Notes under the pieces: generated by a model
Told to the model about the DNA's origin: nothing
The model's database searches: none
What the model saw: only the letters and a program-made list of their open reading frames with translations
Source: Diphasiastrum complanatum
Lineage: Eukaryota > Streptophyta > Lycopodiopsida > Lycopodiales > Lycopodiaceae
Length of the DNA: 64,000 nt
Reading direction: 5' to 3'
Assembly (NCBI GenBank): GCA_029204225.1
Contig: CM055109.1
Location: 942,673 to 1,006,672 of the forward strand
Made by a program: the position numbers and the translations under genes
Shown here: positions 1-64,000 of the stretch, one piece after another
Position numbering within the stretch: position 1 is the first letter of the stretch
Layout of the letters: every line of letters starts with the position of its first letter

Positions 1-187
1 ATGACATAACGTTTTAGTGGTAAGTCCAAATTTAGCGGAGTTTAGTGCATTAGAAAGTGCTCAACAAGAGCTTTCCAATGATATTTAGATGGCATACTTC
101 TGAGCTACGATTAAAAAGTTATGGCAAGTCAAAAGTATTAGTGTTATAATATTTTAATAATAAAAAAGGCATCTTGCACGAATTCTT

Positions 188-222
188 AAAGGGTCTTTTT
201 GGAACTCAAAACTCCTCTAATG
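188..222 (+). repeat. 35-bp dispersed repeat, copy 1
   Basis: The block from AAAGGGTCTTTTTG to AACTCCTCTAATG recurs at 9878-9912 and 11572-11606. This copy differs from the others at about five positions and overlaps the point where the RT homology of the gypsy remnant begins. Its nature is unknown. Confidence 0.6.
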
Positions 223-2295
223 AAAGTATTTGAAAGATGTCGCAAATTTCAAATTTCTCTAAATCCAGAAAAATGCCAAATATGTGCTTCCCACGAAGTT
301 GTGCTTGGCCATGTGATATCGAGACATGGTATTGCCACAGATTATTCTAAAATCAAGATTATTGTGGAATTACCACCACCAACAACGATTTGTGGAGTTT
401 ATGTGTTTATGGGTCATGCAAACTACTATCGAATTTTTATTATCTTCTTTGCGGATTTAGCACGACCTATATACGAACTGACTATTGTTCCTATTTGGAC
501 AGTAGAGGCGTTAGAAGCCTTTGAAAAATTAAAAAAAACATTAACTTCAGCACCAATCCTACGTTCTCCAAATTGGACAATTGAATTTCATGTTCACACG
601 GATGGCTTGAAATATGTCATTGGATCAGTTTTGACGCAGGCAGGTGACTATAAGAAGGATTATCCTATACGATTTGCAAGCAGACAACTTACAGATCCGG
701 AGAAGAATTATTCAACAACAGAACGTGAAGCATTAGCCATGATTTTTTTCTCTTTGGAAATTTCATCACTACCTTATGGAAACGCACTTTGTCTTTTATA
801 CGGATCACCAGCCGTTACTTTACTTGGAAAACAAGACGTGCAATATTGGACGTATTGCAAGATGGTTATTGTTATTGACTGAATTTGACTTTCGAATTGT
901 GGTTCGAAAGGGGAAGCAACATTATCTAGCCAATCACGTTTCGCGAATTGAATCCGCACCAGTTAATATTGAAGTGGATGATGAATTATCAGATGCTGCA
1001 TTGTTCTATGTAAAAGCAATACCTGAGTGGGCAGCGGATATTGTTGAGTACCTGATGCTAGGACAACCGAATGACTCTTTGACAAAAGTACAGAAGAGAC
1101 AACAGTGATTCACAAGGCTCAACCTTATCATTGATTGCAGGACAATTGTATCGTCGTGGATCAGACAATATTCTACGTAGATGTGTTTTACCGCATGAAA
1201 TCCCAAATCTAATTATGTTTTCACATGATGGTATGGGCGGAGGACACTTCTCTACAGATATTATTGTTCGCAAACTTTTGCAATCAGGTTGTTGGTGGCC
1301 TACGCTTCATAAGGACACAAAAAATTATATTCATACATGTGATGTTTGTCATCGAGCACGACGGCCTACCAGACAAAACTATGAACCCTTACATCCAGTT
1401 TTATCGCAAGCACCATTTGAAAAATGGGGACTAGATTATGTTGGTCCTATTCATCCGGCCGCGCAAGGATCTCAAGCCCGATACATTATCATAGCAACTG
1501 ATTATATGACCAAGTGGATTGAAGCCAAAGCTGTCAAAGTTGTTGATGCGAAATCTACGGCCAAGTTTCTCTATGAAAATATTATAATCAGATTTGGATG
1601 TCCGATCGAGATTGTCAGTGACTGGGGTACACTTTGTTAATCAAACAATAAAGTGTTTACTGAAAGATTTTTTTGTGATACACAGATTTAGTACTCCTTA
1701 CTATCCTAGAGGGAATGGCCAAGCTGAGCCTTCCAATAAGATTCTCTGCACTATTATGACAAAGACAGTTGAAGTGAGTCAGTCTGATTGGGAACATAAA
1801 TTGTATGCAGCGTTATGGGCATTCGGAACTGCTTACAAAAGTAGTACAAATCAAATACTCTTTCAACTGGTTTATGGTCAAGATGTTGTCATGCCGATTG
1901 AATTTTTAATCCCATCTTTACACATAGCGACAACAGAACGGTTAAATGATGATAAGTCCTTACAACTATGTCATGAAGCATTGCACAAATTATGTGAAAC
2001 ACGATTGATGGCAGTTCATGCGTTAGCAACAGAGAAAGCCCACCAAAAGGCATGGCACGGTCGTCGATTGCACAAAAAGGATTTGAAAGCAGGAGATCTT
2101 GCATTGATGTACAAAACCAAGCTCATCAAGGAAAAATTGAAGTTTACCGGTGAAGGCCTGTATAAAGTAAAGGAAATCCTGAGCTATGGCGCAGTAATTC
2201 TTGAGCACTTGGATGGAAAACAATTTGATACTCCAGTGAATGGCAGTCGATTACGCAAGTTTTGGCAGCCTGTTCCGCCAGATCAGCAAGCCTGA
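199..2295 (+). pseudogene. Ty3/gypsy pol remnant: end of RT, RNase H, integrase
   Basis: This is the 3' half of a Ty3/gypsy polyprotein in several frames. Frame one (199-882) starts in the RT thumb (FERCRKFQISLNPEKC, LGHVISRHGI) and runs through the connection (APILRSPNW) into RNase H (HTDGLKYVIGSVLTQ, TEREALAM). A frameshift near 780 continues in 776-1108 with the last RNase H aspartate (FYTDHQPLLYL). Frame 1131-1640 holds the integrase zinc finger (CDVCHRARR) and core (WGLDYVGPIH, ATDYMTKWIEAK). After another shift, 1594-2295 gives the rest of the core (STPYYPRGNGQAE) and the C-terminal domain (FTGEGLYKVKEI). There is no chromodomain, and the C-terminal style fits the plant Tat/Athila branch. 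RT fingers and palm, protease and gag are missing upstream, so this copy is dead. The TTG at 199 is only the edge of the open frame. Confidence 0.9.
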
Positions 2296-3300
2296 TCTCA
2301 ATGATTTTTTAATTTTATTTGTTTTTTAATTTTTTGTTTTCAATATTTAAATTGTTGAGTTTTTTGGAAAAGACAGTAAAAAAAAAACATCAAGAAAAGA
2401 CTGATGAGCAAAAGTCAGAAAAGTCATCAGCATGGGAAAAAGGAAGGATAGTATTTGATGGAGAATGACTTGTAAAAACATTGTTTCGGTCAGTGGCCTA
2501 TACAGTATCAGAAACCTTCGTTGAGCTCTCAGACTGTACATCCACTCCAGATATGTCTATATTGAGGTGGGCGAAGGTTCTTGACCAGGAAAAGCCCATT
2601 TTTTGAGCTAGGCAAATGATCATCAATATGCCATTTTGAGAACCTTCACCGAGCACCTTACCCTCATTATGAACTTTCACTGACATGCTAGATGGTCTTA
2701 AAATGTCAAAATTAGGTTGGCCATAGCCTCAGATCTTGGAAAAATACATTTATGAGAGTACTTGGGCGAAGGATCCTCATCGGTGAAGGTTCATCCTTCG
2801 CCAACCCTGGAAAACATTCGTCTGATAGGTTCAAATCCCCAAAAACCTTCGCCGAGATTTTTATAGCCTATTTTCACAATATTGTACATGCTTGCAAATT
2901 TTTATTCAGAACTGATCAGCCAAACTAGTATTCAGTGTAATGGACCCTCCAAATTCACCTATAAGTTAGCTGAATTCGATTCATTCCTCACTTGTGCTAG
3001 CGAAGCTCTTGTGAATTTTTTCCGCAACCAAAGCCTTCCAAACTTTCTGAACTGCTTTCTGATATACTTTCTTGCATCTTACTTTTCATTTTTTATCATC
3101 ATATCTTCCATAGATACTTCCCAGTCTCCTCGTTATACTATCCATCGTGATGTTCCATCTGCAACAGACATCATGATACTTCCTAGCACAAGCATGGTCA
3201 CTCAGTGGATGACCCTTGCGGACCCTCTGCTTACTACAATGGGTATTCATGAGAGAGCCTTTTTTGGGAGAATCAACATGGATTTCATTGCTCTTGCCTT
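2296..3300. other. Linker between integrase and downstream ORF of the gypsy remnant
   Basis: No recognisable domain. A 162-codon open frame at 2882-3370 (+) contains a hydrophobic run around 3040-3110 and ends just as the coiled-coil frame begins in another phase. It may be the damaged N-terminal part of that downstream protein, or chance. Confidence 0.35.
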
Positions 3301-5145
3301 CAGTACGTGGAAGGCTTTGAACTCCAATCTCCTGGAAGAGGATTCAAATAAATCCATGACACTACTGTAGATGTTGAAGATTCATACCAGACACGTCAAG
3401 AAAAAGCCGCACCAGCCACACTTCGGGTCGACCAAGCTGTGAAATCACCGAAGCAGTTCGACGCCACAATGTCTGAGGGCTTTGAAGAGGAAGATCTTTT
3501 TGAATAAGAAGAAGTATCGGCACCTATTTCATGCCAACCAAGGACAGTACCATCAGATCCTCTTGTTGTTGTTGCCTCTACAATAGTAGATTCTGGTGAT
3601 GCTCTCGGTTTGGTCTCAAGCCTTGTGCAAGTGATCCAGTCTATGCTTGACAAGAAAAAAGAAATGGAGCAGAGAATTTTTGACATGGGATCTGAAAACA
3701 CTCTCATCAGCCAGAAGATTGTCCAGCTGGATCGAGAATTGAAGATCGCCAAGTAGCACGAAGACAAATCTGAAGCTGAAAAAAAGTTGGCACAACAACA
3801 GGCTGATCGCCTCGAAGGATACGTCAGCTCCCTGCAGAATGCCCTGACAACCGCACAGGATCAGGTGGACAAGGCCGTGTAGGATGCAAAGCAACAAGTG
3901 CAGCTGCTACAAGGTCAACTGCAGATGACGGAGCAAGATCGCACACGTCTCCAAGGTGAATTGGATGCGACCACTCTTGAGCATGATGTGTATCTTCAGA
4001 TGCAAATACCAGATCATCCGGTCACTCCGACGAAGATCCCGTATTTGTTCAAGAAAGTGAAAACGTACAAAGTGGCCCTTCAGGGATTCCAAGGCCGCTT
4101 TGACAAGTTCAAAGGAGCAGCTTCAACTGAGTTGGCAAAGGCTAAAGAGACCATTAGTGCCTATGAAAAAGCAGTCACTCAGGTGTTGGAAGCCGGACCA
4201 CAAATCCCAATACCGGTTATGCCACAATTCTTTCCTACGCGCCAAGAGGATGTACCAATGGATACAAGGCTGGATTCGGGCATGCACCAGGGGGGAGCTC
4301 CAGACATTGAAGCACAACACCCAATTTCATAGGTAGTACCAATGGGTCCATCCTCATCAAGGACCACACCGTTATTCAGAAGACCCATCAACGTCGAGGA
4401 CCAGATCTAGAGTTTTCTAGCGCAACATCCTCATGAGTCCTTGCGTGGTGGATGGGTCCTTAAGTTCAAGACCTCGGAGATAGAGACCGACAAAGAAGTG
4501 GACAAAATACCTGCATTGGGAGAGTAGCCGGCATGGAGAGTTACCATTTTTGAGAAAACTCCGAAATCTATCAGAAGTTATGTGGCGAACCCTCGCCAAT
4601 TGCGGGTAGATCCCTATTATGTGCCAATGCCGAGAAGGAATAAATGGAAGGATTTGGGATTGGCTATCGACAAAATCACAATCCATACGCCCAATTGGCC
4701 AATCATCCATCAGCCCTACAACTGAACAATATCAGTGGATTTCCACCGGGCCTTACAAGCATACCAGCGGGAGTATATCCACTCTCCCGATCCGACAGTG
4801 CGACAATCGGCAATGTTTGCAAAAGATCTAACTCTGTTGGCATCAGTGGCAACCAGATGGGATGATTGTTTTCCTCCTCTCGCATTCGATCCGAATAAGC
4901 CAATGGCCTCAAAAAATATCAAAGATCAGCTGCCGGTTGCTCGTGTATATTTTCATGCAACAATGATGGGAGGCTCCTGGGAATCTCGCTTCACATCATG
5001 GACGACCTCAAAGTGGATTGCAGGAGCCCATCGTTGTTTTCTGTCCCATAATTTGGATTTTAATACTGTCCGCCTTGACTTTATGGAGAAGCTGCAGTAC
5101 CATTTAATAAAGATTCGTCGCAAAGCTAATAAAAGTCCCCAATAA
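3301..5145 (+). pseudogene. Extra 3' ORF of the gypsy element, coiled-coil rich, eight in-frame stops
   Basis: One reading frame (frame 1) stays coherent for about 615 codons but is broken by stops at 3349, 3505, 3754, 3880, 4330, 4408, 4525 and 4723. The protein has an acidic Ser/Pro-rich start, then a Gln/Glu/Lys-rich coiled coil (about 3600-4180, for example LAQQQADRLEGYVSSLQN), a proline-rich stretch, and a folded-looking tail with Trp and aromatic residues (FHATMMGGSWESRFTSW). It lies downstream of integrase, where some plant Tat/Athila elements carry an env-like or accessory ORF. I see no membrane anchor and cannot assign a function. Every stop is one C-to-T change away from CAA, CAG or CGA, which suggests methylcytosine decay. 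Confidence 0.6.
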
Positions 5146-5985
5146 CTGCATCTCGCAGGTGTCGTGGGACCGCCACCAGATTTGGTGGGGGATACCGTTG
5201 GAGGGTTTGCGGATCTCAAAGCAACCCTAACCCTAGTTAATAAGTGAGAGGGATTTGGCACCCTGCGTGTATAAGTCCAACCCAATGATCACATAGTTAT
5301 TTGATTAATTAGAAAGTCAATAAAAGGACTTTAGGTCTTTTTGCGGGACTTTTAATGTCGTAGGGCCTAAATGTCAAGTTAGTGAATAAAGTTGGGTTTC
5401 CCTCCAATTTGGATGGTTCCCACTCTTTTTTAAATTTGAATATTTAGGGAGGCAGAAATGGACCAATAGGATTCAGAGGCCAAGGTCCTCCTCTTTACTA
5501 TAAAAAGGGACCAACTCGAGTTCCTACAGATGTTCATTTTCTCATTTCAATAAAGCAGATTGGTTCCCTTGTGAAATGGATTGATGAATGTCCTTGCTCT
5601 CTATTATTTTTCCTCCATCTCTCATGTTTTATTTGGATATTTCTAATTGTTGGATCTGATTGTTATTGGGATTGCATGTTATAATACTTTTTATGAGAGA
5701 GAAAGAGTAAGCTATCTTTGTTCAAGATCTAGTGTTAATGGATGTAGTGTTAATGTTTAGTGTTAATGGATGTTAGAGTTAGATGTGGATCTTCATTCAT
5801 GCTGAAATCTGAACTATATTATCGCTCTCATGGGAACGAATCTATGCGTGACAACTAACTTCATCTCTTTGATGCTAGATTGACTAGATCTTGGTCTGAG
5901 TTTAGGCAAGGAAAGAAACCCACTTCAATTCTTTTGTTAGCTTTAAATATTTATGATCACAAGGCTGAGAATGGTGGTTATTCTA
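5146..5985 (+). promoter_or_regulatory. LTR-like region with TATA box and poly(A) signal
   Basis: This noncoding stretch after the gypsy ORF has a TATAAAAA box at 5499-5506 and an AATAAA at 5549-5554, about 50 bp apart, as expected for the U3-R part of a 3' LTR. A G-rich run near 5180-5192 could be the polypurine tract. The exact LTR borders cannot be set because no second copy lies in the window. Confidence 0.45.
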
Positions 5986-6044
5986 GTTTGCAAGCACCCA
6001 AGTGATTATTTTGAAAGATGATATCGATTTGAAGCTTGTACCAA

Positions 6045-6045
<1 letters not shown>

Positions 6046-6141
<96 letters not shown>

Positions 6142-6167
6142 CGCGCGCGCGCGTGCACGTGTGTGCT
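6046..6167. repeat. GT microsatellite passing into GC and GTGCAC
   Basis: About 43 GT units are followed by about 10 GC units and a short CGTGCACGTG block. Alternating purine-pyrimidine of this length can adopt Z-DNA. The long Cys-Val and His-Thr frames here are artefacts. Confidence 0.95.
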
Positions 6168-7046
6168 GTTGGCTGATTCTAACGAATCCCCAAGATACTC
6201 GGACAGAGCAACTCAAGAGCACCTCTCACCTTAGACCGAGGAGGTCTCTGAGAAGACGAGACTAATGAAGACTAAGAGCCGAGTATGAGAGCCGAGAAAT
6301 GCTAGTTAGGAATGACAAGCAAGAACTGTGTAAGCCTCATGGTGAATTCCGGAAGATGGAATGACCATGTAGGAACTAGTATTTCTAGGCAAATGTAATA
6401 TATGCAAGTTGACCCCTTTTAAAGAAAGTAGAGTGAGCCACCTTTTGATGGTGACCTCTAGTGGAGAGCATTATTCTACTTGTAATTTGTGAAATGTGAA
6501 AATTCCACTAGGATGCCACCTAAGGAGCTCTCTTGCTTATTTAAGAGACTCCCTCTTTGTGAAGAGGAGCTTTTTGTGAATTGTATCTACTCCATGCTGA
6601 AATGAGAAGAGCCTTCATGAGGTAGATGCATCTATTGAGCTCCTTGATCATGATGGTTTTCTTGAGTGATGCCCCTATGATCATGCCCTTCCATTCATAT
6701 TGTGTGAGGTTCCTCACAATCTCAGCCGACCAACTCCATGCCAGACCACAGAATTTTCAAACGACACCTCTGATTGGCATTTCGACTGAACCACCATCTC
6801 CCCAAGCCTTAGAGGTTGGAAAAAAAAAAAAAAAAAAAAGCATGAACACCAAAAAAATTTCAAAAAATAAAACTCATACCAATAGAAAGCCCTTTTCATA
6901 CTAAGTCTCCACTTTCACTTCCTTCAACACCCTAAAAATCTAAAAAAATCCAAAAACCACCAAAAATCTAAGAACACCAAAAATCCTAAAAAATCCAAAA
7001 ACACCAGAAACACATACCCAACACAAACAAGACACAACAGTACCCA
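6168..7046 (+). promoter_or_regulatory. Probable LTR or leader upstream of gag
   Basis: A TATTTAAG box at 6538-6545 is followed by an AG/CT-rich leader, a poly(A) run (6819-6839) and an A/C-rich untranslated stretch up to the gag start. This fits U3-R-U5 plus leader of the gag-bearing element downstream. I could not recognise a primer-binding site or an LTR duplicate. Confidence 0.35.
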
Positions 7047-8441
7047 ATGGACCAACATACAGATCCTCAACTCCCAGACGATTATCCATACGAGATAAGG
7101 TCCCCTACAACGGAACAAATCAGACGTCATAGGTTCTATCGAATGCGGGCCCAAATACACGAGCCATCCAAAAACCCATTCAAGGAACAAGAACCTGATA
7201 ACGATGAGTCTTCACGAGCACAAGCCCATTCTTATGGTGCTGACCCCTCGCAGGCCAGAACCAATCTTAATGGTGCTTCTACTGCCCACGGTGCTCATCT
7301 TAAAAGACGTACACCCAAGCTAGATCTACCAAAGTTTGACGGTAGTTCGGACCCTCAAAGATTTTTGCAAATCTTTGAGAATGCATGTGATGTGTATGGC
7401 GAAACATCCCTCGATGCTATGGTCCAACTATTTTCGATGACCATGATCGCTAAAGCACATGATTGGTTTTCTAACCTTGATCGTGACGAAAAGACAGACT
7501 GGTCAATTTTGAAAGAATTCTTTATCAAGCGTTTTAAGCCCTTTCGCTTGATCGAGAGCCCTTTTGTCAAATTGAGTAACATCAAAATGGCTAGAGACGA
7601 ACGTGTACGAAACTATATTGAGCGTTTCAAACGCCTCAAAAGTCAAGTCCAAGAACAGCCCTCAGAACAGATGCTCATCATCTGGTTCCTAGTCGGACTT
7701 CCAAGATGGATTAGACGCGAGCTTAAATCCAATGATGAATATATGAGCCTAAAGTTAGCTATGTATGATGTCATCAAACTAGAAGACGAGGGATCAGATG
7801 TTGACGAACCCAGGGAAAGGCGAGCACTACGTGCCCTTGTCCATGAGTCGAAACTGATCGAGGACACCCGAGATCAGCTTTGGAAATCCCAGTTGGAGTT
7901 GCTTAATAAGCAACATCAGCTACAGATGGAGAAACTCACCAATGAGTTTCAAACTACCTTGAAGTCTATCCAAAGCAGTATGCCTGGTCAGCCAAATCCT
8001 GCACATGTATCTTATAGACGAAAACCAATATGGTGCCCACACTACCGGGCTATGCATCCTACTGATGCTTGTCCTTCATATTGGCCTATCCAAACACATA
8101 CAGTCCAACAATATGAAGAACACCCATCACAATCTGGAAATGCCTTGTCTTATCATGAATATCCACCAGAAAGTCCAGAACCACTAGCCATACAAAATGG
8201 CTAGGCCGTTATACAAGGGCCCTTGCACACCAAATGTTTCATCTGTGGTGAAACCGGCCACTTCATGGTTGATTGTCCAGTTAAGACCCAGTTCCATGCT
8301 GAGTGTCCCGATTGTATCAGAAACATAGTTTCAAAGACTGTCCAAAGCAACCAACTAAGATCCTACCTACCCGTCACGTTAGTTATGACTCCCGATAGGA
8401 TCCTCATGACAACACAACACGAGCACCATAGCACCCAATAG
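7047..8441 (+). pseudogene. Ty3/gypsy gag with zinc knuckle, one internal stop
   Basis: The first 385 codons are open. A disordered N-terminus is followed by the capsid-like retrotransposon gag domain (LDLPKFDGSSDPQRFL, AHDWFSNLDRDEKTDW, FKRFKPFRL-type motifs, YIERFKRLKSQV) at about residues 90-230, then a coiled coil (residues 270-315). A TAG at 8202 interrupts the same frame, which resumes with a CCHC knuckle, CFICGETGHFMVDC, so the stop is probably a mutation. Gag packages element RNA into cytoplasmic particles. No protease or RT can be read after 8441, where the sequence decays into short frames. The start ATG at 7047 is the first in frame after a long A/C-rich leader. Confidence 0.85.
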
Positions 8442-9147
8442 TTAAACATGCTGCTCAATCGAGAAGTTTTTTACAAAATTCTAAAATACCGCACAATACG
8501 CCAGCGCCATAATGCAAAAAGACAATCTGAAATGAGTCCTTGTCGAAAAAAAGTGAAACCGATATTCCGTCATCTGCTACAATGTCCAATCACGTGCAAC
8601 CTCCACAGGGAATTGACAGTTTTTCTCCCCTTCTACAACCTCAAATCTATTTGTCTTTCCACATGTTGATAGATTTCTAATGTGCCAATACACAATAAAT
8701 CTAGGATTCGAAAATCCATATAGAGATTCGGTTCTGAATCTCTTGTTCAGAGAGGTCCTCGGGACATAGTACCTCAACCATACCTGCATCTCAAGCTGTA
8801 TCTTACAACATCTACTATCAACAATGGTAGATTCAAGTGTCACCAACCTTGCCTTGTTTTGACAAGGGCATGTTAGAGTAAGTCACATTACTCTACAAAC
8901 AATGGAATATTACAATTGTCAGGGTATATTATCAATGTTGATGAATGCAAATTTTGTTCGACGAGTACATTACAGTTCTCACTCTCTGTATTGTTTGATT
9001 ATTTTCTTGTTTTTCTTCATTCCTAGTGTGTGATTGATTTTTGCATGAGAAATAGCCCCTACACAAGAGTTTTCTATAGAGCATCTCTAGAACACATTTT
9101 CATTCATTTGTCAATCTTCAGCTCACTTTGTACAGAGTTTCCAATCT
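8442..9147. other. Decayed sequence after gag
   Basis: Short frames only (for example 8448-8669 +). Some peptides between 8650 and 8850 might be worn gag-pol linker, but no motif is certain. From about 8870 the sequence is AT-rich without coding signal. Confidence 0.4.
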
Positions 9148-9274
9148 TTGAGCATACTGCAAATATGCCAAGTACAAATCACGTCAGAGTTGATTCTTGC
9201 ACCTCATCCTCATATTCATCGAATCAACTACAGCAAGATCGAAACAAATTTAATTAAAATTTGTTCCATCTTTA

Positions 9275-9499
9275 GTGCCATCCCATGTTCAACATGTTTT
9301 CAACGCCGATCCAATCCTGAACATGAACAGTTTCCAGCAACAACATCTCCACCAACAGATTTTGGAGGGGGGGAGAGAGAGTGGATCTGCCTGGATCCAC
9401 TGGAACAGTTACGCTGCCTACAACAACATGAGCAAGATCGACAGCCAAGGTCACAAACCCAAAGTCGACAACGACAAGGCTTCAAGTGATATGTCCTAG
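9275..9499 (+). CDS. Unidentified Gln/Asn/Ser-rich open frame
   Basis: A 74-codon frame rich in Gln, His, Asn and Ser ends in a polar tail. Overlapping frames cover 9148-9489. A pyrimidine-rich stretch before 9124 could be a splice acceptor, so this might be the last exon of a worn gene. I do not recognise the protein, and chance is a serious alternative. Confidence 0.2.
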   Translation: MPSHVQHVFNADPILNMNSFQQQHLHQQILEGGRESGSAWIHWNSYAAYNNMSKIDSQGHKPKVDNDKASSDMS

Positions 9500-10756
9500 A
9501 AATTGGGACTTTTCTAATTTGAACTTGCTTAAAAGCTTCTCTAATTAGTTTAAATATTGTAGTTGGCGCTCATATTTCCATTCTCGTGGAAGGAATGCAT
9601 ATGTAAACATTTTGCATTTTCTCCTGATTCGAATTTGGGGATGGCGGTCATATTCTAGATCCAGTGAAAATATTGCCCTTTTCGTAACCAATGGAGGAAA
9701 TATTTTTGAATTTAGTCAAGTTATACTGCAAACTGTTAACAGTTCTTAACTGTGACTATAGACACTATGGTTAGATTATTGGGAGTTGGGGAGGCCTTGG
9801 GAGTGGTGTGGGCAAGCAAATAAACAATATTGTTTTTTTTATTTTGATATTTTTGTATATCCTACATGGCATTCCTTAAAGGGTCTTTTTGATATTGAGA
9901 ACTCCTCTAATGAGGAGTCCAATCATGTTTCACTCCCCTCTACCTCGAATAGCTACATATAGAGGCATATAGTTATATATGGTGTTATGAGATTTCTACA
10001 CTATTTTGGAAAATCTTGATCTTCTCTCTACGCGAGTTTTGGATGGTTGATTTTCTCTCTACTTGAGAGGAAGACATTTTCATACTTAGTTTTTTCATAC
10101 TCAAGTCTCCACATGTGTGAGTGTACTTGTATGAATGATTTATGCATGATTTTTAGTGCTCTTGTCTTAGATTGATAGAATAGATCTTGGTTTTCAATCT
10201 ATATGCAACCACCACATCTTAGGAGAACAAAATCACACTTTGTGGTATATTCACAGGTGTGAAATTCAACATGTGCACACACACACACACACACACACTA
10301 ATATACTAAATTGGACTTCTAATGCACTGAAATATATTGGAATCGGACCTATAATATGTGTTTTTTGTAGTTTCAAGTTCATTATATTATAGGCCCAATT
10401 CCATTACATTTCAAGTCCAAAAAAATTTGGGTTCATTGCAGTGAATCGCGAAACTCAACGAATCGCAACTCGATGCAACTATGATATGTAGACACACACA
10501 CACACATGCACACGCACACACACACGCACGTGTTTACAGATTCAGAGCCTATAGAATCTGTTAACTAATTCGTCTTTGTTTCTTTCTACTTTTGCCTATC
10601 AACAGAGAGGGTGGGCTCTGGATTAAGTTCCTCTTTGCTTTCCAACATCAGAGTGAATTACGTCTAATATTCCTGCAAGTGATTGTGCGGGCTCTCATTC
10701 ACTTATGCATGATGGATATAAATCTGAAAGAAAAAAACAATGTTGAAGCATTTAAA
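9500..10756. other. Noncoding AT-rich stretch with CA microsatellites
   Basis: No coding signal. It contains repeat copy 2 (9878-9912), a CA run at about 10275-10298 and an interrupted CA/CG run at about 10492-10530. Confidence 0.6.
9878..9912 (+). repeat. 35-bp dispersed repeat, copy 2
   Basis: Near-identical to the copy at 11572. Its end together with the next bases forms a 7-bp hairpin (ACTCCTC-TAAT-GAGGAGT, 9901-9918). Both this copy and copy 1 are preceded by ATTC(C)TTAAAGG. Confidence 0.65.
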
Positions 10757-11152
10757 TCATAGTCTGAAGAGCATCAATAAAGGAAACCACCTATGATTGT
10801 TGTAAAGTGCATATGTTTTGATATACTTACAATTACATTTTTGATGATCATGAGGATTGATATCATGTACTTTGATTTCTGAATGCATATATACATATTG
10901 CACTAAGACTTCTGATATCAATTGACCTCCCGGGGTAGTCTTAAACTTCAAAAATTTTGCTTTCCAATAAGATTTGTAAGTCATTTTTGCTCTTTTCTTT
11001 TGTCGAAAATTGCCCTTTGATGATGGATGCAGCAATACCCATGAGTTCTTCGTATATTTTGTTGGCTTCCAGTTATCAGCTTCATCTTTCTCATTGTAAA
11101 GAATCACAAAATCAATTGTAGATCTGGATCTCCTTGCCATTGCTATTTTCAA
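10757..11152 (-). CDS. Unidentified open frame, possible captured exon
   Basis: A 131-codon frame, basic at the start, with the internal Met context MARRSRSTIDFVIL and a mixed, protein-like composition (NEKDEADNWKPTKYTKNSWV, Lys/Tyr-rich centre). A GTATAT donor-like site lies inside the later part, so the real exon may be shorter. I recognise no family. Confidence 0.3.
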   Translation of the reverse strand: MKIAMARRSRSTIDFVILYNEKDEADNWKPTKYTKNSWVLLHPSSKGNFRQKKRAKMTYKSYWKAKFLKFKTTPGGQLISEVLVQYVYMHSEIKVHDINPHDHQKCNCKYIKTYALYNNHRWFPLLMLFRL

Positions 11153-11663
11153 AGCTTGGGCGCCAAAAATCTCTCTGATATGTTACTTAATTTTAGTTTT
11201 TCGTATCACATTTAATCTAATGTGAATGCCAACATAGTCATAGTTACTGCGTATACCATATTTTATGTAACTGTACATACTATATTTCTATACTTGTAAC
11301 TAGTATAGTTAGAAATTTTCATTATACTAACCAGCATTGTAAAGTAAATTTAACTTGAGGTATTGACGTCGGGCAGATTAGCATGTGTCAGGCAGGAAGA
11401 AGAAACCAATGGGATATGTCCATGCTGCCCGGACACAAATTTCAAAGTTTTCTATATTGCATTTTTATTTTTTAGTTAATTTGAACTACGTTACGTAGAT
11501 TTCAAATCTGTGCATTTTGATTGGGCCTGGTGACGGTCGAAACTAAAGAAAAAAAATAAAAGTATCTTTACAAAGGGTCTTTTTGATATTGAGAACTCCT
11601 CTAATGTCTTTTCCTCCTCGAAATCCTATTGGTTGAGTGACATATGAGCTCTCTAACTCTATT
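11153..11663. other. AT-rich noncoding stretch
   Basis: No coding signal. It carries repeat copy 3 (11572-11606) and short TA-rich runs. Confidence 0.5.
11572..11606 (+). repeat. 35-bp dispersed repeat, copy 3
   Basis: Matches copy 2 (9878) over AAAGGGTCTTTTTGATATTG and AGAACTCCTCTAATG, then the flanks diverge at once on the right. Confidence 0.65.
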
Positions 11664-13711
11664 GGACCAATTTGATGGATTTCTAGCTTTTGATTGGTCA
11701 TTAACTCTCATGCCAACACATGGAGATGTGTCACTCACCAAATCCAAACTTTACAAGTGTAAAAAGCCTAACCAAACTCGAGCTACATCACTTTTGACTT
11801 TTAGCCTAATCATGACTTGATATGTGTATAAGCGTATTTTGCCTCTAATGCCAAAAATGGCCTAATCAACGACCAGCATGTGGATAGATCTCTACTAGCT
11901 TTGATGAACCCCTAACTCAACATGACTAACATGATTTTGACTATTTTTCATACATGGGAACATGTTCCACACATGTGAGGCTTTCTCACAAATAAGAATT
12001 TATAAACTATCCAAACTACATTTTGCCAGATTTTCACACTCCTCCTCAAAAACTTGCTTGGTAAGGTACTAGATCAAACAAGGAGCATGTGAGACTTGTT
12101 GAGTGGATCCTTTGGTATGCATGTGAAGTGAAGACCATCCAAGGGGTTCTCCATAGCAGCAACATCACCATATCCATGAAAAGGTTTCTTTGGTAGAAAT
12201 CACTTGCCACCTTCTTTGATGAGCATTCTACCAATTTGTCACCATATCATTGTGCTTTCTCCATGCTTGATGATGATCTTTGAGTTGAAAGCTCCAATTG
12301 CATGTAGGTGGTTGCACCATAAAGTGTGAAATCCGAGACTTCCATGCCTCATAAGGATCATAAGGTCAAGATCATAATATGAGCAAATGTGATGATTATC
12401 AGGATTTTCAATTCTAGCTTGACTAGTCCACATACTATGAACGTTTTCCATGATGAATTTAATCTTGAAATCAAACACTATCTTGGTTTTCTTGAAGCTA
12501 CATACTTGCTCAAGGATGTAAGTGTGTTCTTTGGATGCTTCACTTAATCTCAAGAGAAGCTTACAAATTGCCTCAAAAAATGAATAAACAAGATTTTTCA
12601 CATTATGAGAAATAATCTCATGCTTGCTCTTACAAGATCCAAGATCAAATGATTGATGAAACAGCCACTTGATTTCTAAATGTTTTGGAAACATATCTAA
12701 GCCATCAATGACAAGAAATATGTCCATACAATAGGCATCATACCAGACTAGTATTGCGTTACTCCAATTTTGAGATGCAGAAATCTCAATAAAGCAAGAT
12801 GGTACATCAAATAATGAAAGAGAAGCATTATTGAGAATGTTGGAGTAGATTCCACCTGAAACTTGCCCCTCTTTTCCATGAAAAGTGAGCCACATAGACT
12901 CGGCCTTGCCTTGGCAAGTCTCCATCATGCACTTGGATTTTTGGTAGATTTGAAAATCCTACCATCATCCTCTTGATTGAGATGAGATCCTCCTTACTCC
13001 TTATATGCAAATGAACATTGGCAAATCATATGGATATAAAGATCCCCAAAGTATCAACTATTGCAATCTTCATATCAAGCACCATTGATAAGAGATACCA
13101 CCAATTGAAGTCTTCAAATAAGAAGTCACATGAAATGGCACCATCTTTGCTTTTACATGACGAAATTGGATCATCCAAATGAACAAGATAAGAGAATTGA
13201 TGAGAAGTAGACCTCCTTGGCAATAACTCTCCATGTGCTTTTGCCAAAGCACCGTCTTCATGAGCCACAAAATGGAACCAAAGGAAATCGTTTTCCCTTG
13301 AGAAATTCACTTGTAATGGATCAAAAGATGTTGCTTCTCTCTCAATAATGGATTCACAAAAGGTTTACTACTAGCTCCAATATGAGATTTTGCAACTTTG
13401 TGTGAGACCTATCTCACTAGCTCTACCAATCTCTCTCAAACTAGATCAAACTCTCATCCCAAGATGGAGCATGGACAAAGTTTGGGTCAAATTGACACAA
13501 GCACACAAAAGCACTCAAAAACATCCACAAATGACTCAAATACAATTGGATTACAGAAGTTATGATTAGGCCAAAAGTCAAAAGTAATGTAGCTCAAGTT
13601 TGGTTAGGATACTTACATGGGTCAAGATTAGATTTGGTGAGTGACACATCTCCATGTGTTGGCATGAGAGTTGGTGACCAATAGAAAGCTAGAAATCTAT
13701 CAAAATGGTCT
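11664..13711. mobile_element. 2-kb element with 155-bp inverted arms
   Basis: The left arm (11664-11818) and the right arm (13557-13711) are reverse complements of each other at roughly 85-90% by eye, sharing blocks such as TGCCAACACATGGAGATGTG and CAAACTYGAGCTACATYACT. A separate 63-bp direct repeat lies at 11966-12028 and 13711-13773. The interior holds four minus-strand frames without recognisable domains. This looks like a terminal-inverted-repeat transposon or a foldback of a retroelement, with class undecided. No clear target duplication was found. Confidence 0.6.
12046..13310 (-). pseudogene. Unidentified broken reading frames inside the inverted-repeat element
   Basis: Four consecutive minus-strand frames (13310-13026, 13010-12828, 12928-12239, 12234-12046; 60 to 229 codons) look like one protein broken by frameshifts. 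Peptides include WFHFVAHEDGALAKAHGE and a Cys/Trp-containing middle part. No DDE, RT, integrase or zinc-finger motif is evident. As all are in the same strand and fill the space between the arms, they are probably the element's own former gene. Confidence 0.35.
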
Positions 13712-13776
13712 CCACACATGTGAGGCTTTCTCACAAATAAGAATTTATAAACTATCCAAGCTAGATTTTGTCAACA

Positions 13777-13779
<3 letters not shown>

Positions 13780-13837
<58 letters not shown>

Positions 13838-13908
13838 CTCTCACCTCGTCCCACTACTCGACTTAATCTTTTTCATTGGACCAAATTTACTCCATTTAGT
13901 AGAGTGCC

Positions 13909-13943
<35 letters not shown>
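13780..13943. repeat. CA, GA and TG microsatellites
   Basis: CA repeat at about 13780-13804, GA repeat at about 13808-13834, TG repeat at about 13912-13941. The CA and TG runs are complementary and could pair. Confidence 0.9.
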
Positions 13944-13945
<2 letters not shown>

Positions 13946-15382
13946 TGTGTATCCTTTGCTCTATGACATCGATGTTGAGGAGCACTCCATGGAAGATGAG
14001 TGCAATAGCTATGTTATCATTCACATGAGGCAACTTGTGTAGGTGGTCTTTCCCAACGATATCTTTTAGAATTGGCACCACCAATATGAGAGAAAGAAGA
14101 AATATGAGGGAATTCCTTGAAGATTTGTAATTTGATAGCAAGTGGATGCTTCGTGGTATGTCTATACTCTTGAGCCACTGCAAATTGAATATTTGAGATG
14201 TAGTGAAAGAGAGAGAGAAGAATGATGTCGGTCCATGTACACAAAGATGACTATAAGGTGACCAAGATAGAATTTCATGACACAAACAATAATAGGACAT
14301 TGCAAGGATTCACTTGAAAAGAATGGAGATTCTCACCTTGGAAGTGGTGATGTAGGAAGGTTTTATGCCTATTTCATAAAAAAAACGTCTCAATAAAGTT
14401 TATGCATTTTCCTTTTTGTTGCCTTGATATTCATCATTTTCATGTCTTTTTGTATTTTTCTTTTCTTTTCTTCATTGAGCATGCATACTAATTGTAATCT
14501 CAAATGTTTATGTAGAGATTGATAATACATCATGACTCTACAAAAGGGAAGTACAACCATGTGTATTGCCATAATATGCAAGTCCTTTTCAATTTGGTTG
14601 AGTGATAGAGAGAGCAACTCGTTGAGTGGCAAATATAGATGTGTATTCTTTAAGTTTCAAGTTCAAATTCATTCTTGAGTACATATATTCATCACCTTCG
14701 ACATTTGAGAGTAATGACATTTTGTTGCATGCAGACTAGTGAGCCTTTTCCAAATCAAGAGATTTCACTCAATATTAACCCTAATAATTTCAATTAGTGT
14801 GAAAAATGTATACTTGTAATTCATTTATACTTAGATAAGTATTCATTGTAACACAATTGATAATGTACATATTTGTATAGGACATCTGTTTTATTTTAAA
14901 TATCAATGCATATGTCATAATTCCATTTCATAATCTTATGTTATAATGTTGTGATATTCTACTGTTGTGATGTTATATGTATTGATAATTCTCAATGCAT
15001 GTCGTAATTTTATTTGATGATCTTATGTTATGATAGTGATTTTATTGATCATTGAATACCATAATTTTCTTGATACTTGTTATTTGATCTATTTTCTAAC
15101 TTTTGTTAATTGTCAACCGATTCCAGCTATCATAAGTGCATAAAGGATATCAAAAAGAGGAATCGAGCTGCCAACTATAATGGAGAGTGTCGACAAGTCA
15201 TCAGTAAAGGAGCTCCAGAATCTAGATATACCGGGAGCACCAATACCAAAGTAGTCGACAACATTGCAGAAACAAAGCCCAGTGCCTCACTACCATATTT
15301 TACGGCTACATGAATAAAAGCATGGCTAAGTCGGCAAAATAATTAAATATACCTGAAATGTAATGTTGGACACTCGTAGAAG
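13944..15382. other. Noncoding AT-rich stretch
   Basis: Open frames at 13896-14300 (-) and 14390-14632 (-) have no protein-like features. I see nothing else that can be supported. Confidence 0.5.
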
Positions 15383-16170
15383 GTGCATTGGGATATGCTT
15401 AGGGCATTTGTTGGGGATAAGCAAACTCAGTGGGAGAAGTACTTGCCATTGTTGGAATTTGCTTACAATGACAAGGAAAATGTGAGTACTAAGATAAGTC
15501 CTTTCGAGCTTAACTATGGATTTAGGCCAGCTAGCCCTGTTACTGTAGGAATTCCTCAAAGAGTGCCTAGTGCGGCTAATTTCCTAACTCAAATGGATGA
15601 AATACTTGAGTTAGCGAAGGTTAATGTTAGGCAAAGCGATGGATCGAGCAAAGTCATATGCATATCAAAATCGCACGCCTAGAGAGTTTGTGGTAGGAGA
15701 CATGGTGTTTCTCCAAGTACCCAAAGACTCTAAGACCCTTAAGACGGGCAAATGTTATAAGTTGTCCCCGCGTTATTGTGGACCATGGAAAATTGTAAAA
15801 ATAATCAGTGATGTTTCTTATAAGTTAAATTTTTCTAAAACTTGTAAAGTGCATCCTGTATTTCATGTTTCTAGATTGAAACGGGTTTTACATAACGGTG
15901 ATAAGTTGTTGTCTGATGGTTTGTTTGCATTCCAGGAGCAAAGAGAAGTAACTCATGGGCCAGCGAGGGTATTGGATAGGCGGGAGAGGCGTTTACGCAA
16001 TCGTCTGATCCGTGAGTACTTGGTCGCTTGGCATGGCATGCCTCTTTCTGATGCTACCTGGGAGCGCTCACAGTCTGCGTGCACAGTACCCTAGCTTTGC
16101 CATCACAGACGATGTTAAGAGAGGCATTCCGGATCATAATCTATGCAGCAAAGGTTGGGAGGAGACAAGG
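15383..16170 (+). pseudogene. Chromovirus integrase C-terminus plus chromodomain, fragment
   Basis: The fragment begins inside the integrase core (DMLRAFVGDKQTQWEKYLPL, LEFAYND, SPFELNYGFRP) and continues after a one-base shift near 15640 through the GPY/F-type domain (KLSPRYCGPWKIVKII, SYKLNFS, VHPVFHVSRLKR). It ends in a chromodomain (REYLVAWHGMPLSDATWER). A further shift near 16075 moves the tail into a frame reading QYPSFAITDDVKRG. Chromodomains direct integration to heterochromatin. It is a truncated remnant immediately upstream of the gag of the next chromovirus, with no LTR visible between them. Confidence 0.88.
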
Positions 16171-16273
16171 TAGCCAACTCCATCTTGTGTTAGAAGTAAT
16201 ATGATGTTTGTATGTGCAGGAAATTAGCAAGGTTTGAAGAGAAGATCAGAGAGGGAGTCTGACAGTAATAGAG

Positions 16274-17211
16274 GTGGATGAATTGAAACTAGCTTTCGCC
16301 AATTTCAAATCCAGTATGGACGACTCATTCACCGAACTCAAAAGTTTAATTTTGAACTCCGCGAAAGGAAGCCTCCCATCCACTTCTCTGCCATCCCCTT
16401 CTCCACTTCCATCAGTTTCGGATGAGCCTATGCGGTCTCATCCCAGTGTCTTTAAAGACCTAAAGCCTCCTACTTTTATTGGGGAAGGGAAGGATAGAAA
16501 CACAGATATTCTACAAATCTTCCTCAGCAAATGGAAGAACATACATGCTCTTAAACAGACCCCTGACCATTTGCAAGCTATTGAGGCCAATCTTTCCCTA
16601 GGGCCCATGGCCTATAAGTGGTGGTTAAACCTCCAGGAGACTGGGCAGACTCCCCGGTCATGGAAACCTTTTGAAGAAGCGTTCCTAAGTCTAGAGTTTC
16701 TACCAGAAAATGAACTTGATAGAGCTTGAGAAGCCTGGGAGAAAACAGTCATGGATAAATCTTTAATCCAATATATCTCGCAATATCAAGAAGCAATTTG
16801 AAAGATAAAAATATGGATGATTATCATAAAATCAGAGGATTTGTCCGTGGCCTTAAAGATGAATATAAAGTAGAGGTCCAGAGAAACTCGCCACTACCCT
16901 CGAGCAAGCTCTCAGATATGCTCAAATCTATGATCATTCAGTGAGTAGAAAGAGGGTGAAACCGCAGCCTCCTCAGAACGACTTTCAATAAAAAAAGAAA
17001 TTTTTAAAACGAAAGAAAGAAGATAAAGTTGAAAGTGAAGCTCCGCCCATCGCTCATATAGCCCCCCTTAAAACCAGAAGATTTTGAGAAAGCCAAACAA
17101 GAACGTTTGTGCTTTGTGTGCATGGGCAAGAGACACATAGTCAAACAGTGTCCCAAGGGGCCTTTAACTAAAAAAGATAAGAAAGACAAAAAACAAGTTC
17201 ATCTTGTTTAG
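16274..17211 (+). pseudogene. Chromovirus gag with zinc knuckle
   Basis: The frame opens with a coiled start (MDELKLAFANFKSSMDDSF), a Ser/Pro linker and the capsid-like domain (PPTFIGEGKDRNTDILQIFL, MAYKWWLNLQ). Stops at about 16726 and 16798 and at least two frameshifts follow. The remaining parts are readable as YHKIRGFVRGLKDEYKVEV and the knuckle CFVCMGKRHIVKQC (about 17112-17153). A basic Lys-rich tail leads to a stop at 17209. Gag forms the particle. This one is decayed. Confidence 0.8.
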
Positions 17212-17253
17212 ACAGTAAGTTTCCCAAATAACTCGCCAGCTTCCGAGATCAAA

Positions 17254-17780
17254 GTGTTTCATGAAGACCATGAACATTGTTGCCAGCTAACCTCTGCAAT
17301 GCTAGCGAGACCCTTCGGCTTTGGGTCGCATCACCTAGTACGTATGCATGGAAAAGTTGGTAACCAGTCAGTAAGAGTCATGGTTGATGATGGGGCAACC
17401 CATAATTTCATCAACTACACCCTAGTTAAAAAACTCAGACTTCCAAAAGTACCAGTCAGCATAGGTACATAGTTTCATTAGCTAAGGGTCAAGACAAGAA
17501 AAATTGGGAAACCATGGTAAGTAATTTAAATCTTGGTATTCAGGGGTATCAAGATGAAATAAACTTTCAGATAATGCACCTAGATCACACATACATTGTT
17601 CTCGGGACAGATTGGCTATATAGCTTAGGACCTTCCCTCCACAAAAATTATCAGGATAACACCCTCAGCCTTCAGCATAAAGGCCAAAAGATCCAGTTGC
17701 ATGGGGAGCATGATGTCCCCGACAGTCCTATGGTCTGCAGTTCAGAGCTCTGTCAGCTAATCGGAGATGACGACCATTAG
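17254..17780 (+). pseudogene. Chromovirus aspartic protease
   Basis: Retropepsin-like domain with active-site block VMVDDGATHNFI (canonical D-S-G-A, here DDGA) and the later block VLGTDWLYSLG. A stop at about 17470 separates the two ORF parts (17254-17472 and 17514-17780), which are in different frames. Protease matures the polyprotein in the particle. Confidence 0.8.
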
Positions 17781-17861
17781 GTATTTTTATGTGACTTTCA
17801 ATTTATTCCAGAAGTTTTTATTTCTAGTTCTTTACAGTAGAAAATCAGTAAATTAGAAACT

Positions 17862-18470
17862 TTGTTGTCTAAATTTAAAGATGTTTGTCCTGAAGATTTA
17901 CCACATGGTTTACCACCTAGCAGAGAGGTAGATCATGTAAAAAACCTAGTACCAGGTACAGCACCTGTTTCTAAACCCCCGTATCGGGTCAGCCGAACAG
18001 AGGATGAAGAAATAACTAGGAAGTTAACAGATTATCTTGGGAAAGGCCAAATTCAGACCAGTAGTTTACCATGGACCTCACCAGTCCTTTTGGTGAAAAA
18101 GAAAGAGGGGTCTATGCGTCTTTGCGTAGATTACAGAGCCCTCAATAAAGTCACAATTAAGAATAAGGACCCAATGCCTCAAGCAAACGAGTTAGATGCT
18201 AGCGACTTTGTAGTTGGTGTCGTACTAACTCAGAGTGGACAACCAGTTGCGTTCGAGAGTAAAAAACTCGAGCCAGCACAGACTAAGTACAGTGCCTATG
18301 AAAAGAAACTCTTCTCCATAGTTCACGCCCTTAAGACTTGGAGGCATTATTTGTATGGTGCCAACTTTGAGGTCCTGACAGACCATGAAAGTCTCAGATA
18401 CCTTTGCAATCAGCCTGAGCTTAGAGGTCAAAAAGCTCGTTGGGCTGAGTTAATACAAGAGTTTGATAGG
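17862..18470 (+). pseudogene. RT joined directly to RNase H by an in-frame deletion
   Basis: The RT begins normally ([57 protein letters not shown]) and then jumps, in frame, into RNase H ([39 protein letters not shown]). The palm with the YxDD catalytic motif and the thumb are absent, so no reverse transcriptase activity is possible. RNase H ends at IQEFD, where a second deletion fuses it out of frame to the integrase. Confidence 0.9.
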
Positions 18471-18478
18471 CAGGAGGG

Positions 18479-18985
18479 TTGTTACAGCCCTTGGATATAC
18501 CAACTGGTAAATGGGAGAGTATCTCCATGGATTTTATAGTAGGCCTGCCAAAAACCCAAAATGGTATTGACGCTATATGGATCACAGTTGACCGTCTAAC
18601 CAAAATGGCTCACTTTATTCCGACCAAAGCAACCGTTAGAGCTCCAGAGTTAGCGAGGTTGTTTGTAGATGGGCTATTTAAATTGTACGGTCTACCTTCC
18701 GGCATAGTCAGCGACCGGGATAGTAAGTTTAATGAAAATTTTTGGAGGGCAGTATTCCATCATCTCCATACTAAACTTAATATAAGTACTATTGACGGTC
18801 AAACAAAAAGAGTAAATCAGGTGCAAGAGGATATGCTTCGAGCATACGTCAGCAAAAAGCAAACCAATTGGAGGAGTATCTCTCGATATTAGAGTTTGCT
18901 TATAACAGTACCAAACACTCAGCTATAGGATACAGCCCATTTATGCTGATGTACGGTTTTCAACCACGCTCACCCACAACTGTAG
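18479..18985 (+). pseudogene. Chromovirus integrase core, 5' part of split gene
   Basis: Catalytic core with the D-D-E set in [18 protein letters not shown] and RVNQVQED. The zinc-binding N-terminus was lost in the upstream deletion. A frameshift near 18870 leads to LEFAYNSTKHSAIGYSPFML, and the frame then breaks at SPTTV, where the DNA transposon begins. It resumes at 27424. Confidence 0.9.
18982..18985. repeat. Target-site duplication GTAG, left
   Basis: Pairs with 27420-27423. Collapsing the two copies restores the chromovirus codons for Thr-Val-Gly-Phe. Confidence 0.8.
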
Positions 18986-19800
18986 AACATGATGACCAAA
19001 AAAAAAGAAATGACATGGAGATCTATTTTTTTCAAAAAAATTTATTTTTTTTTTAAAAAGTATCCAAATTTAAAATACTTCAAATAATATATTGTAATGT
19101 TAAAAAAAATGTTGTATTTTGCAAGAAAATTAATCAAGCTACAAAAATTTGGTCAATAGATTTTCATTAATAACTTAAAATTAGCTTATATAAAATAATA
19201 ATACTATTCAAAATAAAATCATTAGATACACAACCACTAGAATAATTAAAAAAAAAAATTGCTTATTTAAAACAAAAGTCTTAGTTTTTTTTTTTTGAAA
19301 TTTTAAAAAAATTTTAAATTACAAATCTTGTATTAAAAAATATATTTTTTAAATTACGATAAAAATTTTAATCAGTATTTTCTAAAGTTTTAAAATTTTT
19401 ACTTATATAATTTTCAAATACCTATGTAAGTTCATTGAATATTTAAACATTAAATAAATGCAAATGAGATTACTTTACAATAATTGAGATTAAATGATTT
19501 GTGAAAATACTTAAATCACCTTGAAAAAATCTTTCCATTTCTTTAAATCCCTAATAATATTTTTTTTACAAAAAATATTAAAAAACACATCCAAAATTAG
19601 AATATTATAAACTTGACAATTAGTTACAATTTTAGTTTTGCTAATGATTATTAATGTTAAAATTTTTAAAATATTTAAAAATCTTAATTTTAAATTCTTA
19701 AAAGACAAATTTAAGAACATTAAATTAATCAAAAAGATTTCAAAACACAATACATCAAAAGATATAAACGCAATTATTCTTGAAAATAAAAGAGAATTTC
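18986..19800. other. AT-rich left terminal region of the DNA transposon
   Basis: Very AT-rich, with poly(A)/poly(T) runs and no coding signal. Short frames at 19511-19810 are low-complexity Ile/Phe/Lys strings. Confidence 0.7.
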
Positions 19801-22800
19801 TTATTCCCAAAAATCATCGAGATTATTTACATATTTTTCTTTTTTTTGAGTAGCCACTGTAGTTTCAAGTGGCACCTCTTCTACAGTCTCCTCGACTACC
19901 GTAACCACATTATAATCTTGAACCAAGACATCAACAAATTCTCCTGGATCGCCTACTTTTTCGCTAGCAGGAGGCTGAGGTTCCTTAGACAAGGGAATAC
20001 TGAGTCCTCGCTATCTAAATTCTTTCCCATTTCAAATAGTTCATCTGGCAAAACTGAAAGAAATTTCATTCTCATTTTTACAAAATCAACTAAATTGGAA
20101 TCTAAATCTACTGCAGCAACATGTCTGTCTTTCTGAATAGCACATGCGCTCGTGGTGCCGCTATCGCTAAATAAATCCAAAACTCAATCAGCTGGGTGAA
20201 AAAAAATATCAATTAAATGATTAATTAATTGTTGTGGCTTTTGGTAAGGACAAGCCACAAAACTCGTCATTGGATTCTTCAGTTTTTTGGTCACGGCTGG
20301 ATACTGGAACAAGTTTCCAAAACTTGTCAGTTCGAAAGTGTTGTAGTGAAGCATCGAGCGTTTGCCATCTAAAGAATAATAACCGATGGTTATGTATTCT
20401 ATTTCATTGCAAAGTCATGCTCCTCCCGAGTTTCTGACATTGGGCTTGTACCTGACATGGAACATTACAAGTAAAATAAATAAAAAAATTGAACTTTAAA
20501 ATAAAAAATTTAAAATATAATTATGAACTAAAATACGAATTAATAATTCAGGAACTTAAAGGCTTACCACACATCATTTTTTATTCCCACATTACAGAAA
20601 GTTAATAGAGCTTTCTGTACTGAAGCTGACTACCAAAAAGAATGAAAAATAACAACTCTCCAAATTGGAGTAGTTGTGACTTCGAGAAAACCCTGCATGA
20701 AACTATGGATTTCAGTGAATTTGAAAGAGGAATCATCATTTAATGATTGCTTCAACTGAAATCCATATGGTATATCGGCAATGCAGAGTGTATAAGGCCT
20801 TTTCCTTAAAAATTTTGAAACTACAATCGCCCTCCTTAACCGAGAAAAAGCATGGTTGATCATCGACACTTTTGGAAAGGTAGGTCTCTAATGGATCCTC
20901 CTCCGCAATAGTCTCACCCCGTGCTAATCTCTCTCTATCCTTTTTTTTTCTACTTTTGCCTTCAGAATATGTCTCTTGAATTGCTCTTGAAGGACTTTAT
21001 TTTTCTTATCTTCGGGAGACTGAAAAAGAAAAAGCTATGCTAAGCATAGAAAACATAAAATATTAAACAGAATAGGAAACATAAAATATTAAACAGAATA
21101 GGCAACATAAAGTATAAAAAGGAAACAATTAAATAAAGAAAAAACTATGCTTAGCATAGGAGACATAAAATATAAAAAAAAAAAACAATTAATAAGCACC
21201 TATGCTAAGCATGGTCGGAAGTAAATACCATGTCTCTAAACAAAATAAAAAATGTCATTTCGGCTGCTCAGAGAATAAAGCCTCTGGCACTCTTCGAAAT
21301 CTTGACAATTTAACCCTGTCACAAGGGCTTCTTGAACTTTTATAATAATTTATGCCTACATTTAAAAAGTGTAATTGTTAAAAATCTAACAAAATCATGA
21401 AAATCATTTTATTACAAAAAAACATAAAAACAAATATTTAAATTATGACTATTACCTTTGAAATTCTTTTCTCATTTCTACTAGAGAAAGTTGACCATCG
21501 GCAACTCTAGAAAGAACACTTATTATTAGCTCTAAAGAGCTAATCCCTTGCATGTCCTTCCACTCTGATATTCCCATTTCTGTAGGGATTAGCTTCAGAG
21601 TTTGAGTGCTGACAACTTTCTTCTTTGACTTTGAGGCACCCTGAGCAGGTTGGCCTTTTATTTGAAAACTTTCCCATATTTATCAACAAGGGCCCACACC
21701 TAAAATAAAAAAAAATTTAATTATTTGATAAGAAATTTAAGGGGTATTGAAATTGAGTTCAAAATTTTAGTTTGATAAAAACAATATAAAAGGATTGTAA
21801 CATACATTATGACCAAAGCATTCCATGACGAGCATAGCAAGAAAATCTACCTGGCCACTGCGAAAAGCAAGTTGAAAAAAATTATCATATCTTGTAAGGC
21901 TCTGCGAAGGATTTTTCGAATCAAAAGGCAGGCCTGTCTCTTGAGCACAAAGTGCTTTCAGCTCTAGTTGATTCACATCTCCTGCTTTGGAGACTCTCGT
22001 GTATTTTTTGTGAAAGAACCGAATTCTTTGTATGACGATCATCTTCATCCAATAGTCCTGATCAATATTATGGTCCCAAGCCAATAATTTTGCTTCTTCC
22101 ACTGTCAGGCCAGCAAATGCAATTGCACTCACAGTTCGAAAGGAAGGAATATGGAGATGCTCTTGAGAGAACTATTTTCGGGCTTGTAAACTGTGTATGC
22201 CCCCAAGAACAAAAAAATGATATGAATCTAATAAAGAAAAATCAAAATTTGCAACGTCATTGCATTCGTTGGGATCAACCAAAACAACAAATGGGGTAAC
22301 TATGGTCTGTGTATGATCTTTAAATTTTATTTTTAGATTATGTACATGTGTTTCATTTGGTTCTCTTACTTCCATTGGCCTATCTCCTGTTATTGAGTCT
22401 ACAGGTGGCCTATCACACTGATTTATATCTAAAATCAAAGTTGTTTCTCTAATTTTTTTTTGTTTTATGAATTGCTTCCCTTAATTTAGCAATTTCAGAG
22501 CTATCTTGTGAGGGGTTGATGGAGGCACCAGGTAAAGACATCGATGGTTCGATCATGGCTTTCTTGCTTTCAGCTGATGGAATGGACTTGTGACGATGTG
22601 TAGCCATGGTCTTTGGGCGGGACTTGGGTCTAGTGGGAGTGGACTCAGAAATATTATGTGATCTTTTTTTTTTTGGATGAGGAGCAACTACAGTATCATC
22701 CTCAACGTTTTCAAAGGCTGGCTTTGTGATCTGAGCAGTGGTAGAAGCAAGCTTGCGAGGTCCAATAGATATAGATTTTGAACTCCGTAATGAGTAGACA

Positions 22801-23421
22801 AGATTTTTTTCCCTCAACAATAGCAGCTAGCACCATTTTTAAGCATTGCTTCATGCTCTGGATAAAAACAAAAAGCAGGTTTAAAGTATAATGAGTAAAG
22901 GCATTTATATTGGCCATGCTCAACACAGGACTACTCAATTTACAAAAAGGTTTTCCACTTATAAGTTCATGGGAATTTTATATTTAGGTAACCACTATGC
23001 TATGCATGGAACACTTGTTAACATACATGAATAAGGTTTTATGATTACATACCAGAGTAACTAGAGCTTTATCAAAATAAGTTTTGACGGCCTCGTCATG
23101 GCAAAGTCGAATCTTTATCATAGTCTCGTTCAGAATGAAAATAGAACGAGACTTATTCGTCTCCTTTACAAGCACGTTCACAAAACTTTCTTCTTCATCC
23201 TCATCTGGTTGAGCAGCAAGCAATTTTCCTTGAATTGTGAACTGTGAGTCTCCCGTGCCAGACTTCTCAGCTAAATGAATAAAAAGTTCAAAGAGCTTTG
23301 TGTTGTTGACCCCTTCGGTGAAGTAATACATGAATTTTTTCTTATCCTTCAATGGAATATTTTGAAATTTACCCGAAATTTTAAAAGAAATCCTCGACAT
23401 TTCGTAGATTATCACAGACAA
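19801..23421 (-). pseudogene. ParB-like domain plus beta-class DNA N6/N4 methyltransferase, six exons
   Basis: Exons read on the minus strand: 23421-23053, 22857-21806, 21699-21456, 21355-21229, 21019-20568 and 20451-19801, with GT donors and AG acceptors. The last junction splits a Trp codon exactly (TG/G). Exon 1 is unfamiliar. Exon 2 has a Ser/Pro/Lys linker and then a ParB/sulfiredoxin-like segment (FFVLGGIHSLQARK, AFAGLTVEEAKLLAWDHNID). Exons 5-6 hold the methyltransferase: motif IV as IADIPYGF, then WRVVIFHSFW, WYKPNVRNSGG, HPAD and motif I as VLDLFSDSGTTSA with HVAAVDLDS. The IV-before-I order is the beta class (m6A or m4C on DNA). An acidic tail ends at 19801. Homopolymer frameshifts (near 22810, 22455) and stops (near 22165, 21640, 20175) show decay. 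Motif IV normally reads DPPY and motif I FxGxG; here they are DIPY and FSDSG, so activity is doubtful. Confidence 0.8.
21034..21215. repeat. Scattered palindromes of the TATGCTNAGCATA family in an intron
   Basis: Near-palindromes at about 21034, 21143 and 21200 (for example CTATGCTTAGCATAGG) lie in the intron before the methyltransferase motif IV exon, alongside a 30-bp AT-rich tandem unit (ACATAAAATATTAAACAGA). Confidence 0.7.
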
Positions 23422-23664
23422 TTGATGCAGAGAGAAAGATTCTTTAAAAAAATTTCAAACATTACCTTAATGAAAATACTAAAAACTTTAAATAGACATG
23501 TAGTTTTTGTGAAAAATCTCTAAAAATCATGACTAAAATTAGCAATTTCTGTAAAATTTAATTATAAATTCATAAGATTTATAAGCACATTTTCTTACTA
23601 AAATGTCTTAAAAGTTTCACTTTTCACAGATTGAGCCTTGCAAAATGGAAGAAATACGAGTAAC

Positions 23665-24250
23665 GACTATGCTGAGCATAGGTTGTGTTCGGGTCCTAAG
23701 TAACAACCTGTGCTCAGCATAGGAAGTCGTCGTGATATTTCTCCTCTTACCACCTATTGATCTATGCTGAGCCTAGGTTGTGTTCGGGTCTTGAGTAACA
23801 ACCTATGCTCAGCATAGGAAGTCGTCATGATGTTTCTCTTCTTATCACCTATCGACCAATGTTGAGCATAGGTTGTGTTCGGGTCCTGAGTAACAACCTA
23901 TGCTCAACATAGGAAGTCGTCGCGATGTTTCTCTTCTTACCACCTAATGCTGAGCATAGGTTGCTGCATCTTTGGTCCTCTTCTAACCTATGCTCAGCAT
24001 AGGACGTCACTCACGTCCTCTAGTCACAACTATGCTCAGCATAGGATGTCTTTGCATGCTACTTCATGTGCTGAGCATATGTTGTTACTCGGGACCCAAG
24101 CACAACCTATGCTCAGCATAGGTTAGAGGAGAAAACTCGTGCGGCTACCTATGCTGAGCATAGGTCACCCAAGTGTTAAGAAGATGAACACTAGCTAAAA
24201 CATGAATATTTAGTAATGCAATACTTTAGTACCCATGCTAAGCATAGAAC
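23665..24250. repeat. Palindrome array CCTATGCTGAGCATAGG between the divergent genes
   Basis: About 13 copies in both central-base forms (G or C at the axis) are found at roughly 23667, 23706, 23762, 23802, 23857, 23895, 23943, 23986, 24028, 24067, 24106, 24147 and 24230. The first six form three 95-bp units. In each, a copy plus GGTTGT pairs with a downstream ACAACC plus copy, giving a 20-bp stem with a loop of about 16 nt. Further copies lie at about 22988, 24770 and 24840. The position between the two gene starts suggests binding sites for the transposase, the ParB-like protein or the methyltransferase. Confidence 0.85.
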
Positions 24251-24441
24251 AAAGTTAAAAAATGACAGGATTCTTACCGTCAAGAAATGTGTGAGCGGAA
24301 ACGTACGCAAAATACTATAGAAACCCATGACTTTGTCGCAGCGAGAGCTCTGGCAGCATGTGTGCTTCTGAATTGGAAATGAGGCGAGTTATGCTTGGAC
24401 TACGATCCTTAAATATCTTTTTTCCTGTGACCCCTGTCTCA

Positions 24442-24600
24442 CGCCGACCTGGAGCATGCGCCAGGACCAAGTTACGGCGACTCAACTCACCTCTCGCCGA
24501 CCTCGAGCTTGTGCCGGGACTGAGTTGCCGCAACTCACCTCACCTCACGCTGACCTCGAGTTTGCGTCGGGACCGTCCAAACCTAAACCTAACCCTAAAC
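24442..24600. repeat. Three GC-rich 53-bp tandem units upstream of the transposase
   Basis: Units start with CGCCGACCT (or CGCTGACCT) at 24442, 24495 and 24548 and share GGGAC and CAACTCACCTC blocks. They are CpG-rich in an otherwise AT-rich element. Short AACCCTAA telo-box-like motifs follow (24580-24628). This may be the transposase promoter region. Confidence 0.7.
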
Positions 24601-24881
24601 CTACTCTTGGGTCAACCCTAACCCTAAGGATGCTACCAAATAGTATTTAAGGCATGGTAGCCACTGAAAATTTCAATTAACTAGATACTTGCTAGGCTTG
24701 TTGCTTATTTGCATTTAACTGTTTTTCTTGTTTACGTCTATTGAGGTTCGCATAGCTTTTTATTTGTTCTATGACCAGCATAGGATGTAGTTAAGTTTGT
24801 AAAGCACATATAGTTTTATGTGTCAACTATTTTAACGGGTCTATGCTTAGCATAAGTTTGTAGTTGAAATTTTTTTTTATG

Positions 24882-27113
24882 GTTACGATGTCAAGTAGTT
24901 CTACCTCCTCTATTCCAATAGTTGTAACTCAATACGTTGCAACAAGTGTATCATCTTCATCTGATATTCCCAATGAAAGCTTTTTTTATAAAGCCACTCC
25001 TAATTCTCAACATGTTTCCATAAATGATGTGGCATCATCATCATTTACCCGTTCATCTTCTGAAATTCCTCATGCAAGTACTTTTCAAGAAATGACACTT
25101 GTAACTCAACTTGTGTCAAATCTTTCGACCTCGTCCTCCTCTTCAGATACAGGCTCTGCACAATTAAAACATTGTTCTTTTGAACAAGTTGAATCACTGA
25201 GTGATGATTCAAAAGCTTCAATTCACTCGGTTACTGATTCTAGTAAATCAACAGATCCACGTAAGTCTGTTGATCCGTGACGTTCAAGCTTTTCTCACGT
25301 TCATGGGAGACCTTCTCAAAGTGATGTTCGTCGTGTTAAATCTAAAAGGGCTATATTATTGAAAATTTAGAGCCTTTTGAGAGTCCGGAACATCCTAAGA
25401 TTGGAGCCAAAATTTCGAGTCATGAAATTTCAACACCTTCTCAACCAGTTCAAGCACCTACTAGTGTCACGAGTTCAATTTATAGATCAGACTCCAAACA
25501 AAAAGGAAAATACAAGAGAGACTTGAGATCTTCAGCTGTTTTAACGAATCGTCAACAGTTGATTACAAAATCTGAGATTCGAAAGGTATAGAATATTATT
25601 TGCTGCTCATCCTGCTATTTGCAAAAACTGAGTATCAGAGAAATTGAAGAATTAAGATCAAACTTCTTTTTACGAGGTAAGGATGAGAGAAATTACTATT
25701 TGTGTGCAACAATGAGGCCATACAAAAACTCCTATTCATATTTTTTAAATGCTTTGGACGTTTGTCGTAAAGCTTACAAAGCAATTCACGCAAGCAGAAA
25801 CTCACAGGCTTCAACGAATGCATGCACGACTTCAAAAAGACCCAACATTATGGGGATCCTTACAGGGTCGAACTATTTCTCCAGATGCTTTAAATGCAAC
25901 TGCTTGGCTTTTCATAGATGTGCATGGAGAGAAATTGCCTAATTCCTTATATTTTCACTTGCCGGAGAATTTTACAAAATTAAAAATATTTTTGATGTAT
26001 AAAGAGTTTGCCAAAACAAAAAATGTTCCCTATTTGAGTTACTCATATTTTTTTAAAATTTGGAAAAGAGATTTTGGACTGGTAAAAATTTTCAAAAAAT
26101 CACGAATGACAGTATCTCCCTTTGCGAGTTGTTAAAGTCTTAAAAACAACTTGCAGAGACCAATGATGAGAAAGATAAATATTAATCAAATTTGTCATTC
26201 ATTTTAATACTTTTTGTTTTGAAAAAATTTAAGTTGCGATTTTTTCTAATATCATTATGGTATGATCTTTATTCCATTAAATAAGTGAATCATTGTATTT
26301 TCAATGGATGCTGCAAAAGCCCTTCAAGTGCACAGAGATCAACAAGCAGTTGAAAGACAAAAGTTGGCCAAGCATCGAAAGAAATGTTTGGAATGTCCAC
26401 AAAAATATTTGGGGCTTGTTATTGACACAATGGATCAGAAGAAAACAATTTTGTCAGAGTGCCCAAAAATTTGAACGAGACAAATTTTATTCAGGTTCAT
26501 CTCGTTGGAGCACCTGTGTTTAATGGCACTTTGGAGTCCAAAGTCTTTTTTTAATATCTCAATGTTCGCAACGATCCAAATTTGACGATCACCATTGTAC
26601 ATAAGATAATTTGGTAAAAACCTTCCGAAAATACTTTATTTGCAGTTTGACAACACTGCTAGGAAAAGTAAAAACCAAACTGTTTTGGCATACTTGTCCA
26701 TGCTAGTAGAGAAAAAAAATTTCAAAAAAAATAAAAATAGGATTTTTGTTGGTAAGACATACCCACGATCAAATTGATCAAATGTTTAGTTGCTTTTCTA
26801 AGAGGTTGAGATGCAAGAAAGCATTTTCATTACCAGTTCAAAGCATTGTTGAGGAATCGTATGTGCCAAAGCCAAACGTGCCATTGATCAGACATACATG
26901 ATTTTCGTGATTATGTTAAGGCGTCCAATGAAACAGAGCGATGCGTAGCTAATATTAATGATATTAGCTTTCAGCACCAGTTTAAAATCAAATGTAACGA
27001 ATTGACTCTCATGAAGAACGGGTCTTCCACTTAATCAGCTAAAAACGAGTGTTGAGAATATGTCAAGTTCTGAATTGAGAAGCATCAGTGAAAATTCCTT
27101 AGAAAATGTACTT
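24882..27113 (+). pseudogene. Transposase of the DNA transposon (HTHxxIDQxFS, DUF7869-like)
   Basis: The frame opens with a Ser/Thr-rich disordered N-terminus (ATG at about 24882 or 24894), runs past a TGA at 25278, and has a Cys-containing segment (about 25600, CCSSCYLQKLSIREIEELRS). Next come LDVCRKAYKAIHA, DALNATAWLF and PYLSYSYFFKIWKRDFG with a terminal Cys block near 26130. After a probable intron, 26293 onward gives LVIDTMDQKKT (about 26418), FLQFDNTARKSKNQTVLAYL (about 26640) and VRHTHDQIDQMFSCFSKRL (about 26752). The order of Asp-containing blocks and the HTHxxIDQxFS signature match eukaryotic proteins with the DUF7869 domain, often transposon-encoded. Several frameshifts and stops inactivate it. 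Confidence 0.78.
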
Positions 27114-27419
27114 TAAAAAAGAGAATGTGCGAATATAATTTAAGTTGTTTTGTATTTCAATGGGATTTCGAGTTTCAAAAATCATTTGTTCTCTTGAATT
27201 ATTATTTCATTTGTAATTATGATGGTTTTATAAAGTTTGCAACAAAAAACTTGTAGTTTTTTATTTAAAATATGCATTTTTTTGGCTTATTGTAAAAACA
27301 AAATTTAGAGATTTATTAAAAAAATCCATGATTTTGGCCTAAAACTAAGACCATTAAAAAACACCAAAAAAGATTACTATTTTTCAAGTCAAAAGTCCCA
27401 AAACAATTGTCATCGTGTT

Positions 27420-27423
27420 GTAG
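27420..27423. repeat. Target-site duplication GTAG, right
   Basis: Partner of 18982-18985. Confidence 0.8.
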
Positions 27424-28007
27424 GATTTAAACAAGAAAAAGTTGAAGCAGCCAAAAACTTTTTAGAAGACCTAAACCAAATGATAGAATATGTTAAGCAT
27501 AGCATTAGGCACTCCCAGGATCGAGCCAGACATTATGCAGATCCACATAGATGGGATGTGCAGTTCTCCACCGGTGAGAAAGTCTACTTGAAAGTCCCAG
27601 TTGACTCTAAAACTCTCAAATCAGGAGTGTGTGCTAAGTTGTCTCCTAGGCATTGTGGTCCTTTTACCATCAATAGGAGACTAGGCGAGGTCAACTATGA
27701 ACTAGAACTCCCACACAACAGTAAGGTTTTTCCAGTTTTTCATGTAAGTCAGTTACGAAAAGCCTTAACCAGATCAAAAAATCTGGTAGGGGATAGTGTT
27801 CTAGTTCTCCCATTGGATTCTCAGCAATCTCCACATGAACCAGAGGAAATTCTTGATAGTAGAGAGACGTAAACTCGTCATACTCTATACCGAGAATATC
27901 TAGTCAAGTCGAATGATCAGCCTGTTGAAAATGCCACTTGGGAAAGAGGCAACGTCCTTCGCAAGACTTTTCCAGACTTTGTCTTAGAGGACCAAGACGG
28001 TTTTTAA
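27424..28007 (+). pseudogene. Chromovirus integrase C-terminus and chromodomain, 3' part of split gene
   Basis: Reads on from the target site as GFKQEKVEAAKNFLEDL, then the GPY/F-type domain (LSPRHCGPFTINRR, NYELELP, VFPVFHVSQLRK) and, after an in-frame TAA at about 27868, the chromodomain (YREYLVKSNDQPVENATWER). It stops with TAA at 28005. It belongs with 18479-18985. Confidence 0.9.
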
Positions 28008-28018
28008 GGGGGAGGGAG
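28006..28018 (+). promoter_or_regulatory. Polypurine tract of the chromovirus
   Basis: AAGGGGGAGGGAG directly precedes TGTTACGAG, the LTR start. It is the primer site for plus-strand DNA synthesis. Confidence 0.8.
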
Positions 28019-28480
28019 TGTTACGAGCACGTAACCAGTGCCGAACCCTAGAAAACACAGGAGGTCAGATACCACAGTCAGGGTCGTGTCCAGCGTACAC
28101 GACCAACAGGGCAAGACAGTGTGAGTAGTGTGCCCCGGCACGGTCCATAGCCATGGCGGGCCTAACACAGCCTAGGGACCCTGTCAGCAGGATAGGACCC
28201 CACGTTGGGTCCCAACGTGCAGTCGGCCACATCAGTGCCACCTGGCCGACACTTGGCAATATGCATGCTATCAATCCTCACATTAGACTAGGAGGGACTT
28301 GCTCCATATCAGGGAGTAGGCAAGGTTGGGTGGATCAGTTAGTGTTTGACCTATTATGGTGTTTAGATCTCTTACAGTTTCCACAAGTGTCAGCGATAGT
28401 CGATGGAGGATCAGGATTGTCTCTTTCTCCTCCAAGCTATACCACGCATGGGGACTTACTAATATGGTGAGTGTCCCTTT
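28019..28480 (+). repeat. 3' LTR of the chromovirus (right end approximate)
   Basis: Starts TGTTACGAG right after the polypurine tract. Its layout (CCACCTGGCC, GACTAGGAGGG, GGGTGGATCA) is shared with the diverged solo LTR at 43756, supporting the LTR call. The right end is not defined. Confidence 0.65.
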
Positions 28481-30700
28481 CACAATCCGACTAGCGGATC
28501 AATCGAGTGTGAAACCATTAGGCATAGCCAAAGAAATACACACCAAGGTAGTAGAAATCCGATTCGTGCTAGATTTTGTAGTCTTGGATTTGCCCAAATC
28601 TCTCCTTGTCTAATCCACTTACATGCACTACTGACTAGCTTGTCAATAACAAGTTTACTACTCAAATGTATGACATCCAAACATCGCCATGCATATGCAA
28701 ATATCTTTAACAATATGCATTCCTTAACCAATAAGACTAGCAAGGTTGGACACTTGATGTCTTCATGATCAATTTGCGTTTCAAATTGCTTATATGATAG
28801 ATAGCCTATATATCTAACTACAAGATGCAATTATGTCTGCAGTATCCTTCAATTTGAGTTTCAAATAAACCAATCTCGAAAATCGAAATAACAAACCTAA
28901 ATAAAAAGGGCTATACAACTCAACCATAGATTCACCACACCTTTGGCAAACCTCTGGCTTTGATACCTGGCTTGAAGTCAAACAGTGAGTATCAAGCATC
29001 ACAATAAGAGAACTTAGATTTCCCTAACCTATTTTGATAGCCTTTATTATTGATATCAAAACTAAGCATATTTCTTTGACATGGAAAATCCTTTCTCTAT
29101 CCAAATTATATTGAGATTCTCTTCCTCCTAAAAGTGGCAGATAGGGAGACTTTCATGCATCACAACAATGTCATTTTAGGTGAATAGATCTCCCATGATA
29201 ATCATAAGTGAATTTACAACTTCTATGTCCATCATACATACAGGGCTAAGAAAAGGCTATGTGCCTTAATTTTGACCTACTCGACTTGACTAAACTTGTA
29301 TGTCCTATGCTAAATCTTGCCCAATTGGAGTTAAATTCATATTGACTAATCATGACCATACTGATGTCTAATACCCTATTGACCCCAAGTACACATTTTC
29401 ACTTGATATCCCCAATAATTCCTCCTTTGATATTTCACATAATTGTTAGAGATTGATTTTTGCTTCATGCTTGCAAATGATTTTTTATAAAGTTTATTTG
29501 TGAACCTCCTTTTTCCAATTGGAAAAAGACAATGTCTTCAAATACTAGAAGACCAAGGAAGTGGAGTGTTGCTTGAGGTTTGCATCCTCTTGATCTCCCT
29601 TCATCTCCCTAGAGATTGCGAGTAGGGAGATCTTCATGCATAAAAGCAACGTCATTATTTATGAATAGATTACAAATGATAATCATGGTTGAATTTACAC
29701 TTTGTATGTCCATGAAACTAATCAGAACTAAGATAAGACTATTTGCCTTTATTGAAACGACCTTGTCTTTACTTGACTTAACTAGAACTAAGATAAGCCT
29801 ATTTGCCTTTATTGAAACAAGCTTGTCTTGACTTGACTTAACTAGAATTGTCTCTAATTGGGGTTCTTGAACTCTCATTTTCCAATGAAACAATTGTCCA
29901 TAAGGCTAGGTTGCTACAAATGCAAACTAAATAAGGAATCAATGTTGTGGATAATCTCATTATTCGACCCCATAAAATAAAGAATAAAATTCATGAAAAA
30001 ACTTACAAGAATCTTAGTGAATGCTTTCTCCCTTGTTCAAATGTGGAAAAAAGGAAAACAAGAAAGGGACAACCATCGAAAAATTATGAGACTCGACCAA
30101 AAGAAATCTAAAATATATGCAAACCATTTGGATTAATCCCTACATGAAACGACAAAGCAGAGAATCACTTAATAGAAGATGAACTTTTCCAAGAGTTAAT
30201 GTTTGATTTCTAGAAAGTTTTGAAAAATATATCATAAAAAAGGACATAGTAATGACTTCAATTTTCATAACTCCACAAAGTTCGACAATGTAAACTCCTC
30301 TATGATGAGTAAGACTTGTATGATGTTGTTCTACACTTATATAGCTACTTGCAATTGCTTAAGGTGAAACATAGACAATAAGAGGACCTTTAGAGTTTAA
30401 AGCATCCCTTTTGTCAGCATGGGTTAGATTTTCCACATCATAACCTTGAATCCTTTGATATGTATTGCTAACTAAGCTAGTTCATGGCCATTATAACTTT
30501 CACATTGGCCACAAGTTATGGATTTTCTGATTTATTATCTAGAGTACCATAAAATATATAGAAGTTTTACTTCATTGATAAAATCATGTACTTTCTATCC
30601 TACATGTTTTAACATGTTGCAAATAATTTACAGGCATCCAATTTCATCTCATAAGAACTAACATAAAAGCAAAATGTTGGAAATATTACACTTTACCTTG
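28481..30700. other. Noncoding stretch with two diverged duplications
   Basis: No gene recognised. About 29140-29310 and 29610-29760 are diverged copies of the same sequence (shared GAGTAGGGAGA-, GATAATCAT- and TATGTCCAT-type blocks). Inside the second copy a 60-bp unit is repeated in tandem (29726-29785 and 29786-29845). Confidence 0.55.
29726..29845. repeat. 60-bp tandem duplication
   Basis: Two units, each starting AACTAAGATAAG and ending CTTGACTTAACTAG, differ at about four positions. Confidence 0.85.
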
Positions 30701-31113
30701 AAGTGTCAGGGACATTGCTACAAGCTGAGGCTCTCCAAGGAAAGGAAAGAGGTTGTCAAGCACAAAGATACTCATCTCCAGAAGAACATAAATTCTTCTC
30801 ATAATGCTGCAGCCATGTAATCAAAATCCCACAAGAGCCAAATTGTCCGGAGGAACTTCATACAAACGTACATATTGTAATTCGACATGTACTATGCACT
30901 TTATGGAGGATGACAACACAAAGAGAACATGTAAGACTAAATCGTGTTAGAAGCTCAGCCAGCATAAGACACAACACATTTATCAAAAATTTCATAGGGA
31001 CAGAGCAAGCTAAAGGGAAGAATTCAGGTGACTTGTCTAAGGAGAAAAAATAGATAAAGACGTCAATTGACAGATGGAAAAATACCCATTAAGCACTACT
31101 TAAAAAATAGTAC

Positions 31114-31553
31114 CCAGACAAGACTTTCGCTCTTGAACTTTAAGGGTTTCACCTGCAAAGTTTAGACCACTCGATACATTAGCATGGGCTATATGCTACC
31201 ACATTCCTAATGACACATCAGGGCTCAAGAGTTGGTGCAGGTGAAGGTCTGTGCTAGATATATGTCCACATTCAGCTTTCGTATATTTTTTTTATCTAGA
31301 CTAACATACCTGGTGCTGAGTTTCCATCACTTCTTTGGATACCAAGCTCAGACCCTGCCATAACAAAGGCTGAAACTAAAAGAGAAAAGCTATGCAATAA
31401 AGGGCTACGGTGTACTTTGTCATTTAAGCGTAATTCATGATATACATCACTTTAGGCTGATACCCAGCTGTTTTTACCTTCCCAGACTGTAGATTGCGAT
31501 GGACCAAATTAGATACACCCCTTCTATGATCCTTTTGAGGAACATTATAATAA
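31114..31553 (-). CDS. Possible chain of three small host exons
   Basis: Three minus-strand segments with AG acceptors and GT donors join in consistent phase: 31553-31478 (YYNVPQKDHRRGVSNLVH..), 31369-31310 (PLLWQGLSLVSKEVMETQHQ) and 31152-31114 (VKPLKFKSESLVW). A fourth open block at 30806-30706 (EMSIFVLDNLFPFLGEPQLV, donor GTAAAG) is out of phase with the third and would need another exon between them. I do not recognise the protein. It may be the continuation of the host gene at 42842-50155 or a different gene. Short exons found by eye are error-prone. Confidence 0.33.
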
Positions 31554-32169
31554 CTGGGTTTAGCTATCGCATTCTGTATTATTAAATAGAATCACTGGGT
31601 GTGCATGTCCTGACAATATACTCATGGGTACTTTCAGTACTTGATACATTAGCACTTGACATATTGGCTTATCGCAACCCTTTATTAAGAGAAGCTGGAG
31701 ATACATGGGTCAAATGCTTATTGATGCTAATGCTGCCTTTGTGTCTTGTTACTTCTACCTTTTGGGCCATTGTGGGCTAATGTTCTGCAATAACATAACA
31801 ACCATATGAGGAAAACTGCCAAATATGACCAACTTTTGAAATGACTTAACTGTGGCACAAATATGCAGAATTGATCATATTATCAGAAATTAATGCCACC
31901 CTCCCTAAGCCCTGAAAGCTAGATGCAGGAAATATGAGCTTTTAAACATGTGGTGACCAGTTTGAGAAGATTTACGACTAAGCAAATCAAATAGGCATAT
32001 TGTATAAAAAACGTATCTTTGCATTAGCGATATTAAAGAGGTGGCATTATCAATAAAACATCCAAAAACTGTATAGAACGTGGGAAAATAAAAGGAAATG
32101 TTATAATGTTGATCAGATAAATAGAAGAGAAACAAGCTGCTATATTAATCTGTGAATACGAGTGGGTGA

Positions 32170-32251
32170 ATAGATGCACCGAATCGCGATTCGCTGGGTC
32201 CGCGATTCGCGAATCTCGATTCTGCGAAGCGCGATTCTGAACCCAGAATCA

Positions 32252-32286
<35 letters not shown>

Positions 32287-32945
32287 TATGGCTGAAATTT
32301 GTTTAGGGGATCAATGGTCAAACCAGCGTTTTGCCTCTCAGAAGTGCAGTAGATGAGGCAGAAACAGATCTTATTTTCAGTAGTTATCTGGTTGTCATTT
32401 GCTCTGGTTTTCAGTAAATGTTAATCCTACAGTTTGGGCTATTAACTGTATGGATGATGATCACTTTTGCAATCATTTCACTGGAGATGTGAGTGCAATG
32501 TGCATACAGTTGGGGGCATAAATATTGGGCCCTTCTCGGCGCGCATTTGGACCCCACTTTTATCTACGGGGGGGGCAGTAGCATTTTTATCTACAATGTC
32601 TATATAGCAGGAAGCTCTAGGGGGTTCAGGGGGCGGTAGCTCCCCGGTGGGGGGTTTGGGGGGCAACGCCCCCCAACGTTGGGGTCCGGGGGCTACGACG
32701 GTAAGGCCTCTTCATGATTTGGCCTTCCAACTCCCTGAGTGAAAATACACTTTTTGGTGTTTCGCACCCGAAACAGTCGGCAAACTACACAGTCATAATG
32801 CTCTCAAACAAAGCTTTCATCTGATACCCATATTGCCTAAAAAAATTTCAAAAAAAAAAAAAAACGATTCTGCGCGCTGGGAAAATCCCGAAACGCGTTT
32901 CTGAGTCGCGATTCTGATCGCGATTCAGAATCGCGGTGCATCTAT
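32170..32945. mobile_element. Foldback/MITE-like element with GAATCGCG-rich ends
   Basis: Termini ATAGATGCACCG (left) and CGGTGCATCTAT (right) are perfect 12-bp inverted repeats. Both subterminal regions are packed with GATTCGCG/GAATCGCG motifs that can fold on themselves. A 33-bp poly(A) run (32251-32283) and a G-rich block (32568-32705) lie inside. No coding capacity and no clear target duplication. Confidence 0.6.
32568..32705. repeat. G-run block with quadruplex potential
   Basis: At least eight runs of 4-8 G, including GGGGGGCAACGCCCCCC, which is itself an inverted repeat. The + strand could form G-quadruplexes. Confidence 0.8.
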
Positions 32946-34578
32946 GAGTCTATGCAAGCTATGGTAAACTGATCTAAGTGGCTTTAAGGCTAGATTTCAG
33001 CACTGAGGTCCATGTCAAATAAGGACCGAGTGCCAAAGTATATGATCTAAATGTCAAATCATATGAGGACCCAAGAAGATGCAAATAAATTAAGATTGGA
33101 GCTCTCTGTTTTCAAAAATATAGCATGCCAACTGTTGTCAATGCTTAAGCCACAAAAAGCACGATGTCAATGTCACAACATGACGACAATACAGCAAAAT
33201 GCATATACTGGAGAATAAGACAAAAAAATGGATGTGCCAAAGTAGTTGAAAAATGGGATAATGATTGAGCACTTGCTGACTGTGGATCATGCTATATCAA
33301 TGGCCCAGAAATGTCAGATAAAGACATGAATATGAACAAAATAGTTTCAACACACCATAAACCTCTGCTGCAGCATATAGATACCATAGTGGTATGATCG
33401 AACAAGAATGTCAAGTAAAGAGATGAATAAGAAGTACAAAGCTAAGGCTGACAATAGAAAAGTCACCTAGTGTATACAAAAAGACACCAAGCTAGCCATA
33501 TGGACCATGAACTTCATAAAATATAGCAACAAAAAGCTCATAAGACACAACGACAGACCAAGTTAGTTGAATAGACCATGAATGCCAAGTACGAGTATCA
33601 TAGATGACACATGGCAAGAGGGCCAGCACTAGCTGCAAAGACCAAAGGTGTGATCTAGAAGAAGCAATTATTGGTTTAATATGACAAATAAAGCTCAATC
33701 TAGATTTCGCCGTGGCAAGACTCGGCTGCCTCGACCATGGAGTATACCCCACAAGAGAACTGTACTGAAAAGAATTGTCATGTTCAAAATGTTGTAAATA
33801 CCTCTGTAATGATCAACAAAAGATTATGTAATGATGGGTCAAGCAAAAAAAAAGAAAACATGTGTCAACAAAGGAAGTGGTGCCTTTAGGGGTACAACCC
33901 CTATCCAAATTATCTACCATAATAGTAAATATCAATTACATCAATGAAGAAAGAGAAATCAAGAAGGTAATAGAAAACAAGATAAAAACGTTACAAAAAG
34001 GCCATGAAATATAAGAGGGATCAACAAGATCAAGTCATGACTCATCATCTTTGATTGCAGAATAAGATAAGTATGGCAAAACATGTGTAACTCACAAACT
34101 GGAAGACGCAGCCACAAAAGGTGTGTCAACAAAAGTTGTAAAAACAACCATTATAAAGAAACAAATATACAAGGGGCATATGTAATACTTAGTAAGAACT
34201 TTAGACTGGAAACGAAGGAGATGGTGGTAAAGAGTGCTGACTTTGACCTATATGTACTTGTGACTCCTCTCAACTGACACCTAAAGATGTGAGGCTTGAG
34301 AATCTAACATAACTAATGTCCTTGCTCGTGGAGCTCTCTGCATAATTATATCTTAACCATACATATCTTCTACTACTAGTATCCATACCTCCAAATGTTG
34401 TGACTTTTTGTATATAAATGATCAATCTGAAAACAGCCTCCAATTGTATGGGAAGCACAAGAAACATGGCCACAATAATTTGGTGAGGAATGGAGTGTTT
34501 TTGCCACATATGATTCATGATACCATGGAAACCTATAGACATGAAAAGCTAGCCCAACCATGTATTCTAAGACTAGTA

Positions 34579-34583
34579 CACCA
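34579..34583. repeat. Target-site duplication CACCA, left
   Basis: Directly abuts AGTTATGG and matches 42430-42434. Confidence 0.85.
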
Positions 34584-34991
34584 AGTTATGGACTCGGCTC
34601 ATTACATTCGCCATGTCCATTTACATTTACTTTATTTCATGCATAAGCAGGACTTGGGCCCTTTTTTATTTATTATTGACACTTAGACTATATGGTCGGC
34701 CTTGGACCTTATTATTCATTATTTGGACATTTGGACATATTACTGGAGAGTGGGGGCCTTCTTGGAGGGCGCACTATTATTCCTCCCAGTTGGGCCCTAA
34801 CCACTGGAAGCTTCCTTTTAGGACTTCCTCTAGGCTATAAGTAGGGAATCTATGTCATTTGTTACTCGGCTGATGATATTGATCTCTCTCTTTAGTCTCC
34901 TTAATCTCTCTTTCCTGCTTTCTAGGGTTAAGTCTTGCTTATGTGATGCTTTCATATTAGCTCTAGATCAGTTGTGGTTGCATTCGTAACT
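34584..34991 (+). repeat. 5' LTR (408 bp)
   Basis: Contains a TATAAGTAGGG promoter box from 34836, followed by a CT-rich leader (TCTCTCTTTAGTCTCC). The termini AGTTA...TAACT form a short inverted repeat but lack the usual TG...CA. Confidence 0.9.
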
Positions 34992-35004
34992 TGGTATCAG
35001 AGCA
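34992..35004 (+). promoter_or_regulatory. Primer-binding site, initiator Met tRNA
   Basis: TGGTATCAGAGCA follows the 5' LTR with no spacer and is the standard plant retrotransposon site complementary to the tRNA-iMet 3' end. Confidence 0.9.
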
Positions 35005-35036
35005 CTTTCCTTTACACCACTTTTTCAGATTTAGTA

Positions 35037-35225
35037 GAGGCTGTCCAGCGTCCTACTAACCCATCACTTTCGTTGATTTTTTCATCAGATTTCCATCGTT
35101 TTTCCAGATTTGGTAGAGGCTGGCCAACGCTCTACTACCTTGTCACTTTCGTCGATTTTCTCCACCGATTTGCTGTGGATTGATTGGAGGCTGTCCAGCG
35201 CCCTACTTCATCACCATTTTCAGCA
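35037..35225 (+). repeat. Degenerate 71-79-bp repeats in the retrotransposon leader
   Basis: Three units start GAGGCTGTCCAGCG, GAGGCTGGCCAACG and GGAGGCTGTCCAGCG at 35037, 35116 and 35186. The long hydrophobic frames over 35110-35943 look like chance reading of this C/T-rich leader. Confidence 0.7.
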
Positions 35226-36171
35226 GTTTTTCCATCATTTTGCAGGACATTTGTGGATCTTACTAGCTGCTGCCCAGCACCCATTTTCAGCTTGGATCTT
35301 TAGCATTTTCAGCTTGGATCATCAACTATCTCTCTCTCTCCACTCGTTTTGCAAATTATCACTATCGTTTGGAGGAGGACTGGCGCCCTACTGCTGCCCA
35401 CCTACTGCCCATTTCCAGCCCACCATCACCTACTTCCAGCACCGTACTTTACTTTCCGCTTGCTATCCACAACTCAACCTATTTGTACTTTTTCCCAGCC
35501 CACCCCTCCCTGCATTGTCTCCACCTTCTTTCTATTTTCTAGCTTTGCTTGCTGGCTACCTAACCCTCTCTTTTGGCACTCACCTTCTTTACTTGGCTGT
35601 CCATTTTCTAGCCATGTACTCCACTACTTGCTACTTCTTTCTCTCATTATTTGGTTGTTTTTGCAGGCCCCTCTTATCTCTATTTGGTGGCTGCCCGGTA
35701 TCTCTCCATTTTACTACCGTTTTCAGCACGCTTTCAATTGCAGTTGCGAGGTACTACTTACACTATTTGTCATTTCCCTCTTTTTTTTTTCTTTCTTTAG
35801 CAACCTTTGTCACGTCTTCTCATTGGCGTACCTGTTGTGACGACTTACGTCATCTCCTTCAGTTCGTCCACTTGAGTAGCGTCTTGCCTGGCTTAATTTT
35901 CTACCTATGGCTGTTGTTTTGTTATTTTCATTCCATTTTGTAGTTTGTGTTTTCCATCGCATTTTTCATTTTGTCTTTCGTTATTTGTTATTAGTTTCCA
36001 TTCCATTTGCGTTTCGATTCCATAAGTCATTTTCATCGTCGATTTCGTTTTTCACTTTTTCTTCGTTTTCTACGCTCCATTATAAAAACTACAAAAATAA
36101 AAAACAACCCTAATTATTTGGATCATTGGGTTACATATTCTTTTCCGTTACTTTTAATTTTATTTTTTATC

Positions 36172-36684
36172 ATGACTTCTGATTTTCGGTCTCTATCCCC
36201 TTTAGATTATCTTTTTGTTTTTATTAGTGATATACCATCTGAACATATGTTCGACAAATGGCTCACACAGTTTCGGTATTACTTTGATACTTCTTAGCCA
36301 ACTTGTCTAGGTCCTAATAAGATTCTTGATGCAATTTTTCTCTTAGAGGGTTCTGCTAGGTCGAAGTGGTTTGACTATGTCCACTCTCATCCGCCTATCT
36401 CTGAGTGGCATGACTTTCTACCTGTACTTCGCCTTCTTATATTTTTCGATGATAATTCTGTATTTGTTCCTCCTCTCGCTCTTATGAGTGGTATTATAGG
36501 TCTTGAGAGTTCTACTCCTTCTGATTCCCCTCGTGAGCATTCTTCCATATGCGAGGTTCCATTTTCTTGTGCAGGAAAAATAGAGATAGAGTCACACATT
36601 TCTAGCAATTCACATGAGGTTGATTCACACTTTGCTAGCGATACACATGAGGATGATTCTATATCACACAGTGTGAGTTGTTGA
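36172..36684 (+). pseudogene. gag-like frame of the non-autonomous retrotransposon
   Basis: ATG at 36172. The frame contains a capsid-like pattern (FDKWLTQFRYYFDTS, then after a TAG at about 36297 ILDAIFLLEGSARSKWFDYV and ISEWHDFLPVLRLLIF), followed by an acidic Ser/His/Asp-rich tail ending at 36684. The pattern of Trp, Phe and Leu fits retrotransposon gag, which would let the RNA be packaged. No zinc knuckle is seen. A second frame with similar composition continues to 37024 and leads directly into the protease. Confidence 0.6.
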
Positions 36685-36790
36685 GTACTTTGATGCTACT
36701 CATGTTCTTGAGCGCCATGCTATAGATGTCGTCGCCTATGCTCCTTATTTCGATATTATTCATGGGTCTACAGTTGCTCTTTCAGGTGCT

Positions 36791-39700
36791 TTGGCTACTC
36801 CTCCAATAGATCTCCATATGGCATATGATTATACATTTCATGATGGTCCTATTGTATACTCACTAGCTTATTTTGCTGATAGTCGTCTAGATGAGTATGC
36901 AGTTCTTCTAGATGCATATTTAGGCCAGAACTTATCAGTTGATGCTTTTGTTATTATGCCTACGTATGTTGTTCCATTTGTGAATCATATTATTCTAGAT
37001 GCGGGGCGAGAGAATAATGCTTAAGTGGATACAGACAGTACACATTCATTTATTAGCAGTTACATTTCCACTAGGATTCGTGCTACACTTGTTCCTGCTT
37101 CCCAGCCTCTCAGTGTTGAGGTTGCTAGATCCCATTCTTTTCTCAGTTCTCAGATGTTTCAGGGCTTGGATTATCGCATTGGTGATTTTTCTAGTCAGGC
37201 AGATTTCTACATCATTCATCTGGAGCGCTGTGACAGTATTTTTGGTGCAGACTGGTTCTCTTCAATTGGTATTGTTGTTGTGGATATCTCTCAGCAGACA
37301 CTTTCCTTTACTCATGCTGGTCAGCATCATTCACTTGCTGCTATTGATTCCCAAGGTGACTATCAGTTGGTTACCGGGAAGCAGTTTATGCGTAGCTTGC
37401 CAAAGGCTCAAGGTGCAGCTCTTCTTTCCATTCAGAGTACATCAGTTGCTGCCTCACTTTCACCATCCATGCGTCCTCTTCCTCAGGTTGAAGTTGCTCC
37501 GGATTTAGAGGTTGTTGATGCGTGCCCTGTGCCTATATGCCTTGCTTCACAAATATCGTATTCAGTGGTCATTCCTGGTTTCATTGATATTGAGGTCGTA
37601 TACCTTAGTGGTATTTCTACTATTGCTTCTGTACATACCTCAGATAGTCCTCTTGGTTCGGTGGTTTGTGCAGTATCTTCGCCATTGGTCTCTATATCTC
37701 CATCTCGTGAGTCCGTTATGGTCGATGTTCCTACTGATTTCTCTGGGGTGGTTCTTCACGAGTCCACGGTTGGTGGTTTCCTCGCTCTTAGTGATCAAGG
37801 TATACAGACAGTACACATTCATTTATTAGCAGTTACATTTCCACTAGGATTTGTGCTACACTTGTTCCTGCTTCCCAGCCTCTCAGTGTTGAGGTTGCTA
37901 GGTCCCATTCTTTTCTCAGTTCTCAGATGTTTCAGGGCTTGGATTATCGCATTGGTCATTTTTCTAGTCAGGCAGATTTCTACATCATTCATCTGGAGCG
38001 CTGTGACAATATTTTTGGTGCAGACTGGTTCTCTTCAATTGGTATTGTTGTTGTGGATATCTCTCAGCAGACACTTTCCTTTACTCATGCTGGTCAGCAT
38101 CATTCACTTGCTGCTATTGATTCCCAAGGTGACTATCAATTGGTTACCGGGAAGCAGTTTATGCGTAGCTTGCCAAAGGCTCAGGGTGCAGCTCTTCTTT
38201 CCATTCAGAGTACATCAGTTGCTGCCTCACTTCACCATCCATGCGTCCTCTTCCTCAGGTTGAAGTTGCTCCGGATTTACAGGTTGTTGATGCGTGCCCT
38301 GTGCCTATATGCCTTGCTTCACAAATATCGCATTCAGTGGTCTCATTGATATTGAGGCCGTATGGTATTTCTACTATTGCTTCTGCACATACCTCAGATA
38401 GTCCTCTTGGTTCGGTGGTTTGTGCAGTATCTTCGCCATTGGTCTCTATATCTCCATCTCGTGAGTCCGTTATGGTCGATGTTCCTACTGATTTCTCTGG
38501 GGCAGTTACATTTCCACTAGGATTCGTGCTACACTTGTTCCTGCTTCCCAGCCTCTCAGTGTTGAGGTTGCTAGATCCCATTCTTTTCTCAGTTCTCAGA
38601 TGTTTCAGGGCTTGGATTATCGCATTGCAGATTTTTCTAGTTAGGCAGATTTCTACATCATTCATCTGGAGCGCTGTGACAATATTTTTGGTGCAGACTG
38701 GTTCTCTTCAATTGGTATTGTTGTTGTGGATATCTCTCAGCAGACACTTTCCTTTACTCATGCTGGTCAGCATCATTCACTTGCTGCTATTGATTCCCAA
38801 GGTGACTATCAGTTGGTTACCGGGAAGCAGTTTATGCGTAGCTTGCCAAAGGCTCAAGGTGCAGCTCTTCTTTCCATTCAGAGTACATCAGTTGCTGCCT
38901 CACTTTCACCATCCATGCGTCCTCTTCCTCAGGTTGAAGTTGCTCCGGATTTAGAGGTTGTTGATGCGTGCCCTGTGCCTATATGCCTTGCTTCACAAAT
39001 ATCGTATTCAGTGGTCATTCCTGGTTTCATTGATATTGAGGTCGTATACCTTAGTGGTATTTCTACTATTGCTTCTGTACATACCTCAGATAGTCCTCTT
39101 GGTTCGGTGGTTTGTGCAGTATCTTCGCCATTGGTCTCTATATCTCCATCTCGTGAGTCCGTTATGGTCGATGTTCCTACTGATTTCTCTGGGGTGGTTC
39201 TTCACGAGTCCACGGTTGGTGGTTTCCTCGCTCTTAGTGATCAAGGTATACAGACAGTACACATTCATTTATTAGCAGTTACATTTCCACTAGGATTTGT
39301 GCTACACTTGTTCCTGCTTCCCAGCCTCTCAGTGTTGAGGTTGCTAGGTCCCATTCTTTTCTCAGTTCTCAGATGTTTCAGGGCTTGGATTATCGCATTG
39401 GTTATTTTTCTAGTCAGGCAGATTTCTACATCATTCATCTGGAGCGCTGTGACAATATTTTTGGTGCAGACTGGTTCTCTTCAATTGGTATTGTTGTTGT
39501 GGATATCTCTCAGCAGACACTTTCCTTTACTCATGCTGGTCAGCATCATTCACTTGCTGCTATTGATTCCCAAGGTGACTATCAATTGGTTACCGGGAAG
39601 CAGTTTATGCGTAGCTTGCCAAAGGCTCAGGGTGCAGCTCTTCTTTCCATTCAGAGTACATCAGTTGCTGCCTCACTTTCACCATCCATGCGTCCTCTTC

Positions 39701-40146
39701 CTCAGGTTGAAGTTGCTCCGGATTTAGAGGTTGTTGATGTGTGCCTTGTGCCTATATGCCTTGCTTCACAGATATCGTATTCAGTGGTCATTCCTGGTTT
39801 CATTGATATTGAGGCCGTATACCTTGGTGGTATTTCTACTATTGCTTCTGCACATACCTCAGATAGTCCTCTTGGTTCGGTGGTTTGTGCAGTATCTTCG
39901 CCATTGGTCTCTATATCTCCATCTCGTGAGTCCGTTATGGTCGATGTTCCTACTGATTTCTCTGGGGTGGTTCTTCACGAGTCCACGGTTGATGGTTTCC
40001 TCGCTCTTAGTGATCAAGTTGTATCTTCTTCCGCTTTACTCCATGGATCTCTGCTTGAGGTTTGTGATCTGCCTCATGATATTTCTACAGTTCCTTACAT
40101 GATTCATGCGAGGATATTTGCCAGATGGTCACTAGTACTTATCTAG
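36791..40146 (+). pseudogene. Retropepsin-like protease region in four tandem copies
   Basis: The first copy reads, across a TAA at 37022, VDTDSTHSFISSYISTRIRA, FYIIHLERCDSIFGADWFSS, GIVVVDISQQTLSF: a retropepsin pattern (DTGS...F..DW) in which the catalytic triad is DTD rather than DTG. After a linker rich in Ser/Val the region repeats. Starts lie at 37031, 37804, 38502 (truncated) and 39250. Spacing is 773, about 673 and 773 bp, none a multiple of three, so each copy reads in a new frame and no polyprotein of four domains can be made. The last copy runs to a stop at about 40144. Confidence 0.85.
37031..40020 (+). repeat. Higher-order tandem array, 773/673-bp units in 1446-bp dimers
   Basis: Positions 37056 onward and 38502 onward match at an offset of exactly 1446 bp, and 37804 and 39250 likewise. 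The shorter unit carries the same kind of deletions (for example GGGGCAGTTACA joining across about 80 bp). This indicates one unit duplication followed by a dimer duplication. Confidence 0.9.
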
Positions 40147-41749
40147 GGTATTTATATGTTGGGATCTTTCTAGATGAGTATACGGGGATCCTTCTGTCTC
40201 CTTGTGTTTCTACATATAGGTTTGCTGCAATCAATGCCGATGGTATACACTTTTGGGATTTTTATGCATTAGAGGTTTTCATGCGACTGATTCCTTTCTA
40301 CCTCTTGATATTTGGCATTCCTGGTTATTATGTATCGCTTGGATTTCATTTGGACCTGTTCCTCATACTGCTGCTTCATTTTCAGCTATGGATATATGGC
40401 ATTCCTAGTTATTACGTATAGCTTGGTTTTCATTTGGACCTGTTGATTGGTGCTGGTTTTTCCATATTATTGCTCGCCTACGGTGCAGATATCTCTATGA
40501 TTATGCATGTGGCTCTCTATCTGTTCCTTGGATTGTTGCTCATTTTCAGGCTTGGCATATCTTGATGGCTTGGATTATTGCCTCCGTTCCAGCTACTGTT
40601 TGTCCAGGTGATCTTCAAGTTCCCAGTCATTTCGTGTTGCTCCATATCGCTTGCACTCCGATGCTGAGTTGCCACTTTGTTCTGGTGTTCCGAGACCATC
40701 AGAGTACCTTGAGAGAGTTCCTTCTTTTTTGGATAGTTTTTGGGGATGTTGCCGCCATACTTCAGTGTTGCTCATATATGCTTTGATACTCATTTCCAGC
40801 TACATGTGGATATTGCTCCGATGCTTGCTACTGATGTTGTGGATCATGTTCCTCGTTCTAGTGCATTTCTTCTATTCCTCACTTGTCCACCTGGTGTGTA
40901 CTTTGAAATTACACTTACGGCCAGTTTCGATGGGTCATCCGATTCTCCATCTGTTTTTGTTGCATCCTATGATGGATTGGTATGTCCAAATGAGGTCATT
41001 CTGGATGAGTATTTCGGCTACAGTTTTTCAGTTGGGGCCTCTACCATTTCTAGATTTGTTGCTACTGTTTTCACACATCATGTCTTTTTAGATGATACAT
41101 TGATTTCTTGCACCTTCTGGAGCTTTTGGCATCTGCTCTTCTCGTGATATGGCCCTTGAGGGTACCATGTGCCATTGCTACTTCTCATTCATGGGCCTTA
41201 TGGATACCTTGGGCTTTTGACCATGCTGGTGCACATTTCTCCATTCTAGCTATCCTTTGTCAGGATGATCTCTTTATGCTCCATGTTTCCTGGCATATCG
41301 CTTGCTTTTCCATGCTATTACAGCGTGCCTGTCATCCTGCTTATGTTCCTACTCCTTGGTGCTGGTCTTCCGATGCTGCTATCTTTTCTTGGGGCACCTA
41401 TATCACTGAGTTTGCACATATGGTTGATGGTTACGCGTATGATGCAGCTATTCGGGATGAGTGTCCATCTCTTTTCCAGCTTTCTTACTGGCTTCCCGTT
41501 GCTGATGCAGTTCTACCTTCTCAGGCTTTTTAGATACCTTGGTATGATGTCCCTATCTTTTGGGCTGATCCTCTACTATCTTGGGCATTACGGATACCTT
41601 GGCATTCCTGGTTGCTGCTTGATCTTCTTCTAATTCCTTGGCATTCCTGGTTGTTCCATATTGCTTGGTTTCGGATGATGCAGCCGAGATGTTCCCTTCG
41701 TTGCCACGATGTTGATCCTGAGCTGTTCCCTTTCTTACCAGCTGCCATT
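40147..41749 (+). other. Degenerate filler in the retrotransposon interior
   Basis: C/T-rich sequence with recurring phrases (GGCATTCCTGGTTATTATG, CATTTGGACCTGTT), including an 84-bp repeat at 40314 and 40398. Overlapping Leu/Phe/Ser frames have no domain. It sits where RT and integrase would be in an autonomous element. Confidence 0.6.
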
Positions 41750-41941
41750 CACCAGGTTCGCCTTCACCATAGTCGATGCCGCCGGCAGATTCAATTTTCG
41801 GTCCAATGTGATGGTCGTCCTGTTGAGGAGGCCACATGGGAGCCTATTGATGTCTTTTATCATACACCATCACTTGCGGATCAGGCTCGTGCTCTTGCTG
41901 CACTTGTTGATTCCTCTCCTCTACATCAGAAGTTGCTCTAG
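41750..41941 (+). pseudogene. Chromodomain-like tail of the retrotransposon
   Basis: The frame ends with FSVQCDGRPVEEATWEPIDV and a short helical tail to a TAG at 41939. The VQxDGxxxEEATWE pattern is the C-terminal half of retrotransposon chromodomains and resembles the fragment at 47640-47761. It is the only trace of pol after the protease. Confidence 0.65.
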
Positions 41942-42008
41942 TTGTTGATGCACCAGGGCTTCATGTTGTTTGATCCAGTTTTTTTTCGGCAATTGGGCCT
42001 TTTTTTTG

Positions 42009-42019
42009 GTGTCGAGGAG
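42009..42019 (+). promoter_or_regulatory. Probable polypurine tract
   Basis: GTGTCGAGGAG directly precedes the 3' LTR. It is short and interrupted, so the call is tentative. Confidence 0.45.
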
Positions 42020-42429
42020 AGTTATGGACTCGGCTCATTACATTCGCCATGTCCATTTACATTTACTTTACTTTATGCATAAGCAGGCCTTGGGCCCTTT
42101 TTTGTTCATTATTGACACTTAGATTATATGGTTGGCCTTGGGCCTTATTATTCATTATTTGGACATTTGGACATATTACTGGAGAGTGGGGGCCTTCTTG
42201 GAGGGCGCACTATTATCCCTCCCAGTTGGGCCCTAACCACTGGAAGCTTCCTTTTAGGGCTTCCTCTAGGCTATAAGTAGGGAATCTATGTCATTTGTTA
42301 CTCAGCTGATGATATTGATCTCTCTCTTTAGTCTCCTTAATCTCTCTTTCCTGCTTTCTAGGGTTAAGTCTTGCTTATGTGATGCTTTCATAGCTTAGCT
42401 CTAGATCAGTTGTGATTGCATTTGTAACT
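42020..42429 (+). repeat. 3' LTR (410 bp)
   Basis: Second copy of the LTR, with the same AGTTATGG start, TATAAGTAGGG box (near 42272) and GTAACT end. Small substitutions separate it from the 5' copy. Confidence 0.9.
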
Positions 42430-42434
42430 CACCA
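42430..42434. repeat. Target-site duplication CACCA, right
   Basis: Directly follows GTAACT at the end of the 3' LTR. Confidence 0.85.
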
Positions 42435-42841
42435 AGCCTCCACTACGTGTATATTCATGAGAGTAACTTAAGCTTCAAATAGGCAGCGTTTACTCCTCAC
42501 ATCTTGAATGGAAATGTAACAGCTCCAATGTAAACCAGGGAGGACTTCCCCTTCCCTAATCGATTGGTGTTTTTAGGAAACTTATAAAGCCATAAGAAAC
42601 TTCCAAATAGGGAGGACTTCTCGCACAACATAGAAAGGCACATTATATGCCCAAATTATTAATAATGCCTACATAAATGTGGCACATAATGAGGACAAAT
42701 CAAAGAGCCAAAAAGGATCAAATTATCCAACACGACTCTTTACTTTTCTATTCCAAGGAGAATAAGAAAGCACCAAGTGTTGAAACAACAAAACCTTCTT
42801 TCCCACATTGTTACTACATACATAGAAGACTAAAGCCATAC

Positions 42842-44745
42842 CTCAAGTGTAGCAAACACTAATCGCATCCGATCAGCCACCAAGGATGCTTCCTCTGCAT
42901 GTCCATGTACAGCCATTTGCTCCAATTGCAAGACATTGACAGGGAGCCTGCAGATATCAACAAATCATACTTAATAAAAAAAAAATTCAAATTTTGAATT
43001 TTGATGAGCATAAGAAAGTAGATACTTTTCACATTTGAAAAGATTGGCAATGGTTTGTTTTACTTGGCACATGTAGGAGCAAAAGAGGAAACTCGATCCA
43101 TTCTCAATTCGAATTTCGACTTACTACTTAGCAAATGATCATAAACTTCTCTTATTAGTCCATCAACAAATCCTATTGAATCACAATAACTAGAATTACA
43201 TGCACAACACCAAGACAATACCTTCACTCCTTCATATGCATCATGTGTGATCTACTTATTCTAGTGATTACATACTCCCACCCTCCTTGACAGCAAGCTA
43301 GTATGCCATGTTGGTGAATAGCCCAAGCTCCAACGAGGGTGAAATTAAAAAATGGATCTACAAGTCCAAAAACACAAAAAACTCTTGCTCGAACCAAGAA
43401 AGAATGGTTGCAAATCATATGTTCTCTTTTGTTTTCCAATTCTTCATGCTAAAAACAAGGAACAAGAAAATACATCAAGTGATTCTACAAGCATTTTGTG
43501 AGAATGTGAAGAAAAAGTGCAAGTATCACTAGTTTTCCAAGGAATTCTCCCCAACTCCATGCTTACCACAATTAGGGTAGTTATCTCCAAAACGCAAAAT
43601 CAAGTACAAATCATCACAGCCTTGGATTAACAAGAATCAATAATTTTGAAATTTCTTGCAACACGCCTAATGCATTTACTCTTGTCTAGGCATTACCTAG
43701 TACTACATATATGATCTAGCCACATTATACAAGAAGAACTAGATCATAGTAGCATTGTTATGAGGTTGTAAGAGTACTAGCCCAATAGTACTTCTAGGTG
43801 CAGCTAACCACTAGAGGCAAAGGACCGTGTGAGTCAATAGCATGCATGCATACGATGCAGTAGGTATGAGGGCCAGTAATGCCCATGTAGACGCATGCAT
43901 GACAATCGGGAGCCATGCAGTCCTTACCCCATGCACGCAGCATGATTGGTGAGTGTCAGTACCAACTGCCACCTGCCACATGCAAACCCACACTGGGCTA
44001 GGAGGGGAATTCTATAAGAGAGGGCATTGGCTGGGTGGATCAAACTAGCTTTGCCTTCCTTGTGGTTATGTTGTTCCTAACAAGCATCAATGCAATGGTT
44101 CTTACAACATTACAAATGCTTCTTCTACAATCCCATGGTCCATTTACATGGTGTGTCACTAGTGTCAGTAATTCCTACAAAGACAATGTTGATTTTGTAA
44201 CAATTTGCTCATGAATATAAATCATACCCATTCCAACTCTATTGCAAAATGTCCCTCATGTGGTCCAAACTCCACACATCATAGGATGTGAATAACTCGA
44301 TCGATAAACTCCAACTTTTTAGAAGATATTGTCATAGAAAGTCATTTTGAAAGCCACCACTTGCATTACAACTACATGCACATGACTACAAACTAGTGCC
44401 TTGTCCATTTACCAGTAAAAAATTTCAAGCATTGTAAAGGACACACAACCCATGCTTCATTAATGCTAGTTATATACCCAGTCATGTTTGAGACTCACAA
44501 CTATTTGGTCCTTGTTGTAAGTTGGAAACCCCATTGTTATGGATAAGACTATTGCAAGAGATAAGGCTAGATGCCCTAAATTGGGCACTAGTTTTTCTAG
44601 GTATTTGCAAATCAATATATATAGAGACCAGAGGCTAACATTCCTCAGATTATGAGATTGATGTCCTAAGCCAAACCACCCAACCAAGTAGAAGCCTAAG
44701 ATCATTCACCTAAGCGACACCCACAAGCCACAGTATGTGAATACA

Positions 44746-44833
<88 letters not shown>

Positions 44834-46916
44834 TTAATGTCTTTTCCATGCCCAAGGCATATAAGACTAAAAAGTACATGTTAAGTATGTGGTAACAGTG
44901 GGAGCGTCTCCAAAGATGCTAAAAGAAAACATCTAATGTATACTAAGATATATGCGATAATAAGTCGGTGCGAAAAAATCTGAAACACTGTCATGAGGAA
45001 CTGCCGCTACTGTAGAAGAATGTGATGCGGGCTGCAACATGTGGGAGCTCTAGAATTTGCTGACGTCGCACATGGGTGTGGGAGGTATGTCGTCGCGGAG
45101 GAGTTCTAGAAGTCCCAACTGCTAAATGGTGATGAATAGTAAGTTGTCTCTGATCTCTGTGGGCATGTAGGTGACTATCATCGGTGTTGTCCTCGTCATC
45201 ATCAATATCTAGGTCTCATGGTCTCCGCCTATGAAAGAATGAAGTAATCAGTAGTTGAGGAGTAGAGTGTTGGGTCACCTCGTGTAGATCTCGTCGCAAT
45301 AAGAACATCTCTCGTATCATGAGAGCCACGCATCTAGAGTCTGCATAGGATATAAGAGATCGTAGAGTGGTGGACCTGTCTTTGAACAACAGTGGTATCT
45401 CCCTCTGATCTCATAGTAAATAGGGCATCTAAAAATGAAATGCTCCTCGGACTCCAACTCATCTAAAGAGCAAAACTGGCAAATCCACTCCTCTCGTGGA
45501 ATACCATGGAACCTCCCAGTCTCAATAGCTAGCTGATGTGAGGATACTTTGAGCTGCCCCAATGTGACCCTAAGGCAATGTGATAAGCCTGAGACTAAAT
45601 ATCGTGGCGATACTAAAACTCCGACTACATCTAGCTCTAGAAAGTGGGTCCAATAGAAATCAAGCTTAACTCCCAACTGGCGACTCCATGTCCATGCTAA
45701 ATATGCTCGATATAGCAACCGTCTGATATATCGGTGAGTGCCTAATGGAAGCTCAGTGATGGAGATACCAAATGACTCATGTAGGAGGTGGGATGCTTGA
45801 GACAACCACGATAGTCTGTAGCCCTGGTCATGGAGATGGTGTGATGAGGATAGTGCAATCTAAGTGTATCGTCTGTCTGTATCCGGCATGGCATGTAATC
45901 TCTAAATATACGTGAACTGCGTCAATCTTTAGGGGTGGGACTGCAAACTCGGCCAGTAGAATCTCATGTGGAACTGAGGGCTTTGCTCGGATCAGACGAG
46001 CTAACATGGTGGTCTGCAAACGTGACAAGCTGGCCCAATGTGAAGAAGGAAGACCTGTACACCATGTCTCTGCTACATATAAGGCCGTGGGGGTGGCAAT
46101 GGTATCAAAAAGTCGACACTTACTCTGAGCATGTTGGATGGGCTTCCGAAAACAGAACCGCTCAAGTTGAACTAGGGAGGCATGACCCTTCCCAAGTTGA
46201 GTGGTGGCGGCCTGTCTCATGCTAAAAGTGGGACCCGAGAAGAGAATCCCCAAATACGTCTAAGAGGAGACCACCTCTAGAGGCTATTTATCAAAAGTAA
46301 GATCCTGTCGCTGCATAAATGCTCAAGAAGTGTTGAAGACCACGACCTTGATCTTCCCAATGTTCACCCCTAGACCCCATCTGGAACAGAACTCCTGTGA
46401 GCAATCCAACTGTCGCTGCAAGCCCTCCCTGGTCAGGGACATGAGTACTACATCGTCCGCATAGAGACGAATGGCAATCAGAATGTCACCAAAAAAAATT
46501 GTTTTCCATCATAGAATTAGTATCAACAACCATGCAAAGCTCATAACCACTCCACACACTCATGCAAGTCTTCATAAACATAGTACAGATGATTTCTACT
46601 CCCCAAAAAAGATTTCATGTTAACACAGGCACATGGATCGTGTTCTACAAAAAAGCATTCGTATAATTGCCCAAAATTACCAAAAAATTGGATACATATG
46701 AGCAGTCAAAGAGCAAAAAAATAGTATATGGGCATCGAAAAAACATCATAAAGGCATAAAAACCATCAACTCTACCCTTTAATCCAATCTCAAGCCTTGC
46801 TCTAATACCACTAAGACGATCACCAAGGATCAAGCCTACAACAACACTCGAAAGGAGACGGTGGAACCAAACCACCCAACCAAGTAAAAGCCTTAGATTA
46901 GTCACCTAAGTGTGAA

Positions 46917-46998
<82 letters not shown>

Positions 46999-49900
46999 AG
47001 AGAGAGAGATAGAGAGAGAGAGAGAAGAAGAAGAAGAAGAAGAAGAATTTAGAAAATTCCCAATGGGTAGGAGGGCACGTTTCTACCAGTGGATATAGCC
47101 TATGATAGCCTATGCAGGATGACATGCAACCCCCATTCGTTCAGGTCTCACTCTAGGTCCAACTAATACTCTCTCTACATGCATGCAACCATCACGTACC
47201 ATGTGTTGCTCTACATTTCACTAAAGGAGTGCCTATGCCCTCTCAAGGTTATTAATTACATAATTGGCCTTGAATGGAACTTTGAGGCATAACTAATAAT
47301 CTCAAACACTAGAATGCCTATATACCCAGGTCAAGGATTGTGCCAAATCCTTGTAACCGAACATGGACATAACATATATACTCTTGTCAACCACCACCTT
47401 AACCATTATGGAGTTCCTCATGACAATACTCTTATTACTATTTCATCTTATCTTCCTAATTCTGTGAACTTATTGTGTAGGCACAAGAGCATCTACCACA
47501 CATAAAACATCATATAAGACGATTGCTGATAAACACAAGTGCTATCTTGAATTTGATGAAGGTCAAGATGTTTTCCTTCATTTGAGTTTTACCAAACATA
47601 AATTGGTCCAAGGTGTTCAGCTTCAAGCCCCCACAAAGGTTCGCATTCAACAGCATCGCCCTCACAACATTGTCCACTTCTTGGTTCAATGGGATGGTCG
47701 AACTATCGACGAAATCACATGGGAGAACATGGATGTTCTTTTTGACACAGCTTTTTTGTAGGCAAGTTACATTCTAATAATTAACAACCACATTTCCAAA
47801 TTGTAGGCTAATAAAAAGTTTTAACAGCATGTAAGAAAGAGATATTCTCTTCCATCAATTGGAGGCCCTAGATTGAAAGGTTTTTCTTTTCCCTAGATCA
47901 ATGTCATGAACATACAGTAAGCGGAGGCATAAAAAGGATAACGTTTTTCCTACATTCAATTATTGATCACTAATTATTGATGATAGGTGCTTAGATAGAT
48001 TAGACAATCATTCCATCATGTCTAACCTTTATTTATTTGTAGTTTGTCGTATGTCTGTCACCATGAATGCCAGTTTCTTGATTGTTGCATGTCTTGCACA
48101 CTAACTTACGGATTGAACTTTCTCATCTAATGGTTGCTTGAGAGTCGGACAACTTCAAATTCCAAGGGTTATGATTATGTTTTTCTAAAAAGCATAACTA
48201 CAAATATTAACTCTCAGAAAACTTAAAAGCATTTGAACCATTTGTTACAAACTTTATTAGTGAAAAAGACTCAATCCGGCCTTCCAGATTGCTGAAAACA
48301 TCTCTTTTGAAAGAAAATAGCTCTTTGAGTTCCCAACTTTCTTCTTTCCTTTCTGCATGTCTAAAGACTAGTAATAAAAGAGATGAGATCAAAAGGAACA
48401 CCAGCTGACAAACTTTGCCCCATTTCGACATGAGTATCTACTCCATAATCAGGCAGCTCTTTTTATATGTGTAGCAGAAGGCTTGACATTGATTTTGGTA
48501 AACCTCGAGAACCTTTTCCAGCTTGTTTTGTTATTGAATAGCTAGAAACTATGATATTACAGATAAATCTATCGAGGAATATTGTGGAAGGGTTGCAAAA
48601 AAAACAATTTACTAAAAGGGAATATACCAGGCCATCCCTCTATTGTAATAAGCATTGGCAATAATTGCACAGAAACCTCGCCATTGTGACTGCACTTCAG
48701 CGGAGACAGCCGGTGTTTTGGACCATCTAACTATGGTAGGCTGTGGAGCACACAGAATAGTGATGAAAACAAGTGAAAGCCACAATATGCACTCCTCAAC
48801 CTGCAAAGAAAACAAAACACTTGATTCAAAACTGAAAAAGACCGTCAAAATAATGAGACTGGTAGTTCAAATTTCATTTTGTTCATGTGCACACCTTTTA
48901 GTATTCAAATCTTCACAATGGGAAAAATTTGTTGAGAAACGAGTGTAGGAGATGGGGAAATTGTACATCCTCAGCAAAGTAAACTAGTGCAAGGTAATGA
49001 CACTGGTGCCTGCGGTAGAAAATAATTAAGGGAGTAAGAGATTTACACTACAAGGGAGAGGAACTAAGTTAAGATAGAGCTAACAAGTTTTGGAAACTGT
49101 CAAAACAAGGTCAAAGTGGGCCTTAACATAGGTGGAAGGGCTTACCTATGGGCCACTTAGATTTTGTATCCAAAATAAACATAGAAGGATACCCTAGCAC
49201 CATATGACAAAGTCCCAAACACACTATGGAACTCTGACCATTACCACATGAATCAAAAACAAGAACCATTCAAGAAGAAGCACAAAACGAGCCAAGTAAC
49301 AAACAGGCTCTACCCACCTCTTGGATTGTTGTTTTGAATCTCAACCCTATATTGCGATTGGACTGCATTTCTTCACTAGAATCCTCACACTGCTGAATAG
49401 CACTTAGAAGTTCTTTTCTTAGTCCTCCTTCTGTGCACCCCACAGCATATGCCGTAACACAAGCAGTGATAAACTCCTGAAAGATATTACCATCAATAAT
49501 TTTGACAATGAGAATGTGAGAGCCAAAGATCCAACAAGCACAAGTAAAGTAATCATGCATATATCTATGAACCGTACAACCCAACTTTAGTATCCTTTAA
49601 CAAAGGAAAATCCAAGCAAATACTTTGAGGTTATTGCTGAAGCCACCATTCAAAACATCCTGGTAACGTTGATGGAGGCCCAGTGCAATACTCCGAGAAG
49701 ACCGAAATTCTTCGTTGTAAGAATCTTGAGTTTGCTGAAGAACACAAAAGCCAAACTAAAGTTGTTATACTGCCAAGTCCAAGAGCATAAGAAACATTCA
49801 TCTCTTAAGATAGAAAATATGAATGATCCCAAGGAAAAGTAAAAAGACTGGCCTCAAGACTTGAATAGATTAAAACCTGTTGCACACAATGTCCAAATGC

Positions 49901-50155
49901 CATGTGTCGCTTTTTTGGCCATTGTACACGGCATTTACACAAAGCCGAGTGATGATACAGGAGAGCCCCACTCAAACTTTCCGGTTTGCGTTGCAACCAA
50001 GCATAAGAGCAGTGTGGTCCAAGGGTACTTACTATACTTGTCGTGCTTTCAGTAGATTGAATATCAGGGTTTCTGAATCCAAACCCGAAATATGAAGAAT
50101 GGGCATTGCAGTTAGACAAATTGAGGCTGCCTAACTCATAGAGGATTATCTGCAT
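42842..50155 (-). CDS. Host gene of unknown function, five exons visible, 3' end not found
   Basis: Exons on the minus strand are 50155-49877, 49734-49624, 49476-49318, 48800-48628 and 42947-42842, all with AG acceptors and GT donors. Phases agree throughout, and the 48628/42947 junction rebuilds a Trp codon (TG/G). The protein is at least 276 residues with no stop: a Ser-rich N-terminus (possibly a plastid transit peptide), EFITACVTAYAVGCTEGGLR, then CILWLSLVFITILCAPQPTI (hydrophobic), VQSQWRGFCAIIANAYYNRG and LQLEQMAVHGHAEEASLVAD. The blocks look like those of a conserved plant protein that I cannot name. The ORF is intact and probably functional. The ATG at 50155 is the first in frame, but a 5' UTR intron may precede it (AG at about 50188). 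Intron 4 is 5.7 kb and full of transposons. Confidence 0.72.
42948..43755. other. Part of host intron, no further feature
   Basis: AT-rich sequence between the fifth exon and the solo LTR. Nothing else supported. Confidence 0.5.
43756..44160 (+). repeat. Probable solo LTR related to the chromovirus LTR (right end approximate)
   Basis: Begins TGTTATGAG and has the same order of blocks as the LTR at 28019 (CCACCTGCCA, GGCTAGGAGGG, GCTGGGTGGATCA) with a TATAAGAG promoter box at 44013. No internal element sequence flanks it, so it is probably a recombination product. Confidence 0.5.
44655..44830. repeat. Duplicated flank plus GA microsatellite, copy 1
   Basis: CCAAACCACCCAACCAAGTA and a GTGAATACRAGA block, followed by about 40 GA units (44749-44829). 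The same flank and GA tract recur at 46862-46991. Confidence 0.8.
44840..46500 (-). pseudogene. LINE reverse transcriptase fragment
   Basis: Reading on the minus strand from about 46500: RLYADDVVLMSLTREGLQRQ carries the RT YADD motif, followed by GVNIGKIKVVVF and, after stops, YLGILFSGPTF. Then 46253-45828 gives the thumb-like region (RLFDTIATPTALYVAETWCT). After a frame break, 45805-45317 continues with LRVTLGQLKVSSHQLAIETG and a zinc-type block (CQFC...SEEHFIFRC). This is the C-terminal half of a non-LTR retrotransposon, 5'-truncated just before the YADD region. The 3' part runs to an AATAAA (complement, near 44835) directly beside the GA/TC microsatellite. Several stops make it inactive. 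Confidence 0.82.
46862..47046. repeat. Duplicated flank plus GA and GAA microsatellites, copy 2
   Basis: The same flank as copy 1 (CCAAACCACCCAACCAAGTA), then about 37 GA units (46919-46991, slightly interrupted) and a GAA run (47023-47046). Confidence 0.85.
47520..47761 (+). pseudogene. Gypsy chromodomain fragment
   Basis: The frame ends RPHNIVHFLVQWDGRTIDEI, then TWENMDVLFDTAFL and TAG at 47759. VQWDG...TWE is the retrotransposon chromodomain core. Weak traces of the preceding integrase C-terminus (CYLEFDEGQDVFLHL) can be read from 47540. It sits in the large host intron and is a remnant. Confidence 0.7.
47762..48627. other. Host intron sequence with one possible extra exon
   Basis: Mostly noncoding. 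A minus-strand open block at about 48470-48369 (ELPDYGVDTHVEMGQSLSAG, stop at about 48369) looks protein-like but is out of step with the phased exon pair 48628/42947, so I leave it unassigned. It could be an alternative 3' end of the host gene. Confidence 0.35.
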
Positions 50156-50934
50156 ATTGTGGATAAATGCTTAGTAGCTCATCCCTGCAAAGAGAAACAA
50201 GAGTTGTTACATCCTAGCAGAGGCACTGCCTTCACCACAGAAGAACATGTATCCTGACATACAAATATTGTGAAAGATCCCTTCACAGGCTGAACCCGAA
50301 CTAAATGTGAGACCTTCCACTTTCACTTGCAAGTCAGGAATTTCCAATCAAAAAGTTCATTGAAAAATTCAAGCTGTACGTATTGCTAAATATGGCACTT
50401 CTTTACAATTTTGTCCTATGCACAAATTTGAGCTATCTCCTCAAAGAGAGTACCCAGGTGGCACATTGTAAAACGTAGATATGCATTTAAATGAAGGGTT
50501 GTGATTTGATATATAATCAAATAGAAACTCTACATGTTCATACTTTTTAAATCAGATGTTCACGATACTTTCTAAATCAGAAACCAATCAAAATCTATCT
50601 CTCTTTCTGTCGGCGGTCGCTCGCTCTCTCATGATTAAAGCTCTGGCAAATCCCATCATCTGGCAACATAGAGAGCGCGAGGTGAAGCTAATCCTACTAT
50701 GCACCAGGGGGAAGAGAGAGAGATATGCACTATGCACCGGGGGGGGGGGAGAGAGAGAGAGTCGTTGACGATAGAGAGGAGGAAGCCACAGCTGCTGCTG
50801 ACACAAAACAAAAGAGAAGGGAGAGGTGAAGCATTTGTTGTGATTGTCGTAAGAGTTAGTCTCATTGACAACCATCCTGGGATGCGAATTCGTCTGAAGA
50901 ATGAGGTCAATCTGTGCTACATAATTGTTGTTTT

Positions 50935-51135
50935 CTTTTGCCACATCAGGAGAAGAAGCACACTTGGAGAACACAGTACAACGAAGAGCATCATCGCTGT
51001 TTTTTTATGCCACATCAGGGAAAGAAGCACACTTGGAGAACACAGTACAAGGAAGAGCATAATCGATGTTTTTCTTTTGCCACATCAAAGGCACAAGCAC
51101 ACTTGGAGAACGCAATACAACGGAGAGTTGTATGT
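50935..51135. repeat. Three 69-70-bp tandem units
   Basis: Units start GCCACATCAG at 50940, 51009 and 51079 and share AAGCACACTTGGAGAAC and CAGTACAA. The third is more diverged. Confidence 0.9.
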
Positions 51136-51841
51136 TGGATCGCTTGCAGGACTACAAGTGAAGTGAATCCCATCATCCACAGTACAACGGAGGTTGTATG
51201 CTGCGTTCGCTAGCTTGCAGGACTACAGGTGAAGCCAATGATCGTTTGTGAGCAGTGATTCTCAAAGACGGGTGGTCATTTTTTGCTTATTTTGTTTTGT
51301 GTTGTATGTCATAGGACACCTTTCCGACTTCTTTGAAGGTGTTTCTGTTTGATGGGTATTATTTTGTTCGTGGAAGGTCTTTACGATGCGATTTGATTTG
51401 ACGTGTGCATTTGGCGAACAATTTGGTGGGTTAGATTTGTTCTGACATGCTGCTTTTTCGTTTCTTCAAGATCTGCTTTGTTAGTGAGTCCTCTTTTGCT
51501 AGCTTCTGTTTGTGCTTTCCTTGACTGAACACAAGTTGTTTTGCAAGTCTTTCTCACTCTCCTAAGCAAGAGAAAATAGAGCAACGTATGAAAGATTTTG
51601 TGGTATTATTATGGATGATTTGTTTGATAGCTAAAGATTTCATCATCCCGTTTTAGTACTTTGTGGAATCCTAGTCATTGCAAAATTTGGTTAGGATTTT
51701 TGGAGCCTAATCATTTTCCGAATTAACGGCTCGGGTTAAAAATTTTAGTCAATATAGCCATGAATTATTGTACTCTCTTTATTGTTAGGGGACATCTGAA
51801 TGATAGCAAGTTGTAAAAAGATACCGCATTATGGCGGTACA

Positions 51842-51923
51842 AAAAGCTTTATTGCAAATTCTGCCAGGCCTGCCACATGTAGAAAAGCTTTATTGCAAAT
51901 TCTGCCAGGTCTGCCACATGTAG
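51842..51923. repeat. 41-bp tandem duplication
   Basis: AAAAGCTTTATTGCAAATTC through CTGCCACATGTAG occurs twice with one difference. Confidence 0.9.
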
Positions 51924-52647
51924 ATCACGGCTACCACTAGGCTAGGGTGCTAGCCTTCTCCATATTTAGTCCTTCTTAGTTGTGGGCTTCCTTTATGGTG
52001 AATGGCCAATGCACTTACCATGATGCACTCCGATTTTGAGTAGGATGAACTGCACGTCTAAATGGGATTATGTGAAATTTGAAACTGCCCTTACATGATC
52101 CACTCCCTTTTTGTTGAATTCGAGTAGGATAAATTGTTTGTCTAAGAGCAATAATCCACTCCATTTCATTTTTGTTGGCTTCGAATATGATGAATTTTAT
52201 ATTTGTATCCCATGCAACTTGCAAGCAATACAAAAACATAAAATTCATAGAGATAGCATAGCTAAACATAACAAAGCTACTTCATGATTGAAAATAGTCA
52301 AAAAAGATTTATGATACTTGATTGATCTAGCAAAACATGTAAGTACCTGTAGCAGTACTAGAGTAACGAGATTTATTACAGTAGCAACCCAAAGATCGTA
52401 GGAATCAAAATTGTTCTCAAAAAAATTGAATAGAAATCCGTTGTTCGAAAGAACACTGAGCGAGCTTTGTACACTATTTGAGATCTTTCATGGCACTTTG
52501 CAAATTGCAACTTCGAATTTCGTTTTCCATATTGCATTATCGTTCGGGAGAAAGGTGAATCTCCCAGTGGAAGGCATTCTACCCGATGAAGTAGAAACTT
52601 CAAATCCTGCTTGAACAAAACAGAAAATATTCTCAATAAATAAAAGT

Positions 52648-53223
52648 ATGTCTTGCAAATTTGGGTTGTTCGCATCTGAAATCTTGAGTATTGTCCAAAC
52701 TTTGAAGGACGTTGGAATGTTAGATGTTCTCCAGCTGCTCCAGTTCCATATTGGATCGCAGATTCCATCTTTATCCATTGTAACGGAGGCAGTCATCGAG
52801 ACAGCTCATATATTTTGTGAGTTTTTTTTGCTTGGTGCAGGAATGAAATATGATATTGGTGGTGGGCTTGCCATCCACTATGACGAATCTGACTCTTTAG
52901 CATCTGCTATGTCCGTTGGTTACACATTTGACGACGATGAGTACAAAGAACAGGTCCAAGGCCCAAAGCCCTGGATGATGTGTTTTGATATTAGGTTTTT
53001 GGAAAATGCTACTGATACAACTACCACTTATCCCTTGTCCACCAACTTTAGCTCAACCATGTGTGCATGTATTTTCGAACCTCTTCCCATATCACCAATG
53101 TTTGATAAAACTTCAGGATCTGTTTTTTGTGCTCTTTTGGAGGATAAAATTTGGTGTCTTTACTTTGAGGTTGCCTTGGTTAGAGTGTATTTGTGTTTCT
53201 CATCATACCGCCCTTCAAGCTAA
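52648..53223 (+). CDS. Unidentified 191-codon open frame
   Basis: Open from 52648 with a mixed composition: a Leu/Ile-rich start ([20 protein letters not shown]), an acidic centre ([17 protein letters not shown]) and Cys/Phe-rich end. No domain recognised. The region just before it (52447-52570) matches the MITE at 54682, so the frame could be part of a larger mobile element. Chance cannot be excluded. Confidence 0.25.
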
Positions 53224-55631
53224 CACAATGTGGAGGTGGCATACTATCCATTTACCAACGATGGAGGGAACCAGCCAGTAAATGGTTCGATTACCCAAGT
53301 CTGATGAACGACTTGCACACTAGTATCGCTACGAGAGGCAGAATTATCTGATCACTAAATTCAACCTTTGACAAAATAGCATTTTTTTTTGCTCATGTCT
53401 CATTCTCATAAATAATTGGCAAGTTGTGATACTAGGTATGCCCTGTGATGATCAATCTTCAGGCCTAATAGGTCCCTGATCAAACCTACTGATGATCAGT
53501 TCACTGATCTATCCACAAAAGACTCCAATCTTAGGATAGAGCTTCCTTTACAACTAAAACAATCATAATAATGGTTTCCTGTTGACTAACTTTTTTGAGA
53601 TGCAAGTGCGGCAACACTATCTTTATAGTAGCGAGTGTCTAGTGTGCACTGATCGCTAGCCTTTCAAGTACTACGAAGAAAATATACTGCATTGAAGAAA
53701 AGAAATTTACTTTTTGTAGGCTTTTCTTGAATTGTATTGTGCATTGTTTATAACATTCATACCTTGTCCTCCTTTGATTGACAATTTCAAAACTTTCTTG
53801 AAACACTTATATTCCAAGCAGGTAGTCAACAATCAATTTGATAGTGTAAAGTGTCGTGCCTAAGTAGCAAAAGACTACTAAGTTTCTTTTCATACTTTTG
53901 TTCTTTCTTAAGTTTCTTTTCATACTTTTGTTCTTTCTGACTCAGTATAAATTATTCTTGCAGTAAAGTACGAAATTGCTAGATCATGATGTTTTACTAT
54001 TTAAATGATTCTGTTGCTTTTTCTGTTCTGAGCGTATAGGTTTGAAGCAGGGAAATACACCTGTGTTTTTAAATCTTATGTTTCTGAAAGATTGCAATAA
54101 ACTGTTTGTATTGATTCCACTTCATGTTGTATCTCTGTAATCAGAATTGCAAGGCAACAAGACATTGAACGAGATTTGCATAACAACTACATTGCTTCTT
54201 TGTGGCCTTTTGCATTGGTGGGCTAGCAACTATAGCAGGAGACAGAAATTTGCATGTGTTTTTCTAGGTCAGTTGATTCTTTTTTATAACATGATTTTCA
54301 TAAGGTGTTTTCTTGTATTTTACTATTCTTTGGCGTGGAATTAAATGTTTGCATAAGACTTGATGGCTTTCTCTAGTTTATGATTGTTTGGCATGAAATC
54401 AAGTATTTGCACAAGAAATAATGAAAACATTGTCGCAATGAACACACATACGAGACAATATTTAACGCACATAGGAATTAATAGGAGCCATCTCTCAAGC
54501 AAGCTTGCAAGTTAGCAAACAATCGCTTGCACCTTTGTCTTTTCATGTGACATATACTTTATGCAAACACATCCTTGGTTGTCTAGTGAACGCATTATTC
54601 CATGTACATAGATGACACAAATCTATCGACCTAGTATGCCAATGTAGAAATGGTCGTTTTCATAAATAATGACTAAAAAAGCATTGCTGAACTGCACAGT
54701 AAGCGAGCTTTGTAGAGTGTTTGAAAGTTTTCATGGCAATTCGCAAACGGCAAATGCAATTTCATTCTTCATATTTCATTATCGTTTGGGAGAAAGGCGA
54801 ATCTCCTAGTTTATAATTTTGAGAGGAAAATCACCACCTCTTCATTCGACATCTTATATTTGATCAAAAAGATGGCTCTCTAACAACTGACTTTTCCTAA
54901 CAATTGCTAACAATATTGAAAGATGTCAAATACTCTACAAAGCTCGCTCAGTGTTCACTAAAGCAATGACTTTTTATTTTACATTTTTGAAAACATTCAT
55001 TTGTCGCCCAAAGTTTGTCTTCAGATTGGTATGCGAGCCATCAAGGAATTGATCTCTTATCATAGTTATCTGTATCTATAGAAACACAGCATGTTATGGG
55101 TCTATGTACATGTGGTTATGATTCTGAGTCTATGTAATTCGAGATTCAAGAAGCCCCATAGCACACGAGCACAACATCGTAGAAAATAAATTTTGCAGCT
55201 ATGTATAGACGTCTTTCCTCCCCACATAGATAGAAGTAAGTAAATGGGAATTAATTCCAATTCCCACCTGAGAAAGAAAAGTAAAATATCTTGAAGTAGC
55301 TGAAGTAGTGACGACTCATGTCAGTAAGATGAGCCCTGGTGGAGAATCCATCGATTCCTAATCTTCGGTGCCAGCGTATCATTTCTGATACATCCGTAGG
55401 ACAAGCCCTTACCCAAAATAGCCTTATGAAATGGTTCTGGTAAATCAGTTATGTTCACAATGAAGTAGAATCCTCTGTATTACAGATTTACCAGTTGATT
55501 CAAATAAGGAATTGCCTCGCTTTCATATATTGTTTTTCCTACGTATCAAACAAATGAAGTGTGAGTTGTATGCGTTATTGTATTGGAAGATTATTAAAAA
55601 ATAAATTCTATTTTTACTTTTGAATACGAAC
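53224..55631. other. Noncoding stretch with a MITE
   Basis: Apart from the MITE at 54682-54968 and a short duplication near 53880-53935 (AAGTTTCTTTTCATACTTTT), I see nothing supported. Confidence 0.5.
54682..54968. mobile_element. 287-bp MITE
   Basis: Ends are inverted repeats of about 45 bp with a variable stretch: CATTGCT outermost and GAGCGAGCTTTGTAGAGTRT further in. A related arm lies at 52447-52570 (ACTGAGCGAGCTTTGTACAC), showing that the family is repeated locally. No coding capacity and no clear target duplication. Confidence 0.6.
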
Positions 55632-56443
55632 CTAGTGCAATAAATTGGTGACATTTTGCAAATCAGAATGTCCATCTAAAATTTTTTTAGGTAATTGAGT
55701 TAATCCTGAAATAGCTCTAATTGTAGGATCTTCAATCAATGATGTGGGCAAATGTCCCAGAGCAATCTGGTCATGATTCAATGCATTACGATCATGAGTT
55801 GGAAATTCGTATTCCTCGGTCATTCACAAACAGTTGATAGGGCACAACTCGACGAGTTTCCACAGAATATGCAAACTCCAAAATCAATTATGCTGTAACT
55901 TTTTAGTTGCTTCTTTCTTATGTTTTTCTTGAATTCCCAATCAACAACAGATAAATCAATTGGACATACATGAACACATACTTCACAAGCAATACATTTG
56001 TCGAATTCGAAGTGAATACGTCCGTGGAATCGCTCTGGTGGGCCTCCCTTGTAAGAGCACTATAAAGATTAGAACAAGATTTGCAGAAGGAAGGAGAAGG
56101 GTCGAAATGAACAATCTAATCCACATACATTCCACCATCAAAGATGCTCAGCAAGGATGGAAACTCCTCAGTTAATTTTTAGAGGATGCAAGCTTTTACA
56201 TGAGGCAAAAAGCGGGATGCTAGGTCATCCTCAATGTCTAAAACTATGCCTAAACTGGAGAGTGCATAAAAAAGGAGGCATGTGAGCCTGGCTAGGAAGA
56301 AAGGAAGTGAGAGATGGATATTGAATGGTAATGGGTAAATGATTCATGTGATCCAGGATCACCATGAAACTTTGACCAATGTATTTTGCGGCTTGTATTG
56401 CTTGTTGACCATAGATTTGGAGTCCCTTGACCATAAAAAACAT
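55632..56443 (-). pseudogene. ndhI: Nuclear copy of plastid ndhI, interrupted
   Basis: NdhI is the 8Fe-8S subunit of the chloroplast NAD(P)H dehydrogenase-like complex. The N-terminus (56443-56315: [32 protein letters not shown]) and the rest (56038-55632: [52 protein letters not shown]) are clear. Between them lie about 276 bp of foreign sequence replacing six or seven codons. A one-base change after CIFCGN shifts the second cluster (ELCPINC), and TGA replaces the Ser codon before MTEEYE. It is therefore a decayed plastid-to-nucleus transfer, not a working gene. Confidence 0.88.
56039..56314. other. Foreign insert inside the ndhI copy
   Basis: About 276 bp without similarity to ndhI, A/G-rich on the + strand, with no inverted termini that I can see. 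It replaces the codons between TIQYP and ERFHG. Confidence 0.6.
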
Positions 56444-56946
56444 ATTAAATATCGCGAAAAGAAAACCCGACCTCTTGTTAGGCTAGATCGTAATTGATTA
56501 GAAGAATAGCACCTAGCTTCTAACATTTTCTAACAAATGCTAATAGTGCTGAAAAATGAGATGTTGTGCAACATGTTTTATTAAATTGATGATAATGTAT
56601 GGAATAGTTGTTGTTTTGCAGTCAATGGTTGTCCAATTTAGTAGCTCATAAACAATTTTGTTTTCGTTGTACATAGGCTTGCTATGTTTTTGTATTTATT
56701 TGGACATTCACTAACACATGGTAAATGTTTCATGTTATTGTCATTTGCATGATAATTCAAGATAGCATTTAGCAAAATTTAGCATATCATACTTTGGCAA
56801 AAAGCAGAAGATAGCAGCTTGCAAATTGATATCTACAAAAACTTGAAAACAGGTCCCAATTCTTTGATTCACCTTTGCATCTCCCATTACAAATCTATTA
56901 TAGACAATGCAAAAACCATCACATTTACAATCAAGCCGCACATTGA
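56444..56946. other. AT-rich spacer before the Helitron Rep
   Basis: No coding signal. Helitron ends (TC...CTRR with a hairpin) were not identified. Confidence 0.5.
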
Positions 56947-59141
56947 ATGAAAGACGCAAAGCGGCCAAAGAAAAATGCATGGAAAAAAAAAAAGAAAAAA
57001 GCATTTGCTCCTTACTCTGATGGGTGGTTCGACATTGCTAGATTTCAAAATCTATGGAAAAATATTTGCGATGAAATCCTTGGCTTAATGAAGTGTTGTT
57101 CGATATGCGGAAATGTCACGTTTTCCAATCGAAAGAAAGACATGAAAGCTAAGAATATGGGTCGAGCTATCCCACCATATGCAATAGCCAACACATTTAT
57201 GTGGGAGTATACATATGCAAATGACAACCAAACGAGTTGGCATACATGTCCTTTATGTAAGGCTTATCCAGATCGTATCAAATACATAGTCTTTTTCTCT
57301 CCTACATATATACAAACCATTCTAAAAATACATGTATTGAACTTGCAATTGTTGTTAGATCACTATTTGACAATCTTATTGCTTGCAATTTGAGCAAATG
57401 CGATAGAAATCATGACAGAGATACGAAATGTTTTAGAACAGAATGTTTTGCATAATCCAATCTTGCAAACATTTTTGAGTTTATATGAATATGTCTGTCA
57501 GACTCAGAGCTTGCCATTCATATCTCTAGCATCAGTTGAAAAAATGTTGGACACAAAAATGGATAGATTTCAAAACATGCAAAGTGATCCATTTGAATGA
57601 GTGTACATATTGCTAAAAGACATAACGCCTTGTAGCAAAGCACATGACACTCAAAAAAATGACATATATACATATTCAAATTTACAAATAAGGGATTTGA
57701 CGCATGGAAGAAACGAGACATCAATAATCAAAACTAACATGTCTGGCTTGCCATTCATGCCTGGAGAAAAATTATTTATCACTCTAGAAAATGCAATATT
57801 TCCATTCTTGTTTTCATTTGGACAGGGGTATTATGATGGCAAAATACGTTATATAGATTACATAAAAATGAGAGTCGCCACACTATTCTCGCCATTTATG
57901 TTATTCCCACCATATTTAGTTGTCATGTATCAAAGAAGACAAGCGATTTTGATCACAACAAAAGTGCCATCTATTGTGTTGCAAAAAGACATAATTGATT
58001 CTGTCACAAAACATCCACATGCAAATGAGGAAGAGATTTTAAAAAACGTTTTGAAATTCACTTTGCCATGTGAGATCCCTGGAACACCATCATGGCATAG
58101 ACAGAATTTCAAGGACTTGCTAGCAATGGTGAGATATTGGGGCTTGCCATATTTCTTTCTAACATTGACAAGCGATGAAACCATTGAGCTGCGATGGGTG
58201 GGGATTGCAAAAATAGAAGAGCTTGTGAGAAAATACAACAAGAATTTTGATTGGAGAAATTGCCCAGTTGAATGTTCAATGCTTTTCGTTAAGAAACTAG
58301 ACATGTTCATGAAAACATTCATTCTTTCCAAAAAAGCAATTCTAGGCCATGTCAAACATTATATGTTACGCTATGAATTCCAAAATAGGGGTTCTGTGCA
58401 TGCGCACATCATGTTATGGGTGAAAAAAAAGATATTACAAGAATCGAAAATGAAATCAGCGCATTTATTCGTGCCAAATACGAATCAAACAGCAAAAAAT
58501 TTGAGATTCCATTGAACCCAGCTCGGAAACAACTATACGAGCTTGTTGTGCGAAAACAGATACACCATTGTCGATCCTCTTGCGCAATAAAAAGTAGTCC
58601 TTGAATTGCAAAGACTTGTAAATATGGATTTCTATTTGACCCATGTGTATCTTGTACTAAGTTGGACACCAAAACTGAACGATGGAAATATTTTCGGCCA
58701 AGGTACGAAGATCGAAATGTGGTACCCTATCACCCGACAATGCTTTTGTTATGGCAAGCACACATGAATCTACAACGAATCACAAACACGGGTTGGTCAT
58801 ACTATGTTTTAAAATACGCAATGAAATCAGAACCTATAGGATCATTGAATCTGAATGTTGTTGATGCCAAGAGAATAGGATTGAATCAATCAGACAAAAA
58901 CGTGTTGAAATTGATATCTAGTTATGTCTTGACAAAACCGATATCATTACCAGAAATTAGTTTCATGTGTTTGCAAATCCCTATAATCAAGAGAAGTGAA
59001 GCAATCCAATACATCGATAGTTCACCACCAGAAATGTGTCACAAATTTGTCAGTTTTAACAATACAATCTTGTTGCATCCAACTGATATCTACACATACA
59101 GGCCTGAAGTCCTCAAAACTATTGGCATCAATTTGTTGTGA
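56947..59141 (+). pseudogene. Helitron Rep (HUH rolling-circle initiator), helicase missing
   Basis: Frame 1 (56947-58440, stops at 57391 and 57598) starts with Cys pairs (CCSICGN, CPLC) and continues with the Helitron_like_N pattern: GKIRYIDYIKMRVATLFS, PGTPSWHRQNFKDLLAMVRY and LPYFFLTLTSDE. The HUH motif is in FQNRGSVHAHIMLWV (about 58380). After a frameshift near 58420, frame 3 continues to 59141 with CKYGFLFDPC, RWKYFRPRYEDRNVVPYHP and the two-tyrosine block GWSYYVLKYAMK. Rep nicks and joins DNA during rolling-circle transposition. The SF1 helicase domain that normally follows is absent, and a minus-strand SET gene occupies that space instead. Confidence 0.85.
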
Positions 59142-59159
59142 CCAAAAAGAAAAGATCTC

Positions 59160-60238
59160 TTCAAAAAGAACTATATATCTATATTTGATGAATAGCTCTT
59201 CACCACATTTAATGAGCCTTATCGCACATACCATTACGTATGTACCTTTTGAGTTCCTAGAAAAGCATTATTTCTTTCCATTGGTGCGTCCCTCAAAATC
59301 ACAATTAGTTAATGAAGGGTGACCAATGGAACTATTTATATATGTAGCAATATTGCCATGTTTTTCTGGACACCCATCAATGTACATACAATGTGATTTC
59401 AAAATATTCTCTCCTTGCATATGCCGCTCTTCCAAAGAACAAGCATTGGCATTCAAGCCATAAACCTGCATTCTCCATTGGTGACGACTCATGCCAATCA
59501 TCCCAATTGTATTAAGGTCTTGCATAAGGCATTAATGTGACAACACTCTTCAAAGGGACATCAATGCTAGTCAAAGAAAATAAACCCAATCCCGCGCTTG
59601 GCTTGATCATGTACATATGACCCCAATATGAAAAAGATGTTCCACATAATGGTAGTGGTATTCTATCAGGCCAACATGAATATTTCTTTCTATCAAAGGG
59701 CTTAACCAATGTAGGGAGGAAGAGGAGACTCAGTCAATGAATTTAAAACATTCTTGGATAAGTCAACCGTACGTAAATTTGGTTGTTCATTTTCAAATCT
59801 TGTCAAAATGCGTCCAAGTCGTGTTCTTTTTTTTAATGGAGTATATCTAGATGGGATAGGAAGAAGAGGAGATTCTACATAAGGTATGTGAGGTGATGTG
59901 AGATGGATAGAATCGATGTGAGGTATCGTCGGATGGATAGAATCGATATGAGGTGTCATGATATAGATAAAATCTGTGTGTGGTGACATCGTGGAATGAA
60001 TAGAATCCATAGAAGAATCGGTGCGAGGTGTTGTGGGAAGAATAGAATCCATGTGAGGTGTCGTGGGATGAATAGAATCTATGTGTGGTGATATCGTGGG
60101 ATGAATAGAATCCATGGAAAGATCTATATGAGGTGTGGTGGAGTGAGTGACGTGCGGAATGGAAAGATGCATAACTTCCACATCATGAGGTGTGTAGTGA
60201 CTAGTGACCAATAATATGATCATCAACAAGATCTTCAT
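59160..60238 (-). pseudogene. SET-domain protein with repeat-rich N-terminus
   Basis: Frame 60238-59702 begins with a hydrophobic stretch and then repeats of PHIDSIHPT type, followed by a basic region (RYTPLKKRTRLGRILTRF). A one-base shift near 59705 continues with KYSCWPDRIPLPLCG and the SET start GLGLFSLTSIDVPLKS. A second shift near 59525 leads to MYIDGCPEKHGNIATYINSS, PSLTNCDFEG and, past a TAA near 59288, YVMVCAIRLIKCGEELFIKY. These correspond to the SET blocks GxGLF, GNxARxINHS and GEELxxDY. SET domains methylate lysines, usually on histones. Here His of the NHS block is replaced (INSS) and DY reads KY, so activity is unlikely. It meets the Helitron Rep tail to tail. Confidence 0.7.
59890..60150. 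repeat. Minisatellite coding for PHIDSIHPT repeats
   Basis: About eight degenerate units with the core GGATRGAATCSATRTGAGGT (as read on +), 27-51 bp apart, in frame on the minus strand within the N-terminal part of the SET protein. Confidence 0.8.
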
Positions 60239-61130
60239 CTAATGCCAAAGATGATCCAAAATCGATATTTCTTATCTTGTTGATAAGATTCTCAATGGAC
60301 TTGCTATAAGACATTGACACCAATGTATTATTCTACAAGAGTGAAACAATTATGGCCATATTCAGTAAAGGACCTGGAATAGTCCTAATATGGTAGACCA
60401 GCCCTCCGGTGTTCGATATTATTGGTCACGCCTAGATTTAATGTCACATCGAGGCCTGTTGGTGACTAATGACCTTGAGAGGACCCAAACACTCTAATTG
60501 AGACATATGGAGTAGTGCATTTACGTGTGACTGATATAGGCTGGAGGAATGCATGAAGAGTTGTGATCTATTTATAGTTGATCTACATGGGGATTGCATG
60601 GGTTCATGCACATGATTCTACTCTCTATATATTGAAGTAGAGATTATCCCGTCGACGACTTTGGTCTAGGTTACCAGTTGAGCTCCTCTCCTTTTGCTAT
60701 CACATAGCATGGCTTGGGGGCTAGATCCAGGAGGATTCTCCAAGAGGGATCTAAGATTGGTTGGGTGGTTTTGCTCCACAGTCTCTCTTGTGTATTTTTA
60801 TCCTCATCTTAGGGGTTTTTCCCTAGTGGTCTTTACAGAAACATTGTACAAGCATTATTTTTATTTTTTCAAAAAAAATATAAATATGTTTATTTAGGAA
60901 ACTAACTTGCAAGTGTCATGTCGTTATGATAGTGGCGAGAAACTTTTGAGTAACTAAGATTATTTTTAATCTCATCTATAATTGGGAAACAACGATATCA
61001 AATCATCTACTTGTCTTGTATCAAATCAAAACATAATTAATACTCATTTGTCATTTTTAAAAAATCATCAAAATTTTCAAAATCACGAGTTTGGAAAATT
61101 CAAGTAACTTGAATTTGATACTTACATGTG
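60239..61130. other. Noncoding stretch, possible LTR fragment
   Basis: No coding signal. A TATATATTGAAG box near 60634 followed by a C/T-rich leader (60660-60800) could be an LTR promoter, but there is no second copy or polypurine tract. Confidence 0.35.
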
Positions 61131-62090
61131 AAACAACTCTATCTATCACTTGACATAGCCCATTGAGTGATCATAATTGACCAGCATCACATGCGATAGC
61201 TCAAACTTGATGTCTATCAATGTAAAAAGCCCCATTTTGGCACATCTCACCTAAGGCTCCTCATAGACTGATCAACTCTGAGGGATTTCATCCAAATAGA
61301 TTAAATTTGTTGCCTATCATTTGGGAAAGCCAAAGTTTGATGCCCAATGTGTGATTTTTTTCTTATCACCCAATATGGCTCATCAAGTTATTAAACTCAA
61401 CTAGTTTCAAATCTAGCATATCTAGTTATTGTTGACATTTAATCCCTATCACATCAGATAGCTCAAATTTGCTATCTATCATTTAAGATAGTTGCATTTT
61501 TGGCCTTTATCACTCGAGATTGTCCATTGAGTGATGAAACCAATAGAATAGTGACTTCAAGACATTGAAATAGCTTGAATTTGGTACCCTATCACTCGGA
61601 ATAGCTCAAATTCAATGCCTAACATGTGATTTTGGTGCTGATCACTTGACAAGGCAGATCAAGGGATTAGACTCAACTAGTTTTGAATAGTTGAGCAAAA
61701 TGCCACACCGAGTTGCTTGTCAAAGAGTTGCAGGACTTTGACTCCCAAGTACGAGCTAATTTGGTGGACCTTTAAGTGCAAGGCTCCTGCAAATTGTCAC
61801 AGGGAAAAATCACAAACACGATTTCACATCATGAAAGGGCTTGGTTTGTGGTCCTATCTAGCCAATGAACCCCAATCGGCCTAGTGCAAAAGAGTAATAT
61901 CGGGGATTTATTTCTATCTTTCATTGAGAAGGTTTGTTCAATTCGACGGGCCTCCACCTGCAGTTGAAATGGTTGAAGGGTATTATTGGGGATTTCTTTC
62001 TATCAATCTTTCATTGGGAAGGTATGTCCAATTCGGTGGACCTCCACCTCCAATTGGAATGCTCCTCTAGATTGCCACAAGCCCGATTTT
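61130..62090. repeat. Degenerate repeats
   Basis: Phrases such as GATAGCTCAAATTTGATGYC and TATCACTTGA recur irregularly from 61140 to 61690. Blocks at about 61329 and 61602 (TGATGCCCAATGTGTGATTT type) are about 273 bp apart. Near-tandem units of about 90 bp follow at 61898 and 61988 (GGGGATTTMTTTCTATC, CCTCCACCT). Confidence 0.6.
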
Positions 62091-62232
62091 ATGTGAGGCT
62101 TTGAAGGGCATGATTTATGGCGTTTCAACCCCGTGAATCAAATTTGTTGAGGGTGGAAGAGCCTTAGGGCCTCTTCGCAAGTACAATTTGTCCCTAGGAT
62201 TGGGATGATGGGCCTATGCACAATCGAGCCGA

Positions 62233-62440
62233 CCCTCACACACATGGCCTTGACTTTAGGAATGGCCCTCATGTGGATGAGGGCCACATGTGTATGTGGC
62301 CCTCACCCACATGGCCTTGACTTTAGGAATGGTTCTCATGTGGGCTTTGCTAGTCACATGACACATGTGGCCCTCACCCCCATGGCCTTAGACTTTAGTA
62401 ATGGTTCTCATGTGGGCCCTGCTCACATGGATGAAATTGT
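62233..62440. repeat. Minisatellite, three 67-71-bp units
   Basis: Units begin at 62233, 62300 and 62371 with CCCTCAC-CATGGCCTT and GACTTTAGKAATGG. The ORF at 62205-62450 is a by-product. Confidence 0.85.
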
Positions 62441-63133
62441 GGGGCCCTGAAAATGTTGCCCAACTAGACAACGTGTCTGGGTTCTTAGGTGGGGCCTTGC
62501 CACTCACATGGATGAAAATGTTGCCCAACATGACAACCACTTTGGCTTCTCACCCAATTTGTCATTCCATTTCTAGCATTAACAACACATGATGATCTCA
62601 TGTTGCATCAAATCCAAAAAAGTGAGCATCATCAATTTTAAAAATGCATGATCATCACGGGCCAGCATACAAAGATAACTTATAAGCCGAGGTGGATTCT
62701 CCAGCGCTACCCGGGACGTGCCGGCACGCGGGCTTGCGCGGATGCCCACGCGACAAGGTGGCCGCAAAAATTGTCGCCTGGGAGTCATTTTTCTCAAGCA
62801 CACACACCCATTCCGGCGGGGCAGACCACCTGCACCATGTGACATCCCCCCATTGGGCCAGGGCCAAACGTCCCCGCACGCCCGTGCTTTCTCTTGGCAT
62901 TTGCCATCTAACCGTTTTTGCCACTTGCTATCCCGCCAGTAGTTTGCAGACATCTGGCACTTTACCAGCCACAACCTTGACGCAGCCGTACTTCTAATTT
63001 TTAATAATAAATATCTCATCCATTAGATTTTTTTTCCAAGAAAAAAGTTTATTCATTTTTCGTGGCCACAATTCATCCTCCCCCTTCGCCCTCCCTCCCC
63101 TCCCTCCCCCTGTCTGTCTGCCTGTCTGTCTGT

Positions 63134-63178
<45 letters not shown>

Positions 63179-63180
63179 TG
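62441..63180. other. GC-rich block and pyrimidine microsatellite
   Basis: 62690-62990 is clearly GC-richer than its surroundings but has no convincing frame. 63080-63177 is a CCCT/CTGT/CT pyrimidine run. Such blocks often lie near plant promoters, so a gene may start to the right, but none can be called. Confidence 0.45.
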
Positions 63181-64000
63181 CCTTGAGAAGGAAAGCAGAG
63201 CATGCGCTTGAAGATTTTGAGATATTTTGTGTGGTTGCTGATGCATCTGGCAATACGTAGGAGCAGAAACAGAAGCATTTCATGATCAACCGTCGTGTTT
63301 TCTCACAGAAATCAGAAGAATAGACACAGAGCAGAGTCTTTTTTCCAATGCGCCATATAATTCTAGTACTGATCTGCTTGCTTCTCTACTCACAGCAAGA
63401 AATATTTATTCAGTTTGCTGCTGAATTCGATCCTTTTGTTGACCTCTAGGTCCTGCGCTGAATTCTGGAAAATGTTTTCCGAATTCTCTGTATTGCAGTT
63501 TGATGGCCAGTTTGTCCCGCTTGTCCATCTTGCGAGTGTTGTTCACACAGCAGCCTGGTCGATGGCTTGGGAGGACTGGCACCTTTCCTTCACGTCCAAC
63601 TTTAGTGTAGCCCGTTACGATGTTCGCAGATAAGGTCAGTCCTTAACTGCGTTTACAATTCAAACCCTAGATACAGATCCGTTAATTTCATCTTGGTTTT
63701 TCCGCGCTGCCATAGGTTGTCCTTTCAAGTCCTCTACCTGCGTTTCCTGCTCGAGATCGTGCAGATTTCAAGTGGTTAGCCAGGTCAGTTACTGGAGCTA
63801 CCTGTCTCGGCCTGGCTGCATAGGCCGTCCTTTAAGTCCCGAACCTGATTTTCCTCATGAGTTACATGGTTATTTGTGGTTAGCCAGCAGGCCAGTGATA
63901 GGCTAGACATCACTGAAAGGTGTAGTGAATGCTGCTAGGTTTCAGCACCCCCGGGGGCTCTTCGGGCAAAACAAGCTGGTCGACAACCCCTTATACTGTA
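63181..64000. other. Right end: possible leader region with a 108-bp repeat
   Basis: No confident coding sequence. A unit starting CATAGGTTGTCCTTTCAAGT (63711) recurs diverged at 63819 (CATAGGCCGTCCTTTAAGT), each with a GGTTAGCCAG block. The frame 63415-63633 (+) has no recognisable features. Confidence 0.4.

Follow-up and report, generated by a model that had tools for sequence, protein, structure and literature searches.

The window, a stretch of 64,000 nucleotides of Diphasiastrum complanatum DNA (C18:942673-1006672 of a 1.74-Gb genome), contains a dead copy of a DNA transposon in which both genes, one for a transposase and one for a ParB-methyltransferase, have decayed. The element belongs to a family of cut-and-paste transposons of ferns and, by identifier, Ginkgo, and on balance we favor the reading that it encoded its own protein for self-recognition and DNA marking, through which its promoters would be licensed or silencing kept off.

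A first-pass annotation had proposed a bounded transposon with a GTAG duplication, the removal of which restores an integrase frame, and we were able to reproduce both the duplication and the frame. In-silico removal of the element together with one GTAG left a continuous frame (GFQPRSPTTV followed directly by GFKQEKVEAAKNFLEDL) in a Ty3 pol gene, itself interrupted by stops farther upstream of the insertion. Elsewhere in the same genome, copies L053 and L062 have ends that align from base 1 to the first and last 100 bases of the window's copy. Because the frame is restored and these copies end at identical bases, the ends of the element can be taken as fixed. Complete copies of the family are 7.7-8.5 kb in length. 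Both ends could be seen in six copies, and the 4-bp duplication was perfect in three of them (GTAG in the window, TGTT in L001, TATT in L053), was ambiguous in L062, where it falls within a GA repeat, and was mismatched in L007 and L008. Terminal repeats and a duplication were rejected as the sole proof of ends, because 87 such pairs (11-bp terminal repeats allowing up to one mismatch, plus a 4-bp duplication) occur in the window, as against about 30 expected from a simple calculation.

Ty3-type pol was the insertion site in both the window and L001, and an Adiantum gene model, P0101, fuses an integrase core (PF00665) with DUF7869. This recurrent association probably reflects no more than the abundance of Ty3 DNA.

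Table 1. Features of the transposon and its insertion site, in window coordinates; L001 is a complete relative described in the text.
Feature	Position	Strand	Remarks
Whole DNA transposon, 8,434 bp	18986..27419		Within Ty3 pol frame; frame restored on removal, same end bases in other copies
Left target-site duplication, GTAG	18982..18985	+	
Right target-site duplication, GTAG	27420..27423	+	
Left terminal inverted repeat, AACATGATGAC	18986..18996	+	Compare L001 end, AACACG
Right terminal inverted repeat, GTCATCGTGTT	27409..27419	+	
Host Ty3 pol, RNase H part upstream of insertion	17841..18539	+	RT_RNaseH, 3.3e-29
Host Ty3 pol, integrase C-terminal part downstream	27424..27872	+	SH3_Tf2-1, 8.3e-19; Integrase_p58_C
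Decayed ParB-methyltransferase gene, split into several pieces, with stops and frame changes	19804..23400	-	Approximate limits
ParB-like part of decayed gene (FVLGGIHSLQARK; LAWDHNIDQDYW)	21770..22477	-	31% to L001, E 5.5e-56 over 21263-22477 read through
Methyltransferase motif IV region (IADIPYGF)	20588..20821	-	44% to L001, E 2e-17
Methyltransferase motif I region (VLDLFSDSGTT) and preceding part	20025..20447	-	37%, E 2e-21; N6_N4_Mtase E 0.025
DUF7869 transposase gene, decayed, approximate limits	24864..27031	+	
DUF7869 domain piece (LVRHTHDQIDQMFSCFSKRL)	26710..26898	+	E 1.2e-14, 54.8 bits, cut-off 26
Main palindrome array, core CTATGCTNAGCATAG, between divergent genes	23667..24163		
Further palindrome copy	24233..24247		1 mismatch
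Further palindrome copy	24769..24783		2 mismatches
Further palindrome copy, just before transposase start	24841..24855		1 mismatch
Three palindrome copies between methyltransferase coding pieces	21035..21214		Inferred intron
Palindrome copy	22995..23009		2 mismatches; inferred first intron

Using the joined minus-strand reading as the query we found 18 proteins, including one each from Ceratopteris richardii and Adiantum nelumboides, and a scan of genome contigs gave eight loci (L001-L008), all from one public bin titled uncultured Trichormus (ERR2144891). This cyanobacterial bin contains contigs that resemble plant-host DNA. Because their genes carry introns and the L001 element is flanked by Ty3-like pol, we conclude from the sequences that the L001-L008 contigs are not bacterial; their source is presumably the fern Azolla, given its cyanobiont. 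L001 holds a complete element (698 to 8421, ends AACACG...CGTGTT) within a Ty3-like pol gene, and its minus-strand gene, divergent from that for the transposase, has five exons and encodes a protein of 960 aa.

The minus-strand gene in the window had been described as joining ParB-like motifs to a beta-class DNA methyltransferase, both of prokaryotic type. The window's own pieces do not by themselves establish this: they matched N6_N4_Mtase with an E of 0.025 (15 bits, below the cut-off of 26.7) and gave no match to any ParB profile, and a search of the PDB with the ParB piece returned chance-level matches only. The corresponding methyltransferase and ParB pieces of L062 gave no Pfam match. 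Because the window pieces fail the cut-offs, identification of both domains rests on relatives, through which the description was borne out. The spliced L001 protein matched N6_N4_Mtase at 2.3e-16 (60.8 bits, same cut-off), and P0021 (Gb_03516 in EukProt) matched it at 29.4 bits. We take the Gb_ prefix to denote Ginkgo biloba, and thus both this protein and Gb_30936 (P0107 in EukProt), a relative of the transposase, to be from Ginkgo. When a structure model of the Ceratopteris relative was compared with solved folds, the ParB-like part was predicted to have a ParB N-terminal fold and a central helix-turn-helix DNA-binding domain, with block pLDDT of only 35-76 in the stretch 331-460 and a high rmsd in the best structural matches. 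KorB, titled a transcriptional repressor, was among the closest folds to this part. No C-terminal ParB dimerization domain appeared among the matches listed; the methyltransferase follows the ParB part instead. The ParB exon gave a dN/dS of 0.07-0.08 at a dS of 1.7-2.0 in two pairs of copies, most dS values between copies being above 1 or saturated.

In the methyltransferase, ADIPYGF (motif IV) was found in all eight loci and VLDLFSGT (motif I) in six, the contigs of L002 and L006 stopping short of the latter. Motif IV precedes motif I, as in CcrM and the phage beta-class adenine methyltransferases, and CcrM was the best solved relative by sequence. The enzyme differs from these in the second residue of motif IV, which reads DIPY here and DAPY in Adiantum P0018 in place of the canonical DPPY, and its identity to phage methyltransferases is only 22-36% (60 of 235 records listed). 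Identity to plasmid records was 24-27% (15 of 105 listed), and because these values are low no phage or plasmid among the records listed could be named as the donor. One phage relative is a separate methyltransferase gene that adjoins a second methyltransferase gene. In limited scans of viral contigs, a relative of the ParB alignment or the transposase alignment was encoded in 0/37 and 0/113 candidate stretches.

The transposase gene stands beside the ParB-methyltransferase gene and diverges from it, as had been claimed, and its DUF7869 domain passes the cut-off in the window itself. Both genes bear stops and frame changes there relative to L001. The DUF7869 part is better preserved in L062 (4.1e-49), and in L001 it was matched at 3.7e-51 within a transposase of 867 aa. 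A structure model of a relative showed an RNase H fold of the DDD type, and the transposase is under purifying selection across intact relatives. Riccia, Chara, sea urchins, lancelets, mussels and corals were represented among the best 120 of 324 transposase matches listed. The same divergent arrangement was present in all five bin loci that reach the transposase side, the other three of the eight contigs stopping between the genes. A search of the whole bin located transposase matches on eight contigs, namely those five plus L037, L042 and L043; the last three contigs break off within or close to the palindrome array, short of any methyltransferase. Relatives of the transposase do share element ends with the methyltransferase gene, in both L001 and L062. 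As a separate observation, residues ~700-800 of the P0022 model, a C-terminal beta domain of the transposase, gave weak BAH-domain matches (EBS, polybromo) in the Foldseek list.

The DNA between the two genes is marked by an array of palindromes, a feature absent from the first-pass annotation. With up to two mismatches, CTATGCTNAGCATAG occurs 19 times in the window, and 18 of these copies lie inside the element as against 0.2 expected from shuffles, 14 of them between the genes and four in the methyltransferase gene, in inferred introns. All are internal, none of those found being at the element's ends. Palindromes were present in nine of 11 relative loci; of the two exceptions, L004 offers little upstream sequence, its contig stopping ~150 bp ahead of the gene, and shows no palindrome there, and L007 has both genes and no palindrome, the region between the genes being missing. 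The core common to the lineages is ATGC-N3-GCAT (ATAC-N3-GTAT in some L006 copies); the arms in relatives are mostly AGTCGATRC-N3-GYATCGACT, and L037 has ATCCGATGC-N3-GCATCGGAT at the same array position.

The first-pass annotation had suggested that the element methylates its own ends or binding sites. Self-marking is plausible, the likely target being the internal array and not the ends. Transposition of Tn10/IS10 is controlled by Dam methylation, a precedent for the alternative that the protein serves to mark or bridge the DNA of the element, thereby steering excision after replication or protecting the ends; given that the palindromes are internal, with none found at the ends, we consider this improbable.

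In the 5.9-Mb bin, exact CGATGC-N3-GCATCG occurs at 31 sites, every one of them on one of nine contigs of this element, and the same pattern read backwards occurs at none. The window's own genome has 2,141 exact CCTATGCTNAGCATAGG sites and zero read backwards. We sampled the first 12 clusters listed, fetched as 11 stretches, all on contig C1, and found element DNA outside the array in eight of the 11. The other three (L052, L055 and L057) hold palindrome-rich tandem DNA with no recognizable element within ~5 kb; their arrays are built of GACCTATGCTnAGCATAGGTC and GACTTATGCTnAGCATAAGTC, and may be a satellite or another subfamily. In IMG/VR the palindrome pattern was matched in 28 stretches.

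The centre-to-centre distances in relatives (31, 41-43, 50-54, 62, 72 and 113) are near multiples of 10.3 bp. In eight relative loci with known palindromes plus the window (L003, which has palindromes, and L004 and L007, which have none, were omitted, as were the window's far copies at 24769 and 24841), none of 5000 trials reached the observed helical phasing, whether distances were drawn uniformly or each locus was given one random shift that kept tandem duplication. For the relatives alone the counts were 0/4000 in each null, and for own-genome arrays, comprising the window and 10 of the 12 clusters (an isolated site and a pair separated by 558 bp were omitted), they were 3/4000 and 5/4000. 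The mean cosine was 0.43 in the own genome versus 0.86 in the relatives, and in the window's family the phasing is loosened by steps such as 54. The intergenic region of the window also contains two GC-rich 53-nt tandem repeats (24438-24543) and, between the array and the transposase start, telomere-like CCCTAAA repeats that resemble a telobox (24583-24628).

Given that the transposase has further parts outside its RNase H core, it could be supposed that the array is bound by the transposase or by a host factor, the ParB-methyltransferase acting elsewhere or being a passenger. We give this little credence: the array lies close to where the methyltransferase gene starts, with palindromes recurring inside that gene in the window, sites of perfect dyad symmetry suit a ParB-type dimer, and the low dN/dS of the ParB exon (in two pairs of copies, at the high dS given above) speaks against a passenger.

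The main array lies ~205-330 bp from the methyltransferase start in L001, L002, L006 and L008 (274 bp in the window) and ~500-720 bp from the transposase start. Its greater proximity to the former, like the resemblance to KorB, would suit an autorepressor that, on the array, silences its own promoter and that of the transposase and so limits copy number, as do KorB of plasmids and the Dam-controlled IS10. An anti-silencing role fits the same anatomy equally, the window's imperfect copies at 24769 and 24841 fall within ~110 bp of the transposase start, and a genome with palindrome sites in the thousands hardly suggests tight copy control, and thus we regard autorepression as unlikely, if the most serious of the alternatives.

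A parallel is offered by VANDAL elements of Arabidopsis, in which VANC, the product of a second transposon gene, causes loss of DNA methylation, and lineage-specific motif arrays lie in introns and upstream regions (PMC5735166, in the portion available to us). By description, the element here is alike in having a second gene in a plant transposon and lineage-specific arrays in introns and upstream; the VANC motifs are 9-mers in one orientation, whereas those here are palindromes. We favor licensing or anti-silencing over autorepression because VANC provides a precedent in which arrays are read by such a protein. The ParB part would bind the palindromes as dimers, as ParB does parS, and would assemble cooperatively along one face of the helix; methyl groups would then be added by the methyltransferase to adenine (or to cytosine at N4) in the promoter DNA around the sites, and the mark or the bound complex would license the element's promoters or block host silencing, like VANC but by other chemistry. 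In its most specific form, which we offer tentatively and hold with somewhat less conviction, self-recognition of the ParB/parS type would operate in plant nuclei, the ParB-methyltransferase on its phased promoter array laying down a private 6mA or 4mC mark unread by host silencing, with sites and protein co-evolving by lineage. If true, a transposon would have made its own epigenetic layer from bacterial parts, in parallel with VANC of flowering plants. On the question of whether base marks beyond 5-methylcytosine have a function in the nuclei of land plants, these elements bring together an enzyme, a target array specific to the element and intact fern copies, so that binding and marking are directly testable.

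With respect to bacterial systems, the predicted ParB N-terminal fold and helix-turn-helix, together with palindromic sites beside the gene, recall ParB, KorB and Noc with parS; the differences are that a methyltransferase follows the ParB part, that the element is a plant one, and that no ParA partner was seen in it. The first-pass annotation knew of no standard class of plant transposon with this cargo; cargo of this type is already known from algal transposons. Sola1-1_Ec32 of Ectocarpus encodes a protein with ParB-like and N4C/N6A methyltransferase parts opposite its transposase, and ParB-methyltransferases are reported in transposons of brown, green and red algae by authors who state the self-marking idea (PMC12477816, consulted in part). 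The arrangement and the idea are thus the same; Sola1-1_Ec32 is a 21.5-kb element of a brown alga, whereas complete copies here are much shorter and from ferns, and, in a comparison by description, the part of PMC12477816 available to us mentions no palindrome array.

Sola elements have a DDD-type transposase, a 4-bp target duplication, terminal repeats from 11 bp and a length of mostly 2-9 kb, and have been found in a moss while apparently uncommon in flowering plants (PMC10741241, in part); a Sola2 transposase of 888 aa with 4-bp duplications is also described (PMC3627910, in part). The length of the duplication, the size of the element and its DDD-type transposase of RNase H fold make kinship to Sola likely, by description and not by sequence. 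Among the papers listed in our literature search, we found no report of a ParB-methyltransferase transposon in a land plant, nor of its pairing with DUF7869, its phased array of palindromes or fold evidence for the ParB DNA-binding module, and the words methyltransferase, fern, ParB and 6mA are all absent from a review on how plant transposons capture genes (PMC13317346).

Elsewhere in the window, a Helitron_like_N domain was matched at 57601-58515 (1.1e-22). The segment 34001-42000 has a strong T-over-A skew (-0.22 to -0.40) and long overlapping frames, and an RVP_2 match falls within it at 37025-38263.
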